Assembly (NCBI GenBank): GCA_938084455.1
Contig: CALKDX010000002.1
Location: 1 to 57,161 of the forward strand
Direction: 5' to 3'
Length of the DNA: 57,161 bases
From: Candidatus Poseidoniaceae archaeon
GTDB lineage: Archaea > Thermoplasmatota > Poseidoniia > Poseidoniales > Poseidoniaceae
Positions 1 through 57,161 of this stretch are shown piece after piece (within the stretch, counting starts at the first letter, position 1; each line of letters opens with the position of its first letter). The notes beneath the pieces were generated by a model. It was not told the DNA's origin and did no database searches. It saw only the letters and a program-made list of their open reading frames with translations. The position numbers were made by a program, and so were the translations under genes.

Positions 1-3000
1 GTAATACGTGTAAGCGCGATCTGCACAGACGTTGTATGACGATGGGTATCCGCCACCATAGCCTTCAGGAGGCGTGAATGGTCCGTTGGTTCCACCGTGG
101 TATGAGGTGTAGTAGAGAGCCCAGTAGTGGTACGGGTAGTAAGCGTAGGAACCGGTTGGGGTCACGCCATCGATGTTTTCCCACCCGAAGCCGAACTGAT
201 CTGGAGCTTCGTAGTAGCCAGGGTATCCCGGATTGGTCCCGGGGCCACCAGGCCAGTAGCGCCACATGTAGTAGAAGTAGCCTTCAAGCCCAGACGGGTA
301 GTTTGGCCCGAATGAGTAACCATAGTAGTCACATGACCAACTTGGCACACCACCGGTAGCACCAGCAGCGTAGGTAGCGGTTGTACCGACACCAGATGCT
401 GGGTCTGCTGAACTGTATGGGTAGTAACCGAGGTCAGAGGATTGGGTGACGTTCCAAGCGTTTCCGTTGCTGTCTTCCAACTCAATGTTGTATCGGTCAG
501 TGATCATGTAGTACTTCGTGGTAGCGTAGTTGTATGTTGGGTGAGCGTTACCGCCACCGTAAATACTGTTCCAGCCAACTTGGAGGTAGTCCTGCGAGAG
601 GTAGGTCGACAAGTCGATCTTGTACGTTTTCCAACCAGTGCTTTCACCGCTAAGCAAAGTGCTGCGGTAAACGGTAGGCAAGGACATACCACCGTACACG
701 TCAACACCAACGGTGTTGTCGGTTGCGGTGAATCCATCAACCTGAGGAGCGCCGTTGTAGGATTGAATACCAACTGCAGCGTTCTTTACGATGATGTTTT
801 CGATGGTTCCGCCGGATGCTTCAACCCACAGTGCGGTACCGGTTTGTCCGGTGTTAATGATGCTTGAATCTGCGATGTTTGCAGTTCCGCCATCAACCTT
901 CACCGTAGCCATTTCTGAGTTCGATGCGGAGGCACCAAACACTGTAGCGCTGTTGCTCATGACAAGAGTAGCACCGTCACCGATTAGGAGAGCAGCACCA
1001 GTTGTGGAGTCTTGAGCGACGTCACGGAGAACACCACCGTCGAGTTCGAGGGTTCCATCTTGGATGTCCATGTGGAGCCCGTAGGTAGACGAAACAGCCT
1101 TCACAGTACCAATAGCACCTGTGTCAGGTGACACAGTTACCTTGAGTGAACCACCATCGCTGAGGGTGAGCACTGGGGAACTGGTTGCTGTGCTCTTGAC
1201 CTTTAGGACAGATCCCAAGAGGACAATGTTACAGCCGTCGAGTTCGAGGTCAGCAGCCAAGGTCATTGGAGTGCTGTCGAAGACGTATGCGTTGAGCGCA
1301 GCATCGTAGGTGGTTGCGAGGGTCACGTTAGCAGCAATCCATGCACAGTCCATACCTGCTTGATCGAATTCCACAGGAGCAGGTTCGAGCAAGAGGTCAA
1401 TGGTGTCCCCAACGGTGTAGGTTCCATCTGCTGGGTACCATGCATCCGTGTAGAGGGTTTCATTCTGTCCTGCTGCACCGAACGCACGCAAGTTGTGGTC
1501 GTCGTAGCTGTTACCAGATTCGTCAGCGGTGATGACCCATACAGTGGCCATACCGTTCGCATCGGTGATGTGGGAGCCAACTTCGAAGAGTTCAGATCCC
1601 GAAGAATCAACGACGGTTGCACTGACGTAGTGTCCAGATTTGTACACTGTAGTGGCTACGTTGTTGATCAATGCGTTACGGTAAGTGTAAGCTGTTGCCA
1701 GTCCACCGTACCAGATTTCCGAGGAGGATGAAGCAGTCACCTTTCCATCAGTTCCATCGTAGGCGGAGGTAGCTCCGTCAACGAGGACGTGAATCAAGCG
1801 GACATCCGAGTTGGTGTCTGCGTAGGCAAAGTCTGCAAGTCCGGTACCGGAGGTGGTCACGTCAGTTTGACCGATGGTGACATCGGAGTATCGGGCGTAA
1901 ACCATTGGATCAACGGTGTTGGCGTGGGTGATGTCTCCATTCTCGATGGTCATCGTGTTCGCAGCGATTGAACAACCATTGGAACTGACACCGGTAGTTG
2001 TGACAGTGTTCATGTGGATGTTCCAACCACAACCGCTCACTGAAATGTCAGTAGCGACCATGTTGTTCATAGGCACCAAAGTCGAGGTGATTGCATTACC
2101 AGTCATCGATAGCGAACCAATGGTCACGCTATCGAAGGTTCCAGGTTGCACACGGGTCATGGCGGTGTCACCAGCGGTCACGTCGTCGAAGACGGCGTTA
2201 TCTTCTGATGGTCCGTTACCGGTGCTCGCTGTTCCACCAGGGGTGATGGTCATGGTTGCGGAACCGAAATCGACGGTTGTCATCATGATGGCGTCCATAG
2301 CTTCGATTGAAACCGATGCATAGTCGTCTGCGTCAAAGTTGTGAAGCACCACTTCGCTGCCACTGCCTGCTGCGGATCCGAATGCGGTTCCGGTTTGGGC
2401 GCTAGCTGCGTTAGCGGTCACGTTGCTGACGGTGACGGATGCAAAGTCGACATCGATGAGGTTGACATATGCGTTGGTCACTGTAGTGTTCTCTAGGAAG
2501 AGAGCACCGCCAGTCGATCCGGCGACGTTGACGATTGCACCACCAGCGGAGTTTCCGTCGGTGTTACAGTCCTTCATGGTACCTTCAGTGAGTGTTGCCA
2601 CGGTGTCTTCTGCGAAGTCGAAACAAGCAGAGTCTGCGCCGTCAACGCTGAAGTCGTTCATGGTCACCACAGTGCCTTGTCCGCTTCCGTGAGAGAAAGC
2701 AGAGCCGACATCGGTGAACGTCACATGGTCCATCGTGAAGTTACCAACGTTAGAGTTGGTGCTTGGCGAGGATCCGTGGCGTGAACCAGCGGAGATTGCA
2801 GCGTCAGAGGTGTTTGCGAAGTCAACGTAGGAGAAGGTATGACGGTCATCTGTGCCCGACGAGCAAGCAGCAGTGAATGCCATTCCAGTCCATTCAGCAC
2901 CATCTGCACCCTCGATGAGGATGTGGTCGGTGCTGTTTCCATTGAGCGTCATCTGATCGCAGGTACCGTCAAAGGAAATCCCCTTGCCGGCTGCGACCTG

Positions 3001-6000
3001 GATGGTCACACCTGGTTGCACAGTCAAATCAGCCGAAATGGTGAGGTAGTCACCGCTTGGGTTGATTCGGATTGGGCTGTCAGTAGCGTCCCATGTGGTG
3101 TCTTGGGTGATGTCGGATGTGACATCAGTACCCTTGCCTTCGAAAGGCATGGTTCGATAGTAGACACCGCAATCGACGTTTGTGTTCTGGTAGCAGTAGT
3201 AGGTACCGTAGTACGACCAGTATGGTGCGATTGTACCTGCACGAGCAAAGCTGCTCGAGGAGTATGGCAACTGTGGCATGTTACCATACCATGTGGTCAT
3301 ACTTCGAACCAATGCAGTGGATCCAGAACTCACAAAGTGCATGTTACCGTGTCGTCCGAGGTTGATACGGTCGTTGCTGTCTGTGTAGTTGTAATCAGTA
3401 CCGAAGTACGTAAAGTTGAATCCATCAGGCATTGCGATGTTATCAGCACACTTGTTCGCCCATGTGTTCCAGTAGTAACTGGATGCACAGTAGTAACCAG
3501 ACGGTTGACCACTGGATGAACCCGTGATTGCCGAGGCATCAGCGTTCACCAAGCCAGAGAGGCCACGGTCGAAAGACTCGAAGCTGCTACCGGTCGAAGT
3601 TGTTGAGATTCGGTAGTTGGCAGGGTGGGGGTTTGTTCCAGAGATGTACTGAGTGCTGGTTCGGTGTCGGATGGTTTGACCCATTGTTCGGGTTTGATCC
3701 ATGAATCCAACAGTGGCAGCATCGTACGAGTTGGTACAAGCGTCGTCGTACTTGAACTCGATTTCGTTGGTGACGTCATAGAAGACGGCTTGGTAAGTAC
3801 AGTAGTCATTCGAGGAGTAACCCATGTCTCGCCATTCAACAATGAACATCTTGTTTGGATCGCCGACTGTGAAAGATTCGGTCGATGTCGTCTGGGTGTT
3901 AATTCCACCAGCGACTGCCGATACGTCTTCAGCCTTCATGTAATACTCAACGGTGTCTCCACGTTCTAGGTCCTCGATGTCTGCAGACCAGTCACAGTTC
4001 GACAACGAACAATCTGCTCGTGTCTTACCAGATTCTTGAGTCATGACGACGGAGGTCCAGGAACCAGCGGTGCCGCCATCAGGGGTCACACGGTAGTACA
4101 TGGTTGGACCGACGCCAGCAGAGGTGCTCACGTTGAGACCTGCTGGTGGGTCGCCTGCATCAGCGATTGTTGCGGTGATCGTTCGTGACTTGCTGTGGGA
4201 ATCAGCAAGTGCAGAATGGGTGAATTCAGGTTTGAACGTATCAGGTGTTGGTGCAACATTACCGAACTTGTAGGTGACATCGCCAGAGGAGGCGATTCGG
4301 CCGTAGTAGCCCATACCGAGTGCGAATCCGCTCCACTTGTAGTTGGTGACACCAGAGTATGCACCAGCGTAGTAGTAGGCAGGGGAACAGTCGTTGTAAG
4401 AGCTGTATGGGCTGCGCCAGAAGTAGGTGAAACCATTGCTGGTCACACACAAGCGGTTAGCGTTTGTTCCAGCACCGCCGGTTTCGTTACCGAATCCGAA
4501 CTTGCCAAACATGCCACCGTAGTCGCTGCCCAAGGTGATCTTGTAGGCGTTGGTGTACCCGTACGATCGGCTGCCGTCAGCGGAGGTTCCGCCGTTGAGC
4601 GTTTCGTCGATTGAAGTCGATGTACCGATTCCAACCATTGCGAAGGCATCGCTTGAACTGTCGTAGAGGAACATGAGGTTCATTCCAGGACCGTTAGCAG
4701 CGGAGATGGTGAGGTATCCACCATCATCCTTGTGCAGTTGGTCGATGTTCGAGCGTGTTCCACCCATACCGTTGTACCCAGACGACGCAGTGGTCGTGTG
4801 CTGAGCAATCCAGTTCGAGTAGAAGTAGTACGACGAGGAGTAGAAGCAAGAGCTGCTACCGGTTCCACAAGACGAAGTATCGAATTCGAAGTAGAATTCG
4901 TTGCTGTCGTCGAAGTGAGTCATCTGTCGATCGAAGTATTGGTTTGCACCTGGCGAGTAGTAGTTTGCTGCGTGCACATCTGTGGTGAGCACAGTCAACT
5001 TCTTGGTGGTTCCAGCATCCACAACATCTTCCACTGCGAAGTAGTAAGGTGTCGGGGTGGTTTGGGCACCGGTCAATGCTGGATCGTATCCAACGTTTGC
5101 ACCGCCAGCGGTGTTTAGATCTTGGAACTTCCAATAGTACTCGACGTAATCGCCTGCAGAGATCGTCGCTGTGGTTGCCTTGAACTGGCACTCAGAGGAG
5201 GTCGAACTGCAGGTACCAATGCTGCTTGCTGTAACGCTGGTGTACGAACCGTTGTTGAGTGCGTAGTTGAGCGTTGGAGCGTTTGCAGTTGTGGTGTCAA
5301 TACCAGACATGTCGGTGAGGGTCGTGAAGAAAGTGCGGGCACCTTCAATGTACGATGTCACACCGCTGTATGGGACAAAGCCAGACAGAGGAGCGTCCGT
5401 ATCCGAGCCACCAGAGTAGGTGATTTGGATGTAGGAGTTCGACGAACCTGAGGTGTAAGCGTAGCTGTACAAGTAAGTCGATGACGTAATTCGTTGTCCG
5501 ATTCCGACGGTACCAGCGTTGGTTTGAGCGGACGTGATGTATCCCGCTGCGGTTCCGGAGGAACATGTAGCTGCGGAGGTACAAACATCAGCGGTCTTCC
5601 AGCTGTAACTGCTACCAATCGAGTAGGTGTCGAAGGATGGGCTGTTCCACAAGGAAGTGATCATTCGGCGGGATGCAGCGGAGTTGTAGCTGCTTCCTGT
5701 CAGGATCTGGCTTGCGGTCAGCGCTCCGGAACACGAAGCGGTTGGCATCGTGTGAGAGTACGACGACAAGGTTGGAGAGCCACAGTTCTCAAGAACGGTT
5801 GCGGTCACTGATGTCGAGGAAGAACCCGAGCGGTATTGGAGGTAGGACTTCCAGCTGATTGCGTCAACAGTAGCACCGGATGGCAGTGCGTTGCTGGAGG
5901 TGTAGGTGTAGCGGTGCCATGGCATGTATCGCATCTGAGAGTAGTACCGGTATGTGTAGCGGTAGGAACTGGAGTAACAGTTACGGTAGTAGCGGTAGCA

Positions 6001-7014
6001 GTATCCACCGGCGTTGCTGTAGACCTTGATGGTTGGGTCAATAGCAAGCGGGAACACACGGTCTTCAGACATCAACCACTCGGATTCCACTGCGGTCGTA
6101 ATGACAACTTGTGGGCCGTAGACTTGGATGAAGAAAGTCGCCGTGTAGGGTTCCGCAGAGCCTTCTTCCAACACAGTCGGGACTGGGATCTCTGCAAGGA
6201 GTTCACCGGTTTCGATGTGTCGGATTTCGAGGGCTTCCTGGGTTTGCGTCATTTCTTCGCCGAGCATGTTGTCGCCGAGGAAGAGAGCGAAACCGGATGG
6301 AATTTGGATGGTTTCTGAGAGACCGAACCAAGCAGCTCCTGGCTCAAGGACAGGTCGCTCGCGGATGACGAGGTTCTGCTTGAGTTGGGTTGACTCGACG
6401 GTGTAGTCGAGGTCGAAGCCTTCTGCGATCGGGTAACGGAGGACGTTTCCACCGACGGTCACGCCTTCTTGCGAAGGAGCAACGTGGTACGGTTGTGGCG
6501 CAGTGCCAGATTCGTCCAAAGTCACGATCATTGGTGCGATACCTGTGATGATTGGGTCAACAAATTGGTTTGGTTGAACCGCAACACCGTAGGCCATTTC
6601 AGGAGCGAAATGGGTCGTAAACGTGTTGTCAGCTACTTCCCAACCATTAGCAGTTGCGACGACATTCAAATCGATGTCTTCCCATGCACCACTGTCGTCC
6701 ATGAAGTGAACTGGCGTAGCGTGGTTGAGCTGCGCAAACTTGCCGTCTTCAGTGACGTAGGTCTTGGTCGTTTGGTCTCTCATGCCGATGAGTTCATCGG
6801 ATGGTTCTTGTTCATAGTCAGTTGCCTTCACAGCTTCTGGCAATGCAAAGAAGTCATTCTCTGCAGTGTCGTTTGAATCAACAAACTCCACGTCGCCTGT
6901 GTTGTTATCGACAAACCCAGCCATAGGCATTAGGGCCATCAAAGCGCACAACAACAGTGCGATGCCAATGCCGCTGAAGACTGACGTTTTCTTGGTGTTC
7001 TTATTTCCCAACAT
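1..7014 (-). CDS. Giant secreted Tyr/Ser-rich surface protein, N-terminal signal peptide, WapA/RHS-like N-terminal region and beta-helix-like C-terminal region; truncated at left window edge
   Basis: Read directly: ATG on the minus strand at 7014 (MLGNKNTKKTSVFSGIGIALLLCALMALMPMAGFVDNN, signal-peptide-like). The frame (codons ending at multiples of 3) was open at every spot translated (6900-7014, 5899-6003, 3190-3240, 1-60). No stop before the edge, so it is missing from the ORF track. Confidence 0.85.
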   Translation of the reverse strand, partial: MLGNKNTKKTSVFSGIGIALLLCALMALMPMAGFVDNNTGDVEFVDSNDTAENDFFALPEAVKATDYEQEPSDELIGMRDQTTKTYVTEDGKFAQLNHATPVHFMDDSGAWEDIDLNVVATANGWEVADNTFTTHFAPEMAYGVAVQPNQFVDPIITGIAPMIVTLDESGTAPQPYHVAPSQEGVTVGGNVLRYPIAEGFDLDYTVESTQLKQNLVIRERPVLEPGAAWFGLSETIQIPSGFALFLGDNMLGEEMTQTQEALEIRHIETGELLAEIPVPTVLEEGSAEPYTATFFIQVYGPQVVITTAVESEWLMSEDRVFPLAIDPTIKVYSNAGGYCYRYYRNCYSSSYRYTYRYYSQMRYMPWHRYTYTSSNALPSGATVDAISWKSYLQYRSGSSSTSVTATVLENCGSPTLSSYSHTMPTASCSGALTASQILTGSSYNSAASRRMITSLWNSPSFDTYSIGSSYSWKTADVCTSAATCSSGTAAGYITSAQTNAGTVGIGQRITSSTYLYSYAYTSGSSNSYIQITYSGGSDTDAPLSGFVPYSGVTSYIEGARTFFTTLTDMSGIDTTTANAPTLNYALNNGSYTSVTASSIGTCSSTSSECQFKATTATISAGDYVEYYWKFQDLNTAGGANVGYDPALTGAQTTPTPYYFAVEDVVDAGTTKKLTVLTTDVHAANYYSPGANQYFDRQMTHFDDSNEFYFEFDTSSCGTGSSSCFYSSSYYFYSNWIAQHTTTASSGYNGMGGTRSNIDQLHKDDGGYLTISAANGPGMNLMFLYDSSSDAFAMVGIGTSTSIDETLNGGTSADGSRSYGYTNAYKITLGSDYGGMFGKFGFGNETGGAGTNANRLCVTSNGFTYFWRSPYSSYNDCSPAYYYAGAYSGVTNYKWSGFALGMGYYGRIASSGDVTYKFGNVAPTPDTFKPEFTHSALADSHSKSRTITATIADAGDPPAGLNVSTSAGVGPTMYYRVTPDGGTAGSWTSVVMTQESGKTRADCSLSNCDWSADIEDLERGDTVEYYMKAEDVSAVAGGINTQTTSTESFTVGDPNKMFIVEWRDMGYSSNDYCTYQAVFYDVTNEIEFKYDDACTNSYDAATVGFMDQTRTMGQTIRHRTSTQYISGTNPHPANYRISTTSTGSSFESFDRGLSGLVNADASAITGSSSGQPSGYYCASSYYWNTWANKCADNIAMPDGFNFTYFGTDYNYTDSNDRINLGRHGNMHFVSSGSTALVRSMTTWYGNMPQLPYSSSSFARAGTIAPYWSYYGTYYCYQNTNVDCGVYYRTMPFEGKGTDVTSDITQDTTWDATDSPIRINPSGDYLTISADLTVQPGVTIQVAAGKGISFDGTCDQMTLNGNSTDHILIEGADGAEWTGMAFTAACSSGTDDRHTFSYVDFANTSDAAISAGSRHGSSPSTNSNVGNFTMDHVTFTDVGSAFSHGSGQGTVVTMNDFSVDGADSACFDFAEDTVATLTEGTMKDCNTDGNSAGGAIVNVAGSTGGALFLENTTVTNAYVNLIDVDFASVTVSNVTANAASAQTGTAFGSAAGSGSEVVLHNFDADDYASVSIEAMDAIMMTTVDFGSATMTITPGGTASTGNGPSEDNAVFDDVTAGDTAMTRVQPGTFDSVTIGSLSMTGNAITSTLVPMNNMVATDISVSGCGWNIHMNTVTTTGVSSNGCSIAANTMTIENGDITHANTVDPMVYARYSDVTIGQTDVTTSGTGLADFAYADTNSDVRLIHVLVDGATSAYDGTDGKVTASSSSEIWYGGLATAYTYRNALINNVATTVYKSGHYVSATVVDSSGSELFEVGSHITDANGMATVWVITADESGNSYDDHNLRAFGAAGQNETLYTDAWYPADGTYTVGDTIDLLLEPAPVEFDQAGMDCAWIAANVTLATTYDAALNAYVFDSTPMTLAADLELDGCNIVLLGSVLKVKSTATSSPVLTLSDGGSLKVTVSPDTGAIGTVKAVSSTYGLHMDIQDGTLELDGGVLRDVAQDSTTGAALLIGDGATLVMSNSATVFGASASNSEMATVKVDGGTANIADSSIINTGQTGTALWVEASGGTIENIIVKNAAVGIQSYNGAPQVDGFTATDNTVGVDVYGGMSLPTVYRSTLLSGESTGWKTYKIDLSTYLSQDYLQVGWNSIYGGGNAHPTYNYATTKYYMITDRYNIELEDSNGNAWNVTQSSDLGYYPYSSADPASGVGTTATYAAGATGGVPSWSCDYYGYSFGPNYPSGLEGYFYYMWRYWPGGPGTNPGYPGYYEAPDQFGFGWENIDGVTPTGSYAYYPYHYWALYYTSYHGGTNGPFTPPEGYGGGYPSSYNVCADRAYTYY

Positions 7015-7354
7015 GTGTCATTCACCCATACGGATTGTATGCAAAGCATCCCACGCTCTGCACCCCTTATAGGAGTTGGGGTGCGAAATCTTTGAATTTC
7101 GGCTTTGAGATAGAATAGCCAAACGAGATACATGGGCGTATTTTTTGTGAAATTCACACATTTCATATCACTCACAGATCCAATAAAAAATCAAGAAGTA
7201 AATACATCAAGATTCACTGAGCATTTGTACCCCATACGCAGCACCCCGATTAGACTCAGAATAGAGAAGAGGGAAACCTAGATTTATGAATTTTCTTTCG
7301 AAAAAAAATAACTTTGACTTCGAGAAAGAAGGAGGTAAAGAAAAATTGGCCGAT

Positions 7355-7376
7355 GGGGGCCGTCGAAACGGCCCCC
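7355..7376 (-). terminator. Stem-loop terminator candidate downstream of the 7435-10518 gene
   Basis: Perfect 9-bp inverted repeat GGGGGCCGT-CGAA-ACGGCCCCC (minus-strand RNA has a UUCG loop), followed on the minus strand by a T-rich run (ATCGGCCAATTTTTCTTT). Confidence 0.6.
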
Positions 7377-7434
7377 TCGGCGGCTCTTCCCCTCGCAAGG
7401 GGATGATGTTCGTCGATGAGAAGACTAGATGAGA

Positions 7435-10400
7435 TCAGTAATCCCAGTCTTTGTTCTCATCGTCCTCTCCACCACGGGAAAGGATGAACGCTCCAACAAT
7501 GAATGCTGCGAAGACAACACCACCGATAACGCCCCAAGTCCAGGTTGGAACCTCGCCGGCAGTCACATCGCCAGTGACGTTCGTTCCGTCATCAACGTTG
7601 GAAGTGTCTGCATCTCGCTGGTAGTCGATGCTGTTCAATGCCGCAGATGCAGCGGAGTTACCGAGTGCATCCACAGGAACCGCAGTGAAATAGTACGTGT
7701 AGGTACCTGCTGCAGTTGGCTTGTCGATGACAACATCAGTTGTTGTGGTCGATGCACATGTGGTTGGCATGTTGGCTGCATCGAATGTACCGCGTTGGTA
7801 GCACACATCCCATGAAGCAACATCGAATGTTTCGCCGGTAGCGTCCCAATCAATAACCCATGTTTCGCCAACTTCGGAAACTGCGAAGTTCATTGCTGAG
7901 ACCCCACCGTCGACAGACTTGTCTGCAGTGACATTGCCAACACCCTTTGGAGTGCTGCAACCAACATCGTTGCAGATTTCTACAAGCACGTTGTAGTAAG
8001 CACCGTGAACTGTGTTTGATCCAGAGTATGAGAAGGTGGATGTTCCAACACCTAATCCGGTAGTGAATGCATCTGCACAGCCAGCCTCACCTTCACAGAT
8101 GGTCACGTCAATGCTGTCAGAATCGAGCATTGTACCCTCAACATCCCAGTTGAGGACAATTGCTCCACCCTTTGCAGCAGCTGCGCTGAATCCAGTGATG
8201 CTCGCATCGGGGACATCGGCTTGGGCGAGTGAACCGCCCATGAGCACCAATGCTCCAGCAGAGAGCACAGGGCTGTCTGCAGGGATATCATAAGCGAACA
8301 TTTCAGTTGTAGCATCGACATCCGTTGCCTCAGCAACAATCAAGGTCCAAAGACCAGAATCTGTGACGTACCAAAGGGAGGTTGCTTCTAGGCTCTTTGG
8401 CAGTGTGACATCCATCGATTGTTCGAGGACATCCGATGCAGAGTAAGTTGTGCTTGGAGCGTAGTCAATGGCTCCGACTGCAGAGTAGGTGCCCGAGTAT
8501 CCAGGAAGTTCCTTGTTCTCGTAGTTTGAGAGATCGGCATCGGTAGCGTTCAGAGAGAACGCATCTGGTGCTTTGTACTTGAGAGCGTATGAAACTGACA
8601 ATCCGGAGTCAGTGGTTGCCGAGGCACCGCCGTTGTTCCAGATGAACAGCATCATTTCTTCGCTGGTTGAGCCACCGTTTGAATCGTAAACAGTGAACGA
8701 AATTGGGAAGTCAAGCACATAGGTGTCGAGCACAGGAATTGTGCAGGTTTGTGCTGTGGTAGAGCGCTCGCAACCAGGCAGAGCAGCACCGCTGTAGGTC
8801 CAAGCGTACTCAAGGCCCATTCCAGATGGTTCGTCAACGTCAAAGACCTGGGCAGACAACTGCAACGGCTCTTCTTGGTTGGTGAACAAGTCGCCCTCAT
8901 TCATCAAATCCAGGGAAAGAATCAGTGGGTTGTTGTTTCGAACATCCACGGTCATGGTTCGATCGTTGTTGGATGGGCGTGCGTCGAGGGCATCCTTGTG
9001 GACGAGTTCTAGGTCGACGCTGAAGGTGTGTTCGCCGGAGTCCAAGGTGACCATCATGCAAGCGTATCCGGTGAGTTCTCCCGGTTGGTCAGGGTTACCA
9101 TCGCCGTCGGAATCGTACAAAGCGGTTCCAAGTTGCTTGTAGGTGTAAGCAGGTTCAATACCGGTCTCACAGGAATTAGTGACCACGGTTTGGCTTTCTC
9201 CAGCCTCATCAGTCACGGTCAGTGTAGCATCCCATGCGTAGTTTGTGGAAGGATCGCTACCGCGGTGTTCGACTTCGACGTGGAAGTATGAGACACCGAC
9301 GTTCAAGTCAGTAGGAGCATCATCGCTCATCATGCTGGTAGGGTTACCTGTTCCATCTGCGTTGTAGCCTTGAGCCACAGTCATACGAGCAACTCGGATG
9401 TCGTGGTAAGTTGAGGCGCTTCCGAGGATTTCATCCTCGTTGGTTTCCGGATAAGAATCCTGAGTGAATTCTTCTTCACAGATATGGTTGAGCGTTTCAT
9501 TGGTTGTTGGATCAGTTTCGATACAAGAATCCCATTGGCTGTACTGAGTGTAAGACAACAACTGAGCAGTCAATTCATAGGTGGAATCAGATTTGTTTGA
9601 ATCAAAGGTCAATTCCCCGGTGTATGTCCACTCGGTGTTGTATGCCAGAACGTTGCGTGTGGCGTTCGTGATGGCTGGAGGTTCGGTGGAAACATTGGTG
9701 AATGTTTCGACGGTTGTTGCTGTTCCAACGGTGACATCGTGGAAAGCCGTACCGAGGATATCGCCGTCGACGGTCGATGTGAGCCCGGTGACATCGCCAC
9801 CTGCCTTCAGGCGGATGACAACTTCACGAGGATTGAATGTGTCCGAGCCGTTTGCGAGAACAGAAAGAGTCCATGCTTTGACACCTGGGCCAGATTCTGC
9901 GGCTTCTCCGCTGTCCCAAGAGAGGTCGACTTGAATGTCGTACCAGTTGACGACGCTGACCTCGATGGTTTGAGCATCGTTTCCAGCATCGACATCGCTT
10001 GGCGTGTCGGCGGTGATTTGGACAATGTAATCACCAGGCATTGGCGTCCATACGATTGGGTTACCACCGTACATCAAGATGTACTTTCCGCCGCCCAAGA
10101 CACCGCTTGCAGCAAGAGAGGTGAAATCACAGAGGCTTGCAGATCCGCAAATAACATCTGTGTTTTGCCACTGGAGGTCGTTACCAGCAGCGTCCTTGGC
10201 GATCATGGATTGACCGCCGCTCCCATCGTCGAGGTAGACAGTTACGGTGTACGACATTTCTGTGATGTCGACATCACCGCTGTTTTGAATGTAGGCTTCG
10301 AAGTTTGTCGCTTCGCCTGCATTCAATGTGTTGCGGCAGCCTGCTTGGGTACAGACGGTTTCTTTCGGGCTTGTTATGGCGATGACTTCAGCATCTGCAC

Positions 10401-10518
10401 CGGCACGGGCGCTGCTTTCGTCAACATCAATGGTTTCTTGCAACTCGGCGATGTCAATGCTAGAGAGTAGACTTAGCATCAACATGGCAACGAGAATCAT
10501 AGGGGTTGTTTTCTTCAT
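7435..10518 (-). CDS. Secreted multi-domain surface protein (CARDB/Ig-like and FnIII-like domains), C-terminal transmembrane anchor
   Basis: 1027-aa ORF; N-terminal signal MKKTTPMILVAMLMLSLLSSIDIA; beta-rich repeats; C-terminal WTWGVIGGVVFAAFIVGAFILSRGGEDDENKDWDY. Confidence 0.85.
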   Translation of the reverse strand: MKKTTPMILVAMLMLSLLSSIDIAELQETIDVDESSARAGADAEVIAITSPKETVCTQAGCRNTLNAGEATNFEAYIQNSGDVDITEMSYTVTVYLDDGSGGQSMIAKDAAGNDLQWQNTDVICGSASLCDFTSLAASGVLGGGKYILMYGGNPIVWTPMPGDYIVQITADTPSDVDAGNDAQTIEVSVVNWYDIQVDLSWDSGEAAESGPGVKAWTLSVLANGSDTFNPREVVIRLKAGGDVTGLTSTVDGDILGTAFHDVTVGTATTVETFTNVSTEPPAITNATRNVLAYNTEWTYTGELTFDSNKSDSTYELTAQLLSYTQYSQWDSCIETDPTTNETLNHICEEEFTQDSYPETNEDEILGSASTYHDIRVARMTVAQGYNADGTGNPTSMMSDDAPTDLNVGVSYFHVEVEHRGSDPSTNYAWDATLTVTDEAGESQTVVTNSCETGIEPAYTYKQLGTALYDSDGDGNPDQPGELTGYACMMVTLDSGEHTFSVDLELVHKDALDARPSNNDRTMTVDVRNNNPLILSLDLMNEGDLFTNQEEPLQLSAQVFDVDEPSGMGLEYAWTYSGAALPGCERSTTAQTCTIPVLDTYVLDFPISFTVYDSNGGSTSEEMMLFIWNNGGASATTDSGLSVSYALKYKAPDAFSLNATDADLSNYENKELPGYSGTYSAVGAIDYAPSTTYSASDVLEQSMDVTLPKSLEATSLWYVTDSGLWTLIVAEATDVDATTEMFAYDIPADSPVLSAGALVLMGGSLAQADVPDASITGFSAAAAKGGAIVLNWDVEGTMLDSDSIDVTICEGEAGCADAFTTGLGVGTSTFSYSGSNTVHGAYYNVLVEICNDVGCSTPKGVGNVTADKSVDGGVSAMNFAVSEVGETWVIDWDATGETFDVASWDVCYQRGTFDAANMPTTCASTTTTDVVIDKPTAAGTYTYYFTAVPVDALGNSAASAALNSIDYQRDADTSNVDDGTNVTGDVTAGEVPTWTWGVIGGVVFAAFIVGAFILSRGGEDDENKDWDY

Positions 10519-10524
10519 TTCAAT

Positions 10525-10573
10525 ACCTCCGATGGTTCGGTACTCTTATCCACGGCATGTGTCGTATTTATAC
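10525..10573 (-). promoter_or_regulatory. Promoter/RBS of the 1027-aa surface protein gene (TATA-like AGTATAAATAC and Shine-Dalgarno GGAGGT)
   Basis: Minus strand reads CTATAGTATAAATACGAC (about 10562-10575) and GGAGGTATTGAAATG immediately before the start codon at 10518. Confidence 0.5.
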
Positions 10574-10703
10574 TATAGGAACAATGTTTGCGTAACAGCG
10601 TTTGTAAACGAGTGCAATTTGGAGCATTGTCGGAGTCAGAAACCGAAGTTAATCACGGCACAGCGGTCCATTCTGAGGTTTTTTTTACCGTTTCAATGCC
10701 TTT

Positions 10704-10719
10704 GAAAATAAAAATTATT
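10704..10719 (-). terminator. U-rich terminator candidate downstream of ABC permease
   Basis: Minus strand AATAATTTTTATTTTC just downstream of the stop at 10757; typical archaeal T-tract. Confidence 0.35.
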
Positions 10720-10756
10720 CGCCGCAGTCGATGAAAATCGAATTCAAAAAGCAACA

Positions 10757-13700
10757 TTATGATTCTCTGAGGGCCGCAGAAGGCGGTATCATCGAGGCTT
10801 TACGGATCGGATAAGCTGTCGCACAAATCACCAATGCCATCCCTCCTACGAGAACTGCCAAAATCGTCCCATAAGGCAATGTGAAGGCAGCACCTTGCCC
10901 CTCCCAGAACGTTTCATACAAGGCACGATGGAATCCAATCGCAATCAACGCACCGTTGATCATTCCAAACACAGCCACCCAAACGACTTCGATGGTGAAC
11001 GTGGCCATCACCATGCTTCGCCGATAACCGAGTGCACGCAGGATTCCGATTGTCTTTGTGCGTTCGGAGACCGAACGAACCGTCACAACCCCGATCCCAG
11101 CAATCCCTACAATCAGACCGAGCGCGAGGTAGGCTTCAAAGATGGCTAGCAAGGCAAGCACGAGCGATTGAATCACCATGACGTCCTTGGCAATAATTGA
11201 GATTTGAACTCCTTCGCTGTTCAGGGTGTTCTCAAGATCCTCTGCCAATTCAGCAGCTGCCGTTCGTGCATCTCCAGGTTTGCCCATTGGCGGCATGGAT
11301 TCATCCTCAACAAATTCCTCGCTGGATTGAGCCTCATCTTTGACGCTGACATACATTCGCGTCAATCGCCCATCGAATTGTTCCGAAGTCACATCATCTG
11401 AAATCCAGACGCCCGCAGAGAACAAATATGAGGATTGTTCCATGAACCCAGCAACCTTGACATCACGGGTGTTTCCGGGGTTTGAAATATCAATTAGTGA
11501 AATTGATTCCCCAATTGAAAAACTGAGCATCGATAGACCGCTACCATCTGCTACAGACTCGAGGCCAAATGAAGCGTCAACAAACACCAAATCATCCCTT
11601 GAACCAACCGTTATCCACGCTTCTCGCTGAGATTCACCAAGGCTTGGATCCCACTGGTACAATGGCAATCCCCCATGGGATGAAAAATTCTCATCAAAGC
11701 CCCTGAGAAGGTAGGGCATTCGATCGCCTTCGCCGTTTTCTAAAAACACTTGACTTCGTTCGATGCGAGCGACAGAATCAATGGACGATGCGACGGATGA
11801 GGTCAGATTCCATTCTGCGGGGTCATCAGGTAACTCGATTGGACGGGACATTGAACCTGTGAGGAGAAGTTCGTATTCACCCTCTGCGTCTTCAACGAAT
11901 GAACTGGAATAATTGTCAAATTGCTCGGCATACCCACCAAGGACCACCACCGAAAACACAGTGATTGAGAACATACCCATCACCACAGCCGTTCGAACCG
12001 GTGCTGCGAGTGGATGGGCGAGAGCAACTGGCAAGACAGGTCCAAATCGTTTTGTCAATCGCTTCGATTTTCCAAGCCGTCCAACAAGCAAGGGTGCTGC
12101 ACTTGTCAGCAAAAGTACACCAGCAAACACTTCCACAAGACCAAGCACGATGAACGACAATTCGTCAGGCGTCATCCCTTGGCGCACGGGATCGATGCCG
12201 TGCAGGCCAACGGTCCAAATCAACAAAGAAAGACCGAGCACACCCAATGTGTTTCTGCCTGCATGACGGTGAAGATTGGCCCATGCTTTGGAACGTGCCC
12301 GCAGGAAGGTTGGCACTTCCAGAGTCAGTGCTGGAACGAAGGCAATCAAAAAACAAACGCCAGACACAACCCAAGTGAAGTATGCAAAGGAACTTTCGAG
12401 ACCAACAACCGCCAAGACCGCAAGGCAAAGCGCCCCCGTTCCTGCAAAGAGCACCTGAATCAACACAAGAAGCCAAGACACCGACCCTGTAGAGGGTTCA
12501 CGACCACCCCTTAATGCCACCACAATATTGGTTCGTGCCGTCCACACAGCGGTGCACCAAAGGGTTAGCATTGCAAGTAAAAAGCCCCAAGCCCATCCAG
12601 CAAAAACGGAACCCAAGGTCCATTTGAAAACAAATTGACCAGATCCTACTGAACTGAACATTTGTTGGAACCCAATGCTGATGAACCATGCCAAACCAAG
12701 TCCAAGAATCGAACCAAGTGCAGCGGATACGCTACCTACAAGCCCCCCTTCCATCACGGCAAGTGCGCGTGCATCAGATTGTGATAATCCAATTGAACGG
12801 AGGGTGCCAAATTCACTTCTTCGTGCTTCTGCAAGCATCAGGACGATGGTGAGGACCAAAAGCACGCCTGCTGCGATTGTGAACGAACCAAACACAAGGA
12901 ACATTGCTGCAAGAACACCTGAAGATTCTGCAGCCATTGCCGCAGCCTCGATTTTTACCGCCTGTACATTGAGGTTGAGGTCTGAACCCGTCGCTTGTTC
13001 ATCAAACCAGGACTGAACCGTGATGGCAGTGCTGGAACTGTTTCCATCAAGAGATGTCAAAACAAGGAGATTTCGTTCATCTTCAGCGGCTGAGGCGAGG
13101 CGTTCTGCATCGGTCAAACTTACCAATCCTAGAACCACTCCGTCCAATTCAGAGAGGCCTTCTAACCCATCAACATCGGTGTAATATCCCGCGTTTGTCA
13201 ATCGATATGCCGTATCGTCACCAAAGGCGTAGGGAATCAATCCCTTCAGCCAAAAGTTCGCATCATCTTCTGGAAGATCCAGAACACTGAGCCGTTGACT
13301 GATCAGCATGGATGAATTTTCAACCTCGAAGGGTGCGTCTTGTCCGCCAAAGGCAAGCAGCAATTGAGGCATGGTTCCAAACCCACCCGCAGAAGAGAGA
13401 ACTGGCAATCTAATTGATTCGACAGTTTGGTCTTGTGCGTTCCAACGCAGCAGTCCCTCCTCAAAACTGCACCAGTGCTGAATGGGCGAAAAACCGCTCA
13501 CTGAGACGCTTCCATCGCAGCGTTGATGTTCAGGCACTGACGAGGTGCTTGGTACGAATGAAGGCCAGTTGTCTCCGTTGTAGACGCTGAACGTGCTGTT
13601 GAGATCAACCGTTTGGGATTCGTACCTTTCAATCGAAAGTAAGCCTTCAATTTCAAGGTAGAAACCATCGTCGATGAACAAATCAATGTTCAAAATTTTA

Positions 13701-15361
13701 GATGGAACATCCACGGCCAACAGTCGTTCTTGATGGGTGGAAAGATCGTGAGAAAAATGATGCAGGAGAAGCGCTTCATCATCAGCTTCAATTGCCCACC
13801 AGCCAGAGGAATCTGATACAAGGGTTCGCATTGAGGCGTCAGAGGAGTAGGATGCCCACTCCTCCGCATCGAGATCTTCTTCTGAGCCAATGACCAGGCC
13901 TCCTGCGTGAACTGCACCCCCCAATTGACCGTCAGATGAGAGTGTGAAATCATACAGTGCTCCCCCATCGGGGACCCTCCAAACCCATGCATCACCCAAT
14001 CCATCAATTTGGACACCGAAGCCGGAAGGACTCGAATGCCACAGCCCACGGGCTCCAACGACCAATTCATTCGGTTGGTTGTTTGCAAGCGTCAGCAATG
14101 ATTCATCTTCTAGGCTAAGATCAACCAAGGGTACTTGCAGGACTTCCATCATTGTATCAATGCCCAGAGAAGTTGTGTTTTCTCGCAAAGCCACCACATC
14201 CGTTCCTGCAAGACGCCCAAGGCCGGAAGTGGACGAAACACTGATGGTATCCGTTGAACCATCCACATCAAATTGTAAACCGATCGATTCAGCGGTCAGC
14301 GCATCATCAAGATGGAGTTCGAGCGCCTCAACAATCGATTCAATGCCTGCTGCGTGTTCATGGCTTGTTGCAACGGCATAGTGCAGGGTATTCACGCGGC
14401 CATCGAGTTGTTGCAAGCGTTGAGCGGTGTGAAGATCGGTAAACAAAGCAGGTGTCGAAGTCCCTGCTGCAGCGCCTTGACCAGTGTTTGCTACCACCTT
14501 CAAAACAGATGCATTGGCCGTTAGCCGTTGTCTTTGATTGTCATTTGTGACATACCAGCCCAACTCGATAGAATCACCCTCTGTGAGATTGAGTTCTGCC
14601 GCCAGCACAGCATTGACCACAACCATGAGTGGGCGTTCCGGGCCGTTTGTGGTTGCGATTTCAGCATAGCGAATCCCGTTTGAACCTCCGATACCAGGCC
14701 AGACTTCATTTTCGTCAATGAAGCCATCAAAGGCCAACCAAGTGATGCTGGGAAGGGATCGTTCCTGCCCCTCAACACTTACACCCGCAATGAGGCCTCT
14801 CTGTTGGCCGAGAAGTGTCTTGGAAAGTTGGAGGTCGGCCTGGGACTGATTCCAGATTGAAGAGCTCACATCCTCGCTTATCGTCACACGCTCCCCTGTT
14901 GAGAGATCAAATCCACCAATGGTGATGTCTGTTTCACCCCAAGCGCCCTCGACCTCGTATTGCACGGTCGCATCCAGTGAATCACCAACCACCAAGGAAG
15001 AGGTGATAATGGCAGAAGCAATGATGAGGCCGAGCATGAGCAAGGCTGCTTGGCGTTTGCGCCGCATTACAGTTTCACGAGCCAAACGCCAGACTACAAG
15101 CCGTTGAGGGATCAACAGTGGTTGGACAAAAACAAGAGAAATCACACCGAAGGAAATGGCTCCCACCAACCGAGTTGCCCCGTCAATCAACCACCAATCA
15201 AGAAGCAAAAAAGCGAGTATTGTGTCTGCAACTGGCACACCGATAAGGGCGAGCAAGCGTATGCTGGAGGTCGAATGAGCACGCCAAAGGCTCCACGCTG
15301 AAACCGTTGCCAAGAAGGCAACAATCATCACAACGAGAGCCAGTGGGAGGAGCAGATTCAT
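10757..15361 (-). CDS. ABC transporter permease, FtsX/MacB-like, with very large extracellular domain
   Basis: 1534-aa ORF; FtsX-like segments (EARRSEFGTLRSIGLSQSDARAL; VRSVSERTKTIGILRALGYRRSMVMATF) and multiple TM helices; directly coupled to an ATPase gene. Confidence 0.85.
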   Translation of the reverse strand: MNLLLPLALVVMIVAFLATVSAWSLWRAHSTSSIRLLALIGVPVADTILAFLLLDWWLIDGATRLVGAISFGVISLVFVQPLLIPQRLVVWRLARETVMRRKRQAALLMLGLIIASAIITSSLVVGDSLDATVQYEVEGAWGETDITIGGFDLSTGERVTISEDVSSSIWNQSQADLQLSKTLLGQQRGLIAGVSVEGQERSLPSITWLAFDGFIDENEVWPGIGGSNGIRYAEIATTNGPERPLMVVVNAVLAAELNLTEGDSIELGWYVTNDNQRQRLTANASVLKVVANTGQGAAAGTSTPALFTDLHTAQRLQQLDGRVNTLHYAVATSHEHAAGIESIVEALELHLDDALTAESIGLQFDVDGSTDTISVSSTSGLGRLAGTDVVALRENTTSLGIDTMMEVLQVPLVDLSLEDESLLTLANNQPNELVVGARGLWHSSPSGFGVQIDGLGDAWVWRVPDGGALYDFTLSSDGQLGGAVHAGGLVIGSEEDLDAEEWASYSSDASMRTLVSDSSGWWAIEADDEALLLHHFSHDLSTHQERLLAVDVPSKILNIDLFIDDGFYLEIEGLLSIERYESQTVDLNSTFSVYNGDNWPSFVPSTSSVPEHQRCDGSVSVSGFSPIQHWCSFEEGLLRWNAQDQTVESIRLPVLSSAGGFGTMPQLLLAFGGQDAPFEVENSSMLISQRLSVLDLPEDDANFWLKGLIPYAFGDDTAYRLTNAGYYTDVDGLEGLSELDGVVLGLVSLTDAERLASAAEDERNLLVLTSLDGNSSSTAITVQSWFDEQATGSDLNLNVQAVKIEAAAMAAESSGVLAAMFLVFGSFTIAAGVLLVLTIVLMLAEARRSEFGTLRSIGLSQSDARALAVMEGGLVGSVSAALGSILGLGLAWFISIGFQQMFSSVGSGQFVFKWTLGSVFAGWAWGFLLAMLTLWCTAVWTARTNIVVALRGGREPSTGSVSWLLVLIQVLFAGTGALCLAVLAVVGLESSFAYFTWVVSGVCFLIAFVPALTLEVPTFLRARSKAWANLHRHAGRNTLGVLGLSLLIWTVGLHGIDPVRQGMTPDELSFIVLGLVEVFAGVLLLTSAAPLLVGRLGKSKRLTKRFGPVLPVALAHPLAAPVRTAVVMGMFSITVFSVVVLGGYAEQFDNYSSSFVEDAEGEYELLLTGSMSRPIELPDDPAEWNLTSSVASSIDSVARIERSQVFLENGEGDRMPYLLRGFDENFSSHGGLPLYQWDPSLGESQREAWITVGSRDDLVFVDASFGLESVADGSGLSMLSFSIGESISLIDISNPGNTRDVKVAGFMEQSSYLFSAGVWISDDVTSEQFDGRLTRMYVSVKDEAQSSEEFVEDESMPPMGKPGDARTAAAELAEDLENTLNSEGVQISIIAKDVMVIQSLVLALLAIFEAYLALGLIVGIAGIGVVTVRSVSERTKTIGILRALGYRRSMVMATFTIEVVWVAVFGMINGALIAIGFHRALYETFWEGQGAAFTLPYGTILAVLVGGMALVICATAYPIRKASMIPPSAALRES

Positions 15362-16056
15362 TCCTCCTCAGCCTGCATTGGGTCACCGATGATCAACCCG
15401 TCTTCCATCTGGAGGACACGATCGCAGAGTTCGGCAATTCTAGCATCGTGAGTCACGATGAGAAATGTCGTTTGATGTTCCTCGTTGATTCGTTTTAGGA
15501 GCGCTAGGACTTCTTCGGAAGTTTTCGAATCAAGGTTCCCTGTAGGTTCATCACACAGGATAACCGCTGGGCGGTGAACCACTGCACGAGCAACAGCAAC
15601 CCGCTGTTGCTGGCCACCAGAGAGTTCTGCGGGCCGATGTTGGCTGCGTTCAGCCAAACCGACGTCCGTGAGGGCCTGCATGGCACGCGACCGAGCCTCG
15701 CTCGCAGCAACCCCAAGCAAAAGCAAGGGCAATTCCACATTCTCCACCGCCGAGAGGACAGGCAGGAGATTGAAATCTTGGAAAATAAATCCGAGGTAAT
15801 TGGAACGCATTGTCGTTCTTTCATTGTCACTGACACCAAACAGAGGTCTGCCATCTACGAACACATCACCTGCACTCGGGACATCAATCCCACTCAGCAC
15901 ATTGAGCAGGGTGGTTTTGCCGCATCCCGATGGCCCCATGATCGCCACCATTTCACCAACCTTCAGAGTGACATCGACGCCCCGAACCGCTTCAACGGTT
16001 GAGGTCCCGGAAGCATAGAGTTTCCATACACCAGTGGCTTGCATTGAGGTGCTCAT
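15358..16056 (-). CDS. ABC transporter ATP-binding protein (LolD/MacB family)
   Basis: Walker A GPSGCGKTT, signature LSGGQQQRVAVARA, Walker B VILCDEPTGNLD; 4-bp overlap with permease gene. Confidence 0.95.
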   Translation of the reverse strand: MSTSMQATGVWKLYASGTSTVEAVRGVDVTLKVGEMVAIMGPSGCGKTTLLNVLSGIDVPSAGDVFVDGRPLFGVSDNERTTMRSNYLGFIFQDFNLLPVLSAVENVELPLLLLGVAASEARSRAMQALTDVGLAERSQHRPAELSGGQQQRVAVARAVVHRPAVILCDEPTGNLDSKTSEEVLALLKRINEEHQTTFLIVTHDARIAELCDRVLQMEDGLIIGDPMQAEEE

Positions 16057-16108
16057 GCCTCTTGGACAACCGAGTGCGTTGATAAACTACCGCTTAGAAC
16101 CCACCAAC

Positions 16109-16360
16109 ATGGACGATGATGGCCAAGGATCTGTTCGTGTCATTGTCTTCGGACCTTTGATTGATGTGCTTGGCTCTCGTAGTCACAAGGTCCCAATTGG
16201 AAACAACACAAGCATCGAAGACATCCTCGTTTACTTAGAGATCGGAGATTGGATTGCAAAAGGGATTACGGTCGCATTGAACAACGAACGATGCCCTATG
16301 GACATTCATCCCTCAAACGGTGATGAAATTGCAGTGTTACCCCCTGTATCTGGTGGATGA
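16109..16360 (+). CDS. MoaD/ThiS-family sulfur-carrier protein
   Basis: Likely start ATG 16109 (ORF track begins 16034, overlapping the divergent ATPase gene); C-terminal PPVSGG di-glycine tail. Confidence 0.8.
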   Translation: MDDDGQGSVRVIVFGPLIDVLGSRSHKVPIGNNTSIEDILVYLEIGDWIAKGITVALNNERCPMDIHPSNGDEIAVLPPVSGG

Positions 16361-16432
16361 ACACCACCCCAAGTCCCACTGAAGCCGAAGCCTTGAACAG
16401 CACCGGCCTCCACCCCGACTCGAGGAAGCAGC

Positions 16433-16747
16433 ATGATAGGTGGCTTGGGTCCGTTGGAAATGTTCATTTTGGTCGGGATTTTCTTTGTCCTTTTTGGAGC
16501 AGAGCGCTTACCAAAAATGGCCAATGCATTGGGACGTTCCAAAGGTGAGTTTCAGAAAGGGCTTGCAGATACATCTCGTGCACTTGACCCATCAAAGGCC
16601 ATCGAAGACATGGAAGCTGGGGGACGAACTGCCGAACAACGCTTGTTCGAGCGAGCCAAGGCTGTTGGCATTGAACCCGCTGGGATGGAGATGGGGCAAC
16701 TGGAGAAGAAAGTCGAAGCCCTTGAGGCACTTTCCTCCGACGAATGA
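16433..16747 (+). CDS. tatA: Sec-independent protein translocase TatA-like protein
   Basis: MIGGLGPLEMFILVGIFFVLFGAERLPKMANALGRSKGEF: TatA N-terminal helix, FG hinge and amphipathic helix. Confidence 0.85.
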   Translation: MIGGLGPLEMFILVGIFFVLFGAERLPKMANALGRSKGEFQKGLADTSRALDPSKAIEDMEAGGRTAEQRLFERAKAVGIEPAGMEMGQLEKKVEALEALSSDE

Positions 16748-16749
16748 GT

Positions 16750-17244
16750 TCATCTGGCTCGCTTGATGTTCATCGGCGAACCGCAAATGTCACACTCGGC
16801 CACCGTTCCCTTTTTCGAACGATCAACATTTGCAGGCACCGGCGTTGTAGCCCTGCACCCTGTACACCGTAATTCCCAACGCCATACCTTTTTTGCACCA
16901 ACAGTACCAACAGACTGCGTGTTTAAATTCATTGACTGCATAACATTTTGGAGACGGTAATCGTCTGTGACAAGGGTTACATTAAGGGCAAGAGCGAGAG
17001 ACAGAACATCCAAATCGACGTCCGAAAGGCGCGGTAGGTCTCCACTTGCGGCTGCCGCTTCTCTGCCGCCTTCCAACCAACCGGGTGGGACATCGCGCCA
17101 TTGAATGGTGTCAAGGCTCTCGATCAAGAGGGAGCGTTGCGGGCTAACGCGTTCCAATTCTGCCTGTTGGCTGAAAGCGCATACGCCATCGGCCAATTGG
17201 TCAACAGGCCAATGAAGCAAAGCCGCCGTATCAAGCACCCGCAT
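16750..17244 (-). CDS. nob1: Nob1-like rRNA maturation endonuclease (PIN domain + zinc ribbon)
   Basis: PIN Asp motifs (MRVLDTAAL, LSDVDLDVLSLAL, TLVTDDYRLQNV) followed by CxxC...CxxC zinc ribbon. Confidence 0.8.
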   Translation of the reverse strand: MRVLDTAALLHWPVDQLADGVCAFSQQAELERVSPQRSLLIESLDTIQWRDVPPGWLEGGREAAAASGDLPRLSDVDLDVLSLALALNVTLVTDDYRLQNVMQSMNLNTQSVGTVGAKKVWRWELRCTGCRATTPVPANVDRSKKGTVAECDICGSPMNIKRAR

Positions 17245-17324
17245 GTAGTGTACGACCGAAGAACATACTCAATGAACTCACCGCTCGCCCACATCTTCAT
17301 ATCGAAGTGCATCGAGTCGGCAGC

Positions 17325-17933
17325 ATGACATGGAAGGAGGCAATTGTGGACGCCTTCGATGTCTTTGGCCCGGCAAGTTTGGCGATGGTTTCACTGACAG
17401 AGGCCATCATTCAACCAGTCCCCCCAGATGTGGTTTACATCCCTCTGCTGCTGAATGAAATGGGCAACCTGAATGTCGTCGTTTGGTTGTGGCTTGTCGT
17501 CACCCTTTCATCGGTCGCTGGATCATTCATTGGCTACCTAATTGGCCAACGTTGGGGGCGAACGCTCATCCAAAAATTTGGTTCAAGCGCCCACGTCGAG
17601 AAAATCGAGGCACTCACTCAACGCTACGGTACGTTTGGGATCTTTATCGCCGCATTTTCCCCAATTCCATACAAGGTGTTTGGCTGGATTGCGGGAATGG
17701 GTGAGATGGAAAAGCGCCCGTTCATTGCCGCCGGTTTGGCAGGGCGTGGCCTGCGATTTGGTCTTGAAGCAGTTTTGATTGGCATCTATGGCAGCCAAGC
17801 CTATGATGCCTTGATGTGGTTCTTGGACAATGAAATTCTCCTCGGAGTCCTTCTCATTGTCCTTGGATGTGTGGCCTTCATCAGCCTACGCTGGTGGAAC
17901 AACTTGAATGTTGAAAGCAAGCCACAAGCCTGA
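17325..17933 (+). CDS. DedA/VTT-domain membrane protein
   Basis: Hydrophobic with SNARE-assoc motif (GSFIGYLIGQRWGR, AAFSPIPYKVFGWIAGMGEM); ORF track start 17307, ATG at 17325 preferred. Confidence 0.75.
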   Translation: MTWKEAIVDAFDVFGPASLAMVSLTEAIIQPVPPDVVYIPLLLNEMGNLNVVVWLWLVVTLSSVAGSFIGYLIGQRWGRTLIQKFGSSAHVEKIEALTQRYGTFGIFIAAFSPIPYKVFGWIAGMGEMEKRPFIAAGLAGRGLRFGLEAVLIGIYGSQAYDALMWFLDNEILLGVLLIVLGCVAFISLRWWNNLNVESKPQA

Positions 17934-18011
17934 CTGCTGCTCCAAGAGGTGCAAAGCGGCGAACGCATGCGAGCGAATCATTATCAAGGGGTGGTCGGTG
18001 GCTTGGCTGTC

Positions 18012-18086
18012 GCTCGTGTGGTGTAGCTAGGTCCATCATAGTGGGTTTTCATCCCGCCGACCCGGGTTCGAATCCCGGCACGAGCA
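18012..18086 (+). tRNA. tRNA-Glu (anticodon TTC)
   Basis: GCTCGTG...CACGAGC acceptor, GTGGG-TTTTCAT-CCCGC anticodon arm (TTC), CCGGG-TTCGAAT-CCCGG T arm; discriminator A. Confidence 0.93.
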
Positions 18087-18158
18087 TTTTGACAAAAAAT
18101 AGGCTCTGAGTTGCCTCTTTGGAAATATTTTTCCGGTCGAATATCCATCGGCCACCAG

Positions 18159-19001
18159 TCAGGCAAGTGTGCCATTTTGATAATCCGTCACCGCTTGATG
18201 AATTTCTTCACGGGTGTTCATGACAAATGGACCGTATCGTGCGATTGGCTCCCCGAGTTCAGGTCCCGCTAGAATCAAAAATTCTGCATCGCCATCTCGT
18301 GCTTCAAACAGCACCTCGTCGCCATCCGTCATCAGTGCCAACTGTCCGTCTTGAACTGCACGACCGTCCAAGTGAACCGTCCCGCCAAAAACGTAAATCA
18401 TCCCGTTGAGTCCTGATTTGATGGATTGAACGTGAGATGAACCATGATCCATTTTCATGTGGAGATAGGTGATTGGGATAACCGTGTCAATCACGGCTTT
18501 GACGCCCATAGTTTCTCCCGCTATGACGTTCGCCCACACACTGCCATCTTCGGACCGTACACTTGGAATGTCTTTGGCTGGAATGTCTTGGTACCGGGGT
18601 GCCATCATTTTGTCCTTCGCTGGAAGATTTACCCATATCTGGAACCCATGAGTGGTCCCACCTGTTTTGTAGAATTCCTCCTGAGGCAATTCCGAATGAA
18701 TAATACCGCGCCCAGCCGTCATCCACTGAACGTCTCCGGGATTCAAATCGCCTTTGTTACCCGCACTGTCACGATGTTGCATCGCACCTTGAAGCATGTA
18801 GGTGACCGTTTCAAACCCGCGGTGAGGGTGATCTGGTGCACCGATTGCTGAATATGGATCCCAATGAACTGGACCCATCTCATCAAGAAGCAGGAAGGGG
18901 CTCATCAGCGAGCCCATTGCAGCCGGGCGGCGGACAGGGAAGCCCCCTCCTTCGAGAACGGTGTGAGTTGGAACTGTAGTTTTCAGTGTTCTTCGCTTCA
19001 T
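18159..19001 (-). CDS. Pirin family protein (cupin)
   Basis: GAPDHPHRGFETVTYMLQGAMQHRDSAGNKGDLNPGDVQWMTAGRGIIHSE pirin signature. Confidence 0.95.
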   Translation of the reverse strand: MKRRTLKTTVPTHTVLEGGGFPVRRPAAMGSLMSPFLLLDEMGPVHWDPYSAIGAPDHPHRGFETVTYMLQGAMQHRDSAGNKGDLNPGDVQWMTAGRGIIHSELPQEEFYKTGGTTHGFQIWVNLPAKDKMMAPRYQDIPAKDIPSVRSEDGSVWANVIAGETMGVKAVIDTVIPITYLHMKMDHGSSHVQSIKSGLNGMIYVFGGTVHLDGRAVQDGQLALMTDGDEVLFEARDGDAEFLILAGPELGEPIARYGPFVMNTREEIHQAVTDYQNGTLA

Positions 19002-19495
19002 GCAATCACTCCTTCAACAAGTGCTTCAATGGTTTTGAGGTTGATGGGCTTGCTTGAATTGACGATCGCCACTCGACCCAGAACATTCGCTCCAAGGTGA
19101 GAAAATTGAATGCGCATCGAGGTCATCAAGTTGTGCCCTCCCCCACCACTGTGGGTGGCTAAGGCGACGAACTTCCCGTTGAAGTGTTCACGGAAGTCCT
19201 CAGTGCTTGTTGAAAGCCATGCTATGAAATTGTTCAGGACAGGCGGCATCGAACCATTGTACTCTGGAGCGCAAACTATGAGCCCCTTTGCGGCTTTGAT
19301 CTCGTTAGATGCAGTTTTGAAGCCTGGCATTTCAATCCCCTTTTCTTCTTGCTCCGTGGTGTACATTGGAAGGTCTAAATCACAAAGATGAAGCGTGCTG
19401 AATGGAATGCTTTTCGAAGCAAGTTGTTGCTCAAACGCCTTGGCAAGTGCTACGTTCTTTCCTGATGAGGCCACGAGGATGGTCACGCTGTCCAT
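18998..19495 (-). CDS. NADPH-dependent FMN reductase family protein
   Basis: Flavodoxin-like fold: VASSGKNVALAKAF, LIVCAPEYNGSMPPVLNNFIAWLST; 4-bp overlap with pirin gene. Confidence 0.9.
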   Translation of the reverse strand: MDSVTILVASSGKNVALAKAFEQQLASKSIPFSTLHLCDLDLPMYTTEQEEKGIEMPGFKTASNEIKAAKGLIVCAPEYNGSMPPVLNNFIAWLSTSTEDFREHFNGKFVALATHSGGGGHNLMTSMRIQFSHLGANVLGRVAIVNSSKPINLKTIEALVEGVIA

Positions 19496-19543
19496 GTTGC
19501 AACGAGTGACTGGTCCTTCTTCAACACAGGGGTATCAAATGAA

Positions 19544-22500
19544 CTACCATCTTATCCTGTATGCAATCAATAATCCGCCAAGAATGGTTGGCACAAGGGC
19601 CATGGCCAATAATCCAAGAATCAAGCTCTGTACCTCACCCTCATCGTCCATTGCTTGAGGTTCGATTTCATCGGATGCAGTTTCGTTGCATGTGGTGACA
19701 AAGGGGTTGCATTCGATGCCGCTTTCTTCCTCTTCTGGTGTATCGTAATCCAAATCTTCTGTCAGGTCCTGGCACCCGTCTGCATCTGAGTCGGTGACGT
19801 TGTAAGATTGCCAATCCAAGTCGCCTTTTTGACACGAATCATCCAGATCAGTGACGCCATCATTGTCGTCATCGAGATCTTCTGTGGCGTCGCGGCATCC
19901 ATCGCCATCGTAGTCGAGCACGGAATCTGAAATCCAGTCCAGTTCCCCTACTGGACAGTTATCGTACAAATCTTCAACCCCGTCGTTATCATCATCAATG
20001 TCTTCAGTCAGGTCCTGACATCCATCAGAGTCATGATCTGTTGTTAAGTTTGATTCCCAGTTTAATTCACCATCGAGGCAGAAATCAACTGAATCCAAGA
20101 CAAGATCGTTATCGTCATCAAGATCTTCGAGTTGATCTTGACATCCATCCGAATCAAAATCCGTTAGGGAATTAGAAAACCAACCCAAATCCCCTGTAGG
20201 GCATTCATCGGTTATGTCCAAAACAAGGTCATTGTCGTCGTCGAGGTCTTCACCAGAATCCTGACAACCATCGCTGTCATAATCTGTTATGGGTGATGCA
20301 AGCCAATCGACATCCCCTGCACGACATTGGTCCAAGAGGTCGAGGATTCCATCGTTATCATCATCTGGGTCTTCAAGAAGGTCCAAACACCCATCTGAGT
20401 CCTTATCCAAGGTCGGAGAGGGAACCCAACCAACTGTTCCAAGAGGACATGTATCTTCCTCATCGGGATATGAATCATTGTCATCGTCTAAATCTTCATC
20501 ATCATCTCTACAGCCATCGCCGTCATGATCTGTCGCTTTGGTTGAACTCCAATTCACTGCACCCTTGCAGTCGTCAAAAATATCTGCGACTTTGTCATTA
20601 TCATCATCCGAATCCTCTGTTGCGTCCAAGCAACCATCGCCATCATAATCCAAAGTTGGGGATGATGTCCAATTTAAGGTACCAGATTTGCAAGAGTCGT
20701 AATCGTTCAATACCCCGTCATTGTCCCAATCATCGTCTTCATACGTGTCATAGCAGCCATCTTGGTCGTAATCAATGCCAGGTGTGGGCTCGGAAATCCA
20801 ACCAACGATTCCCTTCGGGCATGAATCCGCTTCATCAAGGATACCATCGTTATCGTCATCAGCATCTTCAACATCATCTTTGCATCCATCGGCATCGTGG
20901 TCCGTTCCTGATTCGGAAAGCCAATCAAGAATCGTGAACGGGCATAAATCGTTTGAATCGAACACACCATCATTGTCATCATCGACATCTTCCCCGGTGT
21001 CTTGGCAGCCGTCTGAATCAAAGTCGGTCTCAGCAGTTGGAGTCCATCCCACATCCCCTCGAGGACATGAATCTGCACCGTCAAAAATTGAATCGTTATC
21101 ATCATCAGTATCTTCCCCATCATCCCAGCAACCGTCGGCATCATGGTCTGTTGAAGGGCTGCTGATCCAGCCTAAATCTCCATAGTGGCAGTCATCGGAA
21201 ACATCGGGAACTTCATCATTGTCATCATCAAGGTCCTCTTCCATCGAAAAGAATCCGTTGTTCCACATGTCGTCCATACAGCCATCGCTGTCGTGATCAC
21301 CGAAGTTCGCAGAGGACCAGTTCCAGTGTGTAAATCTGGGGCAGAGATCATCGCTGTCAAGGACCCTGTCGTTATCGTCATCGAGGTCCTCCCCGACATC
21401 TCGGCAGCCGTCACCATCCCAGTCCGTAATCAGATTTTGATCAGGGTCCACGAACACTGAAATCCATCCAACATCACCTGTCTGACACGCATCGAGGTTA
21501 TCTGGCACCCCATCGTTGTCGTCATCGTTGTCTTCCGACGCATCATTGCATCCATCCGCATCGTGATCAGTGGTCGCATTTGAAGTCCAACCTAAATCTC
21601 CCGGCATGCATTGATCATCCACGTCGAGGATGAGATCATTGTCATCATCGTTGTCTTCTGTTGCGTCTCTACAGCCATCCGAATCATAATCATTGGCCGG
21701 ATTCGAAACCCAACCAAGTTCACCGAGGCGGCAATCGTCGTTCACGTCTGCCACGCCATCGTTATCGTCGTCTAAATCCTCTTGCGAATCTTGACAACCA
21801 TCGCTATCATAATCTGTTGCGTTAGATGAAACCCAACCGATGTCTCCTCGCACGCAAACATCCTCATTGTCGATGACTCCATCGTTGTCATCATCGGGAT
21901 CTTCTGTGAGGTCTTGGCAACCGTCCGAGTCGTAGTCATTGGCAGGGGTTGGCGTCCAGTTCATTTCCCCCTTTGGGCAGTTGTCGTTAAGATCAATGAC
22001 GCCGTCGTTATCATCATCCGTGTCTTCTAACGCATCTTGACAACCATCGCTGTCATAGTCGGTTGTACTATTTGATGTCCAACCAATGTCACCAGGGGTG
22101 CAATCATCCACGTTGTCTAAGTAGCCATCGTTATCATCGTCAGGATCCTCAGTGGAATCTCTACAACCATCACGGTCATGATCATTCGCAGTGGTGGAAG
22201 TCCACCCAAGTTCTCCGTACTGACAACGCTCATTGTCTTCCGAGAGTGTCCAATTACCGTCTAACCCTGCATCTGGAATGCCATCGTCGTCATCGTCAGA
22301 GTCGCATGGGTTCCCTGCGCCATCTGAATCATAATCCTCTTGTCCACTGTTGGAGTGATTGGGACAATTGTCGCTCGAATCTGAGACGCCATCATTGTCG
22401 TCATCTGCGTCTTCTGTGGAATCATTACAACCGTCGCCATCCCGGTCCGTGGCCCAGCTTACCGTCCATCCTAACGACCCTGTTGGGCACTCATCAGGAG

Positions 22501-24736
22501 CAATGTAGCGCCAACCATTGCTCCAACTGATGGCATAGCCGTTGTCACATGTACTTGCTGACTTCACTTGAGACCCTCCATAACTTGAGTTGCCACCTGT
22601 GTCGCACAAGTTATCGTTATCGTCATCCAGGTCTTCTCCAGCATCCCTGCAACCATCGCTATCGTGATCGGTGGAAGTGGATGGAGTCCAGCCCATGTCG
22701 CCCCTTGGGCAATCATCGAGGGTGTCAGCAATGCCGTCTTCATCATCGTCCAAATCTTCATTTGAGTAATCTTTGCAGCCATCGCCATCACGGTCTGTAA
22801 CTGAACTTGAAACCCAATTCAATTCGCCGATTTGGCAGTCGTCGACGTTGTCGTTTACGCCATCATTATCGTCATCTGAGTCTTCGACTGTGTCGAGACA
22901 ACCATCGGAATCGTAATCGTTGGAAGAACTGGAGGTCCAAGGTTGGTTGCCTTGGGCACATAGATCATCAACATCATCGACGCCATCGTTGTCATCATCA
23001 GGGTCGCAGACATCGCCAAGAGCGTCGAAGTCGTAGTTGCTTTGATCAGAATTTGAATCGAGTGGGCAATTGTCGCTGCTGTCAGCGTCCCCATCGTTAT
23101 CGTCATCGGAATCCTCAGATGTATCTTCACAGCCATCCCCATCGTTATCTGTAGCGGGTGTCGAGGTCCAGCCAAGCAAACCCTTCTCACACAGGTCAGA
23201 AGTATCGGCAACACCGTCATTGTCATCATCCGTGTCTTCACCTGCATCCCGGCAACCATCGCTGTCATGGTCGGTTGATGACGATGGCGTCCAGCCAACG
23301 TCCCCCGTTGGGCATTGATCGCTTCCGTCAGCGATTCCATCATTGTCGTCGTCTCCGTCTTCACCGCTGTCTTGACAACCATCGCCGTCGTTGTCTGTTG
23401 CCCCAGACGAGACCCAGTTGAGGTCGCCGTCAGGGCAGTCATCTGAACCATCAAGGATACCGTCGTTGTCTCGATCATCGTCCTCGCTGCCATCTTGGCA
23501 ACCATCGCTATCGTAGTCATTGGTAGGCGTTGAAGTCCATCCAAGGTCGCCCGTTGGACAGTTGTCATTGCTATCGACGACACCATCGTTGTCGTCGTCA
23601 GTGTCTTCTCCGCTGTCTTGGCAACCGTCAGAATCGTAATCGGTGCCGAGCGAAGGTGACCACCCCACATCACCGGTTGGGCAGTTGTCGCTACCGTCGG
23701 AGATGCCATCGTTATCGTCATCCGTGTCTTCTGGAGAAGCGTCTTCACATCCATCACCGTCGTTATCAGTTCCTGGTGTTGAAGTCCAACCAAGATTCCC
23801 TGTGGGGCAATCATCGACAGAATCCTCGACATCATCGTTGTCATCATCATTGTCTTCATTGCTGTCTTGGCAACCGTCAGAATCGTAATCGGTGCCGAGC
23901 GAAGGTGACCACCCCATATCGCCTGTTTGGCAATCGTCCGTGGAGTCGAGGACACTGTCGTTATCATCATCCGTGTCTTCAGCAGCATCTTGACAACCAT
24001 CGGTGTCGTAGTCAGTGCCCCCATTTGAGACCCAGCCTGTGTCTCCAGGGGTGCAATCATCGTCGCCGTCATCGACGCCGTCGTTATCGTCGTCGGTGTC
24101 CTCAACAGCATCTTGACATCCATCATTATCATAATCTGTGGCAGCGGAAGAAACCCAATTCAAATCACCAGTCGGGCAATCATCAAAAGGATCCGGACGG
24201 GTGTCGTTATCGTCATCGATGTCTTCTGTAGCGGAATCTAAACATCCATCGGAATCGTAGTCGGTCGTTGAGGAAGGAGTCCAGCCAACCTCACCGGTAG
24301 GACAATCATCTGAACCATCAGGGATAGAATCATTGTCGTCATCTGAGTCTTCGGGAGTGTTGTCCCTGCACCCATCACCATCGTGGTCGGTCGAAGTTGA
24401 AGAAGTCCAACCAAGAACTCCTTTAGCGCATGTGTCATCATTATCCAAGACGCCATCATTGTCATCATCATCGTCCTCATCGGAATCACGGCACCCATCA
24501 GAATCGTGATCGGTAACAGACGTTGAATTCCAACCTGTAACGCCGTTGGGACATGCATCGTCTCCGTCAGAGACATTGTCGCCATCAGAATCGCTTCTAG
24601 CCCCGGTTTCGAGAAGGGCGAATGGGTCTTCTAACTCGAGGGATGCTGGTTGGAGTGCGACGGAAACAGAACTGAAAATAAACAAGGCCAGGGTGGCAAA
24701 AACGGCTAACTTTTTGCGCGTCGCCTCCCCATCCAT
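19544..24736 (-). CDS. Giant Asp-rich thrombospondin type-3-like repeat surface protein with signal peptide and C-terminal TM anchor
   Basis: ORF 19544-24871; preferred start ATG 24736 (MDGEATRKKLAVFATLALFIFSSVSVALQ). About 38 repeats of consensus DDCPxGDLGWTSSxxTDYDSDGCQDxxEDxDDDNDGVxD; C-terminal SLILGLLAMALVPTILGGLLIAYRIRW. Confidence 0.9.
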   Translation of the reverse strand: MDGEATRKKLAVFATLALFIFSSVSVALQPASLELEDPFALLETGARSDSDGDNVSDGDDACPNGVTGWNSTSVTDHDSDGCRDSDEDDDDDNDGVLDNDDTCAKGVLGWTSSTSTDHDGDGCRDNTPEDSDDDNDSIPDGSDDCPTGEVGWTPSSTTDYDSDGCLDSATEDIDDDNDTRPDPFDDCPTGDLNWVSSAATDYDNDGCQDAVEDTDDDNDGVDDGDDDCTPGDTGWVSNGGTDYDTDGCQDAAEDTDDDNDSVLDSTDDCQTGDMGWSPSLGTDYDSDGCQDSNEDNDDDNDDVEDSVDDCPTGNLGWTSTPGTDNDGDGCEDASPEDTDDDNDGISDGSDNCPTGDVGWSPSLGTDYDSDGCQDSGEDTDDDNDGVVDSNDNCPTGDLGWTSTPTNDYDSDGCQDGSEDDDRDNDGILDGSDDCPDGDLNWVSSGATDNDGDGCQDSGEDGDDDNDGIADGSDQCPTGDVGWTPSSSTDHDSDGCRDAGEDTDDDNDGVADTSDLCEKGLLGWTSTPATDNDGDGCEDTSEDSDDDNDGDADSSDNCPLDSNSDQSNYDFDALGDVCDPDDDNDGVDDVDDLCAQGNQPWTSSSSNDYDSDGCLDTVEDSDDDNDGVNDNVDDCQIGELNWVSSSVTDRDGDGCKDYSNEDLDDDEDGIADTLDDCPRGDMGWTPSTSTDHDSDGCRDAGEDLDDDNDNLCDTGGNSSYGGSQVKSASTCDNGYAISWSNGWRYIAPDECPTGSLGWTVSWATDRDGDGCNDSTEDADDDNDGVSDSSDNCPNHSNSGQEDYDSDGAGNPCDSDDDDDGIPDAGLDGNWTLSEDNERCQYGELGWTSTTANDHDRDGCRDSTEDPDDDNDGYLDNVDDCTPGDIGWTSNSTTDYDSDGCQDALEDTDDDNDGVIDLNDNCPKGEMNWTPTPANDYDSDGCQDLTEDPDDDNDGVIDNEDVCVRGDIGWVSSNATDYDSDGCQDSQEDLDDDNDGVADVNDDCRLGELGWVSNPANDYDSDGCRDATEDNDDDNDLILDVDDQCMPGDLGWTSNATTDHDADGCNDASEDNDDDNDGVPDNLDACQTGDVGWISVFVDPDQNLITDWDGDGCRDVGEDLDDDNDRVLDSDDLCPRFTHWNWSSANFGDHDSDGCMDDMWNNGFFSMEEDLDDDNDEVPDVSDDCHYGDLGWISSPSTDHDADGCWDDGEDTDDDNDSIFDGADSCPRGDVGWTPTAETDFDSDGCQDTGEDVDDDNDGVFDSNDLCPFTILDWLSESGTDHDADGCKDDVEDADDDNDGILDEADSCPKGIVGWISEPTPGIDYDQDGCYDTYEDDDWDNDGVLNDYDSCKSGTLNWTSSPTLDYDGDGCLDATEDSDDDNDKVADIFDDCKGAVNWSSTKATDHDGDGCRDDDEDLDDDNDSYPDEEDTCPLGTVGWVPSPTLDKDSDGCLDLLEDPDDDNDGILDLLDQCRAGDVDWLASPITDYDSDGCQDSGEDLDDDNDLVLDITDECPTGDLGWFSNSLTDFDSDGCQDQLEDLDDDNDLVLDSVDFCLDGELNWESNLTTDHDSDGCQDLTEDIDDDNDGVEDLYDNCPVGELDWISDSVLDYDGDGCRDATEDLDDDNDGVTDLDDSCQKGDLDWQSYNVTDSDADGCQDLTEDLDYDTPEEEESGIECNPFVTTCNETASDEIEPQAMDDEGEVQSLILGLLAMALVPTILGGLLIAYRIRW
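19745..24600 (-). repeat. Coding tandem repeat array, ~123-bp period (41 aa), ~38 units
   Basis: Counted by eye from the translated protein: about 36 units of the W-containing type plus two shorter classic TSP3-like units. Confidence 0.85.
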
Positions 24737-24894
24737 GAAGAAAGGTGGGAGAGTGGTCTTTTTATCCTTCCGTCCATCCATGGAATCACCATATTCTCTA
24801 TCTGTTCTTTTGTCTCTGCTTCCACTTAGATGTATTGACAGGGTCGTCAACTCGGACGCAAAGAACTTCATGCCATAAACACCGACGAAGTGTT

Positions 24895-25326
24895 ATGCGA
24901 GGGGTGCGGTTTTTTGGCAATCCCGACTTGAACCTTGATTGGCTGCAAAACGAGGGTTGGACCATCCTCAAGGATGGCCGAGGCGGGAGTCGAGTCCTCA
25001 TCTGCACCTTTGACAATCAAGCCAAAGATCCACTCGAACGCCTTGGAGGGACCATTGCCCCGATGTGCAAAGCGATGAATCATGTTGAACAGGGATCAGT
25101 GGACCGCGTTGTTTTGGTCACTGACGGAGCCGGTTACGCTGGGACACGTCGTGTGGCCCAATCTCCGACCAGTGCCACGTTCATTGATGAACACGGCATG
25201 GGGAGTCTCACCTCAGAGATTCTCACCAGCATTGCATCCAAAGCTGGCGTAAACGTGAGCATTATTCGAGGCATCCCTGAGCGCGAAGAAACGGTACGCA
25301 AAGCCATCATTGAGGCACTGAAATAA
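24895..25326 (+). CDS. Conserved hypothetical protein
   Basis: Likely start ATG 24895 (MRGVRFFGNPDLNLDW...); upstream part of the track ORF (24745) overlaps the divergent gene and its signal-peptide region. Confidence 0.7.
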   Translation: MRGVRFFGNPDLNLDWLQNEGWTILKDGRGGSRVLICTFDNQAKDPLERLGGTIAPMCKAMNHVEQGSVDRVVLVTDGAGYAGTRRVAQSPTSATFIDEHGMGSLTSEILTSIASKAGVNVSIIRGIPEREETVRKAIIEALK

Positions 25327-25366
25327 CCTCAAGGTGTTCAAGTAGGTGCTACGCCCCCCCGGAATC

Positions 25367-25651
25367 ATGAGCGAAGAATCTGTCCTCAATGATGCGGCAA
25401 ACGCAGGTACACAATTTCTCTTGTACACGGGTAATTTCTGTGGTTATTGCACTGCAGCAAAGCGGTTGCTGGACGGAAAAGGCTTGACCTATACAGAGTT
25501 GAATTTCGACGCTGGAGATGCACAAAGAAGCGAAGTTGTTGCGGCGACTGGGCACCGAACGGTTCCCGTTGTGCTTGATATTCGAAAGGAACAACCGATG
25601 TTTATCGGTGGATTTACAGAACTACAATCCTACTTGTCCAAGGGCAACTAA
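25367..25651 (+). CDS. Glutaredoxin-like protein
   Basis: CGYCTAAKRLLDGKGLTYTELNFD...TGHRTVPVVLDIRKEQPMFIGGFTEL; CxxC active site and TVPxV motif. Confidence 0.85.
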   Translation: MSEESVLNDAANAGTQFLLYTGNFCGYCTAAKRLLDGKGLTYTELNFDAGDAQRSEVVAATGHRTVPVVLDIRKEQPMFIGGFTELQSYLSKGN

Positions 25652-26236
25652 CCATTCTTTGAGAGCATCGTGGTGCTCCATCGGAATCATGTGACCCTTG
25701 GGGTGCTCTATGAGTTCAAGCGCCCACCCGGCGGCCTCGAAGGTGTGTGCGACCGCCCATCCGTCCTGAATCGAAACTCGGACGTCGCGTTCCCCATGCA
25801 TCCAGAAAAGATGTTTCGGGCCGAGTTCTGCTAAACGAAGGCCAAGTTCCATGCCCCGTACCAGCCGCGTTCCAATGGCGATCACGCCAATGATTCGGTC
25901 CGCCATGGGCAGTTGGAGCATTTCTTGGGCCATCGCCCCACCTTGGGAGAAACCACCCACGACGAGAGGACCCATTGGTGCGTGTTCAGCAATCAATTGC
26001 TCGAGTTGAGACAGGCTTGAATCCACATCGATTAGTTCCCGCCTCGAGAGGTTCATGCGCCGAGTTGCGTCTGCGTCTTCATCCTCATAGCGCCACCAAG
26101 TTCGACCTCGGCGTGGGTGCATGTACCTCGCTTCTGGAACAATTAACGTCCAACCTTCAGGGAGGATTTTTTCGGCAAAGGGTCGCATCATTGCAGCATT
26201 GCCAGTCATGCCATGCATCATCACTAATGTCGGCAT
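25622..26236 (-). CDS. Alpha/beta hydrolase (phospholipase/carboxylesterase family)
   Basis: HGMTGNAAMM, nucleophile elbow VGGFSQGGAMAQEM, C-terminal HPKGHMIPMEHH; ATG 26236 preferred over track start 26311. Confidence 0.85.
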   Translation of the reverse strand: MPTLVMMHGMTGNAAMMRPFAEKILPEGWTLIVPEARYMHPRRGRTWWRYEDEDADATRRMNLSRRELIDVDSSLSQLEQLIAEHAPMGPLVVGGFSQGGAMAQEMLQLPMADRIIGVIAIGTRLVRGMELGLRLAELGPKHLFWMHGERDVRVSIQDGWAVAHTFEAAGWALELIEHPKGHMIPMEHHDALKEWLVALGQVGL

Positions 26237-26246
26237 AGCAACGGCC

Positions 26247-27218
26247 TCAAAGCGAATATTGGAAAACCTGAGCACCTGCAACACGCAAATGGACAAATGA
26301 GTCCGGCCCACGAACGGTTACGGTAAGTGAATACTCGCCGGTGTTGGAAGGAATGGTGCCAATGGCACCTTTTTCAGTTGCTCCTGAACCCCATGCGCGA
26401 GTCAGTGGGGAAGCGCCTGCATGGTCCTTCATCGACAAGGATCCAGAAGAGCCTCCAGTCGAAGCGATTTCCACGTCAAGGTACCACACAAGTGTGTCCC
26501 AATCACCATCATTTGGGTGGCCTTCATCGACAAATGTGTCATAGATTTCTTGGTCATTTTCCTCATACAAACTGTCGAGTAGGTCCCTTGCACGGTAGAA
26601 ATAGACATCACCGGAATAGCCGCTTCGTGCGACATTGAGGTCCATACGCAATTGGCGCACATCATCTGCGTCGATCCAAACGAAGGATTCCATGAAGCCT
26701 TTCGAGCCGCTGAACGTATATCGCAATTCATGCCCTTCAGCAGAAACAGCTGTGACACGAGCGTTCCCATTGGTGATTGAATCTGTGGTTGCTGTCCACT
26801 CTTGCCCAAGTAAGGTGAACGACCATGTGTCACCAATCGTCCATGGGAAAGAAAACACTGACTGTGGTTCTCCGTTTTCATACACCGACAGACCATCAAT
26901 CGTAACTCGACCTAAAAACGGATTGTGATTGATCACAGCATGGCGTTGTGCCTCTCGTTCAGATGAGATTCCTAATTGATACAGGCCCTCTGACTCATCG
27001 ATTTCAGCAACCACCAAACGAGCACTGTCCTCGCCAAATTGCGGGGTGATGAAGGTGTAAAGCCACTGGTCGCCAACCTCCCACTCTGGTAGAAGTTTCT
27101 GCGCTTCAGTCGTTGTGTCTGGAGAAGAGCCTTCTGTCGCACCACCAGTGCAGCCTGCAAGCGTGGTTGAACACACAAACAGAAGCACAAGCGTAAGTGC
27201 ACGGGTCTGTCCCTTCAT
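26247..27218 (-). CDS. Putative lipoprotein, secreted
   Basis: MKGQTRALTLVLLFVCSTTLAGCTGG: signal with lipobox LAGC. Confidence 0.75.
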   Translation of the reverse strand: MKGQTRALTLVLLFVCSTTLAGCTGGATEGSSPDTTTEAQKLLPEWEVGDQWLYTFITPQFGEDSARLVVAEIDESEGLYQLGISSEREAQRHAVINHNPFLGRVTIDGLSVYENGEPQSVFSFPWTIGDTWSFTLLGQEWTATTDSITNGNARVTAVSAEGHELRYTFSGSKGFMESFVWIDADDVRQLRMDLNVARSGYSGDVYFYRARDLLDSLYEENDQEIYDTFVDEGHPNDGDWDTLVWYLDVEIASTGGSSGSLSMKDHAGASPLTRAWGSGATEKGAIGTIPSNTGEYSLTVTVRGPDSFVHLRVAGAQVFQYSL

Positions 27219-27266
27219 GGTATGTCCTACCATGAGGCCTTCATGAGCCTAACGCTCTAACGCGCC

Positions 27267-29414
27267 TCAAACAAGTTGCCCGGTGCCAGCCAATACAACG
27301 GCAACAATGGACATCAATTTGATGAGAATGTTGAGTGATGGACCAGAGGTGTCCTTGAATGGGTCTCCGATCGTGTCACCGATGACGGCTGCTTCGTGAG
27401 CATCATCGCCCTTCTTTGCGCCTTCAATGTGACCTTGTTCAATTGCTTTCTTTGCGTTGTCCCAAGCGCCACCGGCGTTTGCCATGAACAGAGCCATGAG
27501 GACACCAGTTACGAGGGAACCTGCAAGAAGTCCACCCAGGGCATCTGCGCCAAGAGCGAGACCGACGATGACCGGTGCGAGGACGGCGACAACACCTGGA
27601 CCGACCATTTCTCGCAGAGCAGCCTTGGTCGAGATATCGACGCATGTTTGTGAGTCAGGATACGTCATGTCACCTGCAACGACCTTTTCAGGCCATGTTG
27701 TGGCGTCTTCGATGTCGCCATCGAACGAGGAGTCCTTGGACAAAGTTTCTCGCATGATCGCAAATTGGCGTCGAATTTCAACCACCATGTCGCCTGCTGC
27801 CTTGCCGACCGAAGTCATGGTCATAGCAGCGACAACAAACGGTAGACCACCGCCAATGAGGAGGCCGATAACGACCATTGGGTTTGTCAATGTCAAGTCT
27901 AGATTGGATGGGCCGACAGCTGCGGTGTAAGCTGCAAAGAGTGCAAGTGCGGTCAATGCGGCAGATCCAATTGCGAATCCTTTTCCAACTGCTGCAGTTG
28001 TGTTTCCAATTGAATCGAGTTCATCGGTGATTGCTCGAACATCAGAACCGAGTCCGCTCATCTCAGCAATTCCACCTGCGTTGTCAGCAACTGGTCCGTA
28101 AGCATCGACGGTCATGGTCACACCGACTGTAGCAAGCATGCCCATTGCCGCCATTGCGATGCAATAGAGGCCGAAATCATCTCCACCGAAGTGGTTTGCT
28201 CCAAAGATACCCGCAGCAATCAGAATGATTGGGATGAAGGTTGACATCATGCCGACTGAAAGTCCGGCAATGGCGTTGGTTGCAGGTCCAGTCTTGGACA
28301 TTTCACCGATGTGAGGGATGGCTTTGGTTTTGATTCCAAAGACGGGTTCGATTCCAGTGTAGTATTCTGTAATGAGACCGATTGCGATTCCGACAACACT
28401 GCCCAAAACAACCGAATGCATGACTCCAGAACTCACATCAATCAATCCGAGTCCTGAATATTCGAAGCCGGCGATTGAACCGCTTTCGAGCGAAAGGTAT
28501 CCGCCAATCCAGAACAGTAGGGCTGCGATGAAGGTGGTGTTGCGAAGAGCTGCTGCTGCGTCTTTGCCGTTCTTTAGAACAAACATTGAGAACACACCAA
28601 TGATGGAGGCGACGTATCCGATTAGGCCGAGCATAATCGGCATCATGATGTAGTCGGAAGCACCGGCAAAGTCCTCAGAACTTGCGATGATCATAGCAGC
28701 GATGATTGAACCCACAAAGGATTCGAAGATGTCAGCACCCATCCCTGCGACGTCACCAACGTTGTCACCGACGTTGTCAGCAATGACACCGGGGTTTCGT
28801 GGGTCGTCCTCAGGAATTCCTGCTTCGACCTTACCAACGAGGTCTGCACCGACATCAGCAGCCTTGGTGTAGATACCGCCACCAACACGAGCGAAGAGCG
28901 CAATGGATGAGGCACCCATACCGAATCCTGCAGCTGCGGAAAGGTCAGGGTTGGCATCGCCAGCTCCAAGCCAATACGCAACTAGAGAGATACCGAGAAG
29001 CCCGAGTCCACCAACTGAAAGACCCATAACGGCCCCTCCGTTGTACGATACGGCTAATGCTCCAGCCTTACCGTCGTTCTTAGCAGCCATGGTTGTTCGA
29101 CCGTTGGCTGATGTTGCAGCACGCATTCCAGAGAAGCCAGCAGCAACAGATGCAAGTGCACCTCCAAAGAAGGCAAGAGCGGTGTTCATGTCATTGAGTT
29201 GTGTAAGAGCAGCTCCGACAACCACGACGAATATGGCAAGAACTCGGTATTCTGCAAAGAGGAACGCCATGGCGCCTTTTTGAATTTCTTCGGTGATGTT
29301 GGCAACCTTATCGTTGTCAATTTTCACTTTGTTCACTTGTTGATACAGCATAAACGCAATCGCAAGTCCAAACAAACCTGCACCTGCGGCAATCATCGGT
29401 ATATTATCCATCAT
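27267..29414 (-). CDS. hppA: Membrane-bound ion-translocating pyrophosphatase
   Basis: 715 aa; [46 protein letters not shown] and [23 protein letters not shown] motifs. Confidence 0.97.
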
Positions 29415-29579
29415 AACAGAACACCTGTGCCTCGGCGACCAAAGAACCCCTCATAAGTGGTTCGCCTTGTAAAACCCGTACTATTGCCCTTTTTGGCCCA
29501 TTTTCTGAATCGCCGAAAGCACTCACACCCTCATGCGAACGAAGCAATCGTTGAAAGAGGAGAAACCTGAGGGAGCGGC

Positions 29580-29915
29580 ATGACCATGACAGCCGAGGAG
29601 GTGCTTGCCGAGATTGGACCTGTCCAGGAAATCCTTGACGAGCATGATGGAGTAGTTACCGTCCTTGATACAAGCGATGGCAACATTATGCTCTCGCTTG
29701 ATGGAGGCTGCAATGGATGCTCTTCGACACCAATGACGGCAATGCAGATTTACTATTCACTGAAAAAACTCGAGGCCATCAACGATGTCATCTTCGTCAA
29801 CGGCGAACTTCCTGAATACATGCGCACCTTCATTGACCAGAAAATGGCAAAAGAATCCCTTGAGAACACCACAAGCGATGAAGATGGTCCACAACCCAAA
29901 GGCGAGATTGTTTGA
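29580..29915 (+). CDS. NifU-like (NFU domain) Fe-S protein
   Basis: LDEHDGVVTVLDTSDGNIMLSLDGGCNGCSSTPMTAMQI, CxxC NFU motif. Confidence 0.75.
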   Translation: MTMTAEEVLAEIGPVQEILDEHDGVVTVLDTSDGNIMLSLDGGCNGCSSTPMTAMQIYYSLKKLEAINDVIFVNGELPEYMRTFIDQKMAKESLENTTSDEDGPQPKGEIV

Positions 29916-30245
29916 TCATTCTTCTTTGTCTTCCTTCCCAATGGTGTGTGGATTCGCTCCGAACGATACGTTCTCGCCTTTGATGTTCATACGGGCGGAA
30001 ATAGCGATGACAATGCAGACCAATGACAGTGGCTTAGGTAGGTAATTGGACCCCCATAATTCGCCACCGGAAAGGGACAGCCACCACAATACCCCGGCAG
30101 CAGCAATTAAACTCCCAGCAATCAGATTTTGCACCAAACGCTCCACGGGTGGAGAACGGGAAAAAGTGGCGATGAAGGTGAATAAAACGGCTGAAAAACC
30201 GCACAAACCCTCTGCCAAATGCTCGATGGTTGTTGGTTCGACCAT
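29916..30245 (-). CDS. Small multi-TM membrane protein, unknown
   Basis: 109 aa, several hydrophobic helices; stop codon abuts the convergent NFU gene. Confidence 0.65.
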   Translation of the reverse strand: MVEPTTIEHLAEGLCGFSAVLFTFIATFSRSPPVERLVQNLIAGSLIAAAGVLWWLSLSGGELWGSNYLPKPLSLVCIVIAISARMNIKGENVSFGANPHTIGKEDKEE

Positions 30246-30337
30246 GGTTTAGGGCAGGGGCCGGAGTTCTTCAATGTGCAGACAAAGGAAACCTTCGGAG
30301 GGGAATGTTTGACAAGGGTCAGCGTCCCAGTTAAATC

Positions 30338-32272
30338 ATGGCAGGTGGCGGTTTTTCTCTTCCAAAGGCGAGGCCGAGTGGGCCACCATATTTTTCGCGG
30401 AATCAAGTCGCAAAGGCACTGCATCAAGTGGCAGTGCTTTTGGAACTCCAAGGAGCGAATGTGTTTCGCGTTCGATCTTACCAAAACGCAAGCAGGATGC
30501 TTGGCTCATTGACCGAGGATTTGGGTGAGCTTGTCGCCACTGGTCGTTTATTGGAAATGAAGGGTATTGGCAAAGGACTCGGCTCAGCGCTTACACAAGT
30601 GATTGCAGAAGGCCAGTGGCCGTCAGATTGGATTGAACTCCATGCCTCAACACCAGAAGGGATGATTGAGATGCTTGGCATTCCTGGCCTCGGCCCAAAA
30701 CGAATCAAATTGATGAATCAAGAACTTGGCGTCGACTCGGTTGCATCGCTCAAAGAGGCCGCTGAAGCAGGTAAAATCGCCCCAATGAAGGGTTTTGGAG
30801 CCAAATCACAGGCCCGAATGTTGGACGGAATTGAACTTTTAGCCCGCTTCAGAGCACGGCGAAGGTTGGACGTCGGACTGATGTACGGAGAGGCGTTTGA
30901 AACACGTGTGGCTCACATTGATGGCGTGATTAAAGCACAATTGGCAGGAAGCGCAAGACGAAGAAAGGAAACAATCGGAGATTTGGATTTGGTCGTTGCG
31001 GTCGAACCTGAACATCATGAAGCGGTCGCTACCGCAATCCTCAGCCTTCCTGGAATCGCTGATGTCAAAGGTGCTGGCGATTCAAAAATCAGCATCATTC
31101 TCGACACATCGGTGTTTGAAGAAGGCTTCACTGTCGGTCACATTGACCCGAATGTATTGGATGCCATTGGTGGCGACGATTATGAGCAATTGGAAAGCGG
31201 GGGAACCATTGACGCTCAAGTGCGATTGGTCACACCACAAGTCTTCCCATTCACGCTCGCATACTTCACCGGAAGTAAGGAGCATAACATTGCTATGCGA
31301 CAAAGGGCCATCGATCGAGGCTTGCGGCTCAATGAATTCGGATTGATTCCAGAGGCAAAAGCAGGTGAACTCAAGGGCATGGCCGCTGCAGAATTTTCCT
31401 TAGACGCCATTGACGAGCAATCCATTTACCGTCACCTTGACCTCGAGTGGGTTACTCCGGAATTGAGAGAGGACACTGGAGAGATCTTGGCTGCAGAACG
31501 AAGTGCACTGCCTCATTTGCTCGAAACCAGCGAAATTCGAGGAGCATGGCACAACCACACAACCCTTTCTGACGGCGAGGCAAGTCTGGAACAGATGGCT
31601 GAAACGGCTCGCAAAATGGGATGGAATTGGTTGGGAATTGCTGACCATTCTCCTACGTTGCAAGTAGCCAATGGCGCCAGCGCTGAGGACCTTCTCGCCC
31701 AAGGTGAAACGATCAAGCAATACAATGCTGCATGGGCTGATGAAGGCGTAGATTTCCGCCTGTTCCATGGTGTTGAATCAGACATTCTACCCGGGGGCAA
31801 ACTGGATCACCCTGACGATGTTTTGGGAACTTTGGATTACACTGTGGCCTCAGTTCACGCCATCTCAAAATGGCGAGCGAGGGATGAAATTGAAAACACA
31901 GAAGAATTGATTCGCTGCATTGACCACCCTGCAACAACGGTTCTTGGCCATCCCACTGGGAGAATTCTTCAGGGAAGAGATGGCTATGAGGTCGATCTTT
32001 TCGCCGTGTTAGAGCACATGGCAGAGCACAACGATGAGGGTCGTTTGAAGGCGGTTGAATTGAACGCTAGCCCCTACCGATTGGACCTTGATTGGCGGTT
32101 GTGCAAGCATGCGAAGGGGCTTGGTGTACCGGTGATCATCAACCCAGACGCTCATTCATTGCGCGGCCTTGCCGACATCAGTTACGGCGTGATGGCTGCC
32201 CGCAAGGGTTGGTTAGAAGCCAATGATGTGCTCAATACCCTGACTGCGGAGCAGTTGTCAGCCATGATTTAA
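30338..32272 (+). CDS. polX: Family X DNA polymerase with C-terminal PHP domain (PolX)
   Basis: HhH motifs (MKGIGKGLGSAL, IPGLGPKRIKLM), GSARRRKETIGDLDLVVAV, FTGSKEHNIAMR, PHP HNHTTLSDGEASLEQM...GIADHS. Confidence 0.95.
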   Translation: MAGGGFSLPKARPSGPPYFSRNQVAKALHQVAVLLELQGANVFRVRSYQNASRMLGSLTEDLGELVATGRLLEMKGIGKGLGSALTQVIAEGQWPSDWIELHASTPEGMIEMLGIPGLGPKRIKLMNQELGVDSVASLKEAAEAGKIAPMKGFGAKSQARMLDGIELLARFRARRRLDVGLMYGEAFETRVAHIDGVIKAQLAGSARRRKETIGDLDLVVAVEPEHHEAVATAILSLPGIADVKGAGDSKISIILDTSVFEEGFTVGHIDPNVLDAIGGDDYEQLESGGTIDAQVRLVTPQVFPFTLAYFTGSKEHNIAMRQRAIDRGLRLNEFGLIPEAKAGELKGMAAAEFSLDAIDEQSIYRHLDLEWVTPELREDTGEILAAERSALPHLLETSEIRGAWHNHTTLSDGEASLEQMAETARKMGWNWLGIADHSPTLQVANGASAEDLLAQGETIKQYNAAWADEGVDFRLFHGVESDILPGGKLDHPDDVLGTLDYTVASVHAISKWRARDEIENTEELIRCIDHPATTVLGHPTGRILQGRDGYEVDLFAVLEHMAEHNDEGRLKAVELNASPYRLDLDWRLCKHAKGLGVPVIINPDAHSLRGLADISYGVMAARKGWLEANDVLNTLTAEQLSAMI

Positions 32273-32322
32273 CCAACCGCTTGAATGCACACCTTCTTGA
32301 CTTGCCGCCTCATCCTCCCATC

Positions 32323-32535
32323 ATGCGACTCTTACGCACCTTGATTATGGGCGCAACAATGCTGCTTCCTGGCCTCTTGCTGGGATTCTTAGTCTGGTAC
32401 ATCGCAGGGCAACCGACCAGCGAACCAATAGAATCCCTGATCTGCAACGGCATCCCCCTCCTCTCCGTGACATTAGGTTTGGTCTTTGGCTGGGCAACCG
32501 GAGAGGCCTACTCTGTGAAGATGGAAGCAAAGTGA
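32323..32535 (+). CDS. Small membrane protein, unknown
   Basis: Two predicted TM segments; ATG 32323 likely start (track start 32281). Confidence 0.5.
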   Translation: MRLLRTLIMGATMLLPGLLLGFLVWYIAGQPTSEPIESLICNGIPLLSVTLGLVFGWATGEAYSVKMEAK

Positions 32536-32541
32536 GGCGGT

Positions 32542-32862
32542 GTGATGGCAAAACGCATCTCACGAAGCGAATGGACCAACCTCGCTGAAACCTTCACTGA
32601 ATTTTTTGCCGGGCTCGGAGTTGTGAATGCAGAAAATGAACTGCTTTCCTTCCACAGCCATTCTCATCACGTACAAACTGGATTTTCGATCCATTCAGAT
32701 GGATTGGTCAACGCCTCCATGCCCCTCCATGGTTTGCAATCGAAGTTCGAAGAATTTGAATTTCATCCTACCGGTCATCTCATCATTTGTCACGCTGAAG
32801 CATCAACCTACACTTACAAAGTACCCGATGTCTTGCTCACAAACAGGAGGCAACGCTCATGA
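32542..32862 (+). CDS. Hypothetical protein
   Basis: 106-aa ORF, 4-bp overlap with downstream nth; co-directional. Confidence 0.6.
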   Translation: MMAKRISRSEWTNLAETFTEFFAGLGVVNAENELLSFHSHSHHVQTGFSIHSDGLVNASMPLHGLQSKFEEFEFHPTGHLIICHAEASTYTYKVPDVLLTNRRQRS

Positions 32863-33509
32863 AACGCGCTGACAAGGCCATCCGCATTGTGGAAATGCTT
32901 GAGGAACTGTACCCCGAAACTCCGGTCCCTCTTGACCACACCAACACCTTCGAATTGCTCGTGGCGGTTTTGATGAGTGCACAAACGACCGATCTCAAAG
33001 TCAACGAGGTGACCCCCGCATTGTTCGCAAAAGCCAACACTCCAGAACAGATGTCCAAACTCCCCGTTCAAACAATTCTTGAGGACATACGCCAAGTGGG
33101 CTTGGCACCGACCAAGGCGAAAAACATCCGTCGACTCTCTGAATTGCTCGTTGAACGCCACGATGGAGTGATTCCAGACTCATTTGAAGCGCTCGAGGCG
33201 TTGCCCGGCGTTGGCCATAAGACCGCAGGTGTTGTGCTTGCACAGGCCTTTGGCATACCAGCCTTCCCAATCGACACCCACATTCACCGCTTAGCTGCAA
33301 GATGGGGGCTATCGAAGGGAACGACAGTTGAACGAACAGAGCGTGATTTGAAGGCGATATTCCCCAAGGCGTTGTGGAACAAATTACACTTGCAAATTAT
33401 TTTCTTCGGGCGTGAGTATTGCCCCGCCCGTAACCATGATCTAACGCAATGTCCGATCTGTTCGTGGACGGCAACAAAAAAGCGAATTGCTCAGGAAGCA
33501 AAACGGTAA
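32859..33509 (+). CDS. nth: Endonuclease III
   Basis: HhH-GPD: LEALPGVGHKTAGVVLAQAFGIPAFPIDTHIHRLAARWGL; C-terminal Cys cluster. Confidence 0.95.
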   Translation: MKRADKAIRIVEMLEELYPETPVPLDHTNTFELLVAVLMSAQTTDLKVNEVTPALFAKANTPEQMSKLPVQTILEDIRQVGLAPTKAKNIRRLSELLVERHDGVIPDSFEALEALPGVGHKTAGVVLAQAFGIPAFPIDTHIHRLAARWGLSKGTTVERTERDLKAIFPKALWNKLHLQIIFFGREYCPARNHDLTQCPICSWTATKKRIAQEAKR

Positions 33510-33959
33510 TCATACCAGGTTGAGGCTTCGTGCTGCAAGGTTGGTCACAACAAGAATTCCCAAAATCATCGAGGTCACCCTCAACGCGGTGTGCTCATGA
33601 GTGCCAGAATGTGCCTCACGAAGCAAAGCATAGCCAATCAGACCCAAGCCAATCGTTTGGAGCATTGTACCGATGGAAGTGACAACTCGGTCGAGATCGT
33701 TGTATCCATCCACATCTGAGAGGTATTCCGAAATGTCTTCCAACGTTGCTTCATCACCCAGTGCATCAGGAGGGCCCCACATGGTGACGACCTCTGAAAA
33801 TAGAGTTGCAGCGAGAATGAGGATGATTCCAATCATCAACCAACGCTCAAAGGAATAGGAAATTTTGGCCTTGTCGAAGCCTTGTGGGGGTTGATACGGC
33901 GACACAGGTGGAGGGGCAGTTTGGGCGGCAGTTCCGGGTGGAGGAGGTATGGCTTGCAT
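33510..33959 (-). CDS. Pro-rich N-terminus, multi-TM membrane protein, unknown
   Basis: 149-aa ORF 45 bp downstream of arlJ on the same strand. Confidence 0.65.
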   Translation of the reverse strand: MQAIPPPPGTAAQTAPPPVSPYQPPQGFDKAKISYSFERWLMIGIILILAATLFSEVVTMWGPPDALGDEATLEDISEYLSDVDGYNDLDRVVTSIGTMLQTIGLGLIGYALLREAHSGTHEHTALRVTSMILGILVVTNLAARSLNLV

Positions 33960-34004
33960 GCTTAGGCATCGTGATTCATGTTATTGTCCTTCGCTTGAAG
34001 AACA

Positions 34005-35807
34005 TCAAACTCCAAAGATTCCTGAAGCACTTTCAAGAACAACAGAAGTCAGGAATGAGGTGATTCCAGCAACCCAAAGCAATTGAATGGCTTGCCCAAG
34101 GGCCGTGATTTTTCCACCGCCACGTAACCGATTTGAGATCATTGAAACTGCTGCCACTTGGAACAACACCAAAATCGACACGACAATCTTGAACATTCGA
34201 ATGTTCTCCCCGACTGCAGATGCATCTTCCATAATTGGTAAAGCAAGATCTGAGCCAAAGCTAGAAAGCGCTGAGACATCGGTGTCGACAAATCCTTCGG
34301 CGACACCTGCAATTGAATCTCCCAGTTTCAAGACAATTGCAATGGTCACGTTGAGGCTGGTCACCGTTGCAATCAGTAAACCGAGCGCCACACCGCGCAT
34401 GGTGTTGGCAGACAGTGCACGGCGCCGGCGTAGGGAAAGTAAATTTCCAACCGAACGAGAAACCATCTCTGCAGTTCCTGCAGGTTGGCCAGAGGATTGT
34501 GACCCTTCGATGTAAATTCGGGTGTATCGAGAAATGACTGCAGAGTTTGTGTCTGCGGTAAAATAATCCCAAGCACGATCAGAGTTAATCCGAGTCGAAA
34601 GTCGCTTTTCCAAGCGGTCGATGGAATCATCCAGGACACCAAAGTCAATACCACGAAGGGCTTTGATGGTGGCCGATGGTTCAGCAGAGCGCGCTTGTGC
34701 AGTGCCTCCAAGAGCACGGATAAAATCTGGATAAGTTTCATCTCGACGCAGAACAGCGCTTTCTTCTCGGCCAACCATAAATGCTGGAATGAGCATAGGG
34801 GAAAGCGGGGCAGCAAAAAGAAGTAAACCGTACCGATCCCATTGGCTGCTGACCTCTTGCCAAGAAGCGAGGATGATAATTACGGTGATGAAGAGGAGAA
34901 GAATCGAAAGGAGTGAGGCACCAATGAGGGCCCTGAGAAAATTAATTCGAAACGGAGTGTCCATTTCGTCGCGTGCGAAGGTTGGGTCTTCTGGGATGGT
35001 CGAATTGAACGCATAGACCCCACCAACTTGGATAATGGTGAACAACAAACCCGCTAGCAAAAGAAACCGCATACGACTCGCCACTTCGATTGGAAGATCA
35101 CTTGCAGATCCAACTTCGAACAGCACCAAGTGAATTCCAGCAATCACAAGGCCAAACAATCCAGCAGATACCAGAGACACATAGATTTCCTTCATGGTGT
35201 CTACAGATTCAAGACGCGTGTCGTACAAGGTCGTGTACTGTTCTGCAATTGTTTCCTGTTCGGAACGCATGAACTCATCGATTGGTTGGCCTGCTTCAAT
35301 GGAAAACGCCATTCGATCAAGAAAATCCGCCCACAATGGAGACGGACTTTGTTGGGCCACGATTCGTGAAGCTTCCGGAAGCGACGTGTGCCACTTGTCC
35401 ACAAGCGTTTCAATCCGCTGAACTTCACTGGCTAACTCGCCATAATCCCTCATTTGTTTGAGGATGTCGAAAATAGACTGAGCACCAACTTCACCCAAAG
35501 AAAGGATGCCCATTCGAGTGATGAACATGTGCATTTCTTTCTCAATCAACGCTGCTGAGCGTTGAACATCGAGAAGGGGAAAAGCAATTGCTGCACCCCC
35601 TGCAAGAGTGGGAAGCAACACAAGAAGGAAGATCCCTGCGAAGCCGGAAAACAAGGCCCCTTCCGAAAGACCACCGGTGAGGAGAATGATGACAACTGCG
35701 GAGAAAAAGCCTGCAAAAGCGGCACCACCTACGAAGTAGCCAAGGAAATTCAAAATGGGCATTTCAAGACGCCGCAAAGCGATTTGCCACATCGACATTC
35801 GCTGCAT
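34005..35807 (-). CDS. arlJ: Archaellum assembly membrane protein ArlJ/FlaJ (T2SF)
   Basis: 600 aa, T2SF-type multi-TM architecture, immediately downstream of arlI in an archaellum operon. Confidence 0.9.
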   Translation of the reverse strand: MQRMSMWQIALRRLEMPILNFLGYFVGGAAFAGFFSAVVIILLTGGLSEGALFSGFAGIFLLVLLPTLAGGAAIAFPLLDVQRSAALIEKEMHMFITRMGILSLGEVGAQSIFDILKQMRDYGELASEVQRIETLVDKWHTSLPEASRIVAQQSPSPLWADFLDRMAFSIEAGQPIDEFMRSEQETIAEQYTTLYDTRLESVDTMKEIYVSLVSAGLFGLVIAGIHLVLFEVGSASDLPIEVASRMRFLLLAGLLFTIIQVGGVYAFNSTIPEDPTFARDEMDTPFRINFLRALIGASLLSILLLFITVIIILASWQEVSSQWDRYGLLLFAAPLSPMLIPAFMVGREESAVLRRDETYPDFIRALGGTAQARSAEPSATIKALRGIDFGVLDDSIDRLEKRLSTRINSDRAWDYFTADTNSAVISRYTRIYIEGSQSSGQPAGTAEMVSRSVGNLLSLRRRRALSANTMRGVALGLLIATVTSLNVTIAIVLKLGDSIAGVAEGFVDTDVSALSSFGSDLALPIMEDASAVGENIRMFKIVVSILVLFQVAAVSMISNRLRGGGKITALGQAIQLLWVAGITSFLTSVVLESASGIFGV

Positions 35808-35817
35808 CCATCATCCC

Positions 35818-37533
35818 TCACTCGTGATTGATGCCCTTCCATGAATCGACGGCACGGTCGAAGTGTTCCCAGCCGCTGTTGTAGTAGATTCCAAGCAGAT
35901 CAAACACGTCATCGTAATGGGTTAGGTCTCGATCAACCATTCGCTGGAGCGCTTCTGCCCTCTTGAGCATTTCATCGTAAATATCACGCTTGTTGGCAAA
36001 ACCTGCCATTGCAGCAATTTTGTTTTCAAGCAAATGGCTTTGGAACATTCCGCGGAAGTAGTGTTTATCCTTCACAGGATCCCATTCGAACATACCACGG
36101 GTTAACACACCGTCACTGTGTTTGTTGTATCCAATAACTTCGTCAATACCTGTAACACGCCGGGCGATTCCTCCCCCTGGTGCTTCGACGACCTCTTGGA
36201 AAATAGCGAAATTCAGGTTATCGAAGAAACGAATTGGAACATTGATTGGGTCGCCGGTAAACCGTTGAATCATCTTCACAATTGACGATGCGTGGAACGT
36301 CGCAATGACCGGGTGGCCCGTTTGCATTGCCTGGAATGCTGTCGCTCCTTCGACACCACGTATTTCACCGATGATGATGTAACGTGGCCGGCTACGCAAT
36401 GCTGCCTTGAGTAAATCGAACATTTCCACACGAGACTCTTCGTTCTTTGAGGAACGGGTCACCAATCGTTGCCAAATCTTGTGGCGCACCTTGACTTCAG
36501 GAGTGTCTTCTGCCGAGTAAATCTTGACATTGTGGTCAATAAAAGGGAGAATGGCATTGAGGGTTGTGGTTTTTCCAGATGCAGTTTCCCCGGACACAAG
36601 AACCGACATACCGTATTCAAGGCAAATCCAGATGTAGGCTGCGACCTGCGAAGAAATGGTCCCCCAAGCAATGAGTTGTGTGATGGAGATGGTTTCTTCA
36701 GCAAACTTACGAATGGTGAATGATGGTCCTAACATGGACACGTCATCGGAGAAAATGATGTTGATACGAGAGCCATCGAGCAATGCGCCATCAATGATTG
36801 GTTTGTTGTCCGAAACAGGACGCCCGATACGCTCAGACATTGCTCTGAGGAAACGGGAAAGAATTTCTCGGTCCCTAAAGCGAATGTTGGATGTCACCAT
36901 GCCGAACACCTTGTGATCCATGTGGACGTGTTTCAGGCCAATTGAGTGAATATCTTCCAGCATCTCATCAGAAAGAAGGGGTTCAAGCGGTCCGTTTCGA
37001 ATGAGGTCACGAATCACGATGTACTCCAAGCGTGTGCGCTGCTCTTGATTGACAACGAGCCGCCTGTCTTCTAGCCCCAGCATTTCCCAAAGACGCCCTT
37101 GGCGCCGAGGTGCGACACCGATTTCTGTATCGAGAACAGTGTAACGAGCAACCATCTGACGGAGGATGTTTTCAAACTCATTATCTGTTGTGAAGGATGG
37201 AGCAGCTGGTGCTTCTTGGAGGAGAGTTTCAGTTAATTCTCTACGAATGTTTTCTTCCTCTTCAGTGAGTTGAGGCTCAAGGCCAAACCACAAAATTTGG
37301 CCACCACCCTCTTCATCAGCAGGAGGTTCGTAAATGTGAATGAAAATTGGTTCTTTTGCAAGGTAAATGAGGTTGAGGGGGCGTTCCTTTTTGGCATCCC
37401 TGTCAAGTTCACCGTAGTAGATCGGGCGAGTCCCGTAGCGAGCCTCGAAATCACGAACCCAGTCTGCGACGTGTTGGTGGGCAGCCATGACCCCATTGAG
37501 GTCACCCTTTGCGAATGTAGGTTCATCTGACAT
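35818..37533 (-). CDS. arlI: Archaellum assembly ATPase ArlI/FlaI
   Basis: Walker A SGETASGKTTTLNA, RYIIIGEIRGVEGATAFQAMQTGHPVIATFHA; SD GGAGGT upstream. Confidence 0.97.
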   Translation of the reverse strand: MSDEPTFAKGDLNGVMAAHQHVADWVRDFEARYGTRPIYYGELDRDAKKERPLNLIYLAKEPIFIHIYEPPADEEGGGQILWFGLEPQLTEEEENIRRELTETLLQEAPAAPSFTTDNEFENILRQMVARYTVLDTEIGVAPRRQGRLWEMLGLEDRRLVVNQEQRTRLEYIVIRDLIRNGPLEPLLSDEMLEDIHSIGLKHVHMDHKVFGMVTSNIRFRDREILSRFLRAMSERIGRPVSDNKPIIDGALLDGSRINIIFSDDVSMLGPSFTIRKFAEETISITQLIAWGTISSQVAAYIWICLEYGMSVLVSGETASGKTTTLNAILPFIDHNVKIYSAEDTPEVKVRHKIWQRLVTRSSKNEESRVEMFDLLKAALRSRPRYIIIGEIRGVEGATAFQAMQTGHPVIATFHASSIVKMIQRFTGDPINVPIRFFDNLNFAIFQEVVEAPGGGIARRVTGIDEVIGYNKHSDGVLTRGMFEWDPVKDKHYFRGMFQSHLLENKIAAMAGFANKRDIYDEMLKRAEALQRMVDRDLTHYDDVFDLLGIYYNSGWEHFDRAVDSWKGINHE

Positions 37534-37547
37534 TCATGGTACCTCCT

Positions 37548-38276
37548 TCAACTGACCGCCGTGATGTCGACGATGAAGCCCATGCTCGGCTCAACACGCC
37601 ATCCAACAGAAGTTTGAACTGGGCCTGCAGCCCTCAAAAACCTCGTAACAACGATGTTTCTTTTGATTTCACCACCGATCATAGCGGTGGTGAGATCAAG
37701 AACAATTTCTGCTGATGCACGCAAAGTGTGCATCATTTTGTGGTCCATTTCGTCAGGGTCGACGCACAACATGAGCGAGCGACCATCGGCACAAATGCGA
37801 CGAAGCCGCTGCATCATGGTAAAACGTTGAGTTTCGTCGAGCGAATCAGGCATTAGTGAACTCGCTGCATCGATAATCACGACGTCTGCGAGTGCGATTG
37901 CCTCTGCTTCAAGCAGTTCGTTTAGCCCGACATCCGGTAGGGCTTCTGCAATAGTTCCAAAACGGGAGAAGACCATCAGTTGGCCTTCCCGAATGGCATC
38001 TGTGATACCGTAACCAATGGATTCCATTTGCTCAATCCAGCCGCGAGTCGTGAGTTCAGTTGTGATCACGAGTACTTTCACACCGTTTTCTACCATACCA
38101 TAGGCAAGTCGTTGTGAGATGAGTGATTTACCGCCACCCACTCCACCTTGGAGGACATACAAGGAACGGTTTGGTAACCGCAATCCCATGGAATCACCCA
38201 GGGAGTCTGTTTCCAAATCGAAAGGAAAACCGTCTTCTATCGGCTTGTGAGCCGTCAAAAATGGATCTTCCTTCAA
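37548..38276 (-). CDS. arlH: Archaellum regulatory ATPase ArlH/FlaH (RecA/KaiC-like)
   Basis: GGVGGGKSLISQRLAYGM Walker A, position between arlG and arlI. Confidence 0.93.
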   Translation of the reverse strand: MKEDPFLTAHKPIEDGFPFDLETDSLGDSMGLRLPNRSLYVLQGGVGGGKSLISQRLAYGMVENGVKVLVITTELTTRGWIEQMESIGYGITDAIREGQLMVFSRFGTIAEALPDVGLNELLEAEAIALADVVIIDAASSLMPDSLDETQRFTMMQRLRRICADGRSLMLCVDPDEMDHKMMHTLRASAEIVLDLTTAMIGGEIKRNIVVTRFLRAAGPVQTSVGWRVEPSMGFIVDITAVS

Positions 38277-38764
38277 GAGAGCCTCACCTCGACATTCATT
38301 GATGCACTTGATGACATGCCACCAACGACTTCAGATGTGACGATGGCGTACAATTTGACATCGTCCCCTGCCGCAAATGGAGTGGTTCCGTAAGAGGAAT
38401 CTTCAATCACAATTTCAGCAAGTTCGTTTGAGTCCCACGTGGGCCCGGTGATTGTGGCAGTGGTATTGGTTGGAGCTTGCCCGTTCACGAGCACGGCGAT
38501 GAGTTGTTCATCCAGTGGATGGATTCCGGTGTTTTGCAGGTAGAAGGTGATGGACGGTGTCGAACCGCTGGTGTCAACATCCACCATCATTGGGTCGCCG
38601 GCAAAATCCAAGCCGAGTTCACCCGTGAAGGTGATGCCCTGCTGATTTTTTTGAGCCGTTCTCGCCATTGCCGACCATTCCGTGATCAGCAGTGCACTCA
38701 CAGAACTCGAGATCAACAAGCCCGTGATGAGCATGATGAAGGTTGATGCGCCACCGTCTGCCAT
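38273..38764 (-). CDS. arlG: Archaellum protein ArlG/FlaG
   Basis: Pilin-like N-terminal helix (GGASTFIMLITGLLISSSVSALLITEW) and beta-sandwich domain; 4-bp overlap with arlH. Confidence 0.8.
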   Translation of the reverse strand: MADGGASTFIMLITGLLISSSVSALLITEWSAMARTAQKNQQGITFTGELGLDFAGDPMMVDVDTSGSTPSITFYLQNTGIHPLDEQLIAVLVNGQAPTNTTATITGPTWDSNELAEIVIEDSSYGTTPFAAGDDVKLYAIVTSEVVGGMSSSASMNVEVRLS

Positions 38765-38773
38765 AGCCAGTCC

Positions 38774-39415
38774 TCAGAGCGTAGTACCTACTGTTGTACC
38801 GCCATAGGTGAAGGCAAGGCGGACATGGTTTGTAGGTGATAATTCCCAACGCAGATCAAGCGTTTCCCCAGAATACCAATACCCGCTGGACAAGCCAATT
38901 GGGTTTGATGCTGAGAGCGTTTGCGGATCTGTCCCATCGAGGAACAGCCAAACATCCTCGGTAGGGAGGGTGACTGCACCATCGTTGGTGATCACGGCAA
39001 AAACGTAAGTCTTCATGACGGGGGTAAGTGTTGCAGCAGCTGTAGGTGTCTGAGCGGGTGTTCCAAAAGAGATGACAGGAGTGGATGTCGAACAATCGCC
39101 GGTGCTGGTGATGGACACGGCGTCGATGACTCCATTGCTGTCAACTGTGAAACTTGCGCTAAATCCTGTACACGAGGACGCAACAAGGGTCCCGTTGACG
39201 TAATCTGTTCCTCCGTTCGTGATGGTGATGTCTTCAAGGGCGAAAAGCCAGATATCACTCGAATCAACGGTGAAACTCGGTAGAGGCTCAGCAGCGGATT
39301 CAATCGAATCCATTGAGGATTCAAACTGATTTCCAATCGTTTGAACGGCCATGGAAAACACGACCAATAACGATACCCCAATGATGAGGCCACCAATACC
39401 CACCGAGCCAGCCAT
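38774..39415 (-). CDS. arlF: Archaellum protein ArlF/FlaF with insertion
   Basis: MAGSVGIGGLIIGVSLLVVFSMAVQTIGNQ N-terminal helix; C-terminal YVFAVITNDGAVTLPTEDVWLFLDG; start taken as MAGSV (track start 39427 overlaps upstream gene). Confidence 0.75.
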   Translation of the reverse strand: MAGSVGIGGLIIGVSLLVVFSMAVQTIGNQFESSMDSIESAAEPLPSFTVDSSDIWLFALEDITITNGGTDYVNGTLVASSCTGFSASFTVDSNGVIDAVSITSTGDCSTSTPVISFGTPAQTPTAAATLTPVMKTYVFAVITNDGAVTLPTEDVWLFLDGTDPQTLSASNPIGLSSGYWYSGETLDLRWELSPTNHVRLAFTYGGTTVGTTL

Positions 39416-39416
39416 T

Positions 39417-40250
39417 TCAGGCTCCACCTCGGAGAGAACTCACACTTCGCCAGGAACTGACGAGTGATGAGAACGTTAGCAAATCTTTGTGGGGCAGATG
39501 GTCATCAAGCGCAGCCTCGGCTTCACCGGGTGCTGCAAGTTGAACAATTGCCAGAACAGATCGACCTTCTTCGTCGTTCAGCATACCTGAAGACATGGCC
39601 TTCTGAGTGAAACTAACTGCCGCCATGCCAGACATGTTGTCGAGCAAGAGGGCAGAAACTGTCGGTGCGCCCACGCTGTTTCCAGCAGTGGTTGCGCCAT
39701 GCGATGGAGCGTGCAAGAATGGATTTGCAGCGAGAGCTTGCGCTTCGTACAATTCCACCAAGGGTGCTTCATCAACTTCCTTCAGTCGGTCGTTGCCTGT
39801 AACGGAGATCACTTCTCCGCTTGCGGTGACAATCATGTCTCCATCAAGCGCAGTTGGGTCGTCACCGTCTTCGGATGCCTCACCTTCTGCTGCGAGTGCT
39901 GCAGAGGGCGTCTCAAGACGAACTTCGACATTCCGAAGCACATCCTCGACCATGTCGAGGCGGCTGCTGATCATGCGTTCAAGTCCCGAGGTGTCAACTG
40001 TGGCGTTCACAGGAGAGGCAGGTGCTGGTGCGAGGCTTGCTGCAACGCTGGGCACACTGCCGATGCTGTTGAGGCGTGCTTTGGTAGGACCTGGAGAGAT
40101 GGTCCACGCATCTTCCTCGCCAAGTTCACCCTCTTCGGGAAGAGGGACTTGCTCAATAGCGATGTTCGCCATTATTTTGAGCCGATCTTCAGTGAGAGCC
40201 GCGTCTTCATCAATGTCCTCATTTGCACTGTTGCCAAATGGCCATGCCAT
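39417..40250 (-). CDS. Unknown soluble protein encoded between archaellins and ArlF (positional analogue of ArlC/D/E)
   Basis: 277-aa ORF, acidic/Ala-rich; no FlaD/E signature recognised. Confidence 0.75.
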   Translation of the reverse strand: MAWPFGNSANEDIDEDAALTEDRLKIMANIAIEQVPLPEEGELGEEDAWTISPGPTKARLNSIGSVPSVAASLAPAPASPVNATVDTSGLERMISSRLDMVEDVLRNVEVRLETPSAALAAEGEASEDGDDPTALDGDMIVTASGEVISVTGNDRLKEVDEAPLVELYEAQALAANPFLHAPSHGATTAGNSVGAPTVSALLLDNMSGMAAVSFTQKAMSSGMLNDEEGRSVLAIVQLAAPGEAEAALDDHLPHKDLLTFSSLVSSWRSVSSLRGGA

Positions 40251-40300
40251 GATAATTCCTCCTCTAAGGGCGCTTTTTCAAGCAGAGCCCTTAGAAAGCA

Positions 40301-40867
40301 TCAAACAACCTTGGACCCAGCAGCTGTGGCACCCAAACTAAGGGTCTCAAAGGTGGTTCCTCCGGAGCCGACGTGGATGTAAGCTTGGACTGTGTTGCCG
40401 CTGCCTACGGTGGCAGCGGTACAATCCAGGCCTCCAGCAGCCGTACCGGAAAGGATCATTGTGTAACCGGTCGAGGGTTGCATGGTAGCAGCTGCTCCGC
40501 CAGTTCCGTCCATCAGTTCAACGGTTCCAACTGCGCCTTCAACTGGCAATGTACCTGGGCACATCAATTGGTAGGTGATTGAGTTGGTTGGGGCTGGCTC
40601 ACTGCCTGGTGCGAGACGCACATACAGTTTGTAGCCAGTGGTTCCGTCGACGTATGCGGCATTAATCATGACTTTACCAGCCATGTTGTCTGCGGTGTCG
40701 TCGCCAGTTTGTTGAGCGTTCTGTTGAAGCGCTTCAGCAGTCTGGATGATCACTGCTGCTGCAACTGCAGCAACAAGGATCAAAGCAATGAAGACGATCA
40801 TAGCGCCGATACCAATGGCAGCGACCTTGTCATCTTGGAATTCTTGATTGCGAGTGTTTGCCTTCAT
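40301..40867 (-). CDS. arlB: Archaellin (FlaB/ArlB family), copy 2
   Basis: DDKVAAIGIGAMIVFIALILVAAVAAAVIIQTAEALQQNAQQTG: archaellin N-terminal hydrophobic helix. Confidence 0.93.
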   Translation of the reverse strand: MKANTRNQEFQDDKVAAIGIGAMIVFIALILVAAVAAAVIIQTAEALQQNAQQTGDDTADNMAGKVMINAAYVDGTTGYKLYVRLAPGSEPAPTNSITYQLMCPGTLPVEGAVGTVELMDGTGGAAATMQPSTGYTMILSGTAAGGLDCTAATVGSGNTVQAYIHVGSGGTTFETLSLGATAAGSKVV

Positions 40868-41427
40868 ACAACCACCACTCCTCTGTCGACACTACCGCCG
40901 TAGCTGAGTAGTTCGTAAGTGAATCCACCGGATCCGGATTGAATCATGAATTCATTTGCGGTGTTTGCTGTTGGTGGGCAGTTGGTAGCACCAGCCAAGT
41001 TGAGCGTGATGCTGTAGGTCGAACCTGTGTTGAGGGTCACTGCGTTTCCGTTTGCGCCGACTTGGCTAGCGGTTGTGAAATCGCCAGCGTTTGAGTTTGC
41101 TCCACACTCAATTGCCCACATGACGTTTGCGGCAGTGATTGAATCAGAGCCGGGTGCGAGTTCAAATGTGACAAAGATCGATGTTGCAGGGTCTGCTGCA
41201 CCGGTTGTCACAATGCTCTTGATGAAGACCTTGGAGGCCAACAAATCTGTTGTTTCTTCACCGGTTGTCTGTGCGTTTTGTTGCAATTGCTCTGCAGTCT
41301 GAATAATGACTGCTGCTGCAACCGCCGCAACAAGAATCAGGGCAATGAAGACAATCATTGCACCAATACCAATTGCAGCGAGGTTATCGCTGTTTTCGTT
41401 CGTATTTTCTTTCATATTTTTCACCAT
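40864..41427 (-). CDS. arlB: Archaellin (FlaB/ArlB family), copy 1
   Basis: SDNLAAIGIGAMIVFIALILVAAVAAAVIIQTAEQLQQNAQTTGEE; 4-bp overlap with copy 2. Alternative start at internal Met (MKENTNEN). Confidence 0.93.
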   Translation of the reverse strand: MVKNMKENTNENSDNLAAIGIGAMIVFIALILVAAVAAAVIIQTAEQLQQNAQTTGEETTDLLASKVFIKSIVTTGAADPATSIFVTFELAPGSDSITAANVMWAIECGANSNAGDFTTASQVGANGNAVTLNTGSTYSITLNLAGATNCPPTANTANEFMIQSGSGGFTYELLSYGGSVDRGVVVV

Positions 41428-41474
41428 TTTTTGTTTTTTTTTGTATCCCCCACGTAGGGTGGAATTGGAGTGGT

Positions 41475-42536
41475 TCAGGCGTTGCCTCCCGAACCGATTT
41501 TGATGCGCAGAGGCATGCGAATAAGAGCGACTTCATCTGGTGCGAGACGATTGATGAAGGGAACCTTAGGTGTTGTAAACCCGGGCGGTATCCACGGCGA
41601 TAGCACGATGTCTTGCAGTGGCTCCATGGACCGGTTTTGCGCACGAATGGTGGCTGTGATTTCACCTGTACGCATTTCGTATGAGGTTGCAATGGCGAGT
41701 TTTCTCGACAAAGGAATTTCATCCGCTCCATACCTTCGGTTTGCTTTGACTTCAAACCGAAGCGGTAGGTTGCCACCAGGTGCAATGATTGGAAGGTCAA
41801 CCGATGAAGGAACGCAAGTCCAGCCCTCCGGCACAGGAGGGGCGAGTCGCATGTTTGGCATGGCAACTGGGCCATCGTTGATGATTCGCACGATCAACAC
41901 GCCTTCATCGCCACCAGCAGGCCATCGAGTGTCAAGGCCGAGCCAGAAGTGTCGGAATAAGAAGGGATTGAGGGTGGATGTGTTGCCACCAATCAGGTCA
42001 TCGACAAGGTGCTCGACTTCGCCTGCAGCGATGGCTACATCGCCAATTTCTGCTGCACCGGTTGCAGAACGCAAACGCAGCAGAATCGTTTCCACTTCCG
42101 ACTCGTTAATTTTTTTCTCGCTCAAGAGTCGGTGGAGCATAGCGATGTTTCTGCGCAAATGAAGAACATCTTCCTCAAGCAGTGCAAGCGATTGTTCGGC
42201 TTTCTTGACCGACTTGCGGGCCTTTCGAAGGTTGTGGGTGTTGAGGAATTGCTTTGCGTCAGCGATGTCAACTTCGGTACCCGCTAACGAATTGCCCTCA
42301 TCTTGTATGACGCCAAAGACAAGCGATTCGAGTTCTCTTGATGCAGAAATTAAACGGTCTGCAGAATCTTTGCTTGCTGCAATAGCAGCCCGTGCTTCCT
42401 CTACTTCACCCTCAGACATCTCTGTGGTTGTCGCCATCGATTCGCCCAATTCCGCATCAGGAACATCGAACCCTGCATCGACTTCGTCGAGCAGCATATC
42501 TGGGTCGTCAATGACGTCAACATCTTGCTTAGACAT
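41475..42536 (-). CDS. Coiled-coil/helical N-terminus + Ig-like (NEW3/CARDB-like) C-terminus, no signal peptide; archaellum-operon associated
   Basis: 353 aa; ASKDSADRLISASRELESLVF...ARKSVKKAEQSLALLEEDVLHLRRNIAML helices then GVLIVRIINDGPVAMPNMRLAPPVPEGWTCVP beta domain; 8-bp overlap with upstream gene. Confidence 0.8.
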   Translation of the reverse strand: MSKQDVDVIDDPDMLLDEVDAGFDVPDAELGESMATTTEMSEGEVEEARAAIAASKDSADRLISASRELESLVFGVIQDEGNSLAGTEVDIADAKQFLNTHNLRKARKSVKKAEQSLALLEEDVLHLRRNIAMLHRLLSEKKINESEVETILLRLRSATGAAEIGDVAIAAGEVEHLVDDLIGGNTSTLNPFLFRHFWLGLDTRWPAGGDEGVLIVRIINDGPVAMPNMRLAPPVPEGWTCVPSSVDLPIIAPGGNLPLRFEVKANRRYGADEIPLSRKLAIATSYEMRTGEITATIRAQNRSMEPLQDIVLSPWIPPGFTTPKVPFINRLAPDEVALIRMPLRIKIGSGGNA

Positions 42537-45500
42537 CGTCGTTCACCTCCTCTGTTGAAGCCTCACCTGAAACGATGGAACCAACGGTTGCAGTACCGGA
42601 GAGTTCTCCAAAGATTTCGTCCAAATCCAAGCCATCATTTGCCAGTTCGTTGAACAGGCGTGCCGGGTCGCCAAGGTCGCGTTCAATGCGAGTGGCCTTG
42701 ACTTCGATGTCCGTCAAACGACCGTAGAGATTACCATACGCACGGTCAGCGCGGAGAATGATCATCCAAACGCCGAGCATGACAATCGTGACATAAACGA
42801 CCACTGAAACGAGGTTGTTTTGGTCGTTGTAGATTTGTGGAGGTAGCCCGAGGACAACCGCCAAGAATCCCAACACCGGCACAGCAAGAATGACGCTGAG
42901 TTGTCTTCTGCTGTCGCGTAGAGCGTCGAAGTGATCCGCATAGAGCGTGGAAACGCCACGACGGGCTCTTTGGTAATCTTCGTGAATGAGTTTGAACTCT
43001 TCAGCACTGGCCCAACTCATTCGCCAAATCCAAAGGGCTGCGAGGAAAAGCACGGAAAGCCCCCAGAATGGTAAATCGAGGACATGGAACGCGAAGCCGA
43101 ACCCAAGCACACCGGAGTAGACCGATAGAAGGCGGAATTTCTCATTTTGACCTGTTAAGCGCAAAAGAATGAACGATGTGAGGAAACAAATGATGAGTGC
43201 AATGAAGCTCGTAGATACCCCTGGGGATGACGATTCAACATCAAGTTCAATGGTTCGAACGTCATTGCCTACAACGTTCTTTGCCATGTACACCGCATCG
43301 ACGGTTGCTGTGCAGGTTGTAGATTGGGATTGAATCCACCAGTCGATGGCATTGGGTTGAATGACCCATGTGAGTTCTACCGATTGGCCCGGTCCAAGCA
43401 GACCAATCATTGGTCCGTCACTCGGGTTTGTTGGAATATTGATAATCACTGCGTCAGGGCATTCAAGCGCCACATCGATGCCGATTGCTGATGCCGTACC
43501 GGCGTTGAGCACGGTTAGCGTTAGGTCGTATTCTTCACCCTCAGCAAGACTCACCTCACCCATTGCTTCGACCAGTGGATCTGCAAAGACATCCAAGGCA
43601 AAACTGAACGTTTCCGGGTCGAAATTCGAGTAATTGGCGTTCTCGGTCGGATGGTACAAACGGAATTCCAAGTCCCATCCATCGCCAGAGAGGATGTTTG
43701 GACGAACGGGGGTTTGGACTCGAATCTTAATCGGATTGGTTGTGTCCCACGCACTGCGTTCTGGCAGAGAAATTCTGGCCGCCTCGCCTTGGGTACCAGA
43801 GGCACACGAAGAGGATTCAAGCGGCAAGGTGATTTCCGTGTTGTTGGCATCTGGAAGGATGACTGTGAATGACCATGGGTAGTCCGCCTCATTCAGGTTC
43901 AACGAACTGAAGTCCAGCATGCGGGTAGCGCCGCACAATTCAAGCTCATAGGCAGCGCTCAATGCTTGGCCGTTTGGAATGTGAGAATACGTGAGGTCGA
44001 TGTCCAATGGAGGGTCACCGACCTCCGGTCGAAGTACAATTTCCCCGGTGCTGAAGAACCGAGACATCATGAGTTGAGTTGCGAACGAGGCGTTTCCTTC
44101 GACCAATGCATCGCTTGGCTGATAGTAGATCTTGAAGTCAGCAGTTGTCGACAAATCGGGTTCGAAATTCAGAGCCTCGACGCTGAAGATATGAGTCACA
44201 GGGACGCCAATTGGCAATGTAAGTGTGGTTGGGGCGTCTGAGACCATTGCCCAATCGGTCGATTGGATGGTCAGCCCGGGTGCATTGATGACGTAACCGA
44301 CTTGAACCTCAACATCTCGATTTCCAGTGTTGAGCAGCGAAACTTCCCATGTTCGTGTGCCTTGGCGATAAAATTCCATTTCTGTAGGCCAGTCTTCTAC
44401 TTCCAAGGTGAACAACGCACCAACTCTGAGTTGAATCACCACGCTTGTTTTGAAGGCTGAAGAATCAGCATCATACACTGAGATTGTCAAATTGTGCACT
44501 GAACCATCGAGCAGCGTTGTCTCGCCACCGAGGCTTGGAACGCTCACAACAACCTGCCCTGCGATGGTTTGATTGATCGATAATGTCATGCCGATTTCAC
44601 TGACATCGGTTGACCATTCGCCTTCAACAGTAGGCTTGACAATCACCGACTCCTGAAGGTTGCCAATGTTGGTCACATTGAACTCAACCATGGTCATTTC
44701 ACCGGGTGTGACGGCAACGACCTGAGGACCTTCGACTTGAATATCAGAACTCTTGGTGATGTTGGCAGTAATGTTTGCAGACATGTTGACGACGCCGCTT
44801 GAATCTTCGACCCAAACAGTGGTGACGTAGTTTTGGTCAGCACTGGCTGTGGAGGATGGTGTGGCCCTCACCTTGATGATGTCCTCGTAATTTGGGGCGA
44901 TTAACATCGATGGATTCGAATCAAGTTCGAACATTACGTCGCCTGCTTCACTGTTGTCAAGCCAGACATAGAATGTCGTTGGAGCGTTTCCAGTGTTTGT
45001 GATCTTGATGGTCTTGAATTCGCCCACATCAGTGGGTGCTAACGATAGAGTTTGGGTCAGCGGGAAAAGAGTCCCATTGCGGATTTCACCAACCCGAATT
45101 GGCAGAATGTGTTCGGTAATGATTTCGCCTGTGTCTCGGTGTTCAACCGTGAGGGTGAGTGGGATAATCGAATTTGCTGGAACAAAGGGGTCGGTTGTAA
45201 TCAGCAACTCAACAATGGTTTTGTGAGCGCCTCCGACATCTGGATGATCAGCAACATCCGCGGAGAGGTTATCGATTGTGTCAGTGGTTCCATTGAATTC
45301 AACGGTCCAATCGCTTGGTACATCTGCCACTCGCAATCTGTAAGAAGTAAGGTCGTTTCCGGTGTTTGCCAGTTGGAAGGCCACGGGCGTTTGGACACCG
45401 ACCATCACATCGACCGGTCCGTCTTCGAGAATATCCGCTCCATAGACGGTTGGAATGATGATTGACAAGTTCCTTGTGACAGGAGTGGCGCCAACGCCGC

Positions 45501-47448
45501 TACCAGTGTGCACGCCACCAAGGGAGGGCGTCACAGTAACTGAGAGGGTGAGCGTACCTGCTAACGGATAGTCATCATCAGGGCCTTGAATGGCGAGGAT
45601 TGCCGGTTGGGTATCGCCCGGGCGCAGTCCGGTCAAACTTGGTGGAGAAACTGAGGCAGACCAACGTTCTGCTTCGGTGAACCCGCCAGTGTTTGCTGCT
45701 AGGAATGAAATGCTCGATACCACAACTTCAGCGGAGAGTGTTTCATCGATGTTGGAATACAAATTGTGTCGGACCTCGACATCAAGCGACAAGATGTCTT
45801 CGAGGCCTTGGCCGTTTCTTGCCGCAATTACATCTTCTGCAGTTAGGGTCAATTCCTCAACAGGCAAACCTGGGTCAACCACAATCGTTGGAAGGACTTC
45901 GATGTTGGAGGAGTTTTGAACCGGGAGGCCGCCACCATTTGCTTGAACCTGCAACCAAACTTGGAGCGGTTGGCCTGCCAGATTGAATTCGCCAGGGTTC
46001 AATGGGCTCTTGATGGGTGGAACCTTAATGTCAATTGGAACTTGAATCGTTTGAGAACGATTGATGTACATCGAAACCTCTTCGCATGGCTCACCTTGGA
46101 GATCCAACACCCAATTCACCGCAGCCACGGAAAGCCCGCAATCGAAGGTGAATTCGCCGCCTACATTCCCCTCATTGGTGATGTTGGCCATCACCGAGGC
46201 TGAAACGCCTGGTTTGAGCATTGTCGTGGTGCTGGGCATTTCTATTGATGCAAGGTAGGACTCGCCGGCTTGGACGACAGCGGTTGTCACCAGAGTGTAT
46301 CCGTCTTGAAGCGACAAAAGAGTGAGTGTGATGGTAGTGGCATTGGTCCTGTTTTCATCCACTGGAACCGTTACGGCAATGGCGATCGAGGTCGTGGCGC
46401 CTGGAGCAATCGTAGAGGTGGATGTGGTGACAAGTGAGGTGTCGGCCCAACTCCGACTGATGGGCGAAGCGCTGATCGATTGTATGCGATAGGAATCCAT
46501 CAAGGCACCTGTGTTCTTCAGAAGGAATGTGAGGGTTCCCGTTTGACCTGGTTCGATGGAACGGTCGCCCAGCGAAGACAAGGAGGCCGTATAATTGGAG
46601 AATCGTGCCGTGAATGAATCAACAGTTTCGTTGTAATTCCACATTGTACCGTTGTAGGTCACCGTGAATGTCATGTCCCAGAGACCACTAAAAGTCGAAG
46701 AATCGAACGAGTAGGTCAGGTTCTCAACGCCCGAGGCAGAAAACAGGGACCCCGCTTCAAGCGTCTGAGTGTTCGACCAGAAAGTGAAGGAAGTGGAGGG
46801 GTCGTTCGAATCGGTCACGGTCAGATTCATCACTGCTGAGATTGTTTTCACCCCAGCATTTCGAACCGAGACATTGAATGTCTTCATGGAGCGAGTGATG
46901 CCAATTTCTGTTTCACCGGGTGAAATGTCTGGGAGGTTGTCATCGGTTGTGATCCCGCTGTGGTTGTTCTTGACATCGAAATCTTTGCGTTGTTCGTTGT
47001 TGCCGGGGTTGCTATCACCTGCGCCCGAGACACGGGCAAAGAGCGTTTGAGCGTCCCCGGTGGTTGCTGTCCAAGGAATAACGATTGGATTGGAGGTTGT
47101 GAGCGCAGGAATGGACCCAAGGGCGATGGTCGTTACGATGTATTCGCCAGAAGTGGGCGAGCCTTTGTGAACGAGTTGCAGGGAAGCGCTTCCGCTCAAG
47201 TCGCCTGTGTTTCGAACGACAACCCGCACATCATGTTCTGCTGGTTCAAGATAAATTCCAACCCCGCGGTCAATCGATCCTGCCCCGCTAAAGGTCAGGA
47301 GCGTGACACCGAAGTCAGGTGCCGCCCTGCCCGAAGTTTGAGCGCCACTGCTTCCAATCAGGGGAGTGGCCATTGGGACCAAGAAGAGAATCACTAACGC
47401 TAAAGCAAGCTTTGTCGTTGAGGAACGGTGTTCACGCAGAGGCTTCAC
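42529..47448 (-). CDS. Giant multi-Ig/CARDB-domain surface protein with C-terminal TM bundle, archaellum-operon associated
   Basis: ORF 42529-47694; signal peptide (VKPLREHRSSTTKLALALVILFLVPMATPLIGSSGAQ) is internal to the track ORF, and a GTG at 47448 fits as start. About 5 TM helices near the C-terminus and a cytosolic acidic tail. Confidence 0.85.
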   Translation of the reverse strand: MKPLREHRSSTTKLALALVILFLVPMATPLIGSSGAQTSGRAAPDFGVTLLTFSGAGSIDRGVGIYLEPAEHDVRVVVRNTGDLSGSASLQLVHKGSPTSGEYIVTTIALGSIPALTTSNPIVIPWTATTGDAQTLFARVSGAGDSNPGNNEQRKDFDVKNNHSGITTDDNLPDISPGETEIGITRSMKTFNVSVRNAGVKTISAVMNLTVTDSNDPSTSFTFWSNTQTLEAGSLFSASGVENLTYSFDSSTFSGLWDMTFTVTYNGTMWNYNETVDSFTARFSNYTASLSSLGDRSIEPGQTGTLTFLLKNTGALMDSYRIQSISASPISRSWADTSLVTTSTSTIAPGATTSIAIAVTVPVDENRTNATTITLTLLSLQDGYTLVTTAVVQAGESYLASIEMPSTTTMLKPGVSASVMANITNEGNVGGEFTFDCGLSVAAVNWVLDLQGEPCEEVSMYINRSQTIQVPIDIKVPPIKSPLNPGEFNLAGQPLQVWLQVQANGGGLPVQNSSNIEVLPTIVVDPGLPVEELTLTAEDVIAARNGQGLEDILSLDVEVRHNLYSNIDETLSAEVVVSSISFLAANTGGFTEAERWSASVSPPSLTGLRPGDTQPAILAIQGPDDDYPLAGTLTLSVTVTPSLGGVHTGSGVGATPVTRNLSIIIPTVYGADILEDGPVDVMVGVQTPVAFQLANTGNDLTSYRLRVADVPSDWTVEFNGTTDTIDNLSADVADHPDVGGAHKTIVELLITTDPFVPANSIIPLTLTVEHRDTGEIITEHILPIRVGEIRNGTLFPLTQTLSLAPTDVGEFKTIKITNTGNAPTTFYVWLDNSEAGDVMFELDSNPSMLIAPNYEDIIKVRATPSSTASADQNYVTTVWVEDSSGVVNMSANITANITKSSDIQVEGPQVVAVTPGEMTMVEFNVTNIGNLQESVIVKPTVEGEWSTDVSEIGMTLSINQTIAGQVVVSVPSLGGETTLLDGSVHNLTISVYDADSSAFKTSVVIQLRVGALFTLEVEDWPTEMEFYRQGTRTWEVSLLNTGNRDVEVQVGYVINAPGLTIQSTDWAMVSDAPTTLTLPIGVPVTHIFSVEALNFEPDLSTTADFKIYYQPSDALVEGNASFATQLMMSRFFSTGEIVLRPEVGDPPLDIDLTYSHIPNGQALSAAYELELCGATRMLDFSSLNLNEADYPWSFTVILPDANNTEITLPLESSSCASGTQGEAARISLPERSAWDTTNPIKIRVQTPVRPNILSGDGWDLEFRLYHPTENANYSNFDPETFSFALDVFADPLVEAMGEVSLAEGEEYDLTLTVLNAGTASAIGIDVALECPDAVIINIPTNPSDGPMIGLLGPGQSVELTWVIQPNAIDWWIQSQSTTCTATVDAVYMAKNVVGNDVRTIELDVESSSPGVSTSFIALIICFLTSFILLRLTGQNEKFRLLSVYSGVLGFGFAFHVLDLPFWGLSVLFLAALWIWRMSWASAEEFKLIHEDYQRARRGVSTLYADHFDALRDSRRQLSVILAVPVLGFLAVVLGLPPQIYNDQNNLVSVVVYVTIVMLGVWMIILRADRAYGNLYGRLTDIEVKATRIERDLGDPARLFNELANDGLDLDEIFGELSGTATVGSIVSGEASTEEVNDDV

Positions 47449-47863
47449 CTCCCGGTTTTTCAAAGCGGTCAATGGTGACTCGCTTGCCTTGTGACTTCCA
47501 CTGCAGCAGCAATTGGTGGAGAAGGCGATCATGCTCTTGCTCTGAAATCCCCAAACGACGTCGCTCCTCCCAAAGAAGCAGTTGTTCAGTGCGCGTGAGC
47601 AAGGCGTCGCGAAGGTAGAGTTCGAGGGTCCGCCGATAGGCGTCCCGATCTGATATCGCATAGACAATGGTGTCTCCGGGCAACTGATCGGCACGGTGCT
47701 GAATCAAGTTACCCAGCGTTAGGGCCTCATCGTAAGACACGTTTCTTTTGTCCAAATCAGTTTGAATCGAGCTGGCTATGGCCTGTAGATCAAACTTGGT
47801 CGTCACACGCTGTATGCGCTTGAAGTACCGACGAGAACGTCGAGACATACGCGATGCGACCAT
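47432..47863 (-). CDS. Small basic/helical protein of unknown function, first gene of the archaellum-associated operon
   Basis: 143 aa, Arg-rich N-terminus (SRMSRRSRRYFKRIQR), helical C-terminus; overlaps the giant gene start by 17 bp. Confidence 0.65.
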   Translation of the reverse strand: MVASRMSRRSRRYFKRIQRVTTKFDLQAIASSIQTDLDKRNVSYDEALTLGNLIQHRADQLPGDTIVYAISDRDAYRRTLELYLRDALLTRTEQLLLWEERRRLGISEQEHDRLLHQLLLQWKSQGKRVTIDRFEKPGGEASA

Positions 47864-48061
47864 GCCTCTTCGTTTACCTGCCGGTTATTGAAAGAATCGG
47901 TCACCATTAGAGGTTCTACTACATGTGAATCGACATCTATGCATCCCGCATAAAACGCTCACAGAGTGTGATTTTAACCACGAAAGACTCGCAAAACAAG
48001 GTCAAATACCTCCAAATTGCAAAAAGCAACCCTTCTTGATGTACCAGCGGTTGCACAAACC

Positions 48062-48547
48062 ATGAACGAAGCCATTTCACACACTGTTGGGTCGAAGTCC
48101 CCACGGTTCTCTGTGCAAGACTCAGCCGGCAACCAACACGACCTTGAAGCCTACATGGCCGAGGGAAAAACGGTCATTCTGTACTTCTACCCAAGAGATT
48201 CAACCCCGGGATGCACCACCCAAGCCTGCGACTTCCGCGACTCAATGGACCGCCTCGTCCACGAAGGCTATGTCGTCCTCGGAGTTTCAAAAGATTCTGC
48301 GGCTTCCCACGAGAAATTCATTCAGAAGCAAGAACTCAATTTCCCGCTCCTGCTTGACTCCGAAGGTGTGCTTCATGACGCCTTTGGAACATGGCGAATG
48401 AAGAAGAATTACGGTAGAGAGTACATGGGATGCGCCCGATCCACATTTGTGATTGGCCCAGAGGGAACCTTCGAATGGCTCCGATACAACGTCAAAGCCA
48501 AAGGACACGTACCAATGTTGATGCGTGAACTTGGCCTGACTGAATGA
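48062..48547 (+). CDS. bcp: Peroxiredoxin (Bcp/PrxQ-type)
   Basis: FYPRDSTPGCTTQACDFRD, VLGVSKDSAASHEKF; track start 48017 is TTG, ATG 48062 preferred. Confidence 0.93.
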   Translation: MNEAISHTVGSKSPRFSVQDSAGNQHDLEAYMAEGKTVILYFYPRDSTPGCTTQACDFRDSMDRLVHEGYVVLGVSKDSAASHEKFIQKQELNFPLLLDSEGVLHDAFGTWRMKKNYGREYMGCARSTFVIGPEGTFEWLRYNVKAKGHVPMLMRELGLTE

Positions 48548-48557
48548 GCGTGGGGCC

Positions 48558-49040
48558 ATGAACGAAAGAATCGACGTTGGCGCAGAAAGCGTTGCGTGGA
48601 GCCCTTGTCACCTTGGAGAAGGACTGTTGATCGGCCGTAAGTGTTCAATCGGGGCACTTGCGCACATTGGAAGAAACGTGGAGCTTGGCGATGGTTGCCG
48701 GATCCAAGGAGGGGCGTACATCGCCGATGGATCGATTCTTGGCAGCAATGTCTTCATCGGACCAAATGCAACGCTCCTGAACGATCTCTATCCGCCCTCA
48801 AAGGATTCAACCAAATGGTTGCCCGTCAGAGTGGCTTCGGGAGCAGTCGTTGGAGGGGGAGCTACAGTGGTGGCTGGCGTGAGCATCGGTGAAAATTCAG
48901 TTCTGGGAGCCGGGGCCACCCTCACACGTAACCTTCCAAAAAACGAGGTCTGGGTCGGAACACCTGCACGGTACCACTCAACTCGCGAAGAATACGAACG
49001 CAAGGGCGGACGAGAAAGCACAACAAATGGAGAGGATTGA
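48558..49040 (+). CDS. Left-handed beta-helix (hexapeptide repeat) acyltransferase
   Basis: Hexapeptide pattern IGRKCSIGALAHIGRNVELGDGCRIQGGAYIADGSILGSNVFIGPNATLLND... Confidence 0.9.
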   Translation: MNERIDVGAESVAWSPCHLGEGLLIGRKCSIGALAHIGRNVELGDGCRIQGGAYIADGSILGSNVFIGPNATLLNDLYPPSKDSTKWLPVRVASGAVVGGGATVVAGVSIGENSVLGAGATLTRNLPKNEVWVGTPARYHSTREEYERKGGRESTTNGED

Positions 49041-49847
49041 ATGGATGAAAAGGGCGTCATTGTTGATTATTTGAATAAATGCAATGCCTATGCAGAAGCA
49101 TCGATTGCTCGGAAAATCGAACGCGGAGAAGATGCCGAACTCGATGCATGGCGAAGTTACATCATGTTCAATGAGCACGCCATAGAAGAACTTGGAAACG
49201 GCAAACTCGATGCATGGTTCACACCTGCACCAACGCATTCCTTGAGCGATGCCCGCAGGCTGGATGCCGATGAACTGGACCATGCCGTTCGCGCTGGATG
49301 GCTGTCTGGCATCCTTTCCCCACGACCTCTGATCGTCGCTTCAACCCAAGATGAAGACGGCCATTTCAATCTCGCACCGTACACTTCGGTGATGGCCGTA
49401 TCCACCGGCCCTCCGTTGCTCATTGCCTCTTTCAGTTGCAATCGGGATGGGAAATACAGGGACACATTGCACAACCTAAGAGCGACGAAGCGAGCAATGC
49501 TCCACCTGATGCCAGCGAATCTATCCACCGTCAAAGCCGTTGATGAAACTGCAGCACCATTGCCAAGCGATGAGAGCGAATGGAACATGACCGCCTTCAC
49601 CCATCATGCAGAAGAACCACTGCTCATCAATGAGGCTGTGGCCGCCATCGAAGTTGAATTCATAGAAGACCGCCCGCTTCCAGATGCTGTAGCTCGATTG
49701 GCTGTGCTTCGAGTAAAGGCGCTGTGGACGACAGAGCAAACATTGCCACCAGAAGGCCTCGATGTGCTGTGTCAACACGGCCATGACCGTTTATCGCCAG
49801 CTCCAAGCGGCTGGGGTGAAAAGGTGCAAAAGCACTACAATCGCTGA
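49041..49847 (+). CDS. Flavin reductase-like domain protein (FMN-binding split barrel)
   Basis: SPRPLIVASTQDEDGHFNLAPYTSVMAVSTGPPLLIASF pattern; helical N-terminal extension. Confidence 0.8.
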   Translation: MDEKGVIVDYLNKCNAYAEASIARKIERGEDAELDAWRSYIMFNEHAIEELGNGKLDAWFTPAPTHSLSDARRLDADELDHAVRAGWLSGILSPRPLIVASTQDEDGHFNLAPYTSVMAVSTGPPLLIASFSCNRDGKYRDTLHNLRATKRAMLHLMPANLSTVKAVDETAAPLPSDESEWNMTAFTHHAEEPLLINEAVAAIEVEFIEDRPLPDAVARLAVLRVKALWTTEQTLPPEGLDVLCQHGHDRLSPAPSGWGEKVQKHYNR

Positions 49848-50842
49848 TCATCGCGCAGATGGGCCCACATGAACGCCAGCCCTTCATCAAGGCTCGTGGT
49901 TGGCTTCCAGTCAAGCAACGACTCACTCAATGAAGCATCTGGGACCCGTCGTTGAGCGTCACCATGGTACCCAGGAATGAACTCAACCTCAGGTAAGGCA
50001 GAGGTCCATTTTGAATCGCTTTCGACAATACTGTAGATCTTTTCTTGCAATTCTTTGATGCTGACTTCCTCAGAAGAACCAATGTTGAACGCTCCACTGC
50101 TCAAGCGTTTAGAAGAGTCCTCTGGCGTAAGGCCTGCTTTGAGGAATCCATCGATGATGTCATCAATCCATGTGAACGAGCGTGTTTGGGCGCCCTGATT
50201 ATGAATCTGAATCGGTTGAGAGGTGAGAATGGCCTCAAAGAACATCGCCACAACTTGACCGTAGGCGCCCCCGTTCAACCGAGGACCGTAGGCATTGAAG
50301 GGTCGTACAATTCGGACATCTAACCCGTCGCGTGCAGCATGTTGTGCCGCAACTTCATCGAGGTACTTGCTTGCACCATAGGAGTGGCGTTGATGGGCCT
50401 GTGGATCGGTGAACGACATCGGGTTTCCATTCTTTATCGGCTGGACTTCCGCTTCCCCAAACGCTTCGGGGGATGAGGCTAAGACGTACCTAGCGTCGTG
50501 TGCCATAGCCAATTCAAGGGTCCTCAAGGTCCCATTGATGTTGACATCAATCACGGAATGGGCTGCTTCATGAAACCACTTGGTCCCGTTGATTGCAGCT
50601 AAGTGATAGATGAGGTCGAGACCGCCCAGCATTTCAGCACAGGCATCCAGTGCCTCGATGCTTCTCACGTCACCCTGGACAAAGAAAAAATCTGGATGGG
50701 TTTCTAGGGCGGCGATGTTGTCGAGCGAACCTCGGAACAAGGAGTCTAAGGCCACCACTCGGTGCCCGTCTGCAATCAAAGCCTCACACAAGGACGAGCC
50801 GAGGAATCCAGCGCCACCGGTGACAAGAATTTGTAATGCCAT
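49835..50842 (-). CDS. NAD-dependent epimerase/dehydratase (extended SDR, nucleotide-sugar)
   Basis: MALQILVTGGAGFLGSSLCEAL Rossmann motif, YGASKYLDE catalytic YxxxK, RPFNAYGPR. Confidence 0.92.
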   Translation of the reverse strand: MALQILVTGGAGFLGSSLCEALIADGHRVVALDSLFRGSLDNIAALETHPDFFFVQGDVRSIEALDACAEMLGGLDLIYHLAAINGTKWFHEAAHSVIDVNINGTLRTLELAMAHDARYVLASSPEAFGEAEVQPIKNGNPMSFTDPQAHQRHSYGASKYLDEVAAQHAARDGLDVRIVRPFNAYGPRLNGGAYGQVVAMFFEAILTSQPIQIHNQGAQTRSFTWIDDIIDGFLKAGLTPEDSSKRLSSGAFNIGSSEEVSIKELQEKIYSIVESDSKWTSALPEVEFIPGYHGDAQRRVPDASLSESLLDWKPTTSLDEGLAFMWAHLRDDQRL

Positions 50843-50846
50843 ACCT

Positions 50847-52619
50847 TCAACTCGCACGTTCAAGGACCTTGATGTGGACCACGCCATCCAAAGAGGTCAT
50901 TTCAATCAGATCACCGTCGTTGATGTTCATGCATGGGTCTTGATCGAAGGCGTGACCGTAGGGGAGGTTGAGTAAGGAACATGCTGGCAAGGTGAGGGGG
51001 CAAACATCGCTGTTCACGATGGCTTTCGGGCCCTTACCGGTGTAGAGCAAACCCATCAACACGTACGGCGCAACCGTCGAACCTGAGCCCTTTGGATACA
51101 TCAAAATCGTGTCCTCGATGGCCCGACCATCAAGTGGGTGACCAAATTCTTCCACCACGCCTGTGTCTCGATTCACATAGCCAAGGTAGGTGATGGGCAC
51201 ATCGGTAACCATCGCTCGGCCGCGAACCGAGAACTCCTTTTGACTCAGCAGACCTTCTCCCCTGAGGGTCAACAAACCAGTTTGTGGCGTCTTGTTGCTT
51301 GCGTGCTGCGGTTGTGCTTTTGCTGCCAGTTGCGGACGTTCGCCCGATGAAAGCTCAGGGTCAAAGGCGTGGGCAACACACTTTTGAATGGGAGCCACGC
51401 TTGTTGGTAGGCGATTCAAGCCGCTGGTGAGGTAATGTTCTGCTTTGAGCGAGTTGGTCAGCAGGTGATTGTACTTGCTTCGGTTGTAAGGGGTCACTTC
51501 CGGACAGGTGTCCTTCAAAATGACAGCACCAGCCTGCTCAAGCAATTCGATGCTCCCATCGGCAAGAGCAAGATCGTAATTGGCCCCGCTTGTGAACACC
51601 CAAAGCCGTTGGTCTGGTATTTTGGAGCCCATTTCTGCATAGGAGCGGACGGTTGAAGCCGTGATTCTGATTTCTTCCAAACTTGCTTGTGGGCATCCAA
51701 TCACGACCAAATCAACTTGGCCCTCAGGCGCAAGATCAGCGTACCGAGAGGCGAGGTCCTCTGCGGTGAAGGTGAGTTCCCCCTGCCAGCCTCCATCAGG
51801 TGCGCTCCATGCTCCGTCCTCGTCTTGCTTCAACGGAGGGTCCTGTGACAAACCTTCTGCCCAAAGCATGGGTGTTCCATAATTCGCTGCTGCAGCAGTG
51901 AGTGCTTTTTTCCGAGCAAAGGTTGCTTTTTCAGGCAACCCTTGGATAAACGGCATTGGGCCCCAAGGAAGCTTCCATCCAGGAAGAACTTGCTTGCCAA
52001 TCCAATCCCCAAGCACCGACCAATCTGCAAGTGTATGGAGTTCACATTCGACCTGAACACGAATGTTTGGCGTTCTGTTTGATTCAAGATGGAGGCCCCA
52101 TTTTGGAGCGAAACCGGTTAATGCGGTGGCAAGTGCGGACAGGCCGGATTCACGGTTCGTAATCAGGGAGGTCCATGTGTTTGAGAAACAGACTGCATTT
52201 GATTCAGCCCAAGAGGCCACCCCTTCTTCTTGCTCAATACCACGGTCGTAAGGCGTACAAGAAAGCGTCGCCTCGAGGCCAAGCGCATCGTAGGCTTGCA
52301 CGATTTCGAATTGTTGTTCAAGGAAGTCTGGCCATTCAATGTCCATCTCTTCCATCTTTTCCTTATCGCAACCTGCAGAGTTCAATGTGGTCGGGATGAC
52401 CACTTTTCCGTCGCCTGAACTCGATAGATCGGCCAGAAAACGGCGAAGTCCATGTCCGCCAGTGATGACAGATACGCCTGAAACGTGTGCATGGTCCACT
52501 TCAATGAACCCGCTTGCGTTGGCGGTGATGGCAAGGTCAACGACCAAGCGTGCGGCTTTTTGCCGAGTTGGACCTTCATCTCCATTCAGTTGGGCTGAGA
52601 GGCGAGGTGGCAACTCCAT
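50847..52619 (-). CDS. Fused aconitase X (large + small/swivel) protein; candidate phosphomevalonate dehydratase or hydroxyproline dehydratase-type enzyme
   Basis: AcnX large domain (HAHVSGVSVITGGHGLRRFL, LKDTCPEVTPYNRSKYNHLLTNSLKAEHYL) followed by DUF126-type swivel (GRAIEDTILMYPKGSGSTVAPYVLMGLL). Confidence 0.85.
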   Translation of the reverse strand: MELPPRLSAQLNGDEGPTRQKAARLVVDLAITANASGFIEVDHAHVSGVSVITGGHGLRRFLADLSSSGDGKVVIPTTLNSAGCDKEKMEEMDIEWPDFLEQQFEIVQAYDALGLEATLSCTPYDRGIEQEEGVASWAESNAVCFSNTWTSLITNRESGLSALATALTGFAPKWGLHLESNRTPNIRVQVECELHTLADWSVLGDWIGKQVLPGWKLPWGPMPFIQGLPEKATFARKKALTAAAANYGTPMLWAEGLSQDPPLKQDEDGAWSAPDGGWQGELTFTAEDLASRYADLAPEGQVDLVVIGCPQASLEEIRITASTVRSYAEMGSKIPDQRLWVFTSGANYDLALADGSIELLEQAGAVILKDTCPEVTPYNRSKYNHLLTNSLKAEHYLTSGLNRLPTSVAPIQKCVAHAFDPELSSGERPQLAAKAQPQHASNKTPQTGLLTLRGEGLLSQKEFSVRGRAMVTDVPITYLGYVNRDTGVVEEFGHPLDGRAIEDTILMYPKGSGSTVAPYVLMGLLYTGKGPKAIVNSDVCPLTLPACSLLNLPYGHAFDQDPCMNINDGDLIEMTSLDGVVHIKVLERAS

Positions 52620-52754
52620 GAGTAACGCACGCAAAGGACGCTCATGAACTCACCCCCTCAGAAATCACAAAGGATGTTCGCTCAAACCTCGACAACTTGC
52701 GAAATTTCGCTCCAACCGAAGGATTTGATACCATTGAGGTCATTTTCCAATCAC

Positions 52755-54965
52755 ATGTCAACCCCCGACGAACTGGAAGGCCCCAGACTTATCGCAGGCG
52801 AACCTGCAACCGACACCGCCTCAAAACCGGTGCCTGCTCTCACGGCGAGGCAAAACTCCACCTCTCCACAAAGCACCAGTCCAGCCCGAAAACCGATGGT
52901 CCTTGCTGTGCTCCAAGTCTTCATGCTCATGCTTGCCTTAGCTGGTTCCAGTTATGCTGCATACACCGTCGCAACATGGACGGAAGAATCGGATCGGACA
53001 ACAGAACCCAATGAATTGCTCGTCCGAACCGAGGGACGGGATGCAGATGGGCTGTGCGCTGAAGGTGGTTCCCTCATCCTCATCGGCGTTGATCACAACC
53101 TCAATCAGTACTTGGATGGCGAGGAAGTCACCTCAACCACGAACCTTTGCCACGGTGAACGTGGTAACAATGGCGTTTCAATCGTTGGAGCGACAGGGCC
53201 GTCAAGTTGGGTGGAAACAGAAACCCTACCGTTAGGCAATGAGACCTGTCCTTCAGGCGGTTCGGCCATTTCAACCGGCGTTGACGAAAATGCCAATGGA
53301 TACCTCGATTCAGACGAGGTTTTGGAAGTGCAGTTGCTTTGCAATGGAGCCGTTGGCCCATCAGGTGCGAACGGTGGCCAAGGGTCCAATGGCGCGAGCG
53401 GCGTTAATGGCGCTCCAGCGCTTGTGGAGCAACGCACGCCTCTAGCCAGCGTCTGTTCAAGCGGCATCAGCATCAAATTTGGAATCGATGACGGCATGGG
53501 TGAGGGCCAAGCGTTTGATGGAATGCTTCATGCAGATGAAGTCCGCAGCAGCCTCAACTTGTGCAGCCAACCGCTCAACTCAGGACCTGTTGGTGATTTC
53601 AACTCTGGCAATTCTGATGGAGTCGCGCCTGGTTGCGACCAACTGGCATGGATGCCCCAATCTTCGGTGCTGATCACCGCAGGCAGCGACGGCTCCAGCG
53701 GGTGTGAATTGTGGTCGAAAAACAGCACTGGAACAGCATCGATGCTGGTCGATTTGAACCCCACAGGAGATTCCCTCCCAGGGCGATACACTGGATTCAT
53801 ACCCTTGAACAACAACGGTACAGAAGCAGTTGTCTTCGATGCTGACGATGGCATGAATGGTCGGCATCTTTGGATAACCGACGGCACGGCAGCTGGAACC
53901 CAGAGGCTCAACGGCCCGGTGAACACCAACGTCAATGGCCCGGTTCAATCTGTGGCGTGGCTTGATGGCGTGGTGATGCTCAATGGAATCGACGCACTCT
54001 TGTGGACCAACGGAAGTTCAACCATCGATGCGTTTGATCATCCAAGCCTCAACGTTGCCTTGGGAGCCAACGAACGAGCGACCCTTACCAACCTCACCTC
54101 ATACCAGTCATCATTGTTGACCGTCGAAGAAGGGTGGTTGTGGTTCAGCGCAAAGTCATCTGCAGGAATTGAACCATACGCTTTGAATGCGAATGGAATG
54201 TTGCGAAGTTGGGATTTGGCGCAGGGTGATTCAACCCCGAGTGCTTCAGTTGGCGTCTCAGGAGGCCTCGTAACGGTCGCAGACAACGGTCAAGGGCGGC
54301 AATTGGTTCGTTTGAATCATGATTCATCGCACCTTTGGTTGACGGCCATGAGCCACTCCGGAACAGGGAATCCAACCCAATACGTGGGAGAACACCTTGG
54401 GTTGCACCTGCTTGGCGATGTGATTGTGTTTGATGCCCTCACCTCCGGTGTCGATCCTCAGGTGTGGAGCCATCACTTGACTGAGGCGACAACCTCTTTG
54501 CTTTCTCAAACCATTCTGGCCCCAGGTGATTTGGCTGGGGGCGTTGTGCATCAGGACCGATTGTGGTTCGATTGCGTCGCACCATCGATTGCTCAAGAGG
54601 TGTGCTCCACCGATGGCACCGCAACTGGAACCCGAACTGAAACGGACTTACGTGCAGGTTCAGCCAGCGCTCTTGTTCGTGGTTTTGCAACATCGGGCGA
54701 GGTTCTGTTTATGATCGCAAGTGGTCAAATCGATGGCGTAGAAACTGGTTCATGCCTCTGGGTGTTGAATGAAGCAAGTGCACCACAGATGGTTCACGAC
54801 CCGTGGTCGGGCCTCAACAACAACTCCAACGCAGGGACGTATGGGGGGCTTGTGGTGTCAGAACATCAAGTGTTTTTCATTGCCAACGACGGAACAACAG
54901 GCCATGAATGGCAAGCATTCAGCCACGGAAGCCTAAACGGTGAATGGCTGATTTGGCCGGCATAA
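52755..54965 (+). CDS. Surface/secreted protein with DUF7151-like Cys repeats, short collagen-like stretch and DGTxxGT repeats
   Basis: TM/signal near N-terminus (VLAVLQVFMLMLALAGSSYAAYTVATW); repeats CxxGGxxIxxGVDxNxNGYLDxDEV; GAVGPSGANGGQGSNGASGVNGAP; ITDGTAAGTQRL and STDGTATGTRT. Track start 52644; ATG 52755 leaves promoter space to divergent AcnX gene. Confidence 0.8.
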   Translation: MSTPDELEGPRLIAGEPATDTASKPVPALTARQNSTSPQSTSPARKPMVLAVLQVFMLMLALAGSSYAAYTVATWTEESDRTTEPNELLVRTEGRDADGLCAEGGSLILIGVDHNLNQYLDGEEVTSTTNLCHGERGNNGVSIVGATGPSSWVETETLPLGNETCPSGGSAISTGVDENANGYLDSDEVLEVQLLCNGAVGPSGANGGQGSNGASGVNGAPALVEQRTPLASVCSSGISIKFGIDDGMGEGQAFDGMLHADEVRSSLNLCSQPLNSGPVGDFNSGNSDGVAPGCDQLAWMPQSSVLITAGSDGSSGCELWSKNSTGTASMLVDLNPTGDSLPGRYTGFIPLNNNGTEAVVFDADDGMNGRHLWITDGTAAGTQRLNGPVNTNVNGPVQSVAWLDGVVMLNGIDALLWTNGSSTIDAFDHPSLNVALGANERATLTNLTSYQSSLLTVEEGWLWFSAKSSAGIEPYALNANGMLRSWDLAQGDSTPSASVGVSGGLVTVADNGQGRQLVRLNHDSSHLWLTAMSHSGTGNPTQYVGEHLGLHLLGDVIVFDALTSGVDPQVWSHHLTEATTSLLSQTILAPGDLAGGVVHQDRLWFDCVAPSIAQEVCSTDGTATGTRTETDLRAGSASALVRGFATSGEVLFMIASGQIDGVETGSCLWVLNEASAPQMVHDPWSGLNNNSNAGTYGGLVVSEHQVFFIANDGTTGHEWQAFSHGSLNGEWLIWPA

Positions 54966-55790
54966 TCACCGAAGGTGAATGCAGTAAGGGCAGGACACTT
55001 CCACCACATAATCTGGAGATTCTTGCTCTTCCATTGAGAGAGGTTGCCTGCATGCAAAGCACTGCACTGCATCTGATTCCTCCAGCTCGGGAGTCAAGGC
55101 CACACGATGATCAAAGACAAAGCAATCTCCGTTCCAATGTGCACCGCCTACCTGTTCGAAGTAACCGAGAATTCCACCCTCAAGTTGACGGACATCTTTG
55201 AAGCCAGCTTCAAGCATGACGACACTGGCTTTCTCACATCGAATGCCTCCCGTGCAAAACATCACCACTGGTGTGTCTTTGAGGTCTTCCGGCAAGGTTT
55301 CAATGGCGGCAGGGAAGGCTCGAAAACTGGTGATGTCAAGATCCACAGCGTTTTCGAACGTCCCTAAGCGGATCTCGTAATCGTTGCGGGTATCGAGGAC
55401 AGTAACGCTTTTTCCTTCATCGAGCCATTGTTTGAACTCGGTTGGTGCAATCGTATCTCCGGTGAATTCTGCTGGCTTGACTTCATCCATTCCGATGGAA
55501 ATAATTTCTTGCTTTAACCTCACGTTCATTCGATTAAACGGTTGGTAGGTGGTGTGGGATCGTTTGAGCGGGATATCGAGGAACCGAACATCCTGATCAA
55601 GAAAAGACAAGAAGGCGTCGATGCCTTGTTCATCACCCGCCAAGAAAAAATTGATGCCTTCATGGGCAAGAAGGATGGTTCCCCTCAATTGAGAGGAGGT
55701 GCACGCATCAATCATGGGTTGGCGAAGGGAATCGCGGTCGGGCAAGTCAACAAAACGGTACCCCGCTATGTTCACAATTGCCTGCTCCAT
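54966..55790 (-). CDS. trhO: Rhodanese-domain tRNA uridine hydroxylase (TrhO/UPF0176 family)
   Basis: RGTILLAHEGINFFLAG, LDTRNDYEIRLGTFENAVDLDITSFRAFP, MFCTGGIRCEKAS, GGILGYFE; C-terminal Cys pairs. Confidence 0.92.
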   Translation of the reverse strand: MEQAIVNIAGYRFVDLPDRDSLRQPMIDACTSSQLRGTILLAHEGINFFLAGDEQGIDAFLSFLDQDVRFLDIPLKRSHTTYQPFNRMNVRLKQEIISIGMDEVKPAEFTGDTIAPTEFKQWLDEGKSVTVLDTRNDYEIRLGTFENAVDLDITSFRAFPAAIETLPEDLKDTPVVMFCTGGIRCEKASVVMLEAGFKDVRQLEGGILGYFEQVGGAHWNGDCFVFDHRVALTPELEESDAVQCFACRQPLSMEEQESPDYVVEVSCPYCIHLR

Positions 55791-55829
55791 GCATGGGGCA
55801 GTAGGTCCTGTTTTTGAGTCATTCCGACA

Positions 55830-57161
55830 TCAGGAGCGACGCCAATCATGGCGCGATGCAAGGGGTCGACGCCACCCTTGGCCGAAGGCTCTGGTTGAAA
55901 CGCGAGGCGCAGGTGACATTTGCCAGCGCTTGTGTTCGTTGCGCTCAAGCCTTGTAAGGACATCAAGAACGACAGCGGAATCGTGCCCACGCTCGGCAAT
56001 GCTTGCTCCGTCCAAGCCCTCTTCGATGTGCGCACTCAGAATTGCGTCAAGTTCGGGATAGGGCGGCAATGAATCTTCATCAATTTGATCGGGAGCAAGT
56101 TCGGCCGATGGGGGTTTTGTCAGTGTGGAAGCGTTGACTGGAGGTGTGAGGCCGCCTTCGATGGCGCGTCGATTGAACACTTCTGCCAATCCATAGACCT
56201 GCATTTTGTAGAGGTCACCAAGGGGCGTGTATCCACCAGCCATGTCTCCATAGAGGGTACAATACCCTTGAGCCAGTTCAGATTTATTTCCTGTAGCAAT
56301 GGCCATTTTACCTTGTGCGTTGGCATGAGCCATAACCGTCAGTCCACGCAACCTCGCTTGCAGGTTCTCGCCGGCAACCGCTGCACCCGCATCAAGCATT
56401 GAACCAATAGAGGCTTCAACCGCCACATGCATGCCGTCAATTGGAATGGTTTCAAACACCAACCCAAGCGCTTGAGCAGTATGAGCAGCATCATCGATGG
56501 AATGTTTCGAAGAATGCCGAGAGGGTAGGGCCAACCCAGTCACATTGTGTGGCCCAACCGCTGCTGCTGCAACACACGCAGCGACAGCGGAATCAATCCC
56601 GCCAGAAAGGCCCAGAACAATCGAGGTGATCCCGGACTTTCGGCAATAATCACTCAAGCCAGTCACCACGGCATCCGCTAAATCATCGAGAATTTCTCGC
56701 TCGTGTTCTCTGCCGTCTTCGTGAGGAGCAACTTGCCGAAGTGCATCATTACCGACGTCCAAAGCATCGTCTGAAGTGGAAGCAATCCAAACGCAAGCAT
56801 CGGGATCATCCAGGTCAACCATAAGCACACCTTCCTTCCAAGCGGGGGCAATAACCACCCGTCCATCCGGCCATGCGGCAAGGGAGTTTCCATCGAACAG
56901 GAGGTCATCGTTTCCACCCACTTGGTTCGCCATGAGGAATGGATGACCAAGCACGGAAGCGGCTGTTCGGCACACGTGGATGCGATCTGCTAATTTGTCG
57001 GCGTGGTAGGGTGATGCAGAGAGGTTCACCGTCGCATCGAGGTGCACGCCTTGGCGACCCCACTCAGCGAGCGATTCAATCGGGTCGGCTGCGTATGCGG
57101 ATGGTGTCATGCCCGCAGCCTGCCAAGCGTCTTCGCATATCGTCACACCGAGATCCAAACC
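55830..57161 (-). CDS. nadE: Glutamine-dependent NAD+ synthase, truncated at right window edge
   Basis: Nitrilase-like ICEDAW, then LGLSGGIDSAVAACVA PP-loop and ATGNKSELAQGYCTLYGDMAGGYTPLGDLYK; frame continues past the window end (GLDLGVTICEDAW). Confidence 0.95.
   Translation of the reverse strand, partial: GLDLGVTICEDAWQAAGMTPSAYAADPIESLAEWGRQGVHLDATVNLSASPYHADKLADRIHVCRTAASVLGHPFLMANQVGGNDDLLFDGNSLAAWPDGRVVIAPAWKEGVLMVDLDDPDACVWIASTSDDALDVGNDALRQVAPHEDGREHEREILDDLADAVVTGLSDYCRKSGITSIVLGLSGGIDSAVAACVAAAAVGPHNVTGLALPSRHSSKHSIDDAAHTAQALGLVFETIPIDGMHVAVEASIGSMLDAGAAVAGENLQARLRGLTVMAHANAQGKMAIATGNKSELAQGYCTLYGDMAGGYTPLGDLYKMQVYGLAEVFNRRAIEGGLTPPVNASTLTKPPSAELAPDQIDEDSLPPYPELDAILSAHIEEGLDGASIAERGHDSAVVLDVLTRLERNEHKRWQMSPAPRVSTRAFGQGWRRPLASRHDWRRS

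Follow-up and report, generated by a model that had tools for sequence, protein, structure and literature searches.

Archaella of the euryarchaeal arl1 type are encoded in Thermoplasmatota (loci L105-L108) as a run of archaellins, an ArlC-type protein, ArlF, ArlG, ArlH, ArlI and ArlJ, and the same run is found in the Poseidoniales locus analyzed here. The Poseidoniales operon differs from this arrangement in that its putative ArlC is strongly diverged and no Pfam match to ArlD/E accompanies it, and in that a small basic protein (p143), a giant protein and a 353-aa protein (p353) are encoded before the archaellins. Tully (2019; PMC6336850, Fig. 4) reported this locus as a putative motility operon of Marine Group II, with FlaAGHIJ and extra flagellins and with several conserved, unannotated orthologous neighbors across subclades, and found neither annotation nor homology for most of the canonical operon. 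In the Poseidoniales taxonomy of Rinke et al. (PMC6461757), adhesion, not motility, was proposed for the operon. ArlF and ArlG are thought to be stators that need an S-layer anchor, and the solution adopted by S-layer-less Thermoplasmatales is considered open (PMC12448462). One of these, Oxyplasma meridianum, is likewise thought to need a stator anchor other than an S-layer; it has ordinary arlC and arlD genes, and an unordered protein layer has been proposed as its anchor (PMC12448462). The original prediction for this locus was of an undescribed system. Tully's study already contained the operon with its conserved unannotated genes, and it is the module formed by the giant protein and p353 for which that description stands. 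Beyond that earlier work, we assign the 277-aa protein of the operon (p277) to ArlC, characterize the giant and p353 and trace them to other families, and locate the prepilin peptidase. A literature search, with most subscription journals outside its scope, returned no publication in which p277 is identified as ArlC or the giant/p353 pair is described.

The window, a 57,161-nucleotide stretch of DNA, corresponds to contig C2 of a genome of 1.93 Mb (85% complete) from a Marine Group II (Poseidoniales) host. Open reading frames and family searches confirmed the predicted layout in full, with 11 genes on the minus strand between 47863 and 34005, in the order listed in Table 1, joined by overlaps or short gaps. 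The overlaps measure 17 bp (p143/giant), 8 bp (giant/p353) and 4 bp (between the two archaellins and between ArlG and ArlH), and the widest gaps, of about 47-50 bp, separate p353 from the archaellins and the archaellins from p277. Archaellins matching PF01917 thus share one locus with arlH, arlI and arlJ, with the qualification that ArlH and ArlJ do not reach the NCBIfam cut-offs (178 vs 215 bits and 380 vs 550 bits, respectively). The stator pair is also present, ArlG clearly and ArlF weakly, both placed as expected in most loci. Judged by its gene content, the locus is the archaellum operon, encoding a rotary swimming filament, of a Marine Group II archaeon.

Table 1. Features of the archaellum operon in the window, in order of transcription.
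Feature	Coordinates	Strand	Evidence
p143, small basic protein, 143 aa, first gene of the operon	47432..47863	-	ORF
Giant protein, 1,639 aa from a GTG start codon at 47448	42529..47448	-	NEW3/Ig Pfam matches, hydropathy, C-terminal conservation, sequons
p353, soluble, helical hairpins followed by two Ig domains	41475..42536	-	AF2, Foldseek, f11 homologue
Archaellin 1, 187 aa	40864..41427	-	PF01917 E 7.2e-18
Archaellin 2, 188 aa	40301..40867	-	PF01917 E 4.4e-19
Stem-loop CTAAGGGC...GCCCTTAG, interval between archaellin 2 and the ArlC-type gene	40264..40294	-	sequence
p277, putative divergent ArlC-type protein	39417..40250	-	signature, coil, position matching f11 ArlCE
ArlC signature LVELYEAQALAANPF, p277 residues 164-178	39717..39761	-	invariant in 32 aligned sequences
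ArlF, 217 aa	38774..39427	-	NF052590 E 8e-5 (weak) and position
ArlG, 163 aa	38273..38764	-	NF052591 E 6.3e-13; PF01917 E 1.5e-8
ArlH, 242 aa	37548..38276	-	NF052589 E 1.9e-52, 178 bits
ArlI, 571 aa	35818..37533	-	PF00437 E 5.9e-37
ArlJ, 600 aa	34005..35807	-	NF004704 E 2.8e-113, 380 bits

The leading gene of the operon encodes a protein with 39 invariant columns in an alignment of 18 sequences and no credible Pfam match; a kinship of p143 with p277 or with ArlC/D/E gave no signal. Directly 3' of ArlJ and on the same strand lies a gene for a 149-aa membrane protein (33510-33959), which is kept in some Poseidoniaceae only. The window also carries large minus-strand open reading frames of 1,775 (19544-24871), 1,534 (10757-15361) and 1,027 aa (7435-10518), and profile comparison found no relation between these three and the giant protein.

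The association of the giant and p353 with arlHIJ, which the original prediction proposed to check by a synteny survey, was borne out. Among 51 loci retrieved from both Poseidoniales families (Poseidoniaceae and Thalassarchaeaceae), every unbroken locus presents the order giant, p353, archaellin(s), p277, ArlF, ArlG, ArlH, ArlI and ArlJ, although divergence sometimes caused phmmer to miss ArlF. Because the same order recurs in every unbroken locus across the two families, it is not attributable to chance. The p143 gene leads nearly all Poseidoniaceae loci that extend that far, as well as those of two Thalassarchaeaceae genera. The p353 of the window shares 90% identity with its counterpart on the complete MG-II chromosome CM001443, and its identity to the p353 of other Candidatus Poseidoniales/Poseidoniaceae records lies at 84-98%.

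Co-occurrence across 194 Poseidoniales genomes points the same way. p353 was found in 119 of them, the C-terminal region of the giant in 122 and an archaellum-type ArlH in 120, with presence or absence of ArlH agreeing with that of p353 in 183 genomes and with that of the giant in 184; the three occur together in 114-119 genomes (Fisher p < 1e-38), and the giant is present in every genome that has p353. The exceptions inspected were the genomes with ArlH and without p353, six in number, and each of these loci lies near a contig end: the contig ends shortly upstream of ArlH in four (L077, L181, L182 and L183), and in G027 and G139 the distance from ArlH to the contig start is 1.2 and 3.2 kb, respectively. 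These comparisons suggest that the giant and p353 are, with high probability, dedicated to the archaellum. Surface proteins with a similar multi-Ig make-up occur widely in the phylum, so that the two might be general envelope proteins sharing the arl promoter by chance or co-regulation, but their loss and retention track the arl genes over the 194 genomes and their linkage to arl genes is also kept in another family (f11, described below), and we regard such an origin as very improbable.

Four genes downstream of the giant, p277 had been listed as a protein of no recognizable kind that could replace missing motor parts. The window's p277 by itself has no Pfam match, and at this level the original statement that no ArlC is recognizable holds; it does not extend to the p277 family, in which the motif L-x-x-L-Y-E-x6-N-P-F is invariant over 32 aligned sequences. 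ArlC of other Thermoplasmatota has this motif too, with identical spacing (for example, LVSLYEIVSEQMNPF and LLDIYEVVSQKINPF). Among 3,419 open reading frames of Poseidoniales loci, LxxLYE-x6-NPF was found in 41 p277 reading frames and in no other, and the 17 best matches to an HMM built from ArlC of other Thermoplasmatota were p277 proteins without exception (best E 3.6e-4). Of all Pfam families, PF05377 (FlaC) collected the largest number of p277 matches, 9 of 32 sequences at E<1 with a best E of 0.0057. The gathering score of PF05377 was not reached by p277, and in the sampled genomes no member of the order matched at E<=0.01.

In p277, the signature L..[LIV]YE-x6-NPF is combined with a coiled coil, placed by AF2 at residues 88-113 and followed by a C-terminal helical bundle (mean confidence 66, which is low). 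The linker from coil to motif is longer than in other ArlC, and the C-terminal helical domain occupies the place of ArlE in ArlCE fusions, a correspondence seen in position. When whole profiles of p277 and ArlC/D/E were compared by hhalign, the alignment covered the signature alone and was not significant, and a fold search of the PDB gave no match below E 0.78. The idea that p277 is a wholly new protein was rejected on the signature and the operon position, and p277 is very probably a divergent ArlC-type protein. Its proposed role as a substitute for a missing ArlC/D/E falls with this assignment, the signature and the HMM matches placing p277 itself in the ArlC type.

A strong stem-loop at 40264-40294 sits just upstream of the ribosome-binding site of the putative arlC gene. 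Most loci have a stem-loop of different sequence at the same place, with a z-score of -2 or lower against mononucleotide shuffles in about three quarters of them; no consensus fold was found for these archaellin/arlC stem-loops, because the stems vary in sequence and do not align. By analogy with Pyrococcus, where intergenic terminators have been proposed to tune such a ratio (PMC10665913), the stem-loop could set the ratio of archaellin to motor.

The giant protein begins with a hydrophobic signal or TM segment, as seen in its hydropathy, and continues as an ectodomain of about 1,370 aa of Ig repeats with Ig/NEW3 Pfam matches and 25 N-glycosylation sequons. It ends in a cluster of four TM helices with a conserved loop (EF..IHEDYQRAR.G.ST.Y.DHF) and a conserved tail, both of which the hydropathy pattern would place in the cytosol. 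A degenerate ArlJ was considered for the C-terminal membrane part and rejected (hhalign E 0.46). Its partner p353 has neither a TM segment nor a signal by hydropathy, and AF2 (mean pLDDT 75) models it as helical hairpins (residues 42-182) followed by two appendage-like Ig domains (196-345). A Foldseek search of the PDB with p353 returned one match below E 0.001, with a low TM-score and over the Ig part only, and the Ig domains resemble Ig folds of appendages and of the axoneme central apparatus. In several Thalassarchaeaceae genera (L085-L087, L092-L098), a TPR-like helical insertion precedes the Ig domains of p353. The module that appears to be undescribed thus consists of an Ig-repeat ectodomain on a multi-helix anchor and, as its partner, a soluble coiled-coil/Ig protein.

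Weak matches to p353 elsewhere in the phylum pointed to arl operons of family f11. Three of these (L189, L196 and L198) present a p353 homologue followed by an archaellin, a Pfam-positive ArlCE, ArlF/G, ArlH, ArlI and ArlJ, and parts of the same order are visible in three more loci (L190, L197 and L200). Where the contig extends far enough (L196, L197, L198 and L200), the gene immediately before p353 encodes a giant of at least 1,346 and up to 1,517 aa that has several TM helices in its C-terminal part, and ArlCE is the positional counterpart of p277. The Poseidoniales and f11 p353 profiles align with an hhalign E of 5.6e-9 over 224 columns, against 0.26 for the control. The giants cannot be equated in the same manner: their alignment across families (E 1.8e-43) was discarded as proof of orthology given that an ordinary multi-Ig control reached E 1e-16 to 1e-19, and the giants of Poseidoniales and f11 resemble each other only a little more closely than the giant resembles ordinary multi-Ig surface proteins. 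Because ordinary multi-Ig proteins match nearly as well, the equivalence of the giants rests on their position, their partner and their multi-TM anchor.

A similar giant/p353 pair was also found in family f26, near a contig end, with the ArlCE of that family at the end of another contig. No giant or p353 lies directly in front of the Thermoplasmatota loci with separate arlC, arlD and arlE genes (L105 and L106). In family f18, locus L194 (G210:C64) contains a giant/p353-like pair followed by coiled-coil genes; the 10 kb examined include no arl gene, and the p353-like protein has zinc-ribbon-like CxxC motifs. This pair may be a relative of the module that occurs away from arl loci.

Since the f11 giant and p353 share an operon with a Pfam-positive ArlCE, they accompany ArlC or ArlCE and do not replace it, and the original suggestion that they stand in for ArlC/D/E has to be abandoned in favor of additions to the machine. 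The same operons bear on whether p353 and the cytosolic parts of the giant form the real cytoplasmic ring, as a counterpart of ArlX or ArlD with p277 a mere adaptor; a part in such a ring was given to p353 in the original prediction. ArlX, the crenarchaeal cytosolic ring (PMC8978795), makes p353 a candidate analogue around ArlH/ArlI, and such a role would suit a soluble, helical-hairpin-rich protein that always adjoins the archaellins, in an order where PF04659 (ArlD/E) is absent from all sampled genomes (vs 67 of 243 genomes in the phylum). ArlX, however, has a single TM helix with a cytosolic coil, whereas p353 has no TM segment and carries Ig domains; a kinship of p353 with p277 or ArlC/D/E gave no signal, and the f11 homologue coexists with a full ArlCE, so that no substitution takes place there. 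We therefore consider the ring improbable. An explanation combining the usual core, a diverged ArlC-type p277 and a dedicated giant/p353 module accounts best for the locus, and we hold it, taken as a whole, to be moderately probable.

The prepilin peptidase ArlK had also been noted as missing. None is encoded in the window, as stated, but the genome has a gene for an A24 peptidase at another place, so that the enzyme is not missing. The initial result for PF01478 (0 of 40) was overturned by weak matches in a wider search, which led to a diverged A24 prepilin peptidase (class III) at G000:C26:4811-5806 (L178), of about 332-340 aa. This reading frame is 66% identical to a relative carrying both A24 catalytic-site motifs. 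The family, a membrane protein of about 333 aa, has the motifs AAWMDHKERRV.N and HGGADAKALMW, which we take to be the two catalytic-aspartate regions of A24 peptidases, and in Poseidoniales it scores below the Pfam cut-off and is easily overlooked. Absence from the window is normal, arlK often being encoded away from the arl locus (PMC8978795).

Poseidoniaceae archaellins (L004-L101, including both copies in the window) mostly have the N-terminus D-x-[ILV]-A-A-I-GIGAMIVF, in which the cleavage site of charged residue and Gly before GIG is mostly missing and Ala plus a hydrophobic residue replace [KRDE][GA]; in archaellins of the sister family, acidic or Ser residues precede Gly/Ala. The specificity of the diverged A24 peptidase may have changed. 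Two more secretion-ATPase loci are present in the genome, at G000:C31 (L113) and G000:C112 (L114), and a type IV pilin near the latter begins with KNDEAVSPVIATVLL.

In the mechanism that we propose, ArlI, ArlJ and ArlH would build and rotate the filament in the manner of other archaella, with p277 as a cytosolic collar around ArlH/ArlI that would receive no CheW-type chemotaxis input. The giant would be a rod of Ig domains whose C-terminal helix cluster holds it in the membrane, and it would give the ArlF/G stator a hold in cells that may be without an S-layer, while p353 would bind the cytosolic side of this anchor and tie it to the collar. A giant Ig rod that is inherited together with the motor and has a partner in the cytosol fits a private stator anchor.

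The giant could instead be an adhesin that accompanies the filament; the operon would then serve particle attachment, with a complex of the giant and p353 sensing contact or sticking. CheW was found in none of 60 Poseidoniales genomes, in agreement with published reports of no chemotaxis genes, flagellar adhesion has been argued and flaJ reported as enriched in particle fractions (PMC6461757), and a long Ig ectodomain rich in sequons would suit such a function. Yet the rotation and stator parts ArlF, ArlG and ArlH are all kept, crenarchaeal archaella swim though they have neither chemotaxis nor ArlC/D/E (PMC8978795), and a multi-helix anchor strictly paired with a cytosolic partner would be unusual for an adhesin. 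We rate the stator anchor, a plausible role for the giant that nonetheless falls short of probable, above the adhesin, which we think rather unlikely. The wider proposal, that in Poseidoniales and at least one further Thermoplasmatota family the stator is anchored in a dedicated, co-encoded giant Ig scaffold, not in an S-layer, with a helix cluster holding this scaffold in the membrane and a coiled-coil/Ig partner locking it on the inner side, is put forward tentatively.

Poseidoniales, of which no member is in culture, rank among the most abundant archaea of surface seawater, and whether their archaella serve to swim or to stick is disputed. The putative ArlC-type p277 and the A24 peptidase remove two grounds for calling the machine incomplete, and the conserved module of giant and partner bears on what the ArlF/G stator grips where there is no S-layer. 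If true, a giant-anchored stator would constitute a new structural class of archaellar motor, for which the f11 operons may provide a more tractable host.
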